Shown here: positions 1 through 64,000 of the stretch, piece after piece
Position numbering within the stretch: position 1 is the stretch's first letter
Layout of the letters: each line of letters begins with the position of its first letter
Assembly: GCA_038049695.1 (NCBI GenBank)
Contig: CP142461.1
Span: 25,241,001-25,305,000, forward strand
Length of the DNA: 64,000 nucleotides
From: Cinnamomum chago
Taxonomy: Eukaryota; Streptophyta; Magnoliopsida; Laurales; Lauraceae
Reading direction: 5' to 3'
The notes under the pieces: model-generated
What the model saw: only the letters and a program-made list of their open reading frames with translations
Told to the model about the DNA's origin: nothing
Databases searched by the model: none
Translations under genes and position numbers: made by a program

Positions 1-3000
1 TCGTACAAAAGTCCCGTACGACGTGCCCGAGGTTCGGTTTTATCCTTTTCAGACGTAAAACTCGCAGAAGTGTTTACCAAACCCAAGATTGACTCGAAAC
101 CCGTTTGAAACCGAAAAGAATCTCGAAATAACCTACAATGCACATCTCAACCGAAAATCGCTTCAATTGGATTTCGAGGCGTAAGACTAGAGTACGACAC
201 TTGAAATCTTATTTTCAATTAAAATTCGATCCCGGAGTTTTCTAGATGGAGTATTTGGACCGAGAGTCGTATTAAATACATAGTAGAGTCAACAATTTCG
301 TACAGCTATATTGATTGTGGTTCCGTGCAAAAGTTTCGTACGACGCCCCGAAGTTCGGGTTTTAGCCTTTTCATATGTAGAACTCACACAAGTGTTTTCC
401 AAACCCAAGATTCGCCCGAAACCCGTTTCAAACTGAAACGAATATCGAAATAACCAACAATGCGCATCTCAACCCAGCAACGCTTCAATTGGATTTCGTA
501 CTCTAAGACTAGAGTACGACACTTGAAACCTTATTTTCTATTAAAACTCGATACTAGAGTTTTCTAGAAAGAGTATTTGGACCAAGAGTTGTATGAAACA
601 CATAGTAGAGTCAACAACTTCGTATAGCTACGTTGAATGTGTTTTCGTACAAATGTTCCGTACGACGCGTCCGAAGTTCGGCTTTTAGCCTTTTCAGACG
701 CAGAACTCACATAAGTGTTTTCCAAACCCAAGATTCACCCGAAACCCGTTTCAAACCGAAAAGAATCTCGAAATAACCTACATTGCGAATCTCAACCTAG
801 AATCGCTTCAATTGGATTTCGAGGCGTTAGAGTAGAGTATGACTCTAGAAACATTATTTTCAATTAAAACTCGATCCCGAAGTTTTCTAGCAGGAGTATT
901 TGGGCCGAGAGTCGTATGAAATACAACAAATTCGTACTACATTGATCGTGTTTTCGCAAAGAAATTCCGTATGACGCGCCGGAAGTTCGGGTTTTAGCCT
1001 TTTCAAACGCAGAACTCCCTGAAGTGTTTACCAAACCCAAGATTCACCCGAAACCCATTTCAAACCAAAAAGAATCTCGAAATTACCTACAATGCGCATC
1101 TCAACCTAGAATTGTTTCAATTGGATTTCGAGGCGTAAGACTTGAGTACGACACTTGACACGTTATTTTCTATTAGAACTCGATCCCGGAGTTTTCTAGA
1201 AGGAGTATTTGGACCGAGAGTTGCATGAAACGCATAGTAGAGTCAACAATTTCTTAAAGCTACACATATTGTGTTTTCGTACCGAAGTACCGTACGACGA
1301 GCCCGAAGTTCTGATTTTAGCCTTTTCAGATGCAGAACTCCCTGAAGTGTTTACCGAACCCATGATTCACCCGAAACACGTTTCAAACCGAAAAGAATCT
1401 CGAGATAACCTACAGGCGAATCTCAACCCAGAATCCCTACAATCGTATTTCGAGCCGTAAGAGTAGAGTACGACACTCAGTACCTTATTTTCTATTAGAC
1501 TTCGATCCAGGAGTTTTCTAGAAGGAGTATTTGAACCGAGAGTCGCACGAAACGCATAATAGAGTCAACAATTTCGTCAAGCTACACATATTGTGTTTTC
1601 GTACCGAAGTTCCGTACGAGGAGCCCGAAGTTCGGGTTTTAGCCTTTTCAGATGCAGAACTCCCTGAAGTGTTTACCGAACCCAAGATTCACCTCAAACC
1701 CGTTTCAAACCGAAAAGAATCTCGAAATAACCGAGAATGCGCATCTCAACCCAGAATCTATTCAATTGGATTTCGAGGCGTAAGTCTAGAGTACGACACT
1801 TGAAACCTTATTTTCTATTAAAACTCGATCCGGAGTTTTCCAGAAGGATTGTTTGGACCGATAGTCTCATGAAACATATAGTAAAGTCAACAATTTCGTA
1901 TAGCTAAATTGATTGTGTTTTCATATAGAAGTTTCGTTCGACACGCCGGAAGTTCGAGTTTTAGCCTTTTCAGAGGCAGAACTGCCTAAAGTGTTTTCCA
2001 AACTCAAGATTCACCTGAAACACGTTTCAAACCGAAAAGAGTCTCAAAATAACCTACATGCGGATCTCAACCCAGAATCCCTACAATTGGATTTCGAGCC
2101 GTATGACTAGAGAAGGACAGTTGAAACCATATTTTCTATTAAAACTCGATCTAGGAGTTTTCTAGAAGGAGTATTTGGACCGAGAGTCGCAGGAAACACA
2201 TAGTAGAGTCAACAATTTGGTATGGCTACATTGATTGTGTTTTCGTACAAAAGTTCCGTACGACGCGCCCGTGGTTCGGTTTTATCCATTTCAGACGCAA
2301 AACTCACAGAAGTGTTTACCAAACCCAAGATTGACTCGAAACCCGTTTCAAACCGAAAAGAATCTCGAAATAACCAACAATGCACATCTCAACCGAAAAT
2401 CGCTTCAATTGAATTTCGAGGCGTAAGACTAGAGTACGACACTTGAAACCTTATTTTCTAGTAAAACTCGATCCCGGAGTTTTCTAAATGGAGTATTTGG
2501 ACCGAGAGTCGTATCAATTACATAGTAGAGTCAACATTTCGTACAGCTATATTGATTGTGTTTCGGTACAAAAGTTCCGTACGACGCCCCGAAGTTCGGG
2601 TTTTAGCCTTTTTGAGATGCAGAACTCACACAAGTGTTTTCCAAACCTAAGATTCACCCGAAACCCGTTTCAAACTGAAACGAATCTCGAAATAACCAAC
2701 ATTGCGCATCTCAACCCAGCATCGCTTCAATTGGATTTCGTAGTGTGAGACTAGAGTACGACACTTGAAACCTTATTTTCTATTAAAACTCGATACTAGA
2801 GTTTTCTAGAAAGAGTATTTGGACCGAGAGTTGTATGAAACACATAGTAGAGTCAACAATTTCGTATAGCTACATTGGAAGTGTTTTTTTACAAATGATC
2901 CGTACGACGCGCCCGAAGTTCGGGTTTTAGCCTTTTCAGACGCAGAACTCACAGAAGTGTTTTCCAAACCCAAGATTCACCTGAAACCCGTCTCAAACCG

Positions 3001-6000
3001 AAAAGAATCTCGAAATAACCTACAATGCGAATCTCAACCTAAAATCCCTTCAATAGGATTTCGAGGCGTAAGAGTAGCGTACGACTCTAGAAACATTATT
3101 TTCTTTTAAAACTCGATCCCGGATTTTTCTAGAAGGAGTATTTGGACCGAGTGTCGCATGAATTACATAGTAGAGTCAACAATTTCATACAGCTACATTG
3201 ATTGTGCTTTCGCAAAGAAATTCCGTACGACGCGCCCGTAGTTTGTGTTTTAGCCTTTTCAAACGCAGAACTCCCTGAAGTGTTTACCAAACCCAAGATT
3301 CGCTCGAAACCCGTTTCAAACCAAAAAGAATCTCGAAATAACCTACAATGCGAATCTCAACCTAAAATCCCTTCAATAGGATTTCGAGGCGTAAGAATAG
3401 CGTACGACTCTAGAAACTTTATTTTCTATTAAAATAGATCCCGGAGTTTTCTAGATAGAGTATTTGGACTGAGAGTGGTATTAAATACATATTAGAGTCA
3501 ACAATTTCATACAGCTATATTGATTGTGTTTCGGTAAAAAAGTTCCGTACGACGCCCCGAAGTTCGGGTTTTATTCTTTTTAGATGTAGAACTCACACAA
3601 GTGTTTTCCAAAGCCAACATTCACCAGAAACCCGTTTCAAAATGAAACGAATCTCGAAATAACCTACAATGCGCATCTCAACCCAGCATCGCTTCAATTA
3701 GATTTCGTAGTGTAAGCCTAGAGTACGACACTTGAAACCTTATTTTCTATTAAAACTCGATACTAGAGTTTTCTAGAAAGAGTATTTGGACCGAGAGTTG
3801 TATGAAACACTTAGCAGAGTCAACAATTTCGTATAGCTACATTGAAAGTGTTTTCGCACAAATGTTCCGTACGACGCGCCCGAAGTTCGGGTTTTAGCAT
3901 TTTCAGATGCAGAACTCACAGAAGTGTTTTCCAAACCCAAGATTCACCCGAAACCCGTTTCAAACCGAAAAGAATCTCGAAATAACCTACAATGCGAATC
4001 TCAACCTAAAATCCCTTCAATAGGATTTCGAGGCGTAAGAAAAGCGTACGACTCTAGAAACATTATTTTCTATTAAAACTTGATCCCGGAGTTTTCCAGA
4101 AGGGGTATTTGGACAGAGAGTCGCATGAACCACATAGCAGAGTTAACAATTTCGTATAACTACATTGATTGTGTTTTCGTACAGATGTTGCGAACGACGC
4201 GCCAGAAGTTCGGGTTTTAGCCTTTTCAAACGCAGAACTCACAGAAGTGTTTTCCTAACCCAAGATTCACCCGAATCCCGTTTCAAACCGAAAAGAATCT
4301 AGAAATAACCTACTATGCGAATCTCAACCTAGAATCCCTTCAATAGGATTTCGAGGCGTAAGACTAGAGTACGACTCTAGAAACATTATTTTCAATTAAA
4401 ACTCGATCTCGGAGTTTTCTAACAGGGGTATTTGGACCGAGAGTCGCATGAAATACATAGTAGAGTCAACAATTTCATACAGCTACATTGATGGTGTTTT
4501 CGCAAAGAAATTCCGTACGACGCGCCCGAAGTTCGGGTTTTAGCCTTTTCAAACGCAGAACTCCCTGAAGTGTTTACCAAACCCAAGATTCACCCGAAAC
4601 CCATTTCAAACAAAAAAGAATCTCGAAATAACCTACAATGCGCATCTCAACCTAGAATCGTTTCAATTGGATTTCAAGGCGTAAGACTTGAGTACGACAC
4701 TTGACACCTTATTTTCTATTAGAACTCGATCCCGGAGTTTTCTAAAAGGAGTATTTGCACCGAGGGTCGCATGAAACACATAGTAGAGTCAACAATTTCA
4801 TAAAGCTACACATTTTGTGATTTCGTACCGAAGTTCCATACGACGAGGCCGAGTTCGGGTTTTAGCCTTTTCAGATGTAGAACTCCCTGAAGTGTTTACC
4901 GAACCCATGATTCACCCGAAACACGTTTCAAACCGAAAAAAATCCCGAGATAACCTACATGCGGATCTCAACCCAGAATCACTACAATCGGATTTCGAGC
5001 CGTAAGACTAGAGTACGACACTCGACACCTTATTTTCTATTAGAACTCGATCCAGGAGTTTTCTAGAAGGAGTATTTGGATCGAGAGCCGCATGAAACGT
5101 ATAGTAGAGTCAACAATTTCGTAAAGCTACACATATTGTGTTTTCGTACTGAAGTTCCGTACGATGAGCCCAAAGTTCGGGTTTTAGCCTTTTCAGATGC
5201 AGAACTCCCTGAAGTGTTTCCTGAACCCAAGATTCACCTCAAACCCGTTTCAAACCGAAAAGAATCTCGAAATAACCTAGAATGCGCATCTCAACCCAGA
5301 ATCTATTCAATTGAATTTCGAGGCGTAAGACTAGACTACGACACTTGAAATCTTATTTTCTATTAAAACTCGATCCCTGAGTTTTCCAGAAGGATTGTTT
5401 GGACCGAGAGTCTCTTGAAACATATAGTAGAGTCAACAATTTCGTATAGCTAAATTGATTGTGTTTCCATATAGAAGTTTCGTACGACACGCCCGAAGTT
5501 CGGGATTTAGCCTTTTCAGACGCAGAACTGCCTAAAGTGTTTTTCAAACCCAAGATTCACCCGAAACACGTTTCAAACCGAAAAGAGTATTGAAATAACC
5601 TACATGCGGATCTTAACCCAAAATCCCAACAATTGGATTTCGAGCCGTATGACTAGAGTACGACACTTGAAACCTTATTTTCTATAGCTACATTGAAAGT
5701 GTTAACAATTTCGTATAGCTACATTGAAAGTGTTTTCGTACAAATGTTCCGTACGACGCGCCCGAAGTTCGGGTTTTAGCCTTTTTAGATGCAGAACTCA
5801 CAGAAGTGTTTTCCAAACCCAAGATTCACCCGAAACCCGTTTCAAACCGAAAAGAATCTCGAAATAACCTACAATGTGAATCTCAACCTAAAATCCCTTC
5901 AATAGGATTTCGAGGCGTAAGAAAAGCGTACGACTCTAGAAACATTATTTTCTATTAAAACTCGATCCCGGAGTTTTCTAGATGGAGTATTTGGACCGAG

Positions 6001-6517
6001 AGTGGTATTAAATACATATTAGAGTCAACAATTTCGTACCGCAATATTGATTGTGTTTCCATACAAAAGTTTCGTACGACGCCCCGAAGTTCGGGTTTTA
6101 TTCTTTTGAGATGCAGAACTCACACAAGTGTTTTCCAAAGCCAAGATTCACCCGAAACCCGTTTCAAACTGAAACGAATCTCGAAATAACCTACAATGCG
6201 TATCTCAACCCAGCATCGCTTCAATTGGATTTCGTAGTGTAAGACTAGAGTACGACACTTCAAATGTTATTTTCTATTAAAACTCGATACTAGAGTTTTC
6301 TAGAAAGAGTATTTGGACCGAGAGTTGTATGAAACACATAGCAGAGTCAACAATTTCGTATAGCTACATTGAAAGTGTTTTCGTACAAATGTTCCGTACG
6401 ACGCGCCCGAAGTTCGGGTTTTAGCCTTTTCAGACGCTGAACTCACAGAAGTATTTTCCAAACCCAAGATTCACCCGAAACCCGTTTCAAACCGAAGAGA
6501 ATCTCGAACTAACCTAC
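1..6517. repeat. Satellite array I (about 322-bp monomer)
   Basis: About twenty head-to-tail monomers. The landmark GAGTATTTGG recurs at 249, 571, 894, 1203 and 1525, giving steps of 322, 323, 309 and 322 bp (the 309 reflects a small deletion). Monomers are diverged and fall into recognisable types by the bases around the GCTACATTGATTGTG and TTCCGTACGACG segments. The type order repeats after seven monomers: the variant with GCTATATTG at 300 recurs at 2541, and the GCAAAGAAATTCC variant at 956 recurs at 3212. A collapsed monomer lies near 5680-5720. Short ORFs of 60-90 codons recur in one frame but are interrupted from unit to unit and are not credible genes. I do not recognise the family by name. 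Confidence 0.95.
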
Positions 6518-7538
6518 TGTTAGTTTTATGGTCTCAATACCAGCATATGATGAATAGATTGATTAATTTCTTTATTTATCAATATAATCATGCTTTCCCT
6601 TCATGAGATGAATTTTGTTTTATATACTTGCACATAACTAATACAAATGACATAATGGTTCATGAGATGAACCGGAGTCCACAAGTATACTAGATGTAAT
6701 ACATGTGTATGGATGAGATCCACATACAGGAGATATGTATTACAAATCTTATACTTAAATATCTTCACAACCAGTGATGAGATTGGACACCTCATCTGAC
6801 AAGGTTGCAACATTTTGATCACTATGAGATAGTGTGATTTATCTCGATCATCAGAATGTAAGATTCTGGATCATGATGCTGGTACATTGGATGTATTGAA
6901 GGACCATGAGAAGCACCTTATATACACTGTCTTTATTTTAAGGTCTGCTCTCATAATCCCCTAGCAATAGGCTCATAATCCTGAGACATTAATGAACTCA
7001 AGTTTCTATCTATTTATTTGCTTTGAGTCACCAATGAGTGAGGCCAATTGTAGGTCAACACCTCGGTGATTTGGGTACTTGATAGTAGAGCTGTGGGAAC
7101 ATTCAATGGTCAAGATGGAATCTATCTTTAATATCCCCTTGTGCCAATTAATGGATTTATCATTGGTAAGTGCGCACCCATTCCGATTAAGAGTTAATCA
7201 TTATAATTAATTGGGGCTCAAGGATAATAAGATATGGATCTAATTTGGTGGACAGGTCCATTTGATCCATGGATATAGATGGAGGGGCCTACTTGTGGTA
7301 CTGTGGAAGTTTAGGGTCTTCATTGAAATATATTCCTAAGACTGGAGTGCAATTGCATTTATTTAGTGGAGTTATTTGTAATTAACTGTGGGCCCGGATT
7401 GCACATGAGATGTGGGGTCGCGTGTCTCAGTTGGAGGCAGCTTTCTAAGGAATCCCTAGTGGTCCCCACGCTAGCCCAATATATTAGAAAGATACTAATT
7501 CTACTTAAACTCTAAAAGGAAGGTTACTATTTCTATTT

Positions 7539-7703
7539 GAAGTGAGACTTCTAATAGTGGTAATGGTAAGCTACTAATTAATAATTGAAGTAGGACTTCT
7601 ATTTTAATTAGAAAGGAGAAAGTTACTAATAGTTGTGGAAGTAAGACTTCTATGGCAATTAGTAAGGGAGATGTTTACTAGTTTGTAATGGGAGTTAAAC
7701 TTC
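7539..7703 (+). promoter_or_regulatory. U3 repeats with GAAGTNNNACTTC inverted motif
   Basis: Diverged tandem units of about 45-55 bp sit immediately upstream of the TATA box. Each carries a small interrupted palindrome: GAAGTgagACTTC at 7539-7551, GAAGTaggACTTC at 7587-7599, GAAGTaagACTTC at 7638-7650 and a weaker GAGTTaaACTTC at 7692-7703. The arms are kept while the centre varies. The position fits a repeated transcription-factor site in a retrotransposon U3; no factor is assigned. The same block is present in the 3' LTR. Confidence 0.6.
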
Positions 7704-7737
7704 TATTTCAAATAGGAAAGGAGGAGTTATGGAGGGC

Positions 7738-7745
7738 TATAAATA
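7738..7745 (+). promoter_or_regulatory. TATA box of Copia 5' LTR
   Basis: TATAAATA in a GGGC-TATAAATA-GAGG context, about 510 bp before the LTR end, with the repeated U3 motifs just upstream. The identical site in the 3' LTR is at 15086-15093. Confidence 0.75.
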
Positions 7746-8257
7746 GAGGAATACTCCTCTCAAATTCGTGCATAATAATAGGAGCACTTTCAGCCCCCTT
7801 GTGCAAGAGTTGTGCAAGTCTTCTTCCTCTCAAAGTTCCCCTCTCTTTCACCTTTGGTTCCTTAGAGTTACTAGTAGGGTTTTCTCTTGAGGATTCCACC
7901 ATCTTCTTGAGAAAAGAGATTTAATACGGGACATAGCGTTGGAAGATCAAAAGGAGTTGAAGATTCTGATTTGGATTGTGAAGTTGTTCATCACCAAAGT
8001 AAAGAAATCAAATCCTCCATTAGAGCACAACAAAGCTCCAAAGGTATATCTACATCCTTGTATGTTGTGCATTTCGTGGAAGCATGTTTATGTTCTGTTT
8101 TCTATCTTTTAGATAGTAGTTATTGCTGTACATGGCTATGAGATTGAGGAAATTGCATCCTGGATTGGGTTTGTTGAATTCTAGACAATTGATCCATGCA
8201 TTAAGTGGGTCAAAAGTTTTGAAACCTGTCTGGAAGGTCCACCTATATTCCAACAAT

Positions 8258-8269
8258 TGGTATCAGAGC
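8258..8269 (+). other. Primer-binding site (tRNA-iMet), Copia element
   Basis: TGGTATCAGAGC, complementary to the 3' end of plant initiator methionine tRNA, two bases after the 5' LTR. Confidence 0.9.
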
Positions 8270-9995
8270 CTAACCTCATCTCTAATCATGTTAGACCAGC
8301 AAGCTTGCTCTGATCTTTGCATGAGATGTGAAGAAGATGAAGCAAGGGCTATGTAAGGATCAGTTTTGATGATTTTACTTGGTTTGATAGTAAATTCATA
8401 TTTGGATAGTCACAAAAGGGTTTAATAATGATGGAAGGATCATAGGAAGCCATTGGGGCACTTTGGAAGTATTTTGGGAAAGAATGGACACGAAATAGAA
8501 AACCCAAGTTGCAGAAATTCGTCAGTCCGGTCGACCAGCCCCGTGCCCGGTCGACCGGGTGACTTGCAGGCCGGTCGATCGGGTGCTAGCAGGCCGGTCG
8601 ACCGGGCCTTCTGTATAGAATGCTGCAGAATTTGTTTTTTCAAGTTTCGGGTCTATTTATTCATCCTATTTTTCCAGCATTGTTTGGCAGCCTATTTTTT
8701 GTGATTTGTATGGTTGTATAAGATACTAACTTGCAGGTGATCTTGTCCTCTCCATATGGCCCACAAGTCTTTTGTTTTCTTTTATGGTGATTGGTTTATT
8801 TAAGGCTAATTGTAAAGGACGTCATGGTTTCCTTGTTTTCCCGTGAAAGGGCAAGGAATGATGAGTTTCCCTACCATGTAAGTCTCATACTTGAGGCATA
8901 GGAATTTATGTAATTTTTCTAAATTTGTAAATTCTGGCGATGTCCGAGACGAAGAAGGAAAGCGATGTTGGACTCCTATTCAAAGAGTTTGAAGATTACC
9001 AAAAGAGTTCTGGAGTTTCCCAAAGAGTTTAAGGAATTTCAAATTTTTTGGAAAGTCTAGAAGTCCAAGAAGTTTATTCCGCTTGGGCCATGTGGAGGAG
9101 AGGACTAGTTTGTATTTTTGCAATTTCTATTTATGGATGCATGCTTAAATTAGAATTTTCCAGATCTGATCCAAACATAGCAAGTAACTAAAATTGGTCA
9201 AATCAAATTAATTTTTGGAAAGAGTTCTAATTAGTGTTGATGGCCCATGAGATGGACACATTGGTAACTCTAATTTAGAAACTAGACTTTTCTTAAAATA
9301 ACTTGACTTGGAACCAATCTTAGAATCATATCATGAGATGATTTGATATTCATATGCTTACATGTGGGCCCTAATACCTTACAAAGAAATCCTCAATTCT
9401 AAAATATTAAGTGGGAGTGGGGCATTTATAATTTAGAAATCCCCATGGTTTTCCACCATAGGTCCATTTTAAGGAAAGTATTAGCCTCGCGCCATCTCGA
9501 GTATGACCGTTCCCCACGGAGGGCTTTTACTTGTCTGGCTACTAGATATGGATCTCCTATTGGATAGTGTTGGTGAGACGGGGCGGGGGCCCACTCCCCA
9601 AGGAGGAGTTGCTCGCAACGGTTGTCATGCAATGCTAGTTGGTGGGTTACACTTAACTAAAATAATGATGTAGTATCCCCAAGGATTTGCCTCATTTATT
9701 TTAGAAACCGAAGCTAATCGGGAGTCATTATTATTTGGTATGAGATACCTAGATAATAATGAATGAAGGGGATCATGGAAAGTTAGTCTTAATCCTAATT
9801 TTGACCAACTTTGATCCGCACCAATCTAGGTGGTATTCGCACTCCCCAAGGAGGCATACCCCTGGGATTGGGATTCCGATGTATTCTAAATTTAATGGTT
9901 ATGAGGATTCCATATAAATTTGGTAGAATACTAAACCCTAATGTCATTTAAATTCATTAATTGAATGTATGGTTATGTGCTACAGTATTTTCAGC
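8270..9995 (+). other. Long untranslated leader of the Copia element
   Basis: About 1.7 kb between the PBS and gag without a convincing ORF. It contains a palindrome cluster (8525-8607). At 9480-9660 a segment with two CTCCCCAAGGAGG-like inverted motifs recurs near 9842. I see no nested LTR termini inside it. Leaders of this size usually carry packaging and translation signals, but none can be identified here. Confidence 0.6.
8525..8607. repeat. GTCGAC palindrome cluster in Copia leader
   Basis: Four near-copies of a GGTCGACC-centred palindrome within 85 bp. The best is CCCGGTCGACCGGG at 8546-8559, a perfect 14-bp palindrome; another copy ends at 8607. The same core occurs in the LTR promoters of the Sirevirus-like elements in this window, although here it lies in the leader rather than in the LTR. 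Confidence 0.85.
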
Positions 9996-10406
9996 ATGAA
10001 TTCAAACACTTTCAATCCACTTGCGACCATCCTCAACCAAAATAAGTTAGTGGGATCAAACTATGTAGACTGGAAACGGAACCTAGATATTGTCCTGACA
10101 GCTTCAGGATACAAATATGTCCTTACCAAACCCCCCCTTGATGAGCCATTGCCAGAAGCATCACAGGAAGAAAAGGAACTTTACACCAAGTGGGCCAAAG
10201 ACGATGAGATGGCCAGATGTTACATACAGGCATCTATGTCTAGTGTTTTACAACACCAACATCAATCCTTTAAGACTGCATATGATATTATATCAAACTT
10301 AAAGGAGATGTTTGCGGAACAGGGTAGGCCTGCTAGACAGGCTGCTATGAGGGTGCTTATAAGCACCAGATGGCTGAAGGCACACCAGTACAGGACCATA
10401 TGTTGA
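9996..10406 (+). pseudogene. gag: Copia gag, N-terminal part (frameshifted)
   Basis: Encodes the N-terminal Gag region of a plant Copia polyprotein, the structural protein of the virus-like particle. I chose the ATG at 9996 (MNSNTFNPLATIL) rather than the upstream in-frame ATG at 9969, because the family-like sequence starts there. The segment has the plant-Gag pattern of a tryptophan-containing N-terminus (VDWKRNL) followed by a helical region. Near 10358 the frame slips by one nucleotide and the protein continues in the ORF beginning at 10370. The last dozen codons of this ORF are therefore out of frame. Non-functional as it stands. Confidence 0.85.
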
Positions 10407-11113
10407 AAATGATGGACTCATTGAATGAGTTAGATGTACTGGGGGCTGCGATTGATGCAGAATCGCAGATTGACATAATACTTGAGTCACTACTAGAGTC
10501 ATTCAACAATTTCAAGGTTAATTACAACATGAATAAAATGAATCTGACTCTGGCTGAGCTGTCTATCCAGCTGGTGGTGACTGAAGGCATTATGAAGAAA
10601 AAGCCAACTGCCCTGATGACAGAAAAGTCATTTGCCAAGTCCAAACCGAAAGGCAAAGGGCGGAAAGGCAAGAAGAAATCAGTTCTGAAGGGTCCTAAGG
10701 CGGAGAATGGTCCTAATGGTGGTGTTGGCAAGGCCAAGGGAGCAGGGACAAAAGGAAAGTGTTTCCATTGTGGTATGACAGGAGATTGGAAGAGGAATTG
10801 TCCAGAATATCTGTCCAAGAAGAAGACCTCAGGTATGATTGAGTCACTTGTTACTGAAGTTAGTTTTGCAACTGGTACTTCAGAATCTTGGTGTGTGGAC
10901 TCCGGGGCAACTAATCACATATGTAATTCGTTGCAGGGGTTCCGGGAAACCAGGAGACTCAGTGACGGCGAAATCATTGTCAACCTAGGATCTGATGCTA
11001 AGGCGGATGCGGTTTCAGTAGGAGTTATTACTTTATGCTTTCAAGATAATAAGTTGGTTTTGTCAGACACTATATGTACCGTCTTTAAGGAGGAATTTAA
11101 TTTCAGTTTCTAG
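10370..11113 (+). pseudogene. Copia gag C-terminus, zinc knuckle and protease
   Basis: Continues Gag after the frameshift (QDHMLKMMDSLNELD...), then a lysine-rich stretch, then a CCHC zinc knuckle at about residues 131-144 reading CFHCGMTGDWKRNC. The expected histidine is aspartate, so this knuckle should not bind zinc normally. It is followed by the aspartic protease active-site motif VDSGATNH. A second frameshift near 11090 ends this frame a few residues after the protease; the continuing frame starts upstream of 11115. Order and content are typical of Copia gag-pol. Broken. Confidence 0.88.
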
Positions 11114-11114
11114 T

Positions 11115-12074
11115 TTGGTGAATAAAAGTTATTCTATTACTTTTGGTACTGAAGTTGCCATAAAGAGAAATGGTACTTTTATATGTTTTGGCAAGATAAC
11201 CAATGGGCTTTATCTATTAACTCCTACAATGTATGAGATACATGATACCGAAATAATTAATAGGCCATCATTAAAGAGAAAGTCACATTCATCTAATCCA
11301 ACAAAACTTTGGCACTTGAGGCTAGGTCATATAAACCTAAATAGGATTGACAGGCTAGTGAAAGATAGTATCTTGCCTTCATTGGTGGTAGAACCAATGC
11401 CTGTCTGTGAGTCCTGTCTGGAAGGCAAAATGACTAAAAGACCCTTTTCATCAAAGGGCAAAAGGGCCAAAGATTTATTGGAATTAGTAAATACTGATGT
11501 GTGTGGGCCCATTAATATAAGAGCCAGAGGAGGATATGAGTACTTCATCACTTTCATAGATAATTACTCAAGATATGGATACATATACCTTATGCACCGC
11601 AAGTCCGAGGCTTTTGAAAAGTTCAAAGAGTTTCGAGCGGAAGCGGAAAAGCAATTAGGTAAAAGTATCAAGACCCTTCGATCAGATCGAGGAGGAGAAT
11701 ATCTGTCTGGAGATTTTATGGCATACTTATCAGAAAATGGGATTTTATCCCAGTTGTTTGCTCCTAGTATGCCTTAACAGAATGGAGTAGCGGAAAGAAG
11801 GAACCAGACTCTTTTAGATATGATCAGGTCTATACTGAGTTTCTCAGGATTACCTATATCCTTTTAGGGATACGCCTTAGATATTGCGATGTACATACTA
11901 AACCTCGTACCATCTAAGTCTATACCTAAGACTACCCAGGAGTTGTGGACCGGGCGAAAGTCTAGTCTACAACATTTACACATTTGCGGTTGTCCAGCAC
12001 ATGTACTAAAGGTTAAGACGGATCGGTTGGAAACGAAGTTGGAAGTATGCACGTTTGTAGGATATCCTAAATGA
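11115..12074 (+). pseudogene. Copia integrase (two in-frame stops)
   Basis: Contains the pre-integrase HHCC zinc-binding region (LWHLRLGH, then CESCLEGK) and the catalytic core, with the first Asp in VNTDVCGP and the second in LRSDRGGEY. The region with the third acidic residue (QNGVAERRN) follows a TAA at about 11775-11777, where a glutamine codon is expected. A second stop, TAG for a probable Trp codon, lies near 11866. The C-terminal part continues to 12074 (WTGRKSSLQHLHICGC...). The integrase would join element cDNA to target DNA; it is inactive here because of the stops. Confidence 0.87.
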
Positions 12075-13854
12075 ACTAAAGGTTGGCTATTCTATAATCC
12101 CAGAGAACAAAAGTGATGGTGAGCACTAATGCGGTTTTTCTGGAGGAAGATTATATGATAGACCGGAAACTTTTAGAAAAAGGTGATCTTGGAAGAAATT
12201 CAAGAGCAAACAATTCCAAATCCTAGTATGACCGAACCTAAGGAAGAAGCGCCCTTACCTAATCCAGTAATTACACCAGTGCCTTGTCATAGTGGCAGCA
12301 TAGTCAGGTCACCTGACAGGTTCTCGTTCTTGGGAGAGTCTTACGAGGCAATCCCGGAAGAACTAGAACAGGATCCCTGTAACTATGATGAAGCAATTAA
12401 TGACATTAATTCGGGACATTGGCAAGATGCTATGAAAGCTGAGATGGAGCCCATGTACTCTAATCAGGTCTGGACACTTGTGGACTAGCCTACCAATATC
12501 AAACCTATTGGGTGCAAGTGGGTCTACAAGAGAAATAGAGAACCAGATGGAAGAGTTGAGACCTTTAAAGGTTAGGCTTGTTGCGAAATGATATACTTAG
12601 AAAGAAGATATCGATTATGAGGAAACCTTCTCGCTGGTAGCCATGCTCAAGTCCATCAGGATACTCTTATCCATTGCAGCTCATCTCGATCATGAGATTT
12701 GGCAAATGGATGTCAAGATGGGTTTCTCAACAGCCATCTTGAGGAAGACATCTATATGATGCAGCCAGACGGTTTTATAGCAAGCAACCAAATGCAAAGA
12801 GTTTGCAAGCTGCAGAAATCCATTTATGGATTGAAGCAGACATCCCGAACCTAGAACATTCGTTTTGACTAAGAAATCAAGTCAGCTGATTTTTGTCAAG
12901 ATCCGGATAAGTCATGGCTGTACATGAAAAGTGAAGGAGGCAGGGTAATTTTTCTAGTCGATGACATCCTTCTCCTCAAGAGTGGTGTATGGATGTTGTC
13001 AACAGTAAAAGGTTTAGTTCGCTAAGACTTTTGATATGAAGGACATGGGAGAAGCCAGTCGCATCCTAGGGATCAAACTCCATTGAGACCGGATAAATAG
13101 GATGATAGGCTTATCCCAATATGCATACATAGATAAGGTACTAGTATGGTTTGCTATGTAAAACTCCAAGAAGGGTATTACACCTTTCAGGCATGGAGTG
13201 CACCTTTCCTAGAATCAGTGTCCCAAGACACCTGAGGAAAAAGGAGCAGATGAATACCATACGCTTCGGGTGTAGGTAGCCTCATGTATGCTATGCTATA
13301 TACTATACCGGATATCTATCATGCATTGGGCTTAGTTAGCAGATATCAGTCTAACCCAGGTCCTAATCATTGGACTGCTGTAAGATGTGTTATCAAATCC
13401 TTGAGAAGGACTAGAGATTACATATTGATTTATGGCAATAATGAGTTGATTCCAGTCGGTTATACATATTCTGACCTCATGTCAGATAAGGATTCCGAGA
13501 TATCCACTTCTGGGTATGTGTTTATGCTATAGCTGCTTGAGAAGCAACTAAAGAAGCAGATTGGCTCAAAAGATTCCTTAAGGAACTTGGTATTCTTGGC
13601 AAGACAGCCGCTCACAGTTTACTGTGATAACAGCAAGGCAGTCAATAAGTCCAAGGAACCCAGGAGCCAAAAACATGTACAGAGGTAGTTACACATGGTC
13701 GGAAAGAATGTGCAGAGAGGTGATACTGTTATCACCTAGATAGACTCTGCAAATAATCTGGGAGATCCCTTTACTAAGCCTTTGACTACCAAAGTCTTTG
13801 AGCAACATGTAGATGAGATGGGCATGAGATGCAACCCTGACTGGCATTGAGCCC
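12075..13854 (+). pseudogene. Copia reverse transcriptase / RNase H remnants
   Basis: Heavily decayed, but traceable in short segments across several frames. An RT N-terminal segment ends about 12488 (QDAMKAEMEPMYSNQVWTL) and continues after a stop as KPIGCKWVYKR. Next come KEDIDYEET near 12600, QMDVK near 12710, a YGLKQ-like segment near 12830 and a DDILLLKS segment near 12960 corresponding to the catalytic YVDD block. RNase H-like sequence is visible at 13284-13532 (GLVSRYQSNPG) and 13615-13690 (YCDNSKAV). More than five stops or shifts separate them, several of C-to-T or G-to-A type as expected from decay of methylated cytosines. Confidence 0.8.
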
Positions 13855-13865
13855 AAGTGGGAGAT
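13855..13865 (+). other. Polypurine tract, Copia element
   Basis: AAGTGGGAGAT directly before the 3' LTR, the expected plus-strand primer position. Confidence 0.85.
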
Positions 13866-15603
13866 TGTTAGTTTTATGGTCTCAATACCAGTATATGATG
13901 AATAGATTGATTAATTTCTTTATTTATCAATATAATCATGCTTTCCCTTCATGAGATGAATGGTGTTTTATATACTTGCACATAACTAATATAAATGACA
14001 TAATGGTTCATGAGATGAACCGGAGTCCACAAGTATACTAGATGTAATACATGTGTATGGATGAGATCCACATACAGGAGATATGTATTACAAATCTTAT
14101 ACTTAAATATCTTCACAACCAGTGATGAGATTGGACACCTCATCTGACAAGGTTGCAACATTTTGATCACTATGAGATAGTGTGATTTATCTCGATCATC
14201 AGAATGTAAGATTCTGGATCATGATGCTGGTACATTGGATGTATTGAAGGACCATGAGAAGCACCTTATATACACTGTCTTTATTTTAAGGTCTGCTCTC
14301 ATAATTCCCTAGCAATAGGCTCATAATCCTGAGACATTAATGAACTCAAGTTTCTATCTATTTATTTGCTTTGAGTCACCAATGAGTGAGGCCAATTGTA
14401 AGTCAACACCTCGGTGATTTGGGTACTTGATAGTAGAGCTGTGGGAACATTCAATGGTCAAGATGGAATCTATCTTTAATATCCCCTTGTGCCAATTAAT
14501 GGATTTATCATTGGTAAGTGCGCACCCATTCCGATTAAGAGTTAATCATTATAATTAATTGGGGCTCAAGGATAATAAGATATGGATCTAATTTGGTGGA
14601 CAGGTCCATTTGATCCATGGATATAGATGGAGGGGCCTACTTGTGGTACTGTGGAAGTTTAGGGTCTTCATTGAAATATATTCCTAAGACTGGAGTGCAA
14701 TTGCATTTATTTAGTGGAGTTATTTGTAATTAACTGTGGGCCCGGATTGCACATGAGATGTGGGGTCGCGTGTCTCAGTTGGAGGCAGCTTTCTAAGGAA
14801 TCCCTAGTGGTCCCCACGCTAGCCCAATATATTAGAAAGATACTAATTCTACTTAAACTCTAAAAGGAAGGTTACTATTTCTATTTGAAGTGAGACTTCT
14901 AATAGTGGTAATGGTAAGCTACTAATTAATAATGGAAGTAGGACTTCTATTTTAATTAGAAAGGAGAAAGTTACTAATAGTTGTGGAAGTAAGACTTCTA
15001 TGGCAATTAGTAAGGGAGATGTTTACTAGTTTGTAATGGGAGTTAAACTTCTATTTCAAATAGGAAAGGAGGAGTTATGGAGGGCTATAAATAGAGGAAT
15101 ACTCCTCTCAAATTCGTGCATAATAATAGGAGCACTTTCAGCCCCCTTGTGCAAGAGTTGTGCAAGTCTTCTTCCTCTCAAAGTTCCCCTCTCTTTCACC
15201 TTTGGTTCCTTAGAGTTACTAGTAGGGTTTTCTCTTGAGGATTCCACCATCTTCTTGAGAAAAGAGATTTAATACGGGACATAGCGTTGGAAGATCAAAA
15301 GGAGTTGAAGATTCTGATTTGGATTGTGAAGTTGTTCATCACCAAAGTAAAGAAATCAAATCCTCCATTAGAGCACAACAAAGCTCCAAAGGTATATCTA
15401 CATCCTTGTATGTTGTGCATTTCGTGGAAGCATGTTTATGTTCTGTTTTATATCTTTTAGATAGTAGTTATTGCTGTACATAGCTATGAGATTGAGGAAA
15501 TTGCATCCTGGATTGGGTTTGTTGCATTCAAGACAATTGATCCATGCATTAAGTGGGTCAAAAGTTTTGAAACCTGTTTGGAAGGTCCACCTATATTCCA
15601 ATA
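13866..15603 (+). repeat. 3' LTR of the Copia element
   Basis: Near-identical to 6518-8255, with differences such as GTATATG for GCATATG and GGTG for TTTG early in the LTR. The end reads TTCCAATA instead of TTCCAACA, and the next bases belong to a Gypsy LTR. The terminus is therefore either mutated or trimmed by a base or two at the deletion junction. Confidence 0.93.
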
Positions 15604-17158
15604 ACGGTCCATCCTAGGCATGACGTTAGTCCGGAAACATCGAGCAACCTACTCAGTCATCAAAAGGATTAGGACTCACGATAATTAAGGAAAAAGACTT
15701 GTATTTAGATATAAAGAAGATATCGCGTCGTTCCATCCCGTTCAAGATTGAATGGATTGAGCTTCGATGCCACCGAACCAACCGTGAGGAGTGTTGGCTC
15801 AAGACATCCTCATGCATGGTCCAAATAGTCCAAAAAGGGTAGCCAAGGAACCAAAAGAAAACATCAAATTTCACTGGATAGGTCCGATCGATCGGCCTTA
15901 CAGTCCGATTGATCGGCTCAAAAAGCCTTACAGTTAAAGACAGTCCGATCGATCGGACCGGGGCGTGTAGCAGGTCCGGGACACTTGATTTTTCTTCCCT
16001 TTTCCCCTTTCCTTCCAACACATCAACAACCACAAATAACTATAAACAAGATGACTTAAACACATGTTTCCAAGACATTAAATGAGGCTATCAAGATGCA
16101 TTAAGATCATTTATTTCAACCATAAAAGAAATCAATGAAAGCATGAAAACCCATAAATGCTTCACCAAACCATTAAAAACTTAAAAACACTTCATCATTC
16201 ACTTGCCTCAACTCCAAGCTAGCTGAAACCAAGCCTCTACTCACTTCTATAGCTCAAAGCCAAGCTGCAATCAAAAACCCCCCAAACAACCCTAAAACGG
16301 GTTACACAAGGAATGAAAATGAAAGAACTTTCAATAGTGCAAATGTAGCTTCCCTAAGGCTAGAAGACCACAAATCTAGAAGATGAAGAAGAACACTTAC
16401 TTGGATGACCTTCAAATGAAGAGGGCTAGCTCAAGGGAGGTCTCAAGGTTGATGGATTCCTCTACAAAAGGTATCAAAATGAAGCTTGCTAGATGAGGAA
16501 GAGGTTGATGATCTCCATTTCGAGTTTGGTGCAAGATTGGTGAGGATTGGAGAAGGAGAAGCAAGAAGAAGAAATAGTTGCTCACCAAAACTCTAGTTCT
16601 CTCTCTTGTGCTGGAAAAATGAAAATGGAAAAGGAAGGGGAAGGGTCTCCTTTGTTAACAATGAGAGGTTGGGTCCCACAACTTAAGGAACTAGTTTGGC
16701 TGAAATCATCTCTCTCGGGACCTCGGATGAATTCGACGAAGAAGGAAGAAATGTTCGTCGAAATATCTAGTTTCCAAAAAGTATATGTTTCATAGGTTTC
16801 GGGAATATCAAGTTTTGGGGTACAGATTTGGTGTGCAATTACTGTTTTACCCTCAAGGCTATGAAATCGGGTTTCGGGATCGCAAACGGGGACGGGATCA
16901 ACATGAAAGTTGTAGGGATCATCAAAACGAGTAAAACGGGATTAAAATCATGAATGTAAAAACCTCCGATAAATCCTCAAACATATGCAATGTCATGAAA
17001 AGGAACCCCCAAAGGGCCCTACTAACACAAAGCAAATCAAAATCCCCAAAACTATATCAAAAGCTATTCCAAACTCAACTTAGCCAAAAATACTAATCAA
17101 GCTTAGCCCACGCAACTTAATTAGTACTAATCGGGTTCACTCGGGTCGGGGTCTTATA
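15604..17158 (-). repeat. Truncated Gypsy LTR fragment
   Basis: Matches the inner half of the Gypsy LTRs at 17948-19715 and 53537-58273, in minus orientation. It shows the GATCGATC palindrome cluster (15881-15960), the TTCGACGAA/TTCGTCGAA hairpin (16732-16762), a polymorphic AG-rich block and the terminal GGGTCGGGGTCTTATA. The TGTCGCGACC end is missing: the fragment begins at ACGGTCCATCC, which in the complete LTR lies about 1.4 kb inside. The ORF 16547-16795 within it is an LTR-internal incidental frame. Confidence 0.88.
15881..15960. repeat. GATCGATC palindrome cluster (Gypsy LTR fragment)
   Basis: Three copies of CCGATCGATCGG or a one-base variant within 80 bp. The best is GTCCGATCGATCGGAC at 15943-15958, a perfect 16-bp palindrome that extends by one base each side. 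Spacer text is partly repeated (GCCTTACAG). Confidence 0.85.
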
Positions 17159-17947
17159 GAGTACGACACCTATTAAAGCTAGATCCTGGAGATTTCTAGA
17201 ATGAGTATTTGGACCTAGAGTCGCATGAAACACATAGTATTGTGAACAATTTCGTATAGCTACATTCATTGTATTTTCGTACAGATGTTCCGTACGACAC
17301 GTCCGAAGTTTGGGTTTTAGACTTTTCAGACGCAGAACTCCCTAAAGTGTTTACCGAACCCAACATTCACCCGAAACCCTTTTCAAACCGAAAAGAATCT
17401 CGAAATAACCTACAATGCGCATCTCAGCCCCGAATCCCTTCAATTGGATTTCGAGGTGTAAGACTAGAGTACGACACTTGAAACCTTTTTTTCTTTTAAA
17501 ACTCGATCCCGAAGTTTTCTAGAAAGATTATTTGGACCGAGAGTCGCATGAAACACATAGTAGAGTCAACAATTTCGTAAAGCTACAATGATTGAGTTTT
17601 CATACAGAAGTTCCGTACGACGCTCCCGAAGTTCTGCTTTTAGCATATTCAGTCGCAGAATTCCTTGAAGTGTTTACCAAACCCAAGATTCACCCGAAAC
17701 TCGTTTCAAACCGAAAAGAATCTCGAAATAACCTACAATGCGCATCTCACCCCAGAATCCCTTCAAATGGATTTCGAGGCGTAAGACTAAAGTAAGACAC
17801 TTGAAACCTTATTTTCGATTAAAGCTCGATCCTGGAGTTTACTAGAATGAGTATTTGGACCGAGACTCGCATGAAACACATAGCAAAGTCAATAATTTCG
17901 TGTAGCTACATTCATTGTATTTTCGTATAGATGTTCCGTACGATGCG
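17159..17947. repeat. Satellite array II (about 2.5 monomers)
   Basis: Same satellite as elsewhere, of the types with ATTCATTGTATTTTCGTACAG and TGATTGAGTTTTCATACAG. It is cut on the left by the Gypsy LTR fragment and on the right by the Gypsy insertion at 17948. Its last five bases, ATGCG, are the TSD of that insertion. Removing 17948-27711 and one TSD copy rejoins a normal monomer (CCGTACGATGCG followed by TCCGAAGTTCGGG). Confidence 0.93.
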
Positions 17948-19715
17948 TGTCGCGACCCCGGACTGGGAATCCCAATCCGGGATCGGGACGGTAATGAATG
18001 CGATTGAAAGGGATATACTTCGACAATAAATCACTTATTTAATTTCCCACAGGTGTCCGCGGTGAGGATATCACAACCATAAATGAACATTTCTTTTAAG
18101 TGCGGAAGCGTGTAGCAAATCAAACAGTCAATCCATCCTTGGTCATCAAGGCAATAACACAAGTCTAAAGTACTGTATCAGAATGAGCAATGATCTATAG
18201 CATGTTACCCAAGTAAGTTAAAGTTTATACAATTAACATTTAATTACATTTCCCCAAAAATAGAGGCCAACAAACGCCGATATACAAAATACCAATTCCA
18301 AAGAATGGTTAAACAGTTCCCCAAAATGGTAAGTCTCTCAAGGCCATCAAACGTCTACATGACGTCATCGGCACGCCACTCATCGGTCTACATGACGTCA
18401 TCGGCACGCCACTCCTCTCTATTTCTCCATTTTACAACCTCCTTTTAGCCCTTCTTACACATCAAGTGAGGAGTCTAAAAACCCCATTCCAACAACCTCT
18501 TATCTCAAATAACTTCCATCCCATTCTTCTCCATCACAATACATTCAATACAAGGAAGAAGGAAGAAGGAAACCATTTCACAATATATACATTTGAAGCA
18601 AAACAAGAAGACATTCAATGCTATGAACTACCACTTCTCTATGATCATAAATGTGCCATTACTACTCTATCATGAACATTCATTCCAAAACAAAGCAATA
18701 AATGTGCATTAATGGAAGATAGCCAAAATCAATGAAAACTTAGGAAAATCATTCATCCACTTGCCTTATGTCTTCTAACAATAGGAATCAAGCTCTAACA
18801 ATCTCCAAAGACAATGGTCCAAGCTACAAGGCAAAATCCCCAAAACAAACAAACCCTAAAAGAGTCAAAACAATGAAATAGCAAGGAAACCTTCCTATAA
18901 TAAAGGTGGGGCTTCTCTATGGCCAAAGGAATAAAAATCTAGAAGATGAAGGGGAATACTTACTTGAAAGGTCCTCTAATGGCATTGGGAAGCTCAAAGG
19001 AAATCTTGAAATGGATGGTTTGCTCCACAAAAACTATTGAAGGAAAGCTCTCAAGGAGATGAAGAAGGTGATGGCCTCTATTCTCCTCTTGGTGCAAGTT
19101 TGGGAGTGGATTGAGTGATGGAAAGCAAGAAGAAGAAGGAGTTGCTCACAAAGCCCTAGTTCTCTCTTTTGTGCTGGAAAATGAAAATGGAAGGGAAGGG
19201 TCTCCTCATGTAGCAAGTGCGGAGTGGGCTCCACCACTAACAATCTACTTAGGCTGAAATCATCTCTCTCGGGACCTCGGATGAATTCGACGAAGAAGGA
19301 AGAAATGTTCGTCGAAATATCTAGTTTCCAAGAAGTATAGGTTTCGTGGGTTTCGGAAATATCAAGTTTTGGGTACAGATTTTGTGTGCAATGATTGTTT
19401 TGCCCTCAAGGCTATGAAATCGGGTTTCGGGATCTCAAACGAACTCGGGATCAACATGAAAGTTGTTGAGCTTATCAATACCAATAAAACGGGATTAAAA
19501 CCATGAATGTGAAAACATCCGATAAATCCTCAAACATGTGCAATGTCATGAAAAGGAACCCCCAAAGGGCCCTACTAACACAAAGCAAATCAAAATCCCC
19601 AAAACTATAACAAAAGCTATTCCAAACCCAACTTAGCCAAAAACACTAATCAAGCTTAGCACTAACACGCAACTTAATTAGTACTATTCGGATTCGCTCG
19701 GGTCGGGGTCTTACA
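17948..19715 (-). repeat. 3' LTR of Gypsy element 1 (internally deleted)
   Basis: Termini TGTCGCGACCCC...GGGGTCTTACA. It is 1768 bp against 3084 bp for the partner LTR at 24628-27711. At about 18355-18415 it jumps from the CGGCACGCCACTC segment to CTCTCTATTTCTCC, omitting what lies at about 25062-26413 of the partner. At the junction a stretch of roughly 28 bp (TCTACATGACGTCATCGGCA and following) is present twice, separated by ATCGG, as filler. Outside this the LTRs agree except for scattered substitutions. Confidence 0.93.
19286..19316 (-). repeat. Conserved LTR hairpin (TTCGACGAA/TTCGTCGAA), 3' LTR
   Basis: Perfect 9-bp inverted repeat separated by 13 bases. The same hairpin is at 27283-27313 (5' LTR), 16732-16762 (fragment) and 55650-55680 (solo LTR). 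It lies in the best conserved block of this LTR family. Confidence 0.75.
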
Positions 19716-19728
19716 TCCTCCACCCCTT
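19716..19728 (-). other. Polypurine tract, Gypsy element 1
   Basis: Reads AAGGGGTGGAGGA on the minus strand, immediately before the 3' LTR. The pol stop codon (19727-19729) overlaps its first bases. Confidence 0.9.
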
Positions 19729-20582
19729 AGGGCATTTGGTCCTCCAAATGAATCATAAGACTCACCTCTGGTAGAAGATGTGGGTACTTCTTCTGCACTT
19801 GATCTCCTAATTCCCACGTTACCTCTTCCGGTCCATGATTCTCCCACAATACTTTCACCCACTGAATAGTCCGAGTCCTCAACTCTTGTTCCTTTGTATC
19901 TATAATCTCAACTGGCTTCTCCACATAGGTGGCATCTTCTCTGATCTCTAATGGCTCGTGCCGGAGTACATGCGAAGGATCGGGAACATACTTCTTCAAC
20001 ATAGACACATGGAAGACGTTGTGTACACCATATAGCTCAGGTGGTAAGGCCAATCTATAGGCCACGTCACCAATCTTGCTCACAATGTCATATGGTCCGA
20101 TGTATCTCCGTGATAACTTGCCCTTCTGTCCAAATCTCAACGTTCCCCTTGTAGGTGACATTTTCAGGAAAACCTTATCTCCTTCTTTGAGCTGTAGATC
20201 TCTGCGGTGGTAGTCTGCATAGCTCTTCTGCCTACTCCGGGACACTTTCAGACGCTCTTGAATCAACTTGATCTTGTCGCTGGTCTCACTAACAATAGTT
20301 GGTCCATTGAAACTGCGAGTGCCAACTTCTTCCCAACAAATAGGTGTCCTACACCTTCTGCCATACAAAGCCTCAAAAGGAGCCATTCCAATACTCGAGT
20401 GGTAGCTGTTGTTGTAAGCGAATTCACACAACGGTAGAGTCTCATCCCATTGAGTCTTGAAGTCTAATACACAAGCACGTAGCATATCCTCAAGAGTTTG
20501 AATCGTCCTCTTTGACTGGCCATCTGTCTGAGGATGATAAGCCGTGCTGAACTGTAATCTCGTACCCATAGACTCGTGCAAT
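19727..20582 (-). pseudogene. Gypsy 1 integrase C-terminus with chromodomain-like tail
   Basis: Follows the integrase deletion in a shifted frame. It starts with [20 protein letters not shown] and the GQSKR segment in which the third catalytic acidic residue of the DD35E triad would lie. Here that codon (20510-20512) encodes Lys. A basic DNA-binding region follows (LRFGQKGKLSRRYIGPYDI, then VFHVSMLKKYV). The last 60 or so residues (EIIDTKEQELRTRTIQWVKV, then EEVTWELGDQV) have the pattern of the chromodomain-related tail of plant chromoviruses, which targets integration to modified histone tails. The stop lies in the polypurine tract. Confidence 0.88.
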
Positions 20583-21773
20583 GTCTCTGTCAGAAGTGAT
20601 AGAAACTGGCTGCCCATGTCGACTGACTATCTCGCTGACAAATAACTCTGCCAAAGGTAGCTTGTGCATCTTCTTCCCTGTCTTCATAGCAAGGAAATGC
20701 GCTGACTTGGTGAGACGGTCCACAATGACCCAAATCACGTCGTTGCCTCTGCTAGTCCTCGGTAAACCCGAAATAAAGTCCATGGTAATGTGTTCCCACT
20801 TCCATTCCGGGATCTCTAACGGTTGTAACAATCCTGGAGGCCTCTGATGCTCTGCTTTAATCAACTGACAGGTCATGCAACGGGAGACAAACGCTGCAAT
20901 CTCTCTCTTCATATTGTTCCACCAAAATCTGCCCTTCAAGTTCTGATACATCTTTGTGCTGCCTGGATGCATAGAGTACTTTGTGCTATGAGCTTCAGTC
21001 ATGATGTCATTCCTCAAATCTTCAATGTTAGGCACACACAGACGGTCACGGTAATACAAAACTCCATCAACAAAACGGAAGTCAGGACGTTCTACTATAT
21101 GCTCTGAAATTTTGGCCAACTCTGGATGTTGCAACTGACTATCCTTGATCTTCTGAATGAAAGATGGTTCTGACACTGTCATATTAGCTAATAGTACACC
21201 CTTCCTCAGTGGCTGAAGATCTAAACTCAACTCTTCAAACTGCTCAAAAATAGAAGTGCCACTAAGATTTGCTAAGCCTACTGATTTCCTACTCAAGGCA
21301 TCTGCAACTACATTGCCCTTCCCCGGGTGGTACTTGATTGGAAAATCATAGTCCTTGATATATTCCATCCATCTTCTTTGCCTCATGTTCAATTCTTTCT
21401 GCGAAAACAAGTACTGTAAGCTGCGGTGATCGGAGTGGACTTCGAACTTCTCTCCATAGAGGTAATGTCTCCACATCTTCAACGCGAAAAAAACCGCTGC
21501 TAACTCAAGATCATGGGTGGCATAATTCTTCTCGTGATCTTTCAACTGTCGGGATCCATAACCAATCACTTTTCCCTCTTGCATCAAAACACAACCAAGT
21601 CCAACATTAGAAGCATCGGTAAAAATAGTGAAACCGCCGCTTCCGGATGGAAAAGTAAGGACTGGTGCTGTAGTCAATCTCTTCTTCAGCTCTTGGAAAC
21701 TCTCTTCACACTGCTCTGTCCACACATATGATGCATTTTTCCTTGTCAACTTTTTCAAAGGTGACGCAATCGA
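20583..21773 (-). pseudogene. Gypsy 1 RNase H and integrase N-terminal half
   Basis: In frame with the upstream RT segment but separated by TAG at 21774-21776. RNase H begins with [11 protein letters not shown] (catalytic Asp present) and includes the [16 protein letters not shown] and HSDHRSLQY blocks. The integrase zinc-binding HHCC ([22 protein letters not shown]) and the first catalytic Asp ([13 protein letters not shown]) and second (SITSDRD) follow. Immediately after TSDRD, 29 bp are missing relative to the Gypsy 2 copy, which removes about ten residues and shifts the frame, so the ORF runs on in nonsense to 20490. Confidence 0.9.
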
Positions 21774-23579
21774 CTAAAATCCCTGCACAAACCTCCTGTA
21801 ATAGCCTGCCAAACCCAGAAAGCTTTTGATCTTTGTTGCATTCTTCGGTCTTTCCCAACTCATAACTGCTTCAATCTTGGACGGATCCACTGATAATCCT
21901 TCTTTGAAGAAGATATGTCCCAAAAATGCTACTTGGTCCAACCAAAATTCACACTTGTTGAGCTTCGCAAACAGCTGATTCTCCCTCAAGAGTTGCAGTG
22001 CAATCCTCAAATGCTCTTCATGCTCTTCTCTAGTCTTGGAGTACACCAAAATGTCATCTATGAACACCACTACAAACTGATCCAGGTACTCTGCAAATAT
22101 CTTGTTCATCAAAGCCATGAACACTGCCGGTGCATTAGTCAATCCAAATGGCATCACTAGGAACTCATAGTGGCCATATCTCGTCCGGAAAGCTGTTTTC
22201 AACACATCTGATTCTCTAACTCTCAGCTGATGGTAACCGGATCTCAAGTCAATCTTCGAAAAGTATGATGCACCTTGCAATTGATCAAACAATTCATCTA
22301 TCCTTGGTAATGGATACTTGTTCTTGATGGTCATCTGATTCAATCTCCTGTAATCTATACACATCCTCATCGAACCATCCTTTTTCTTCACAAACAACAC
22401 TGGAGCTCCCCATAATGAAACACTCGGTCTCACAAAACCTTTGTCCAACAACTCTTGCAACTGGGTCTTCAATTCCCCCAACTCTGCTGGAGCCATCCTA
22501 TATGGTGCAATAGATATCGGAGCAGTCCCTGGTAATAACTCAATAGTGAAATCAATCTCTCTGATGGGTGGTAAACCTGGAATCTCCTCCGGAAAAACAT
22601 CCGGGAACTCCCAAACAATTGGGATCTCCTCCACCCCTTGGGACCGTTTATCCTCCGTGATAAACGCCAAATAAGCTTCACAACTACTTCTCAAAAGTCT
22701 ATCAGCCTTCAATGCTGAGACAAACCCTGCATGAGGACTCCTCCTCTCTCCCTGAAACAACACCCCTGCTGGTGTCTCATCTAACTTGAAAGTCAGGGTC
22801 TTATGGAAACAATCCATTGTGGCATGGTACCCTGCCAGCCAATCCATCCCTAGGATGACATCAAAATCGAACATCTTTAAAAGAATGAGATCTGCGGTTA
22901 GAACCACTTCTCCTATATGGACTGTGCAACTAGGGTAATATGTACTACAAATAATTTGTTTGCCTACTGGGGTTGCCACAGTCAAAATAAACTCAAGTTC
23001 TCTAGCATGCATATCAATCAACTTAGCAAATTCATGGGATAAGAATGAATGGGTAGAACCAGGGTCAAATAAAATTTTAGCTTTTATCCCACAAACAAGA
23101 AGTGTACCTTCCACTACATTTCCCGCTGCCTCTGCATCCACTCTGTTGACTCCGTAGATTTGGCCTCGCTGTTGGGGCCTATTCTGTGCCTGCTGTGGCC
23201 TGCCTTGGGGTGCATTCCTGTGCTGCTGCGGTGCACGCTGATTTGGGTTCTGTCCCTGTTGACGAGCTTGTTGTTGTTGTTGCTGTGGTCTATGCTGTTG
23301 CTGCTGTCTAAACTGCTGTTGATGTAGTGGTCTTGCCTGATTCTGAACAACTATTGCATTCTGTGGTGCTGGTGGACGCTGTGCCCCTTGCTGCTGCTGG
23401 TTCTGCCTATTCTGCCTTGGGCAATCTCTCATCTGATGGGCCATGGAGCCACATCTAAAACATGCTCCTGTCAAGGTACGACATTGTGCGCTCTCATGGT
23501 TCTTCCCACAATGGGTACAAACCAATGGGCCTTGGGCATTCGGTTCTGTCCTCTGTCTCTTGTTCTGATGGTTCCTTTG
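21774..23579 (-). pseudogene. Gypsy 1 nucleocapsid, protease and reverse transcriptase
   Basis: A 583-codon open stretch from the Met at 23525, continuing the gag frame after the TAG at 23580-23582. Residues 21-35 hold a CCHC zinc knuckle ([14 protein letters not shown]), preceded by a second Cys/His group ([13 protein letters not shown]). Residues 40-120 are Gln-rich, encoded by CAG/CAA runs. The protease active site is DPGST at 154-158. RT occupies about 340-545, with the first catalytic Asp in SKIDLRSG (426) and FIDD at 488-491. The RT itself looks intact. A TAG at 21774-21776 follows YYRRFVQGF. Confidence 0.93.
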
Positions 23580-24470
23580 CTAGTGGTTCTGCTGCTGAGA
23601 TTGTCCCTTGCCTTGCACTCTGAGGATCTTATTGTGGAAGTTCTCAAACTTATAGGCTCTCTTGACTGCCTCATCAAAAGTGACGGGTGGTACCACTCCG
23701 GTGGCATCTCTCTCAATGAAGGGATTAAGTCCTTCAAAGAATTTAGCAATCTTCTTCTCCACAATATCCACCAACTCCGGGGCATATCTGGACAATCTCT
23801 CGAACTTGGTGAGATATTCGAGAACCATCATGCTCCCTTGCACCAACTGCTGAAACTCTATAGCCTTTTGCTTCTTGATGTGGGCGGGCACATATTTGTC
23901 ATGAAACTGCCTCTTGAAGTTTGCCCACACTTCTGCATCAGCCATGGTCCTATATTTTTCCATCACTATTTTCCACCATCGGTCTGCTGTGCCAACAAAA
24001 AGGGATGATGCTAGCTTCACTCTATCTCTTCCTCTGCACTGAAAGATCTCAAAGATGTTCTCGGTGTGTTCCAACCAGTCATTCGCAGCTAGTGGGTCCT
24101 CTTCCCCAAGGAATTCCTTCGGAGCTCTCTTCCTGAATCGCTCAAACAAGGCATTTGGATCATGTTGCCTTTGGTTTATGACTATAGCTGGTTGGGGTTG
24201 AACCGGATCTGGTCTTCTTTGCAAGACTTCAAGCAACTGCCTTTGCATTTCAGCCATCTCCCTAGCATGGTCTTCTTCCCTCTTGAGCATTTGTTCTTGT
24301 AGTCTGGCCTGGTTTTCATTGGCTTGATGTTGTTGGTCAAGCATGGCTTGCATCATTTCCTGAAACTGGTTTGGTGGATTGTTCTCAACTATGTCCTCTT
24401 CCACTGGCCCGGTGTGATCACTGTTACTGCCAGAAGGAATACCATTCACCGTTCTCTTACGTGGAGGCAT
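23580..24470 (-). pseudogene. gag: Gypsy 1 gag (capsid region), ends at in-frame TAG
   Basis: I take the ATG at 24468-24470 (MPPRKRTVNG) as the start; a longer frame to 24485 would need TTG. Residues about 35-90 are Gln/Glu-rich and probably helical (QEMMQAMLDQQHQANENQ). The retrotransposon Gag capsid domain follows (NDWLEHTENIFEIF, DRWWKIV, FKRQFHDKYVP). The TAG at 23580-23582 replaces a probable CAG Gln codon just before the zinc knuckles, uncoupling nucleocapsid and pol. The rest of the frame is open, so this is a late single-base lesion. Confidence 0.92.
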
Positions 24471-24612
24471 GATGCTGCAAAACAAATTGTTAGCACAAGA
24501 TAATATAAAGGGTCACACATTGCTCACACGATACTAACTAACGAAAGATCTATCGGATCCTCGCCACGTCCTTAGGATTTCTAGTTTCTTTTAATTGCTT
24601 GAAACACGTCTC
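24471..24612 (-). other. Leader of Gypsy element 1
   Basis: About 140 bp between the PBS and the gag ATG, with no other feature visible. Confidence 0.7.
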
Positions 24613-24624
24613 GCTCTGATACCA
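24613..24624 (-). other. Primer-binding site (tRNA-iMet), Gypsy element 1
   Basis: TGGTATCAGAGC on the minus strand, three bases from the 5' LTR end (24628). Confidence 0.92.
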
Positions 24625-24627
24625 GTC

Positions 24628-27600
24628 TGTCGCGACCCCGGACCGGGAATCCCAATCCGGGACCGGGACGGTAATGAATGCGATTGAAAGGGATATACTT
24701 CGACAATAAATCACTTATTTAATTTCCCACAGGTGTCCGCGGTGAGGATATCACAACCATAAATGAACATTTCTTTTAAGTGCGGAAGCGTGTAGCAAAT
24801 CAAACAGTCAATCCATCCTTGGTCATCAAGGCAATAACACAAGTCTAAAGTACTGTATCAGAATAAGCAATGATCTATAGCATGTTACCCAAGTAAGTTA
24901 AAGTTTATACAATTAACATTTAATTATATTTCCCCAAAAATAGAGGCCAACAAAGGCCAATATACAAAATACCAATTCCAAAGAATGGTTAAACAGTTCC
25001 CCAAAATGGTAAGTCTCTCAAGGCCATCAAACGTCTACATGACGTCATCGGCACGCCACTCAACCAACTGCTGTGGTTCTACAACTGCCTCCTCAAGCTC
25101 CTCCTCGGGATAACCGACAACGGAACCTGAGTACCAAAGAGTAGGTCAAACACGACGGTTTGGCAAATGGAGGCAAATACAACAATAATATGAAAATAAA
25201 TGAATTTACCTTCAAAACATGAAAACCTGTTTGAATAACAATTTCTCTAAACAAGATAAAACATTTATTCCAAATATACGTATGCAATGTAAAACATGTA
25301 AGGTGACCAAGGAAACGGGGAAACAATCCAGATGGCAACCACACGAAGCTAAGTCCTCTATCACTACGGTGATAGAGCAATAACTAGGCCCTGATCTCAG
25401 TCACTCGAGGTGAGGAGAAACAGGGGATCTCATATAAATACATATACATATACAATACTATACATGACCACGGTAGCGAGCCGGGCATCGGGGATCACAG
25501 TAGCAATCTGCGGCATCGGGACAAGACCACGGTAATGACCGGGTAGCGGGATCCAAACTGCAGCTGGCGGGACAAGAGGGGGATCTCCAAGTCGGTGGAT
25601 CAGACCAACAGGGTTATCCAAGCTTAGTGGTGCCGACTCATAGGTCAAATACAATCGAGACATATGCAATGAAATCAAGTACAAGTACATAAACAAGCGG
25701 GCAAGACGGGGGGTGCTCAAGGGCACACTATCATATCAAGTGGTGCAATGCACTTCGGGTCAAGTAACCATTCCAAGTGTATAACCATGCTTTCGGGAAA
25801 ACAAGACAAGTAGTTCAAATCTTGGGATCAGTAAAGTACTGTAAACAATTGACATTTCGCGAAAACATCTATTTAAAATGGATAGGGACCTCGTACGTCG
25901 ATCACATAACAATTTGGTACTCTTTGAGTTTGGGGACATTCCGGGCTCCTTATACACTTCGATCTTTTCAAAACTATGAATGAAAACCTTGTGATATGGT
26001 TTCTTCCTCAAATGGCCTCATACAATGCCTAACAAATCTCCTTGATATGGAGGGGTTCCCAAAGAATAGTCCCAATGCGTTGCAACAGTCGAACGTTGTC
26101 CAAAACATAACCTAAGCCAGACGACCCGCATCGCTCGAGCGGATTGTAGGGTTCGCTCGAGCGAGTCGCTCGCTGGGAAGGTTGTCTGGGTGAGTTCGCT
26201 GGAGCGAACTCATTGGGTCGAGCGGTTATTTAAATGCGTTCGAGCGAACAACTCACTGGAATTAGTTCTAGGATGATCGCTCGAACGACCAAGGGTCCGC
26301 TCGAGCGACCCAGCTACTGGAATGCTCCGAACCATTTCTGGACAGGTCGCTCGAGCGAAGTGTCATGGTCGCTCGAGCGAACTGTCCAGGAACAGATTCC
26401 GGACCAGTTCAGCTCCTCTCTATTTCTCCATTTTACAACCTCCTTTTAGCCCTTCTTACACATCAAGTGAGGTGTCTAAAAACCCCATTCCAACAACCTC
26501 TTATCTCAAATAACTTCCATCCCATTCTTCTCCATCACAATACATTCAATACAAGGAAGAAGGGAGAAGGAAACCATTTCACAATATATACATTTGAAGC
26601 AAAACAAGAAGACATTCAATGCTATGAACTACCACTTCTCTGTGATCATAAATGTGCCATTACTACTCTATCATGAACATTCATTCCAAAACAAAGCAAT
26701 AAATGTGCATTAATGGAAGATAGCCAAAATCAATGAAAACTTAGGAAAATCATTCATCCACTTGCCTTATGTCTTCTAACAATAGGAATCAAGCTCTAAC
26801 AATCTCCAAAGACAATGGTCCAAGCTACAAGGCAAAATCCCCAAAACAAACAAACCCTAAAAGAGTCAAAACAATGAAATAGCAAGGAAACCTTCCAATA
26901 ATAAAGGTGGGGCTTCTCTATGGCCAAAGGAATACAAATCTAGAAGATGAAGGGGAATACTTGCAAGGTCCTCTAATGGCAATGGGAAGCTCAAAGGAAA
27001 TCTTGAAATGGATGGTTTGCTCCACAAAAACTATTGAAGGAAAGCTCTCAAGGAGATGAAGAAGGTGATGGCCTCTATTCTCCTCTTGGTGCAAGTTTGG
27101 GAGTGAATTGAGTGATGGAAAGCAAGAAGAAGAAGGAGTTGCTCACAAAGCCCTAGTTCTCTCTTTTGTGCTGGAAAATGAAAATGGAAGGGAAGGGTCT
27201 CCTCATGTAGCAAGTGCGGAGTGGGCTCCACCACTAACAATCTACTTAGGCTGAAATCATCTCTCTCGGGACCTCGGATGAATTCGACGAAGAAGGAAGA
27301 AATGTTCGTCGAAATATCTAGTTTCCAAGAAGTATAGGTTTCGCGGGTTTCGGAATATTAAGTTTTGGGTACAGATTTTGTATGCAATGACTGTTTTGCC
27401 CTCAAGGCTATGAAATCGGGTTTCGGGATCTCAAACGAACTTGGGATCAACATGAAAGTTGTTGAGCTTATCAATACCAATAAAACGGGATTAAAACCAT
27501 GAATGTGAAAACATCCGATAAATCTTCAAACATGTGCAATGTCATGAAAAGGAACCCCCAAAGGGCCCTACTAACACAAAGCAAATCAAAATCCCCAAAA

Positions 27601-27711
27601 CTATAACAAAAGCTATTCCTAACCCAACGTAGCCAAAAACTCTAATCAAGCTTAGCACTAACACGCAACTTAATTAGTACTAATCGGGTTCGCTCGGGTC
27701 GGGGTCTTACA
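24628..27711 (-). repeat. 5' LTR of Gypsy element 1 (3084 bp)
   Basis: Full-length LTR with termini TGTCGCGACCCC...GGTCTTACA as read on the plus strand. It retains the 1.3-kb segment deleted from its partner, including the CTCGAG palindrome cluster (26130-26382). The conserved hairpin is at 27283-27313. Conserved end blocks (GTGTCCGCGGTGAGGATATC; GCGGAAGCGTGTAGCAAATC) are shared with the other Gypsy LTRs in this window. Internal short ORFs are incidental. Confidence 0.93.
26130..26382. repeat. CTCGAG palindrome cluster (Gypsy 1 LTR)
   Basis: At least eight copies of a TCGCTCGAGCGA-type palindrome or close variants in 250 bp. Perfect copies include CGCTCGAGCG at 26132-26141 and TCGCTCGAGCGA at 26153-26164, 26347-26358 and 26369-26380. 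Variants with one or two changes lie between. The cluster is absent from the left LTR because of its deletion. Confidence 0.9.
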
Positions 27712-30700
27712 ATGCGTCCGAAGTTCGGGTTTTAGCCTTTTCAGACGCAGAACTCCCTAAAGTGTTTACCAAACCCAACATTCACCCAAAACCCGTTTCA
27801 AACCGAAAAGAATCTCGAAATAACCTTCAATGCGCATCTCAGCCGAGAATCCCTTCAAATGCATTTCGAGACGTAAGAGTAGTGTACGACACTTTAAACC
27901 TTATTTTCTATTAAAACTCGATCCAGGAGTTTTCTAGAAGGAGTTTTGGACCGAGAGTCGCATGAAACGCATAGTAGAGTCAACAATTTTGTATAGCTCC
28001 ATTGATTACGTTTTCGTACAAAAGTTCCGTCCGACGCGCCCGAAGTTCGGGTTTTAGCCTTTTCAGACGTAGAACTCCCGGAAGTTCTTTCCAAACCCAA
28101 GATTCACCCGAAACCCGTTTCAAACCGAAAAGAATTTCGAAATAACCTATAATGCGCATCTCAGCCCAAAATCCCTTCAATTGGATTTCGAGGCGTAAAA
28201 CAAGAGTACGACACTTGAAACCTTATTTTCAATTACAACTCGATACCGGAGTTTTCTAAAAGGAGTAATTGGACCGGGAGTCGCATGAAACACATAGTAG
28301 AGTCAACAATTTCGTATAGCTACATTGATTGTGGTTTCGTACAGATGTTCGATACGACGCGCCTGAAGTTCGGGTTTTAGCCTTTTCAGACGCACAACTC
28401 CCTGAAGTGTTTTCCAAACCCAAGATTCACCCGAAACCCGTTTCAAATCGAAAAGAATCTCGAAATAACCTACAATGCACATCTCAACCCCGAATCCCTT
28501 CAATTGGATTTCGAGGCGTAAGACTAGAGTACGACACTTGAAACCTTATTTTCGATTAAAGCTCGATCCTGGAGTTTACTAGAATGAGTATTTGGACCGA
28601 GAGTCGCATGAAACACATAGTAGAGTCAACAATTTCGTATAGCTACATTCATTGTATTTTCGTACAGATGTTCCGTACGACACGTCCGAAGTTCGGGTTT
28701 TAGCCTTTTCAGACGCAGAACTCCCTAAGGTGTTTACCAAACCCAACATTCACCAAAAACCCATTTCAAACCGAAAAGAATCTCGAAATAACCTACAATG
28801 CACATCTCAGCCCCGAATCCCTTCAATTGGATTTCGAGGCGTAAGACTAGAGTACGACACTTGAAACTTTTTTCTCTTTTAAAACTCGATCCCGAGGTTT
28901 TCTATTAGTATTTGGACCGAGAGTTGCTTGAAACACATAGTAGAGTCAACAATTTTGTAAAGCTACATTGATTGAGTTTTCATACAGAAGTTCCGTACGA
29001 CGCTCCCGAAGTTCTGCTTTTAGCCTTTTCAGTCGCAGAACTCCCTGAAGTGTTTACCAAACCCAAGATTCACCCGAAACTCATTTCAACCCGAAAAGAA
29101 TCTCGAACTAACCTACAATGCATATCTCACCCCAGAGTCCCTTCAATTGGATTTCGAGGCGTAAGGCTAGAGTACGACACTTGAAACCTTATTTTCTATT
29201 AAAGCTAGATCCTGGAGTTTTCTAGAAGGAGTATTTGGACCGAGAGTCGCATGAAATACATAGCAGAGTTAACAATTTTGTATAGCTACATTCATTGTAT
29301 TTTCGAACAGATGTTCCGTACGCCACGTCCGAAGTTCGGGTTTTAGCCTTTTAAGACGCAGAACTCCCTAAAGTGTTTACCAAACCCATCATTCACCCAA
29401 AACTCGTTTCAAACCGAAATGAATCTCGAAATAACCTACAATGCACATCTCAGCCGAGAATCCCTTCAATTCCATTTCGAGGCGTAAGAGTAGTGTACGA
29501 CACTTTAACCCCTATTTTCTATTAAAACTCGATCCAGGTGTTTTCTAGAAGGAATTTTGGACCGAGAGTCGCATGAAACACATAGTAGAGTCCACAATTT
29601 CGTATAGCTCTATTGATTACGTTTTCGTACAAAAGTTTTGTCCGACGCGCCCGAAGTTCGGGTTTTAGACTTTTCAGACGCAGAACTCCCTAAATTTTTT
29701 TCCAAACCCAAGATTCGCCCGAAACCCGTTTCAAACTGAAAAGAATTTCGGAATAACCTACAATGCGCATCTCGGCCCAGAATCCCTTCAACTGGATTTC
29801 AAGGCGTAAGACTAGAGTACAACACTTGAAACCTTATTTTCAACTATAACTCGATCCCGGAGTTTTCTAGACAGAGTATTTGGAACGAGAGTCGCATGAA
29901 ACACATAGTAGAGTCAACAAATTCGTATAGCTACATTGATTGTGTTTTCGTACAGGAATTCCGTACGACGCGCCCGAAGTTCGGGTTTTAGCCTTTTCAA
30001 ACGCACAACTCCCTGAAGTGTTTTCCAAACCCAAGATTCACCCGAAACCCATTTCAAATAGAAAAGAATCTCGAATTAACCTATAATTCGCATCTCAACC
30101 CTGAATCCCTTCAATTGGATTTCGAGGCGTAAGACTAGAGTACGACACTTGAAACCCTTTTTTCCTTTAAAACTCGATCCCGGAGTTTTCTAGAAGGAGT
30201 ATTTGGACTGAGAGTCGCATGAAACACATAGTAGAGTCAACAATTTCGTAAAGCTACATTGATTGAGTTTTCATACAGAAGTTCCGTACAACGCCCCCGA
30301 AGTTCGACTTTTAACCTTTTCAGTCGCAAAACTCCCTGAAGTGTTTACCAAACCCAAGATTGACCCGAAACCCGTTTCAAACCGAAAAGAATCTCGAAAT
30401 AACCTTCAATGCGCAACTCAGCCCGGAATCCCTTCAATTGGATTTCGAGGTGGAAGACTAGAGTACGACACTTGAAACCTTATTTTCTATTAAAGCTCGA
30501 TCCTAGAGTTTTCTAGAAGAAGTATTTGCACCGAGGGTCGCGTGAAACACATAGTAGAGTCAACAATTTCGCATAGATACATTGATTGTGTTTCCGTGTA
30601 GAAGTTCCGTACAACGCGTCCGAAGTTCGAGTTTTATCCTTTTCAGATGTAGAACTTCCTGAAGTGTTTACCAAACCCAAGATTCACCCGAAAGCCGTTT

Positions 30701-31921
30701 CAAACCGAAAAGAATCTCGAAATAACCTACAATGCGCATCTTAGCCCCGCATCCCTTCAATTGGATTTCGAGGCGTAAGACTAGAGTACGACACATGAAA
30801 CCTTATTTTCTTTTAAAACTCAATCCCGGAGTCTTCTATAAGGAGTATTTGGACCGAGAGTCGCATTAAACACATAGTAAAGTCAACAATTTTGTACTGC
30901 TCCATTGATTGTGTTTTCGTACAGAAGTTCTGTACGACGCGCCCGAGGTTCGGGTTTTAGCCTCTTCAAACGCTGAACTCCCAGAAGTGTTTTCCAAACC
31001 CAAGATTCACCCGAAACCCGTTTCTAACCGAAAAGAATCTTGCATTTTGAGGCGCAAGAGTAGTGTACGAAACTTTAAACCTTATTTTCAATTAAAACTC
31101 AATCCAGGAGTTTTCTAGAAGGAGTTTTGGACCGAGAGTCGCATGAAACACATAGTAGAGTCAACAATTTCGTATAGCTCCATTGATTGCATTTTCGTAC
31201 AAAAGTTCCGTCCGACGCGCCCGAAGTTCGGGTTTTAGCCTTTTCAGACGCAGAACTCCCTGAAGTTTTTTCCAAACCCAAGATCCGCCCAAAACCCGTT
31301 TCAAACCGAAAAGAATCTTGAAATAACCTACAATGCGCATCTCAACCCAGAATCCCTTCAATTGGGTTTTGAGGCGTAAGACTAGGTACGACACTTGAAA
31401 CCTTATTTCACTTTAAAACTCGATCCCGAAGTTTTCTAGAAGGTGTATTTGGACCGAGAGTCGCATGAAACACAAAGTAGAGTCAACAATTTTGTACTGC
31501 TCCATTGATTGAGTCTTTATACAGAAATTCCGTACGACGCTTCCGAAGTTCTGCTTTTAGCCTTTTCAGTCGCAGAACTCCCTGAAGTGTTTACTAAACC
31601 CAAGATTCACCCGAAACTCGTTTGAAACCGAAAAGAATCTCGAAATAACCTACAATGCGCATCTCAACCCAGAATCCCTTCAATTGGAGTTCGAGGAGTA
31701 AGACTAGAGTACGACACTTGAAACCTTATTTTCTATTAAAAATCGATCATGGAGATTTCTAGAAAGAGTATTTGGACCGAGTGTCACATGAAACACATAG
31801 TAGAGTCAACAATTTCGTATAGTACATTCACTGTATTTTCGTACAGATGTTCCGTACGACGCGTCCGAAGTTCGGGTTTTAGCCTTTCAAATGCAAAACT
31901 CCCTAAAGTATTTACCAAACC
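27712..31921. repeat. Satellite array III (about 13 monomers)
   Basis: Begins with the ATGCG TSD of the preceding Gypsy element and ends abruptly at the TGTCGCGACC start of Gypsy element 2 (31922). Monomer types alternate; a run D-E-C-F-G (types defined by the segment before CCGTACGACG) at about 29600-31100 recurs in the same order at about 46130-47700 on the other side of Gypsy 2. One monomer near 31036 lacks about 70 bp. Confidence 0.95.
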
Positions 31922-32935
31922 TGTCGCGACCCCGGAACGGATCCCCTGGCCCGCCGACGGTGTCAATTGCATTGTTATGTTTTCCCACAGGTTCCCGCGG
32001 TGAGGATTCCCAAAGACACGCGGAATCTGTCTCACATGATCAAGTATGCGGAAGCGTGTAGCAAATCACATCAAGATAAGCACCAATAAATCCTTAAGTG
32101 CTATGTCAAATAATAACAAGACATAGTATCCAAAGAAAGGAGTTAACATGGAATTCCCATTATAATTCAAGTTATGAGACTCACACGAAAGTAAGTTAAG
32201 TTTTAGTTACAACCCATGAGAGGCCAACAGAGGCCAATACAATTCTCAAAACAACAGAATAAATCCCATTACAGAATGACGAAACTCAAGAACCCACTCG
32301 ACATCTAGTTGACATCGTCGGGCTGCCACTCTTTAACTGGGGTTGGCTCAAAAGCCTCCTCCGGACGCTCCTCCTCAAAGGCAACACCACCTGCACCTGG
32401 GCACCAACAACAAGGGTCAAACACAACGGTTTGGCAGGTAATCAATTTAGGTACAAGCATGAAACAATAAACGTTTTTAAGAAAACATATAAGTAAATCC
32501 CTGATTCTAAATACTATAATGACTGAGATATGTTAGAGTTTTTGTTTTGTTGCAATTTGATAGGATGCATTCATTTTCATAAGCTTGTCCTCTCATTCAT
32601 TCATGGTCTTTGTCTAAGGATCTTCATGCATATTTCTCTTTCTTAATCTTTGTTTTTATCACATGATATGCATGATTTTCTATTCAGGTTTATCTCTTTA
32701 GATCATGGAGTTTTTGTTTTCAAAAATCATCCAAGCTTTCCAAAGTTTCTATCTTTAAAATCATTATTTTGATTTGGAGTTTTCATGGCTTTAGAAATTC
32801 AGTTCTCATCTTTTTTGTGTCATGAATTCATGCTTGGATATGTGCTTCAAAGTCCCCTGGAAAGGTGCCCTCCAAAGTTGCAATTTTCTAAATTTTTAGA
32901 TTTCTGGGCACTCTTTAGGTTGATCTGCCAGTGTG

Positions 32936-33079
32936 GCCGGTCGACCGGGCCAAGGTACCCGGTCGACCGGGCACACTGCAGGTCATCAGGGAATTTTGAG
33001 TAGTAGCCTCTCCAATGGATCTTTTTCTAGCCGTTGTGTGTACCCGGTCGACCGGGCCCTGTTTCCAGGTCGACCAGGG
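32936..33079. repeat. GTCGAC palindrome cluster, solo LTR
   Basis: Four CCGGTCGACCGG-type palindromes arranged as two pairs (32936-32975 and 33042-33079), the last one being CCAGGTCGACCAGG. The cluster ends 35 bp before a TATA box. Confidence 0.88.
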
Positions 33080-33113
33080 ACTAGCCGTTGGGAACTTTTT
33101 CTTTATAAAAAGT

Positions 33114-33119
33114 GGTTTT
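33114..33119 (+). promoter_or_regulatory. TATA box of the solo LTR
   Basis: TATAAA after ACTAGCCGTTGGGAACTTTT, the same arrangement as in the Gag-only element's LTRs. Confidence 0.65.
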
Positions 33120-33749
33120 TTGTTTGGAAAAAGTTGCTGACATTAGAGGGACTTTTGAGGACAAGGATTAGCAACTTCTCAAGAGCATCTTTGAAAGGAT
33201 TATGAAGCCATTCCCTTGATTCAACCTTTGATCTTCAAATGGGTGTGCTTTCTTTAATCCTAAGTATTTTAAAATCATGTTTTGTTTCACTCTTTTGATT
33301 TCTTTCAATGCATGATTAACAAGATGCTTTTCTATTAAAATGTTGACCTTCATAACATGCTTAGTACTTTAGAAATCACATTAGCTTTATGAATGCAACA
33401 TATTGTCTTTGCTACACATGATATTGTTTTTCTTGTTTCAACATCAACTTGTTAGTCTTTAGTTTGTCTTCTTTGAAAACAAGTTAGTTCACATTGTTAA
33501 ACTCATGTGTTAGACAATCCACTCTTTCTCAAACATTGATTATCATCTTTGCATCATTCAAGATTGTATCTTTTCAAAAGAGAAAGAGTAATTTCTAGTA
33601 AATGCATTTTTCATAAACTTTGTCATTCAAATGCATGTCTCTAGAAGTTGAGGTTTTCATTTTCTATTTAGCCTATTAAGAGGCACTCTTTTGCACTCAT
33701 ATAGTTCTCTTAATCCATGCATTCATAGGCATATTTTCTAAGAGAAAAG

Positions 33750-33870
33750 TTCTAGTTGTTAAGGTTTATGCTTAGCCTTGAAAAGCATATGTTGTAAAGG
33801 TTTACGCTTAGCCTTGAAAAGCATAGTGGTGGTTGTAAGGTTTGAGGTAATCCTAAACCTTAATTGGAGT
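33750..33870 (+). repeat. Mini-hairpin repeats in solo LTR
   Basis: Two units with a TATGCTTAGCC/GAAAAGCATA stem-loop pattern, plus a third inverted repeat AGGTTT...AAACCT around 33838-33862. This is the counterpart of the six-unit array in the LTRs of the Gag-only element. Confidence 0.65.
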
Positions 33871-34930
33871 TAGTGAATACCGGTAGGTGTACCGGGAGTG
33901 GATGTAGGCAATTTGGCCGAACCACTATAAATGTGCTTGTCATGGTGATTGATTTTTTGACTTCTTTTCATGGATGATTTACTTTTGGTTGATTGAAGAT
34001 TGTAGTTGGTGTATGCTTATTTTAGAGTTTCCTATCTTTCACAAGATAATTAATCTTCATCTTAACTTAATTGTCTTAGAAGTTAAAAGAATTAAAATTG
34101 GTCTAGTTTTTTGGAGCTCATCCTATTTACCCCCTCCCCCCTCTAGGATTCGGTCTTGGTCTTTCAAGATACATTTTCGAGAATACAAACAAAGCTGAGA
34201 TACTAAAACAAACTAGCATGAGTACGTATAATTTCATGAATAGCTACAATCCACAAAGAGCTCATCATTTCTCTATCATATATAATGAAAAGAGCAAGCA
34301 CGCACGACAAGCACGATATACATAATATAATCACGACACGATTCCCACATATACGGGGATTTCCGGCCGCGGAACCGGACACCCACGATGTGTAATAAAT
34401 ACACGACCAGTCTGCAGACAGTCCACATGTTTAAGGACCCCCAGACAGTGGATCAAACTCAAAGGGCAGTCCAAGCTCAGTGGTGTTCACTTAATTCACG
34501 AATGCACAAAACACGCGAAACACTTATCAAAACATGTCGAGATAAAAAGGGGAAATCACTTAACAAAACACGACAAGCACGACTAGCAAAAGGCATAATT
34601 AATATGCATAACACGCTTAAGAAGTGATCCCCTATTTCTTGAAACAAATCTTCAAAACAAGCTTGTACCTAAACTTCAAAACGAGTACACAAGGATATTC
34701 ATTGTATCAAAACCAAAGTACGAACACAAAGCCTATCAAGCACATGTAAAGACCCTTGATTGATCTTTGTGTATTCGAAGCCCAAATGTTGGAATTAAAG
34801 ATAGAATTGGTGCCTCGGAAGTTCAAAGACATCTCGAGTTTCCAGTACACAATATCAGGCTAAAGGTCACTTAACATGTTCTAGTTTTCACTCTTGCAGA
34901 ACTTCTTCAAAACTAGGCATTTAGTCAATT

Positions 34931-35200
34931 TCGGTCAGCTCGCGGTTAGCCGAAATGGGACCTCGCGGCTAGCCGCAAGCTGACCGCTGGAACTCAGGGC
35001 AGGAAACTTGGCTCTCTGGAAAAGGAGCCGAAAAGCTTTCGGTTGGCTTACGGTTAGCTGCAAGGGAACTGGCGGCTAGCCGTGAGCTGACCGCAGGACC
35101 CTAATGCAGAAGTCAGCTACTGGAAAAGGAACCGCTGATTTCGGTTGGCTCGCGGTTAGCCGAAATGGGGATTGCGGCTAGCTGCCAGCTGACCGAAACT
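34931..35200. repeat. GCTAGC palindrome cluster (Gypsy 2 LTR)
   Basis: Repeated GCGGCTAGCCGC-type palindromes, perfect at 34965-34976, with variants GCGGTTAGCCG and GCGGCTAGCTGC. Pairs are flanked by CGGTCAGCT and AGCTGACCG (34932-34940 and 34979-34987), giving a nested inverted arrangement that occurs about three times. It occupies the place of the CTCGAG cluster in Gypsy 1 and the GATCGATC cluster in the solo Gypsy LTR. Confidence 0.85.
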
Positions 35201-36408
35201 GCACGGGAAATGCAGTTCAGTGCAGATTTTTTCACATTTCCTTCTTCCCTTCTACTTGTTTTTCATTCCACCTACATTCCCTGAGCCTCAATGCTCTCCA
35301 AGGGATAAAATACACATTTTCTCACAAATTCCAAACATCCAAACCAAGGAAAACGTGATCATGAAGCTTATAAACATGTTCATATGCAAAATTTCTAGAA
35401 CAACAATGTAATCAAAATACAGATGCAACAATGATCCTATAGAGATTACTTGCCTTGTCCAAATGCTAAACAATCATCCTCAAGTACTTCGCTCAAGCTA
35501 TTCCAACACTACAAGAATCCCAAGGAAAAACTCACTCAAACTCAACAAAAATGAAGACAAAGAACCCATTTCCACAAAAGGGTTTGTAAACATGGAAAAC
35601 AAGATCTTTAAGAACTAATAAGACTTCATGAAAAACATGGGTTGAAGCTCTTACCTAGAAATGGTCAAACAAGAGGGAAGGAAGAGAATGGAGCTCTTGC
35701 CCAACTTGGAACTTTAAGAAATTTGCATCAATGGAAAGCTTAGGATGGGAGGAAGAAGATGATAGCCTTAGAATTTTATTTGGAGAACTCTAGCTTGGCA
35801 TGCAAGAGGAATGAAGTGGAAGAAAAGAGGGTTTTCCCTCCTTTGGCTGCTCTAGGGTTTGGCTTCAGAATGAAAAGAGTAAAGGAGGAAGAAGATTGAC
35901 TCAAACCCTAGCAAAAGGGGCCCAATGACTTGAACCTTGAAATGACAAAAACATGATCTTGTGAGCCTCGGATGACTTCGACGAAGAAGGATAAAACGAT
36001 CCTCAAAATATCTAGTTTCCAAAAAGTATACTTTTGACAAGGTTTTGAGATCTCGAAAATTGTGTCCAATTTGTGCATAAAAGACAATTTTACCCTTCTT
36101 GGGCCAGAACTTGGGATTTTTGGACTTCAAACATTAATGGGCTGGAAACGAAAGTCGTAACACATAGTAAAATCATTAAATGAAATCAAAACCACAATTA
36201 CACGGAACCCGATGCGATCCTTCCAAGCTTACGCGTGCACTCAGGCCTTCCTGAGTGTGTCTTACTAATACTAAACGTTCTCAAAATTCCCAAAGCTATG
36301 TCCAAGACTAAAACTAATAATTTCTAACCCAACGACAACTAAACCCACTTAGGACTAAACACACACTAATCGCACACTAATCGAAATAGTCTGGGTCGGG
36401 GTCTAACA

Positions 36409-36421
36409 TCCTCCACCCCTT
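36409..36421 (-). other. Polypurine tract, Gypsy element 2
   Basis: AAGGGGTGGAGGA on the minus strand, identical to Gypsy 1. Confidence 0.88.
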
Positions 36422-36469
36422 AGGATATTTGGTCCACCAAATAAATCAAACAATTACCTTTGGTAAAAG

Positions 36470-37347
36470 CTATGGATACTTCCTCTGCACTTGATCTCTC
36501 AATTCCCACGTGGCTTCCTCTGACTCGTGATTTTCCCAAAGTACCTTGACCCAATGAATAGTCCGATTTCTCAATTCTTGCTCTTTGGTATCGATGATCT
36601 TGATCAGCCTTTCCACATACGAGGCATCTTCCCGAATCTCCAAAGGTTCGTGTTGTAGAATGTGTGAAGGACTAGAAACATATTTCTTGAGCATAGAAAC
36701 ATGAAATATATTGTGCACTCCGGAGAGTTCCGGCGGTAACGCAAGTCTATATGCGACATCTCCAATCTTGCTCAAAATCTCATACAGACCAATAAACCTT
36801 CTAGACAATTTGCCCTTCTGTCCGAATCTCAAAGTCCTTCTAACTGGTGAGATCTTCAAGAACACCTTGTCACCCACCTGAAACTGCAATTCTCTTCGGC
36901 GAGTATCTCCATAACTCTTCTGCCTACTTCGGGCGATCTTCAAACGTTCCTGAATCAGCTTGACCTTGTCACTTGTCTCTCCAACTATCGTTGGTCCATG
37001 AAAACTACGTTCACCGACTTCTTCCCAGCAAACCGGAGTTCTACATCTCCTACCATAAAGTGCCTCAAAAGGTGTCATACCGATGCTAGAGTGGTAACTA
37101 TTGTTATACGCAAATTCACAAAGTGGTAAACACTCATCCCACTGAACCTTGAAATCCAATACACAAGCACGCAACATGTCTTCGAGAGTCTGTATTGTCC
37201 TCTTTGACTGACCATCTGTCTGAGGATGATATGCCGTGCTGAACTGGAGTTTGGTACCCATCGACTCATGAAGTGTTTTCCAAAACTTTGAAACGAACCT
37301 ACTGTCTTTGTCTGAAGTAATGGAGACGGGCTGACCATGTTTACTAA
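36470..37347 (-). pseudogene. Gypsy 2 integrase, C-terminal half
   Basis: Starts at the nested insertion ([13 protein letters not shown]) and runs through the catalytic core to the chromodomain-like tail (IHWVKVLWENHESEEATWEL). The 35 residues between the second catalytic Asp and the third catalytic position are complete here, and that position (37202-37204, in GQSKR) encodes Lys instead of Glu, exactly as in Gypsy 1. The frame ends in TAG a few residues before the Gypsy 1 end. Apparent N-terminal residues upstream of 37347 would come from the inserted LTR and are not part of the protein. Confidence 0.9.
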
Positions 37348-37844
37348 TGTTAGGTATTTTGTATTTGCAATTTGATGGATGCATTTGCACTTTAGCATCA
37401 TTTGATATTTCACACATGCATTGTTTTTAGAAACATTGAAATCTAGTTTTATACATGCATAGCTTTTAAGATTTGGAAAAGTATTTGTTATATGCATGTT
37501 TTGGTTTTAAACTTGGATGCATTAGTTTTGAAACCCAAACTCTTTTGAAAACCTATATCCTTGTGCATTATATTTGGAAAATCATCTTGAGTTTGTAGGT
37601 TTGAGCCTTGCATACATTCTTCACAAAAAGAATCATTTTTGTATGCATTTTCATTTGGAAAGAGTTTTATCAAATCAAGCTAGCCTTTGGTTTTAAATCT
37701 TTGAATCATTTTAGGCTTTGTGTGTTTCATGTTTTTAAATGTTTTAAAACATGTTTTTAAGCTTGGTTTAGTGACCCACAAAATTCCACAAAGAAAATCT
37801 TCAAAATGTAAAAGTTGGAATTTTTGGGGGTGTCCCGGCAGTGT

Positions 37845-37990
37845 CGCCGGTCGACCGAGACCTGGGTCTCGGTCGACCGAGAACACTGCAGGGCAAATGG
37901 GCTGTTTTTTGAACTGAAGCCCCAACGGTCAGAAATCTGACCGTTGTGCCTTCTCGGTCGACCGAGACCTCTTTGCCGGTCGACCGAGAA
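37845..37990. repeat. GTCGAC palindromes and long inverted repeat, 5' LTR promoter
   Basis: Four CGGTCGACCG-type palindromes in two pairs; CTCGGTCGACCGAG is perfect at 37868-37881 and 37953-37966. Between the pairs is an 11-bp inverted repeat CAACGGTCAGA/TCTGACCGTTG (37923-37933 and 37936-37946) with a two-base loop. The cluster ends about 24 bp before the TATA box. The 3' LTR copy is at 43516-43661. Confidence 0.9.
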
Positions 37991-38013
37991 CTAGCCGTTG
38001 GCAACTTTTTGGC

Positions 38014-38019
38014 TATAAA
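38014..38019 (+). promoter_or_regulatory. TATA box of the Gag-only element
   Basis: TATAAA in GGCTATAAAGTCC, preceded by CTAGCCGTTGGCAACTTTTT. The same site is at 43685-43690 in the 3' LTR and, on the minus strand, at 54626-54631 in a related solo LTR. Confidence 0.75.
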
Positions 38020-38670
38020 GTCCATTCATTTCCAACCTTTTTCAAGGCTTGAACTATGAACTTTTGAGAGCATTTTGGAGCCAAAGAAAGGGGAAGAAGT
38101 TGGAAAGGCTAGAGGGCTATTTGGAAATCAAACTTCTGAGTTTTTAAAAGGTACATCTTCTAAGTTATTTTGATTTCCATACAATTGAAATTCATGCATG
38201 TTCAAATCCTTTGTATTTTCATTTATGCATGATTTCAAGTCCTTAAAGAGTTGATTTGCAAGCTCAATATCTTTCTTGGTAAATTAGATTAGTTTGCAAT
38301 CACTCTTATCAAATCACATGTTTTCTTAAACTTTATTTTTCATACAACTTGTGATTCTTTGAATTTCATGTCATTAACAAGTTGTTTATTATTCATGTGA
38401 TTTGCATAGAACTTCAATCATATCTTTTTGTGCCTTAAACTTTCAAATTGCATTAAGCATAAATTGATTGAGCTTTCTTTTTAATCTTGATTGAAGTCAT
38501 CACACACACACCTCATTAGCATACATCTTTTGCATACATAGAGTGTTTGTGTGAGTTTGTATTAAACTTTCAAATCCGCCTATTTTAAGAGGCAATTACA
38601 TTGAGCTAAAATTGTATCTCTTAGAGTGATCTTTTGTGAAGACACTTTCTTTGAGAAATCTATATTTGTA

Positions 38671-38875
38671 AAGGTTATTGCTAAGCCTAAGAAAAGCAAC
38701 TTGTAAGGTTATTGCTTAGCCTAATAAAAGCATATTGTAGGGTTATTGCTTAGCCTAAGAAAAGCATCTTGATAGGTTATTGCTTAGCCTTGAAAAGCAT
38801 CTTGTAAAGGTTGTTGTTGAGCCTTAGAAAAACAACTTTGTAAGGGTTATTGCTTAGCCTAGTAAAAAGCATAAT
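38671..38875 (+). repeat. Tandem mini-hairpin array in LTR (about 33-bp units, six copies)
   Basis: Units of the form TTATTGCTTAGCCTAAGAAA followed by AGCAT, each capable of a short stem (TTGCT/AGCAA or ATGCTT-type pairs). The fifth unit has TTGTT pairing with AACAA, a paired change relative to TTGCT/AGCAA. The array lies downstream of the TATA box, hence probably in the transcribed R/U5 part. A copy is at 44342-44546; related arrays are at 33750-33870 and, inverted, at 53845-53980. Confidence 0.8.
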
Positions 38876-39129
38876 TAGTGGAATCCGGTGGGGTGTTGGA
38901 GACACAAGCCGGTAGTGGATGTAGGCACGTTGGCCGAACCACTATAAATATTGGTGTTGTGGTGCATGCTATGTGGTGATTGTTTTGTTTAGCTTCCGCA
39001 TATTGATTGATCATTCATCACATGTGACTAGTTTTGTTTAAGAAATTAAAATTGGTTTAAATTGGTCACAATTGTAGCTCACCCTATTCACCCCCCCCTC
39101 TAGGGTTAGGATCCTCGTGGACTTTCAAT

Positions 39130-39141
39130 TGGTATCAGAGC
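39130..39141 (+). other. Primer-binding site (tRNA-iMet), Gag-only element
   Basis: TGGTATCAGAGC, two bases after the 5' LTR. Confidence 0.93.
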
Positions 39142-39243
39142 CAAGTGCTCTAATCCCTTAGGATCAAGTGTTTGGAACTCTTGATTAGGTGTAAAAACCT
39201 AGAGTTTAAACCCTAGTGTTGTGCTTCCTTGAAAATCATTAGA

Positions 39244-40632
39244 ATGGACTCCACTATGCTAGATCTTGTAGATTCTTCTAGACCCCTCATTCCTCCTTCT
39301 ATTGGAGATTCAAACTTTCAATCTAATGAATCTCAATGTGACATAAAAGAGGAAGAAAATGATTATGATGAAGATGATCTTCAACAAGCCTATAATGAAT
39401 TATATACATTATCTTCCAAGCTTGATAAGAGAAATAGAAGTTTAAGAGAAGAATCTATGAAACTAAACAAAGAGCTAGTCTCTTCAAAAGATGAACTTAG
39501 AGAGAAAGAAGAAGTAATAAATTGTGTAGAATCTAAGTTCATGATCTCTATGAATAATCTATCTAACATTCAAGATGAACTAAATGAATTAAAGATGGAT
39601 TATGATAAAGTCAATAAGGAAAATTTAATTCTAAGAGATCAAATAAAAAGGCAAGACAAAGACTTTAACAACTTAGAAGCCAAGTTGATTAAAAGTAAGT
39701 TAAAAACACAAGAACTTGGATCTAAAGTTGTTAATGAACTAAAACATGAATTAAAACTTGCCAATGAAGAGATAAGCAAACATAAGGATATTGAAAATGA
39801 ACTTTCAAAAGTTAAAAATGAAAATTCCATCCTTATAACCAAAGTCACTCAACTTGAAGTTTACAAACAAAAGTATGAGTGCAAGTTTACCCAAAGTGAA
39901 GAAAGACTTGAAAAATTATTTAAATTGGGTAAACCTCATGGAGATAGGACGGGTCTTGGATTTAATAGGAATATGTTACATGACCCTAAATTCACCAACA
40001 CTTTTGTGAAAGGTGAGTCCTCATTCTCTAGCACTCTTTCTCCTTTGCCCAAAACCAAATGTAATTTTTGTGGCATTGAAGGACATTTTATGTTTGAGTG
40101 CAAACTAAGGAAAAGAAGCCATGTGTCTAAACCCATCTTTGAACTCAAGAAAGTAAAATCAAACTTGAAGGGTAAGACACTAAAAACAAAGGAAGACTCC
40201 ATAAAGCTTAAACAAGTTAAACCAATTAACAAGGAGTCTCCAAAAATAGATTCTAAAAAGGTTAAACAAGTCAAACCAAGTTTAAAAGAATCTATTAACA
40301 AAAAGCTTCTCAACCTACCTCCCTTAAGTCAAAGCATGAAAGAACTTTTGAAGAAATTTACTAAGTTAAATCTAAATTTCAAAAGTCAAAGAAAGGGAGA
40401 AAATAAGAAGAAAAGAAATTTGAAGCAATCCCCTATGAAACAAACTCACCAACTCTCTAAGACTAATCATCAATCTAAAAAAGTCAAACCTCAAAGATTT
40501 GATGTTAAGTCTAAAAGAATTTATCAAGTCAAATCTCCTTTAGTTGGTGAGAAGTCCAAAATAGACCTCAAAGTTCAACCCTCCCAAGACCTTAGGTGGA
40601 TTCCAAAAGTCATTTACTTAGATAAACCTTAA
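39244..40632 (+). CDS. gag: Gag protein of a non-autonomous Sirevirus-like element
   Basis: Uninterrupted 462-codon frame, 103 bp after the PBS. I start at ATG 39244 (MDSTMLDLVDSS); an earlier in-frame start would need TTG. Residues about 35-220 are highly charged and heptad-like (LYTLSSKLDKRNRSLREES), predicting a long coiled coil. A single CCHC zinc knuckle, CNFCGIEGHFMFEC, lies at about 271-284. The remaining 175 residues are Lys-rich (repeated VKQVKP, KKVK) and probably bind nucleic acid. The usual Copia Gag capsid region before the coiled coil is short or absent. No protease motif follows. The intact frame in an element with near-identical LTRs suggests that the protein is, or recently was, made. 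It could co-assemble with Gag of an autonomous relative. Confidence 0.88.
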   Translation: MDSTMLDLVDSSRPLIPPSIGDSNFQSNESQCDIKEEENDYDEDDLQQAYNELYTLSSKLDKRNRSLREESMKLNKELVSSKDELREKEEVINCVESKFMISMNNLSNIQDELNELKMDYDKVNKENLILRDQIKRQDKDFNNLEAKLIKSKLKTQELGSKVVNELKHELKLANEEISKHKDIENELSKVKNENSILITKVTQLEVYKQKYECKFTQSEERLEKLFKLGKPHGDRTGLGFNRNMLHDPKFTNTFVKGESSFSSTLSPLPKTKCNFCGIEGHFMFECKLRKRSHVSKPIFELKKVKSNLKGKTLKTKEDSIKLKQVKPINKESPKIDSKKVKQVKPSLKESINKKLLNLPPLSQSMKELLKKFTKLNLNFKSQRKGENKKKRNLKQSPMKQTHQLSKTNHQSKKVKPQRFDVKSKRIYQVKSPLVGEKSKIDLKVQPSQDLRWIPKVIYLDKP

Positions 40633-40645
40633 GGCCTTGGACCTC

Positions 40646-42414
40646 ATTGACCAACCTATCTCTTTATTAGTTAAATCACTTTGTTGGTCATGATTGCATT
40701 TGCATTTTGTTTCTTTTAGTTAGATTTCTTAAAATGCATTGCTTCTTTATGATCATTTGATTTTGGTTTCATGCACCATTCTAAGTTACATGTCATGGTT
40801 TTCAAAATCATTTGATTATAATTTCATCATGTTTGATTTGTCTTTTGCACACATATGTCTTGCATTGCATTTCTTTACATGATCAATTGATTGTGATTTC
40901 AAAAGCTTTCATAGCTAGACTCTTCATGATCAATTGTTGAATCATTTGTGTTTATGTCATAGTAAGATTATTTGAACAAATGATTTGAATCAATTCAAGT
41001 TTTCCATGGATTTATAAGTTATACTTTTATATGGAGAACATTGTTTTGAAAAATCAACTTGTATGTGTTTTAATGAAGTTATATCTTTTCAAATACAATG
41101 TTGATAATTGATCTTCAAAATCATTCCTTTATGCTCATTGTTGGATTTTGTTTTTCAAAATGATTTGAAGATTGTTTTGAATGGAAATGCTTTTTAATCT
41201 CATTAGTTATATTCATCTAAGCATGTTCCATTATTTTCATTTCCTTTTCTTTTGGTTTCATTATATTAGAATTGGAAATGAATGTTGTTTGCATCTTTGC
41301 TTTTTTAGTTATTCTTTTTATATGCAAATGACTATTGGTTCCATGTATGGTTGTGTTCTTAGTTACATTTGTAGAATCCATACTAGAACCCAAATCCATC
41401 CTCTATGCCTTATAGTCATATCTTTATGGATGGTTATGATGTTGATTCATGTAGATTTTCTTGGTGTCATCTTTATACATGTTTCAACTTCACAAGTAGT
41501 GTTCTTAATCATATGAATCTCTTTGAAATCCATTCCTTGCATTTATGTTGGTTGATGGATATCTTAGTAGTTGAATTCATATGATTTGGACACTTTGGAA
41601 ATTGCATGTTTTACAAAGTAATATCCTTTTGCATTGCAATTTACCTTGTTCATCACTATGCTCAATAGTCATATCTTTAAAAGTGATGAATATGCATTTA
41701 TGATGCTTGTTTGAATTTTGTCACATTCTTGCTCTTTATCATGTTATCAAATTCAATTGGATTCAATTGGTATAATGTTTGATTGATTTGATTTCTTGTG
41801 AATGTGATAAACCTTGTGTGCATTGGATTGAACTTGATAAGTAATATGATTGTTCCATGTCACACACCATTAGCATCATAATGTTCATGTTGCCACCTCT
41901 TTTGCTCATATAGGTATATCTCATGACCACCATGTTTATGTGTTAATAATATTGGTTGGTTATTATTTGAGGTTGGCTTCATGTTTGAATTTCATTTCAT
42001 TCATTCTTGCACATTAATAGTCATATTTATTGATTGAATGAAATGATTTTCAAAATCTTACATAGCATATGATTTTCATAAGTAATATTGATTGATGCTA
42101 TGTTTGAGTAAACCCCTTATCATGGATAGCTCTAATTTGGATTTTTCCTAATAAGTAAAATTCTTGAATCCATTTTAGAGTGATTGTGCTAATAGTCACA
42201 TCCTTAAATCTCAATTGATATGTTTATTTCAATTGATATCCATGATTGCTTTTCCCATTAGACCTTGCCTTCTTTTGGTAATTTGATCATATGAGCTTTA
42301 TAGTTAAATGAATCTAATCCTTTCCTTGAAGTTGACCCTCACATTGGTTAAACCATCTTCTTCTTGAATCTAATAGTTATATCTTGTCAAAAGCTTGACA
42401 AAAGAAGAGAATGG
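40646..42414 (+). repeat. Array of about twenty inverted repeats with a shared loop motif
   Basis: Consecutive imperfect inverted repeats with unrelated stems. Clear cases (left arm/right arm): 40648-40655/40683-40690; 40696-40708/40731-40742; 40931-40948/40977-40996; 40999-41007/41031-41039; 41180-41191/41220-41232; 41337-41350/41378-41390; 41441-41453/41476-41488; 41599-41608/41632-41642; 41649-41657/41682-41690 (perfect); 41746-41757/41782-41792; 41816-41827/41854-41867; 41992-42002/42036-42046 (perfect); 42060-42068/42095-42103 (perfect); 42130-42143/42167-42180; 42353-42365/42401-42414. Loops are mostly 20-28 nt and contain AGTNATATCTTT-like text (starts at 40669, 40718, 40961, 41017, 41077, 41205, 41361, 41414, 41617, 41667, 41840, 42019, 42081, 42154, 42374), usually 13-17 nt before the right arm. 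No coding sequence here; the ORF 41181-41516 arises from the repeated motif. Confidence 0.87.
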
Positions 42415-43006
42415 ATTGAGGGGGAGTGTAACCCTTCGTAGGAAGAATTAGTTTTGATCAAATTCACCCTTGGATTGCCTTTGAGCCCTTAGAGTTAACT
42501 TACATACATGATAGCCTGTTATGAATTTCATTTTCGATTTCATTTGTTAACAGGTGCTACTCAAGGTATTCTTCTTGTCTCATGTGTGTAGGTACCTTTG
42601 CAATTTAATGTCAAAGGGGGAGAGAGAGTTCAAGTGTGACTCAAAGATCTCCTACTCTTCAAAGGGGGAGAGAGTTCGAGAGTTCAAGTACTCGAAGATC
42701 TCCTATCCATCAAAGGGGGAGAAAGCTTTCAAGTTCTCAAGAGGAGAAAGAAGCATGGTCAAAGGGGGAGAGCAAATAGAAGAAAGAAAGCTTGGAGCTA
42801 AAGAAGATGCTTGGCCATAGAGAGGAAGATGATAAGAAAGCTTGAAGAATGATCAAGCTCCAAGCATCAAGAAGATTGAAGAAAAGAGCCCAAGAGCCCA
42901 AGCTAAGAGAAGGAGCATCCAAGAAGATTTCAAGACTTGTCCAGCTTAGGGGGAGCTGAAGACAGAGTGTGTAATTTCAATGATGAGTAAGTAGCCATCA
43001 AATTGC
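42415..43006 (+). other. Purine-tract repeats before the 3' LTR
   Basis: Noncoding. It contains GAGGGGGAGTG at about 42418 and four AAAGGGGGAGA-type tracts (42613, 42661, 42712, 42761) in partly repeated surroundings (CTCGAAGATCTCCTA, GAGAGTTCAAG). They closely match the true polypurine tract at 43007. Repeated polypurine tracts near the 3' LTR are a known Sirevirus trait. Confidence 0.75.
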
Positions 43007-43017
43007 AAAGGGGGAGA
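43007..43017 (+). other. Polypurine tract, Gag-only element
   Basis: AAAGGGGGAGA, one base before the 3' LTR. Confidence 0.92.
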
Positions 43018-43018
43018 T

Positions 43019-44800
43019 TGTTAGGTATTTTGTATTTGCAATTTGATGGATGCATTTGCACTTTAGCATCATTTGATATTTCACACATGCATTGCTTTTA
43101 GAAACATTGAAATCTAGTTTTATACATGCATAGCTTTTAAGATTTGGAAAAGTATTTGTTATATGCATGTTTTGGTTTTAAACTTGGATGCATTAGTTTT
43201 GAAACCCAAACTCTTTTGAAAACCTATATCCTTGTGCATTATATTTGGAAAATCATCTTGAGTTTGTAGGTTTGAGCCTTGCATACATTCTTCACAAAAA
43301 GAATCATTTTTGTATGCATTTTCATTTGGAAAGAGTTTTATCAAATCAAGCTAGCCTTTGGTTTTAAATCTTTGAATCATTTTAGGCTTTGTGTGTTTCA
43401 TGTTTTTAAATGTTTTAAAACATGTTTTTAAGCTTGGTTTAGTGACCCACAAAATTCCACAAAGAAAATCTTCAAAATGTAAAAGTTGGAATTTTTGGGG
43501 GTGTCCCGGCAGTGTCGCCGGTCGACCGAGACCTGGGTCTCGGTCGACCGAGAACACTGCAGGGCAAATGGGCTGTTTTTTGAACTGAAGCCCCAACGGT
43601 CAGAAATCTGACCGTTGTGCCTTCTCGGTCGACCGAGACCTCTTTGCCGGTCGACCGAGAACTAGCCGTTGGCAACTTTTTGGCTATAAAGTCCATTCAT
43701 TTCCAACCTTTTTCAAGGCTTGAACTATGAACTTTTGAGAGCATTTTGGAGCCAAAGAAAGGGGAAGAAGTTGGAAAGGCTAGAGGGCTATTTGGAAATC
43801 AAACTTCTGAGTTTTTAAAAGGTACATCTTCTAAGTTATTTTGATTTCCATACAATTGAAATTCATGCATGTTCAAATCCTTTGTATTTTCATTTATGCA
43901 TGATTTCAAGTCCTTAAAGAGTTGATTTGCAAGCTCAATATCTTTCTTGGTAAATTAGATTAGTTTGCAATCACTCTTATCAAATCACATGTTTTCTTAA
44001 ACTTTATTTTTCATACAACTTGTGATTCTTTGAATTTCATGTCATTAACAAGTTGTTTATTATTCATGTGATTTGCATAGAACTTCAATCATATCTTTTT
44101 GTGCCTTAAACTTTCAAATTGCATTAAGCATAAATTGATTGAGCTTTCTTTTTAATCTTGATTGAAGTCATCACACACACACCTCATTAGCATACATCTT
44201 TTGCATACATAGAGTGTTTGTGTGAGTTTGTATTAAACTTTCAAATCCGCCTATTTTAAGAGGCAATTACATTGAGCTAAAATTGTATCTCTTAGAGTGA
44301 TCTTTTGTGAAGACACTTTCTTTGAGAAATCTATATTTGTAAAGGTTATTGCTAAGCCTAAGAAAAGCAACTTGTAAGGTTATTGCTTAGCCTAATAAAA
44401 GCATATTGTAGGGTTATTGCTTAGCCTAAGAAAAGCATCTTGATAGGTTATTGCTTAGCCTTGAAAAGCATCTTGTAAAGGTTGTTGTTGAGCCTTAGAA
44501 AAACAACTTTGTAAGGGTTATTGCTTAGCCTAGTAAAAAGCATAATTAGTGGAATCCGGTGGGGTGTTGGAGACACAAGCCGGTAGTGGATGTAGGCACG
44601 TTGGCCGAACCACTATAAATATTGGTGTTGTGGTGCATGCTATGTGGTGATTGTTTTGTTTAGCTTCCGCATATTGATTGATCATTCATCACATGTGACT
44701 AGTTTTGTTTAAGAAATTAAAATTGGTTTAAATTGGTCACAATTGTAGCTCACCCTATTCACCCCCCCCCCCTCTAGGGTTAGGATCCCAAGGACTTTCA
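43019..44800 (+). repeat. 3' LTR of the Gag-only element (1782 bp)
   Basis: Near-identical to 37348-39127, including the palindrome cluster (43516-43661), TATA box (43685-43690) and mini-hairpin array (44342-44546). It is followed by the TSD ACTAA. Confidence 0.95.
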
Positions 44801-45838
44801 ACTAACAATCTCTTCAACAAATAACTTCGCAAGTGGTGCCATATGCATCATATTCCCTATCTTCATCGGAATGAAATGAGCAGACTTTGTCAGACGATCT
44901 ACAATAATCCAAATTGCATTATTTCCCTTCTTGGTATTCGGCAAACCGGAAACGAAATCCATGGTGATGTGCTCCCATTTCCACTCCGGAATCTCCAACG
45001 GTTGTAACAAACCCGGGGGCTTCTGATGCTCTGCCTTAATCAACTGACAAGTTAGACAACGAGACACAAAAGCTGCTATCTCTCTCTTCATGTTGTTCCA
45101 CCAAAATCTATTCTTCAAATCGTGGTACATCTTCGTGCTACCCGGATGCATAGAATATCTGGTGCTATGAGCTTCATTCATTATTTCACTCTTCAAGTCA
45201 TCCACATTTGGCACACACAACCGGTCACGAAAATACAATATCCCATTTACCATCTTGAAATCTGGACGTTCTATAATAACCTCTACTATCTTAGCCAAGT
45301 CTGGGTCTTGCAACTGACTTTCCTTGATCTTCTGGATGAAGGTAGGTTCTGATACTGTCATATTTACTAACATCGCACCCAATTTTAGGGTTTGCACTTC
45401 TACACCCACCTCTTCAAACTGCTGTAAGACACCCATTCCTCTCAAATTGGCCATAACCACTGATTTCCTACTCAATGCATCAGCTACAACATTCACTTTG
45501 CCTGGATGATATTTGATTGAAAAGTCATAATCTTTGATATACTCCATCCACCGTCTCTGCCTCATATTTAAGTCCTTCTACAAAGACAAATATTGTAAAC
45601 TTCGGTGATCTGAATGGACCTCAAATTTCTCTCCATAGAGATAGTGTCTCCACATTTTCAATGCGAAAACAACTGCTGCCAACTCCAAGTCATGAGTCGC
45701 ATAGTTCTTCTCATGGTCCTTCAACTGTCTTGAGCCATAAGCAATCACCTTGCCATCTTGCATCAATACACAACCCAGTCCCACATTCGAAGCACCTGTA
45801 TAAACAATAAACCCGCCACTGCTCGAGGGAAATGTAAG
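44801..45838 (-). pseudogene. Gypsy 2 RNase H (partial) and integrase N-terminal half
   Basis: Continues the integrase on the other side of the nested element: reading ends EEIVS at the TSD and resumes KHGQ at 37347. It contains the HHCC zinc-binding region ([22 protein letters not shown]) and the first catalytic Asp ([13 protein letters not shown]). RNase H sequence extends upstream but has a TAG at about 45578-45580, where Gypsy 1 has CAG (Gln). In its first motif, VYTGASNVG, the catalytic Asp is Gly. The RNase H is cut at the satellite junction near 45838, and the RT is missing. Confidence 0.9.
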
Positions 45839-48800
45839 AGTAGTGTACCAAAAGTTCCGTCCAACGCGCCTGAAATTTAGCCGTTTCAAACGCAGAACTC
45901 CCAAAACGGTTTACCAAACCCAACATTCACCCGAAACCCATTTCAAACCGAAAAGAATCTCGAAATAACCTGGAATGCGCATCTCAGCAGAGAATCCCTT
46001 CAATTGCATTTTGAGGCACAAGAGTAGTGTACGAAACTTTAAACCTTATTTTCAATTAAAACTCAATCCAGGAGTTTTCTAGAAGGAGTTTTGGACCGAG
46101 AGTCGCATGAAACACATAGTAGAGTCAACAATTTCGTATAGCTCCATTGATTGCATTTTCGTACAAAAGTTCCGTCCGACGCGCCCGAAGTTCGGGTTTT
46201 AGCCTTTTCAGACGCAGAACTCCCTGAAGTTTTTTCCAAACCCAAGATCCGCCCAAAACCCGTTTCAAACCGAAAAGAATTTCGAAATAACCTACAATGC
46301 GCATCTCAGCCCAGAATCCCTTCAATTGGATTTCAAGGCGTAAGACTAGAGTACGACACTTGAAACCCTATTTTCAATTATAAGTCGATACCGGAGTTTT
46401 CTAGAAGGAGTATTTGGACCGAGAGTCGCATGAAACACATAGTAGAGTCAACAATTTCGTATAGCTACATTGATTGTGTTTTGTACAGATGTTCAATACG
46501 ACGCGCCCGAAGTTCGGATTTTAGCCTTTTCAAACGCACAACTCCCTGAAGTGTTTTCCAAACCCAAGATTCCCCCGAAACCCGTTTCAAATAAAAAAGA
46601 ATCTCGAATTAACCTACAATGCGCATCTCAACCCTGAATCTCTTCAATTGGATTTCGAGGCGTAAGACTAGAGTACGACACTAGAAACCCTTTTTTCCTT
46701 TAAAACTCGATCCCAGAGTTTTCTAGAAGGAGTATCTGGACCGAGAGTCGCATGAAACACATAGTATAGTCAACAATTTCGTAAAGCTACATTGATTGAG
46801 TTTTCATACAGAAGTTCCGTACGACACCCCCGAAGTTCGACTTTTAGCCTTTTCAGTCGCAGAACTCCCTGAAGTGTTTACCAAACCCAAGATTCACCCG
46901 AAACCCATTTCAACCCGAAAAGAATCTCGAAATAACCTACAATGCGCAACTCAGCCCGGAATCCCTTCAATTGGATTTCGAGGCATAAGACTAGGGTACG
47001 ACACTTGAAACCATATTTTCTATTAATGCTCGATCCTGGAGTTTTCTAGAAAGAGTATTTGCACCGAGGGTCGCATGAAACACATAGTAGAGTCAACAAT
47101 TTTGTAGTACTCCATTGATTGTGTTTTCGTGCAGAAGTCCCGTACAACGCGCCCGAAGTTCGAGTTTAAGCCTTTTCAGACGTAGAACTCCCTAAAGTGT
47201 TTACCAAACCCAACATTCTCCCGAAACAAGTTTCAAACCGAATAGAATCTCGAAATAACCTACACTGCACATCTCAGCCCCGAATCCCTTCAATTGGATT
47301 TCGAGGCGTAAGACGAGAGTATGACACATGTAACCAAATTTTCTTTTAAAACTTGATCCCGCAGTTTTCTATAAGGAGCATTCGGACCGAGAGTCGAATT
47401 AAACACATAGTAAAGTCAACAATTTTCTAGTACTCCATTGATTGTGATTTCGTATAGAAGTTTCGTACGATGCGTCCGAGGTTCGGGTTTTAGCCGCTTC
47501 AGACGCAAAACTCCCTGAAGTGTTTTCCAAACCCAAGATTCACCCGAAACCCGTTTCAAACAGAAAAGAACCTCGAAATAACCTACAAAGCGCATCTCAA
47601 CCCAGAATCCCTTCAATTGGATTTTGAGGCGTAAGAGTAGAGTACAACACTTGAAACCTTATTTCCTTTTGAAACTCCATCCCGGAGTTTTCTAGAATGA
47701 GTATTTGGACCGAGAGTCGCATGAAACACATGGTAGAGTCAACAATTTTTTACTGCTCCATTGATTGAGTTTTTATACAGAAGTTCCGTATGATGCTCCC
47801 GAAGTTCATCTTTTAGCCTTTTCAGTTGTAGAACTCCATTAAGTGTTTACCAACCCAAGATTCACCCGAAACTCGTTTCAAACCGAAAAGAATCTCGAAA
47901 TAACCTACAATGCGAATCTCACCCCAGAATCCCTTCAATTGGATTTCGAGGCGTAAGACTGGAGTACGACACTTGAAACCTTATTTTCTGTTAAAGCTCG
48001 ATCCTAGAGTCTTCTAGAATGAGTATTTGGACCGAGAGTCGCATGAAACACATAGCAGAGTCAACAATTTTGTACTGCTCCATTGATTGAGTTTTTATAC
48101 AGAAGTTCCATACGACGCTCCCGAAGTTCTGCTTTTAGCCTTTTCAGTCACAGAACTCCATTAAATGTTTACCAAACCCAAGATTCACCCGAAACTCGTT
48201 TCAAACCGAAAAGAATCTCGAAATAAACTACAATGCGCATCTCACCCCAGAATCCCTTCAATTGGATTTCGAGGCGTAAGACTGGAGTACGACACTTGAA
48301 ACCTTATTTTCTATTAAAGCTCGATCCTGGAGTTTTCTAGAATGAGTATTTGGACTGAGAGTCGCATGAAACACATTGTAGAGTCAACAATTTCGTAAAG
48401 CTACAATGATTGAGTTTTCATACAGAAGTTCTGTACGACGCTCCTAAAGTTCAGCTCTTAGCATATTCAGTCGCAGAATTCCTTGAAGTGTTTACCAAAC
48501 CCAAGATTCACCCGAAAATCGTTTCAAACCGAAAAGAATCTCGAAATAACCTACAATGTGCATCTCACCCCAGAATACCGTCAAATGGATTTCGAGGTGT
48601 AAGACTAGAGTACGACACTTGAATCCATATTTTCTATTAAAGCTGGTTCCTGGACTATTCTAGAATGAGTATTTGGACCGAGAGTCGCATGAAACACATA
48701 GCAGAGTCAATAATTTTGTACTGCTCCATTGATTGATTTTTTATACAGAAGTTTCGTACGACGCTCCTGAAGTTCTTCTTTTAGCCTTTTCAGTCGCAGA

Positions 48801-51800
48801 ACATCCTTAAGGGTTTACCAAACCCAAGATTCACCCAAAACTTGTTTTAAAACCGAAAAGAATCTCGAAATAACCTACAATGCGCATCTCAACACAGAAT
48901 CCCTTCAATTGGATTTCGAGGCGTAAGACTAGAGTACGACACTTGAAACCTTATTTTCTTTTAAAGCTCGATCCTGGAGATTTCTAGAAAGATCTTTTGG
49001 AACAAGAGTCGCATGAAACACATAGTAGAGTCAACAATTTCGTATAGCTACATTCATTATATTTTTTTACAGATGTTCCATACGACGCGTCCGCAGTTCG
49101 GGTTTTGGCCTTTTTAGACGCAGAACTCCCTTAACTATTTACCAAACCCCACATTCACCCGAAACCCATTTCAAACCGAAAAGAATCTCGAAATAACCTA
49201 CAATACTTATCTGAGCCCCGAATCCCTTCAATTGGATTTCGGGGAGTAAGACTAGAGTACGACACTTGAAACCTTTTTTTCTTTTCAAAGTCGATCCCGG
49301 AGTTTTCTAGAAGAAGTATTTGGACCGAGAGTCGCATGAAACACAGAGTAGAGTCAACAATTTCATAAAGCTACAATGATAGAGTTTTCATACAGAAGTT
49401 TCGTATGACGCTCCCGAAGTTCTGCTTTTAGCCTTTTCAGTCGCAGAACTCCATTAAGTGTTTACCAAACCAAAGATTCACCCGAAACTCGTTTCAAACC
49501 GAAAAGAATCTCGAAAAAACCGACAATGGGCATCTCACCCTAGAATCCCTTCAATTGGATTTCGAGGCGAAAGACTGGAGTACGACACTTGAAACCTTAT
49601 TTTCTATTAAAGCTCGATCCTGGAGTTTTCTAGACTGAGTATTCGGACCGAGAGTCGCATGAAACATATAGTGGAGTCAACAATTTCGTATAGCTACATT
49701 CATTGAATTTTCGTACAGAGGTTCCGTACGACGCGTCCGAAGTTCGGGTTTTAGTCTTTTCAGACGCAGAACTCCCTAAAGTATTTACCAAACCCAACAT
49801 TCTGCCGAAACCCGTTTCAAACCGAAAAGAATTTCGAAATAACCTACAATGCGCATCTCAGCGCCGAATCATTTCAATTGGAATTCGAGGTGTAAGACTA
49901 GAATACGACACTTGAAACCTTATTTTCTATTAAAGCTTGATCCTGGACTTTTCTAGAATGAGTATTTTGACCGAGAGTCGCATGAAACACATTGCAGAGT
50001 CAACAATTTTATACTGCTCCATTGATTGATTTTTTATACAGAAGTTCCGTACGACGCTCCCAAAGTTCTGCTATTAGCCTTTTCAGTCACAGAACTCCAT
50101 TAAGTGTTTACCAAACCCAAGATTCACCCGAAACTCGTTTTAAAACCGAAAAGAATCTCGAAATAACCTACAATGTGCATCTCACCCAGAATCCCTTCAA
50201 TTGGATTTCGAGGCGTAAGACTGGAGTACGACACTTGAAACCTTATTTTCTATTAAAGCTCGATCCTGGAGTTTTCCAGAATGAGTATTTGGACCGAGAG
50301 TTGCATGAAACACGTAGTAGAGTCAACAATTTCGTATAGCTACATTCATTGTATTTTCGTAAAGATGATCCGTACGACGTGTCTGAAGTTCGAGTTTTAG
50401 CCTTTTTAGACGCGGAACTCCCTTAAGTATTTACCAAACCCAACATTCTCCCGAAACCCGTTTCAAACCGAAAAGAATTTCGAAATAACCTACAATGCGC
50501 ATCTCAGCCTCAAATCCCTTTAATTGGATTTCGAGGTGTAAGACTAGAGTACGACACTTGAAACCTTATTTTCTATTAAAGCTCAATCCTGGAGTTTTCT
50601 AGAATTATTATTTGGACCGAGAGTCGCATGAAACACATAGCGGAGTCAACAATTTTGTACTGCTCCATTGATTGAGTTTTTATACAGAAGTTCCGTACGA
50701 CGCTCCCGAAGTTCTGCTTTTAGCCTTTTGAGTCGCAGAACTTCATTAAGTGTTTACCAAACCCAAGATTCACCCGAAACTCGTTTCAAACCGAAAAGAA
50801 TCTCGAAATAACCTACAATGCGCATCTCACCCCAAAATCCCTTCAATTGGATTTCGTGGCATAAGACCGGAGTACGACACTTGAAACCTTATTTTCTATT
50901 AAAGGTCGATCCTGGAGTTTTCTAGAATGAGTATTTGGACCGAGAGTCGTATGAAACACATAGTAGAGTCAACCATTTCGTATAGCTACATTCATTGTAT
51001 TTTCGTACAGATGTTCCGTACGACGCCTCTGCAGTTCGGGTTTTAGCTTATTCAGACGCAGAACTCCCTTAAGTATTTACCAAACCCAACATTCTCCCGA
51101 AACCCGTTTCAAATCGAAAAGAAATTCGAAATAACCTACAATGCGCATCATAGCCCAGAATCCCTTCAATTGGATTTCGAGGTGTAAGACTAGACTACGA
51201 CGCTTGAAACCATATTTTCTATTAAAGGTCGATCCTGGACTTTTCTAGAATGAATATTTGAACCGAGAGTCGAATGAAACACATAGCAGAGTCAAAAATT
51301 TTGTACAGTTCCATTGATTGAGTTTTTATACAGAAGTTTCGTACGACGCTCCCGAAGTTCTGCTTTTAGCCTTTTCAGTCGCAGAACATCCTTAAGTGTT
51401 TAACAAACCCAAGATTCACCCGAAACTCGTTTCAAACCGAATAGAATCTCGAAATAACCTACAATGCGCATCTCACCCCAGAATCCATTCAATTGGATTT
51501 CGAGGCGTAAGACTAGAGTACGACACTCGAAACCTTATTTTCTATTAAAGCTCGATCCTGGAGTTTTCTAGAATGAGTGTTTGGACTGAGAGTCGGATGA
51601 AACACATAGTAGAATCAACAATTTCGTATAGCTACATTCACTGTATTTTCGGACAAATGTTCCGTACGACGGGTCCGAAGTTCGGGTTTTAGCCTTTTCA
51701 GACGCAGAACTCCCTAAAGTGTTTAACAAACCCAACATTCTCCCGAAACCCGTTTCAAACCGAAAAGAATTTCGAAATAACCAACAATGCGCATCTCAGG

Positions 51801-53536
51801 CCCGAATCCTTTCAATTGGATTTCGAGGTGTAAGACTAGAGTACGACACTTGAAACCATATTTTCTACTAAAGCTCGATCCTGGACTTTTCTAGAATGAG
51901 TATTTGGACCGAGAGTCGCATGAAACACATAGTAGAGTCAACAATTTCGTAAAGCTACAACGATTGAGTTTTCATACAGAAGTTCCGTACGACGCTCCCG
52001 ATGTTCTGCTTTTAGCCTATTCAGTCGTAGAACTCCATTAAGTGTTTAGCAAACCCAAGATTCACCCGAAACTCGTTTCAAACCGAAAAGAATCTCGAAA
52101 TAACCTACAATGCGCATCTCACCCCAGAATCCCTTCAATTGGATTTCGAGGCGTAAGACCGGAGTACGACACTTGAAACCTTATTTTCTTTTAAAGGTCG
52201 ATCCTGGAGTTTTCTAGAATGAGTATTTGGACCGAGAGTCGCATGAAACACATAGTAGAGTCAACCATTTCGTATAGCTACATTCATTGTATTTTCGTAC
52301 AGATGTTCCGTACGACGCCTCCGCAGTTCGGGTTTTAGCTTATTCAGACGCAGAACTCCCTTAAGTGTTTACCAAACCCAACATTCTCCTGAAACCCGTT
52401 TCAAACCGAAAAGAAATTCGAAATTACCTACAATGCGCATCACAGCCCCGAATCCCTTCAATTGGATTTCGAGGTGTAAGACTAGAGTACGACACTTGAA
52501 ACCATATTTTTTATTAAAGCTCGTTCCTGGACTTTTCTAGAATGAGTATTTGGACCGAGAGTCGAATGAAACACATAGCAGAGTAAAAAAATTTGTACTG
52601 CTCCATTGATTTAGTTTTTATACTGAAGTTCCGTATGACGCTCCCGAAGTTCTGCTTTTAGCCTTTTCAGTCGCAGAACATCCTTAAGTGTTTACCAAAC
52701 CCAAGATTCACCCGAAACTCGTTTCAAACCGAAAAGAATCTCGAAATAACCTACAATGCGCATCTCACCCCAGAATCCATTCAATTGGATTTCGAGGCGT
52801 AAGACTGGAGTACGACACTTGAAACCATATTTTCTATTAAAGCTCGATCCTCGAGTTTTCTAGAATGAGTGTTTGGACCGAGAGTCGGATGAAACACATA
52901 GTAGAGTCAACAATTTCGTATAGCTACATTCATTGTATTTTCGTACAAATGTTCCGTACGACGGGTCCGAAGTTCGGGTTTTAGCCTTTTCAGACGCAGA
53001 ACTCCCTAAAGTGTTTAACAAACCCAACATTCTCCCGAAACCCGTTTCAAACCGAAAAGAATTTCGAAATAACCAATAATGCGCATCTCAGGCCCGAATC
53101 CCTTCAATTGGATTTCGAGGTGTAAGACTAGAGTACGACACTTGAAACCTTATTTTCTATTAAAGCTCGATCCTGGACTTTTCTAGAATGAGTATTTGGA
53201 CCGAGAGTCGCATGAAACACATAGTAGAGTCAACAATTTCGTAAAGCTACAACGATTGAGTTTTCATACAGAAGTTCCGTACGACGCTCCCGAAGTTCTG
53301 CTTTTAGCCTATTCAGTCATAGAACTCCATTAAGTGTTTAGCAAACCCAAGATTCACCCGAAACTCGTTTCAAACCGAAAAGAATCTCGAAATAACCTAC
53401 AATGCGCATCTCACCCCAGAATCCCTTCAATTGGATTTCGAGGCGTAAGACCGGAGTACGACACTTGAAACCTTATTTTCTATTAAAGGTCGATCCTGGA
53501 GTTTTCTAGAATGAGTATTTGGACCGAGAGTCGCAT
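45839..53536. repeat. Satellite array IV (about 24 monomers; 4-mer higher-order repeats at right)
   Basis: Starts in a disturbed monomer at the Gypsy 2 junction. The left part (46130-47700) repeats the D-E-C-F-G monomer order of array III; the right part settles into an alternating pattern and, from about 50975, a four-monomer unit. The marker GTAAAGCTACAACG occurs at 51949 and 53241, exactly 1292 bp apart. The last five bases before 53537 (CGCAT) are a TSD. Confidence 0.95.
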
Positions 53537-53587
53537 TGTAAGACCCCGACCCGAGTGAACCCGGTTAGTGCTAATTAAGTTGCGTGT

Positions 53588-55295
53588 TGAAAGTCCTTGG
53601 AGGATCCTAACCCTAGAGGGGGGGGTGAATAGGGTGAGCTACAACTATGACCAATTTACACCAATTTTAACTTCTTAATATAAACTAGTCAAATGTGATG
53701 ATTAAACAATCAATATGCGGAAGCTAATAAACAATCACCACACAAGCAATCACCACAACACAATATTTATAGTGGTTCGGCCTCAATGCCTACATCCACT
53801 ACCGGCTTGTGCATCCATCACCCCACCGGATTTCCACTATTTATGCTTTTAACTAGGCTAAGCAATAACCCTTACAATGTTGCTTTTCAAAGGCTAAACA
53901 ACAACCTTACAAGATGCTTTTCTTAGGCTAAGCAATAACCTTACAATATGCTTTTCTTAGGCTAAGCAATAACCTTACACAATGTAGATTTCTCTAAGAA
54001 GGTGTCTTTCCAAAAGATCACTCTAAGAGATACAAATTAAAGCTCAAATGTTGTTGCCTCTTAAATAGGCTAATATGAAAGTTTAAAACAACTCACACAA
54101 ACACTCTATGAATGCAAAAGTGTATGCTCATGATGTGTGTGTGATGACTTCAATCAAGTTTAAAAAGAAAGCTTAATCAAATATATGCTTAAAGCATTTG
54201 AAAGTTTAAGACACACAAAAGTTTTGATTGAAGTTTGATGCAAATCACATGAATAATAAACAACTTGTTAATGACATGAAATTCAAAGAATCACAAGTTG
54301 TATGAAAAATAAAGTTTAATAAAGCATGTGATTTGATAAGAGTGATTGCAAACTAATCTAATTTACCAAGAAAGATATTGAGCTTGCAAATCAACTCTTT
54401 AAGGACTTGAAATCATGCATAAATGAAAATACAAAGGATTTGAACATGCATGAATTTCATTTGTATGGAAATCAAAATAACTTAGAAGATGTACCTTTTA
54501 AAAACTCATGAGTTTGATTTCCAAATAGCCCTCTAGCCTTTCCAACTTCTTCCCCTTTCTTTGGCTCCAAAATGCTCTCAAAAGTTCATGTGTCAAGCCT
54601 TCAAAAAGGTTAGAAATGAATGGACTTTATAGCCAAAAAGTGTCCAACGGCTAGTCCTAGGTCGACCGGCAAAGGGGTCTCGGTCAACCGAGAAAGCACA
54701 ACGGTCATAAAAATGACCGTTGGAGGCTTACAATTCAGAAACTGTGCAGACACCCTGCAGTGTCCTCGGTCGACCGGCGACACTGCCGGGCGAGTCCCTG
54801 GGGCCAAAAATCCAACTTTTTTTCAATTCAAAGTATTTCTTTGAGGGATCTTTGGGCCACTAAATCAAGCTTAAATAACAAGTTTTAAGACATTCTAAGA
54901 TGTTTAAAAACATGAAAAACACAAAGCCTAAAATGATTCAAAAGTTTAAAACCAAAGGCTAGCTTGATTTGATAAAACTCTTTTCAAATGAAAATGCATA
55001 CAAAAATGATTATTTTTGTGAAGAATGTATGCAAGACTCAAACCTAAATTCACAAGAAGATTTTCCAAAAGTAATGCACAAGGAAATAGGTTTTCAAAAG
55101 AGTTTGGGTTTCAAAACTAATGCATCCAAGTTTAAAACCAAAACATGCATAAAACAAAAGCTTTTCCAAATCTTAAAAGCTATGCATGTATAAAACTAGA
55201 TTTCAAGGTTTTCTAAAACAATGCAAGTGTGAGTTAATCAAATGATGCTAAAGTGCAAATGCATCCATCAAATTGCAAAAACAAAATTCCTAACA
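53588..55295 (-). mobile_element. Solo Sirevirus-like LTR nested in the solo Gypsy LTR
   Basis: Plus-strand text TGAAAGTCCTTGG...ATTCCTAACA is the reverse complement of an LTR like 37348-39127; it is 1708 bp with TSDs CGTGT (53583-53587 and 55296-55300). Orientation is opposite to its host LTR. GTCGAC palindromes (54658-54693, 54765-54778), an inverted repeat (54699-54722), the TATA box (54626-54631) and mini-hairpins (53845-53980) are all present in reverse. Confidence 0.93.
54658..54778. repeat. GTCGAC palindromes and inverted repeat (nested solo LTR)
   Basis: Partly decayed palindromes (GGTCGACCGG, CTCGGTCAACCGAG, CTCGGTCGACCGGC) around an inverted repeat CAACGGTCAT/ATGACCGTTG (54699-54708 and 54713-54722). 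Relative to the Gag-only element both arms have changed together: GGTCAGA/TCTGACC there, GGTCAT/ATGACC here. Confidence 0.8.
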
Positions 55296-55649
55296 CGTGT
55301 TAGTGCTAAGCTTGATTAATGTTTTTGGTCTAGTTGGGTTTGGAATAGCCTTGATTCTAGTTTTGGGCCTTTTTGAGTGATTGATAGCTTGTGGGGCCCT
55401 TTGGGGGTTCCCTTTTTCAGCTTTGCATTTTCTTGTGAAATTTTCCCGACGTGTTTTAAATTGTGTTTTTGGCCCGTTGCATTCATCTTGTGGATTCTTA
55501 CATCTTTCATGTTGATCTCGTGTCCATTCGAGGCCCCGAAACCCGATTTCAAAGCCTTGAGGGTAACACAGTCAGTTCACACCAAATCTGTACCCAAAAC
55601 TTAATATTCTCGAAACCCGCGAAACATACACTTTTTGGAAACTAGATAT

Positions 55650-55680
55650 TTCGACGAACATTTCTTCCTTCTTCGTCGAA
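55650..55680 (+). repeat. Conserved LTR hairpin, solo Gypsy LTR
   Basis: TTCGACGAA (55650-55658) and TTCGTCGAA (55672-55680), a perfect 9-bp inverted repeat with 13 intervening bases, as in the other members. Confidence 0.75.
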
Positions 55681-56471
55681 TTCATCCGAGGACCCGAGAG
55701 AGATGATTTCAGCCAACGTAGCACTTTAAGTTGTGGGACCCAACCACCCAAGTGTTAACAAAGAGGAACCCTTCTCTTCCTTCTCCATTTTCATGTTCCA
55801 GCTCAACTATGAGTCTAGGGTTTTTCTAGCAAGTTTCTTCTTCTTTTTCTTCTTCTTGCTTCTCCATCTCCAAGCCTCACCAAGAGCTCATCAATCAAGG
55901 AATGGAGATTGCCAATCTCTTCCTCATCTCACAAGCTTCCTCTTGATACTATTTTTAGAAGAATCCATCAACTTTGGGACTTCCCTTGAGCTTACCTTGT
56001 CCATTAGGGGACCTTGCAAGTAAGTGATCTTATTCATCTCCTAGATTAGTGATCTTCTAGCCTTAGGGAAGCTACATTTGCATTATTGGAAGTTCTTTCA
56101 TTTTCATTCTTTGTGTAACCCATTTTAGGGTTGTTTTTGGGGTTTTTGATTGTAGCTTGGCTTTGGGCTATTGAAGTGATTTGAGGCTTGTTTTTGGCTA
56201 GCTTGGACTTGAGGCAAGTGAATGTTTGGATGTTTTTAAGTTTGAAATGGTTTGGTGATGCATTTATGGTTTTCATGCTTTCATTGATTTCTTCATTGAT
56301 TTTTCCATGGTTGAAATAAATGATCTTTACACATCTTGATAGCCTCATTTAATGTCTTGGAATCATGTGTTTAAGTCTCCTTGTTCATAGTTAATTGTGG
56401 TTGTTGAGGTGTTGGAAGGAAAGGAAACAAGAAGGAGAAAAATCAAGTTCTCGGGCTTGCTTCACGCCCAG

Positions 56472-56590
56472 TGCCGATCGATCGGTCTGACTTTTAACTG
56501 TAAGGCTTTTTGGACCGATCGATCGGCCCTGCGTATTTCTGGTACAGAAATTTTGACCGATCAATCGGCCCTTCGGTCCGATCGATCGGG
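56472..56590. repeat. GATCGATC palindrome cluster (solo Gypsy LTR)
   Basis: Four copies of CCGATCGATCGG or a variant: perfect at 56474-56485 and 56578-56589, one more perfect near 56516-56527, and one with CAATCGG near 56555. Confidence 0.88.
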
Positions 56591-58273
56591 GGACTCAGTT
56601 TGAGTCCAGTGAGTTTTGAAATTTTTTTTTTTTGTGGACCTTGGCTACCCTCCTTGGACTCACTTGACCATATGTGAGAGCGTCTTGAGCCGATGCTCTT
56701 CACGGTGGGTCCGGAATGCATCGAAGTTCAATCGATTCAATCTTGAACGGGATGGAACGACACGATATCCTCTTCATACCCAAATGCAAAGTCTATTTCC
56801 TTGGGTATCGCAAATTCTATTCCTTTCGGTGACTGAGTAGGTTGCTCGATGGTTCCGGGTTGACATCCTACTTAGGATGGACCGTTTATAGTCTTGTTTT
56901 CCTATCATAATATCTAGTTATAACCATAAGCTCAATTTAAGTTTAAAAGTCGTAAAAGTGCATAAGGAGCCCGAAATGTCTTCAAACTCAAGGAGTACCA
57001 AGTAATGGCTATAATTGACATACGGGACCCCTATTCACTTAAATAGATCTTGAAATCAATATTTCCCGGAATTGTAATAGTTCGTTTTATTCCTTCATTT
57101 CCATGATTTACCTTACATGACCTGTTTTCCCGAAAGCTTGATGGTTACACTAGTAACATGAACTTGTCCCGAAGAGTATTGCCCGATATGAAATGAAAGT
57201 GATACATTGAATATTCTTGCCCGTGCATTGATTTACTTGTACTTGATTTACTTGCATATGTATCGATGTGTTATTTAACCTATGTGTCGGCATCACTAAG
57301 CTTGGATACCTTGTCGGTTTGATCCACCGACTTGGAAATCCCTCTCCCGTCCCGCCAGCTGCAGTTTGGATCCCGATACCCGGTCATTACCGTGGTCCCG
57401 TCCCGATACCCGGTTCGCTACCGTGGTCCCGTTCCCGTATATTTATATTGTATATATGTTTACGTTGCTTCTCCTCACCTTGTGTGACTGAGATCAACGT
57501 CCCGTGATACTGTTGTCACTTTAGTGACAGAGGACTTAGCTTTATGTGATTGCCACCTTGTTATTCCCGATTTCCTTGGTTACCTCATATGTTCTATCTT
57601 GTTTATATGTTTTCTAGCAAATGATTTATCTATTTGGTGAGAGTTCTTGCTTTAACAGATTTCCTTGCTTTTCGAGATATTTCATCTATTACATGTTGTC
57701 GTATCTTCTCACTCTCTTGCCAGACCGTCGTGTCTGATCCTTCGCTTTGGTACTCAGGTCCCGTTGCTGGTTTCCTTGAGGAGGGGCCGGAGGAGGCGGT
57801 AGGTGAGCTGCAGCCTCTAGTTGAGTGGCGTGCTGACGATGTCATGTAGACATCGGGTTGCCAAGAGGCGTAACATTTTGGGGAGGACTTGTTAACTATT
57901 CTTTGGGTTATTATTTTGTAATATTGGCCTTTGTTGGCCTCTAATTTTGGGGAATGTAACTAAATGATATTTTGTCTAATTTTAACAACTATTGGGAAAC
58001 ATGCTATAGATCATTGCTCTTTCTGATACACTTTTGACATTTGATATTAATGCTTGCATGACTAGAGATAGTCTGACTATTTGATTTGCTACACGCTTCC
58101 GCACTCAACAGAAATATTCATGCAAGGTTGTGATATCCTCACCGCGGACACCTGTGGGAAATTAAATAAATCATATATGGTGGATGTAGGTAATCCTCAC
58201 CAATCATCTTGAATAATCATTACACACTAATGTCCCGATCCCGGATTGGGATTCCCGGTCCGGGGTCGCGACA

Positions 58274-61200
58274 CGCATGAAACACATAGTAGAGTCAACC
58301 ATTTCGTATAGCTACATTCCTTGTATTTTCGTACAGATGTTCCGTACGACGCCACCACAGTTCGGGTTTTAGCTTATTCAGACGCAGAACTCCCTTAAGT
58401 GTTTACCAAACCCAACATTCTCCTGAAACCCGTTTCGAACCGAAAAGAAATTCGAAATTACCTACAATGCGCATCACAGCCCCGAATCCCTTCAATTGGA
58501 TTTCGAGGTGTAAGACTAGAGTACGACACTTGAAACCATATTTTCTATTAAAGCTCGTTCCTGGACTTTTCTAGAATGAGTATTTGGACCGAGAGTCGAA
58601 TGAAACACATAGCAGAGTTAAAAAATTTGTACTGCTCCATTGATTGAGTTTTTATACAGAAGTTCCGTACGACGCTCCCGAAGTTCTGCTTTTAGCCTTT
58701 TCAGTCGCAGAACATCCTTAAGTGTTTACCAAACCCAAGATTCACCCGAAACTCGTTTCAAACCGAAAAGAATCTCGAAATAACCTACAATGCGCATCTC
58801 ACCCCAGAATCCATTCAATTGGATTTCGAGGCGTAAGACTAGAGTACGACACTCGAAACCATATTTTCTATTAAAGCTCGATCCTCGAGGTTTCTAGAAT
58901 GAGTGTTTGGACCGAGAGTTGGATGAAACACATAGTAGAGTCAACAATTTCGTATAGCTACATTCATTGTATTTTTGTCCAAATGTTCCGTACGACGGGT
59001 CCGAAGTTCGGGTTTTAGCCTTTTCAGACGCAGAACTCCCTAAAGTGTTTAACAAACCCAACATTCTCCCGAAACCCGTTTCAAACCGAAAAGAATTTCG
59101 AAATAACCAACAATGCGCATCTCAGGCCCGAATCCCTTCAATTGGATTTCGAGGTGTAAGACTAGAGTACGACACTTGAAACCTTATTTTCTATTATAGC
59201 TCGATCCTGGAGTTTTCTAGAATGTGTATTTGGACCGAGAGTCGCATGAAACACATAGTAGAGTCAACAATTTCGTAAAGCTACAACGATTGAGTTTTCA
59301 TACAGAAGTTCCGTACGACGCTCCCGAAGTTCTGCTTTTAGCCTATTCAGTCGTAGAACTCCATTCATTGTTTAGCAAACCCAAGATTCACCCGAAACTC
59401 GTTTCAAACCGAAAAGAATCTCGAAATAACCTATAATGCGCATCTCACCCCAGAATCCCTTCAATTGGATTTCGAGGCGTAAGACCAGAGTACGACACTT
59501 GAAACCTTATTTTCTATTAAAGGTCGATCCTAGAGTTTTCAAGAATGAATATTTGGACCGAGAGTCGCATGAAACACATAGTAGAGTCAACCATTTCGTA
59601 TAGCTACATTAATTGTATTTTCGTACAGATGTTCCGTACGACGCCTCTGCAGTTCGGGTTTTAGCTTATTCAGACGCAGAACTCCCTTAAGTGTTTACCA
59701 AACCCAACATTCTCCTGAAACCCGTTTCAAACCGAAAAGAAATTCGAAATAACCTACAATGGGCATCACAGCCCCGAATCCCTTCAATTGGATTTCGAGG
59801 TGTAAGAGTAGAGTACGACACTTGAAACCATATTTTCTTTTAAAGCTCGATCCTGGACTTTTCTAGAATGAGTATTTGGACCGAGAGTCGAATGAAACAC
59901 ATAGCAGAGTCAAAAATTTTGTACTGCTCCATTGATTAAGTTTTTATACAGAAGTTCCGTACGACGCTCCCGAAGTTCTGCTTTTAACCTTTTCAGTCGC
60001 AGAACATCCTTAAGTGTTTACCAAACCCGAGATTCACCCGAAACTCGTTTCAAACTGAAAAGAATCTCGAAATAACCTACATTGCGGATCTCACCCCAGA
60101 ATCCCATCAATTGGATGTCGAGGCGTAAGATTGGAGTCCGACACTCGAAACCTTATTTTCTATTAAAGCTCGATCCTGGAGTTTTCTAGAATGAGTGTTT
60201 GGACCGAGAGTCGGATGAAACACATAGTAGAGTCAACAATTTCGTATAGCTACATTCATTACATTTTCGTACAAATTTTCCGTACGACACGTCCGAAGTT
60301 CGGGTTTTAGCCTTTTCAGACGCAGAACTCCCTAAAGTGTTTAACAAACCCAACATTCTCCCGAAACCCGTTTCAAACCGAAAAGAATTTTGAAATAACC
60401 AACAATGCGCATCTCAGGCCCGAATCCCTTCAATTGGATTTCGAGGTGTAAGACTAGAGTACGACACTTGAAACCTTATTTTCTATTAAAGCTCGATCCT
60501 GGACTTTTCTAGAATGAGTATTTGGACCGAGAGTCGCATGAAACACATAGTAGAGTCAACAATTTCGTAAAGCTACAATGATTGAGTTTTCATACAGAAG
60601 TTCCGTACGACGCTCCCGAAGTTCTGTTTTTTGCCTTTTCAGTCGCAGAACTCCATTAAGTGTTTAGCAAACCCAAGATTCACCCGAAACTCGTTTCAAA
60701 CCGAAAAGAATCTCGAAATAACATACAATGCGCATCTCACCCCAGAATCCCTTCAATTGGATTTCGAGGTGTAAGACTGGAGTACGACACTTGAAACCTT
60801 ATTTTCTATTAAAGCTCAATCCTGGAGGTTTCGAGAAAGAGTATTTGGGCCGAGAGTCGCATGAAACACATAGTAGAGTCAACAATTCCGTATAGCTACA
60901 TTCATCGTATTTTCGTACAGATGTTCCGTACGACGCGTCTGCAGTTCGGGTTTTAGCCTTTTCAGACGCAGAACTCCCTTAACTGTTCACCAAACCCAAC
61001 ATTCTCCCGAAACCCGTTTCAAACCGAAATGAATTTTGAAATAACCTACATTGCGCATCTCAGCCCCGAATCCCTTCAATTCGATTTCGGGGTGTAAGAC
61101 TAGAGTTCGACACTTGAAACCTTATTTTCTATTAAAGCTCGATCCTGGAGTTTTCTAGAATGAGTATTTGGACCGAGAGTCCCAAGAAACACATAGCAGA

Positions 61201-62556
61201 GTCAATAATTTTGTACTGCTCCATTGATTGAGTTTTTATACAGTAGTTCCGTACGACGCTCCTGAAGTTCTGCTTTTAGCCTTTTGAGTCGCAGAACTAC
61301 ATTAAGTGTTTACCAAACCCAAGATTCACCCAAAACTCATTTTAAAACCGAAAAGAATCTCGAAATAACGTACAATGCGCATCTCACCCCAGAATCCCTT
61401 CAATTGGATTTCGAGGCGTAAGACTGGAGTATGACACTTGAAACCTTATTTTCTATTAAAACTCGATCCTGGAGTTTTCTCGAATGAGTGTTTGGACCGA
61501 GAGTCGCTTGAAACACATAGTAGAGTCAACATTTTCGTATAGCTACATTCATTATATTTTCGTACAAATGTCCGTACGACGCGTCCGAAGTTCTGGTTTT
61601 AACCTTTTCAGACGCAGAACTCCCTAAAGTGTTTACCAAACTCAACATTCTCCCGAAACCCGTTTCAAACCGAAAAGAATTTCGAAAGAACCTACATTGC
61701 GCATCTCAGCCCCGAATCCCTTCAATTGGATTTCGAGGTGTAAGACTAGAGTACGACACTTGAAACCTTATTTTCTAATAAAGCTCGATCCTGGACTTTT
61801 ATAGAATGAGTATTTTGACCGAGAGTCGCATGAAACACATAGCAGAGTCAACAATTTTGTACTACTCCATTGATTGAGTTTTTATACAGAAATTCCGTAC
61901 GACGCTCCCGAAGTTCTGCTTTTTGCCTTTTCAGTCGCAGAACATCCTTAAGTGTTTACCAAGCCCAAGATTCACCCGAAAGTCGTTTTAAAACCGAAAA
62001 GAATCTCGAAATAACCTACAATGCGCATCCCAACACAGAATCCCTTTAATTGGATTTCGAGGCGTAAGACTAGAGTACAACACTTGAAACCTTATTTTCT
62101 ATTAAAGCTCGATCCTGGAGTTTTCTAGAAAGAGTATTTGGACCAAGAGTCGCATGAAACACATAGTAGAGTCAACAATTTCGTATAGCTACATTCATTA
62201 TATTTATGTACATATGTTCCGTACGACGCGTCCGCAGTTCGGGTTTTAGCCTTTTAAGACGCAGAACTCCCGTATGTATTTACCGAACCCAACATTCACC
62301 CGAAACCCGTTTCAAACCGAAAAGAATCTCGAAATAAACTACAATGCGTATCTGAGCCCCGAATCCCTTCAATTGGATTTCGAGGCGTAAGACCAGAGTA
62401 TGACAATTCAAACCTTTTTTTCATTTAAAAGTCGACCCCGGAGTTTTCTGGAAGAAGTATTTGGACCGAGAGTCGCATGAAACACATACTAGAGTCAACA
62501 ATTTCGTAAAGTCACAATGATTGAGTTTTCATACAGAAGTTCCGTACGACGCTATC
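58274..62556. repeat. Satellite array V (4-mer higher-order repeats)
   Basis: Continues array IV. After removing the solo LTR and one TSD copy (4742 bp), the marker GTAAAGCTACAACG at 59275 is again exactly 1292 bp from 53241, and the next occurrence (60567) is 1292 bp further. Order of monomer types: B1 (58300), A (58625), B2 (58950), C (59275), B1, A, B2, C (60567), B1, A, B2-like (61540), then A, B, C. It ends at TACGACGCT near 62553. Confidence 0.95.
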
Positions 62557-64000
62557 TGAAAGAATATGCATTAAAGATCTGAAATCAGATACAAGTAGAC
62601 GTCCATGGCTGATCTTGTTTTAAAACTTGAAACTAATCTGATTTTCCAGCCATGAAATCATGCATAAAAACTCCATGAAACCATGATCAACATGTGTATA
62701 AAGTAAGGAGATGTTAGAGGACTAATACCTTGCTGATTTGAAGGTCTCAAGTCTTTGAAAAGAATGCTCCAAAGGTCTGATATCAGCCAGCAGTAAGCTA
62801 TGCTAGTTGCAGGAATTTTCTGCAGTAGCTTCTCCTTTGGTCTTCTCTTCTATTCCACTTCCCAATCTGATTGGTGTTGATGGTGGGATCAAACTATGGA
62901 ATCCTAAGAAGGGTTTTCTGAACTTCTCTTTGTGGAAACAACCCAAGACCTGATCTCCTCTCCTATGAAGAAGAAGAGGGCAGCAATGGGGTGGGCGTGT
63001 GTGTTCTTCTCTCTTGCTTTGGGCGGCCAATGGATCACTATGGTGTTTCACGCCCCTAGGGTTTAATTTCAGCCACTTGATCTCTTCTCTTGTGTGTTGC
63101 ACGCCCAAAGGAGACTCCCATATATATATAAAGATTTGATTCCTTTAAGGAATACTCTTTCCAATAGGAATGTCAATCCCTAAAAAGGATAGCAACCTTC
63201 CCCTTTAGTTGTGCAACACTTACTAATTAAAGACACTAAAATTAGTAACCTTTAATCAATGGAATTCTTACCCAAAGAGGAGTCTTTCCTTCCAAGTAAA
63301 GATACTTAATCAAACTTGGAAACCTCACACAAGGGGCTCCACTTATGGCTGGCCCACAAGATAGCTAAACACACCATGGCCCACTAGTCAATAATTTAGC
63401 TAGAGTTAAATTCATGTATGCCATCAAGAGCCTATTAGAATTTAAACTCAAAATTATTCTTCCACAAAATAATTCAACCACATATCATCTAATTAAATTA
63501 GGAAACCATGTCAATATAGGAAAGTGGCTAGAAGAGGGACCAAAAGACATATTTGCCCTTGGCTCCCAAAATGACCAAAATGTACATGCTAACCCCATAG
63601 CAACATTAAGATCATTTTAACCCTAACGCATTCCACTAGAGAGTTATGGTTGCACTCCAGGGACAAATATTAAATTGCAAATAAAGCTCATCATAAATAG
63701 ACGATTGTCTTTGACCTACCAAGTACAATGACCACAATGCCCTTCTATGTAACATCCATAATCAAGTAGGTTAACCGATGTACTATCTACCTTCTTGATT
63801 ACATCTCAACCTTAGAACTTCATACCCTTGACTTAATCATCATCCGGATATCATTCTCTTGATCCAGGGAGCGACCCACAAGTTCAATATCCATATGGAA
63901 CATCCATATACTAAGATCTTAGATTCTGATGATTAATCGGATAATTCTAAGAGGACGATCATTCCATCACACGATGGCATAGATTCCATATTGCATTTGC
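62557..64000 (-). mobile_element. Probable Copia-type LTR, minus orientation, runs off the window
   Basis: Non-satellite sequence to the window end. Read on the minus strand it resembles the Copia LTR at 6518-8255 in style: CATCAGAATCTAAGATC near its start, AAGT/ACTTC-rich and TTAGTAA text, then a TATA box (minus strand of 63121-63133) about 570 bp before the putative end TCTTTCA at 62557. The termini are not certain: the left flank reads CTATC before TGAAAG, and the right end lies outside. ORFs at 62803-63108 and 63414-63620 show no domain that I recognise. It could be another LTR family or a solo LTR. Confidence 0.5.
63121..63133 (-). promoter_or_regulatory. Possible TATA box in the right-edge LTR
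   Basis: TATATATATAAAG on the plus strand; on the minus strand CTTTATATATATA. The position fits a minus-strand LTR promoter. Confidence 0.4.

Follow-up and report, generated by a model that had tools for sequence, protein, structure and literature searches.

A hairpin array with a shared loop motif in a Sirevirus-type retrotransposon of Cinnamomum chago looks like a repeated RNA docking site

Within the 64,000 nt of Cinnamomum chago DNA that were analysed (hereafter, the window), a non-coding stretch of an LTR retrotransposon (positions 40633-42420, + strand) carries 20 strand-neutral hairpins together with 17 occurrences of AGTNANAT and 15 of AGTNANATNNNT, all motifs lying on the + strand. 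Judged from sequence, the hairpins and their shared loop motif look like a repeated RNA docking site kept by evolution. Direct observation covers the hairpins and the motif, the one orientation that the motif keeps in the array, and the conservation of both stems and motif letters.

The whole element spans positions 37348-44800 and is framed by ACTAA target-site duplications adjoining the LTR ends (37343-37347 on the left, 44801-44805 on the right; read directly). Sequence comparison of the 5' LTR (37348-39127, +) with the 3' LTR (43019-44800, +) gave 99.6% identity (3 mismatches and 4 gap columns in 1784 aligned), and hence the element is young. Assignment to the Sireviruses (Ty1/copia) was made from the terminal signals checked, the element itself being without pol. 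Seven AGGGGGAG polypurine tracts (PPTs; at 42419, 42615, 42663, 42714, 42763, 42948, and 43009, i.e., 42419-43016, +) lie upstream of the 3' LTR, with the terminal one 10 bp upstream of the LTR start at 43019. An inverted repeat, CCATCAAATTGCAA/TTGCAATTTGATGG (42995-43049, +; read directly), spans the terminal tract and the AT/TG attachment site in the order CCATCAAATTGCAA-AGGGGGAG-AT/TG...TTGCAATTTGATGG, and such a repeat around the terminal PPT is given as a Sirevirus feature in the part of PMC2829016 consulted. The junction of 5' LTR and primer binding site reads CA/ATTGG plus TATCAGAGC (ATTGG spacer and binding site at 39128-39141, +; read directly, following the definition in the same part of PMC2829016). 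Each LTR has four CGGTCGACCG palindromes (37848-37990) of the Sirevirus-type CGG-CCG motif, a repeated motif type listed in Table 3 of that source, and a poly-C signal, i.e., a run of C, is found near the LTR ends at about 39091 and 44762. The AGGGGGAG tracts, the PPT inverted repeat, the CGG-CCG palindromes, the poly-C signal and ATTGG-TATCAGAGC are shared with the Sireviruses of Bousios et al. 2010 (PMC2829016), the consulted sections of which describe palindromes as short boxes, located both in the LTR and ahead of env, and no stem-loop array with a loop motif. By these signals and its near-identical LTRs, the element is classed as a young, pol-less Sirevirus-type (Ty1/copia) retrotransposon. 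The initial annotation had likewise proposed a non-autonomous LTR retrotransposon lacking pol, and this was borne out: no long pol ORF is present between the LTRs in the ORF list (the only other long + strand ORF has 111 aa), and Pfam returned no family for 10 of the 12 ORFs of at least 50 aa overlapping 40640-43010, which rules out pol remnants in the array as far as these ten are concerned.

The insertion site is a minus-strand ORF that reads, by eye, as Ty3/gypsy pol. Among the matches listed in a self-comparison, satellite stretches (tandem unit of about 323 bp, higher-order period of about 646 bp) enclose the nested retroelements at window positions 1-5685, 27718-31040, 45849-53536, and 58274-62560. 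Both LTRs also contain 5.7 copies of a 34-bp tandem repeat with the consensus TTGTAAGGTTATTGCTTAGCCTAAGAAAAGCATC (38666-38861 and 44337-44532). Two protein searches in one genome scored 83 and 142 places of the family (the two sets may overlap), with thousands of further first-look candidates left unscored, and at least 40 array copies were scored in the same genome. Head-to-tail tandem copies were seen among the scored matches at G000:C1:77727988-77795627 (12 places), C2:37229068-37283561 (10 places), C12:58356973-58426550 (13 places), C7:31731784-31745447, and C11:12505560-12519112 (3 places each). Their pitch of 5.7-6.0 kb is close to the internal region plus one LTR, and they resemble the tandem arrays reported for Cassandra elements in the consulted part of PMC7215508.

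Upstream of the array lies a Gag-like ORF of 462 aa (39244-40632, +), which might, as no more than a guess, be the C-terminal part of a full-length Sirevirus Gag. Its protein has a predicted continuous helix at residues 43-227, read as a long coiled coil, a CCHC knuckle (CNFCGIEGHFMFEC) and a net charge of +40 in its C-terminal half. Zinc knuckles were its only domain match (zf-CCHC at 16.7 bits, below the Pfam cut-off of 20.8); the same family was found in five of the six family members scanned, three of them partial proteins (best E 3e-5), and no capsid family was listed among 18 families for the window protein and five relatives (three partial). The ORF is under purifying selection, with a dN/dS of 0.40-0.51 against 27 copies of the sister group (3 of 30 loci without an ORF over 1400 nt were left out). 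A BFVD fold search with the ORF model, a poor one (pLDDT 57), gave nothing at E <= 0.001, and among solved structures only HIV nucleocapsid knuckles matched (E 0.64-0.67). No relatives of P0001 were found in viral_contigs or genome_contigs, and a knuckle-region protein search for Sirevirus Gag returned only four of the five Gag-like relatives already found. According to the consulted part of PMC2829016, full-length Sirevirus Gag has a central knuckle with a coiled coil downstream and interacts with LC8 proteins.

Hairpins were counted with a strand-neutral score (A-T and G-C pairs only, no gaps, loops of 14-44 nt, non-overlapping hairpins). At a score of at least 16, the 1788 nt of the array hold 20 hairpins vs 7.3 +- 1.9 in 200 dinucleotide shuffles (max 12), and at a score of at least 20, they hold 13 vs 1.3 (max 4); local 60-nt block shuffles gave a mean of 7.9 (max 12 of 60). 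The array of about twenty stem-loops described in the initial annotation is thus reproduced by neither type of shuffle. Folding of both strands agrees, with span-80 minimum free energies at z = -8.5 (+) and -8.8 (-) for the array (60 shuffles each), -5.3/-4.7 for the gag stretch and -7.1/-7.4 for the LTR. Control stretches at 35000-36788 (8 vs 6.5) and 10000-11788 (9 vs 6.5) are without hairpin excess. In a satellite control (48000-49788), 11 hairpins vs 5.7 (max 11) were counted at a score of at least 16, 8 vs 2.1 (max 5) at 18, perhaps due to the repeated unit, and 1 vs 1.0 at 20. The three arm pairs that had been called perfect are present as such (41649-41657/41682-41690, 41992-42002/42036-42046, and 42060-42068/42095-42103). 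Typical units, all on the + strand, are TGACCAAC/GTTGGTCA with loop AGTTAAAT (40648-40690; stem invariant among the copies compared), TTGAATCATTTGT/ACAAATGATTTGA with loop AGTAAGAT (40937-40988), TTCATCACT/AGTGATGAA with loop AGTCATATCTTT (41649-41690), a hairpin with 23-nt arms 87% complementary and loop AGTCATAT (41984-42054) and ACATAGCAT/ATGCTATGT with loop AGTAATAT (42060-42103). Stems differ from unit to unit and pair with their own partners: the flanks of 24 motif sites scored a mean of 18.8 with their own partner vs 14.1 with foreign ones (0 of 20,000 permutations), and three other copies gave 0 (L063), 1 (L064), and 0 (L065) of 20,000, in line with the earlier description of interchangeable stems around a shared loop. 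An Rfam search of 37340-44830 returned 0 matches at E <= 1.

The array itself stood up as a hairpin region, but not as the sole one, as the Gag-like coding sequence and, more weakly, the LTR are also in excess. Within the coding sequence, 14 hairpins were found (39305-40521, +) vs 5.0 in 300 synonymous-codon shuffles (max 10), seven of them at a score of at least 20 vs 0.76 (max 4), and AGTNANA occurs in their loops seven times vs 0.71 (300 shuffles, max 4). Eight further copies have 13-16 coding hairpins vs 5.8-6.7, each above the largest of 100 shuffles, and 3-6 loop AGTNANA vs 0.5-0.9, above the maximum shuffle in seven of the eight and equal to it in L049. At third codon positions, variability is 0.038 in stems, 0.065 in loops and 0.060 outside. 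The initial annotation had named uncompensated arm changes as a sign against it, and here the outcome is divided. In gag (28 genes), 9 of 127 pairs show two Watson-Crick forms differing on both sides vs 0-2 in 12 slid controls, several of the nine depending on one sequence, the window copy; with L037 as the reference, the count is 6 of 135 vs 0-2. In the array, 7 of 252 pairs vs 6-11 in slid controls give no excess of compensated changes. Gag double changes between the window and the sister majority number 9 vs 3.2 expected (19 of 20,000); in the sister group, five of the nine are Watson-Crick, one is G-T, and three are broken, and when each of three sister copies served as the reference, the window was Watson-Crick at 4 of 6, 4 of 6, and 6 of 8 double changes.

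The loop motif is confined to one strand of the array. AGTNANATNNNT, which replaces the wording AGTNATATCTTT of the initial annotation while the claim of a shared motif stands, occurs there 15 times on the + strand and 0 times on the - strand (0.3 expected, max 4 of 1000 shuffles), 0 times in the rest of the element and four times on + and once on - in the rest of the window. Matches to AGTNATAT with at most one mismatch number 24 in the array, 13 of them inside hairpin loops, vs a mean of 5.8 in loops after circular shifting (6 of 1787 shifts reach 13). In 18 of 19 hand-listed units, 7-13 nt separate the left arm from the motif, and in 15 of the 19, 3-7 nt separate the motif end from the right arm, so that the near-fixed place of the motif in the loop is confirmed; its presence in nearly every loop was too strong a statement, as seven of the 20 strand-neutral hairpins are without a loop match. 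Across 24 full arrays, 13-18 AGTNANAT were counted in each, with 0-2 in reverse.

Conservation was assessed on 52 array copies from the same genome, 31 of which came from one sister search or from fetched pieces and many of which are partial arrays. Stem columns have a variability of 0.029 vs 0.080 in non-motif loop columns (p 1e-16), and columns outside the 20 hairpins have 0.050; stems are less variable than loops in 18 of the 20 hairpins and for each of the four bases. Over 19 motif sites, variability is low at A0, G1, T2, A4, A6, and T7 (0.016-0.064) and at T11 (0.039) and high at N3, N5, and N8-N10 (0.08-0.18), and the left half of the loop is free as well. Therefore, the letters common to the units are also the letters conserved between copies. 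The fixed letters (0.046) differ from the free letters (0.135, p 1e-4; 52 copies) and from the left loop (0.103, p 1e-5), a split into fixed and free positions that was made after the data had been seen and by which alone the constraint becomes visible; pooled with its N positions, the motif varies like the remaining loop (0.084 vs 0.080, p 0.9), i.e., without extra conservation. Of the objection that the loop motif might drift freely, raised in advance, the part on the whole motif thus holds, and the part on its fixed letters does not. Pairwise distances among 26 copies were 0.046 for stems, 0.067 for fixed motif letters, 0.129 for other loop positions and 0.186 for free motif and left-loop positions. 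Kissing loops between units were considered, the loop containing a self-complementary ATAT, yet its N5 varies freely (0.15), which makes selection for kissing unlikely.

Copies also differ by whole units. A block of six hairpins (40940-41287, projected on the window) is missing in 7 of the 52 copies, and three other copies miss blocks of nine, two and four hairpins; the array therefore seems to lose whole units. Two divergent, shorter arrays were found: L064 (G000:C5:62213700-62216000) keeps some units and has a different first half, and L067 (G000:C1:36297100-36298900; 71-77% array identity) has recognisable stems and no AGTNANAT. Double changes in these two number 0-3 per comparison and stand out in 1 of 12 (49 of 2000), so that the array remains without an excess of covariation when they are included. 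At L066 (G000:C1:74386500-74388400), the expected array site is taken up by unrelated sequence that includes a proline-rich ORF; a family LTR without a preceding polypurine tract comes next, and the arrangement looks nested. As the sequence at this site is unrelated, it gave no array comparison. L043 was left out, since foreign sequence interrupts it 24 nt into the array. Array divergence and gag dS do not track each other, possibly through recombination between gag and array, and because of this decoupling, array/dS ratios were not used as a test of selection.

The reading we prefer, to which we give a probability of roughly 40%, is that the array is a multivalent RNA recognition array for the element's own protein, serving as a device for packaging into, or capture of, the particles of a putative helper. 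Here, we infer the steps that go beyond conserved hairpins with a common loop. The genomic RNA would fold about 20 hairpins in the non-coding 1.8 kb downstream of the ORF and about ten more inside it, some thirty overall, with stems differing by unit and with AGUNANA(U) exposed single-stranded in most array loops and about half of the ORF loops. These loops, as a repeated recognition element of 8-12 nt, would be bound by the element's own basic, coiled-coil zinc-knuckle protein, many copies of which would cover the RNA and compact it; through its coiled coil, the protein might tether the resulting RNA-protein complex to a Gag particle made by an autonomous Sirevirus. The putative Sirevirus helper would supply capsid, reverse transcriptase and integrase, and the array would work on the principle of dispersed packaging signals in RNA viruses. 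More tentatively, and on balance doubtful, the element could be a satellite-like retrotransposon reduced to two mutually recognising parts: an RNA built, in its coding as well as its non-coding sequence, from one hairpin unit (loop AGUNANAU), and a capsid-less coiled-coil zinc-knuckle adaptor that reads the unit some 20 or more times and hands the RNA to a helper particle.

A selected recognition array could instead be read by a host RNA-binding protein with a role in the stability, nuclear export or localisation of the gag-like mRNA or in repressing its translation, an account that is unlikely but deserves serious weight. AGUNANAU, with its alternating free positions, suits base-specific protein contacts, the conservation data are silent on which protein makes them, and in that mRNA the array would belong to the 3' UTR. 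However, units also run through the coding sequence, a better fit to coating of the whole RNA than to a 3'-UTR switch, and the only long ORF of the element encodes a basic, knuckle-bearing protein. Distinctly unlikely is a variant in which the Gag of an autonomous helper Sirevirus reads the units, the element's own protein being accessory and the loops being expected in the helper RNA as well; the terminal signals are of Sirevirus type (compared with the consulted part of PMC2829016), for which reason a Sirevirus helper would be expected.

We consider it quite improbable that the hairpins are a feature of DNA or cDNA without RNA function, i.e., cruciforms or the outcome of quasipalindrome (templated) mutation during reverse transcription. 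The equal structure of both strands, the presence of hairpins in LTR and gag and an array without excess covariation would all suit such an origin, as does the behaviour of G-T pairs, which the initial annotation had taken as an argument for RNA: in a paralogue test on 11 arrays, G-T scoring added no more to the own-partner signal than A-C scoring did, and gag shows 11 G-T vs 17 A-C events, no G-T excess, so that G-T pairs were set aside as not decisive. Against it, G-T states in the array exceed A-C states (50 vs 26 events at a neutral expectation of 52%, p 0.015; 13 vs 3 among shared events, p 0.02; 31 vs 17 on the stricter pair set, p 0.06), which is what pairing of the + strand RNA would give. 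Loop positions also vary three to four times as much as stems, one motif recurs in one orientation at near-fixed loop positions, and double changes in coding DNA lie above expectation. Overall, the strand evidence is mixed; RNA is favoured by the single motif orientation and by hairpins that overlap a gene on its sense strand.

That the hairpins are substrates or decoys of a host small-RNA pathway, a role proposed for the palindromic LTR hairpins of maize Sireviruses, appears very improbable: in maize, structured Sirevirus/copia regions show small-RNA enrichment (PMC10760457, in the part consulted), but most stems here are short for such processing, and the conserved loop letters would be left unexplained. 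Outside the CGG-CCG boxes, the LTR of the present element has six hairpins vs 2.3 at 37360-37830 and six vs 2.7 at 38000-38660 (2 of 200 shuffles reach the observed count in each stretch), with AGTNANA absent from both stretches and a stem variability of 0.082 vs 0.114 in loops (p 0.05; three full hairpins and part of a fourth); given the absent motif and the weak difference between stem and loop, they were rejected as part of the array code. Chance structure of AU-rich sequence can be dismissed, since the shuffles of array and coding sequence, the own-partner permutations and the fixed-letter conservation all contradict it, and the weak z-scores in its favour come from fixed 120-nt windows (array mean about -1.1, the same as gag and LTR), a coarse test that was dropped as too blunt.

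In its proposed working principle, the array comes nearest to dispersed packaging signals, in which stems vary and a loop motif is shared, and the host element is nearest to TR-GAG elements and LARDs. Many stem-loops, variable stems and a common loop motif are found here too. In single-stranded RNA viruses, multiple genome-wide RNA sites contact the coat or core protein via a loop motif, the cases including satellite tobacco necrosis virus, MS2, enteroviruses, and HBV (PMC3593212, PMC7793301, PMC6281560, and PMC8677749, in the parts consulted). In contrast, the spread here is limited to gag and array and does not include the LTR, some 20 units adjoin one another in non-coding retrotransposon sequence, and the protein proposed to read them is no capsid protein. 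TR-GAG elements, terminal-repeat retrotransposons with a GAG domain, have LTRs and a gag-type ORF and no pol. The present element is likewise an LTR element with a gag-type ORF and no pol, although its ORF is without a detected capsid domain, and the TR-GAG literature, in the parts consulted and among the matches listed, mentions no hairpin array. In the genome-scale ordered RNA structure (GORS) of RNA viruses, structure runs along the genome including coding sequence, and we know of no common loop motif there; among the matches listed, the consulted parts of the GORS literature hold no plant LTR-retrotransposon case like the array. According to the consulted part of PMC7215508, gag, pol and env are all missing from LARDs and TRIMs, whereas this element keeps a selected 462-aa Gag-like gene and has a structure built of one repeated unit with a single loop motif; the structured RNAs of LARDs are nonetheless among the closest kinds. 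In the literature searched, mostly at the level of listed matches, no such array was described in any retroelement.

The family is large, and its RNA carries about 20 copies of a conserved unit beside the gene for a likely RNA-binding protein. As the unit measures about 45 nt, tests by binding, mutation and probing would be simple. The finding bears on how the RNA of a pol-less retrotransposon gets chosen by the particle of another element. If the satellite-like, two-part reading is true, no earlier retroelement would be known to carry a dense, dedicated loop-code array, and packaging-signal theory would gain a natural test bed outside viruses.
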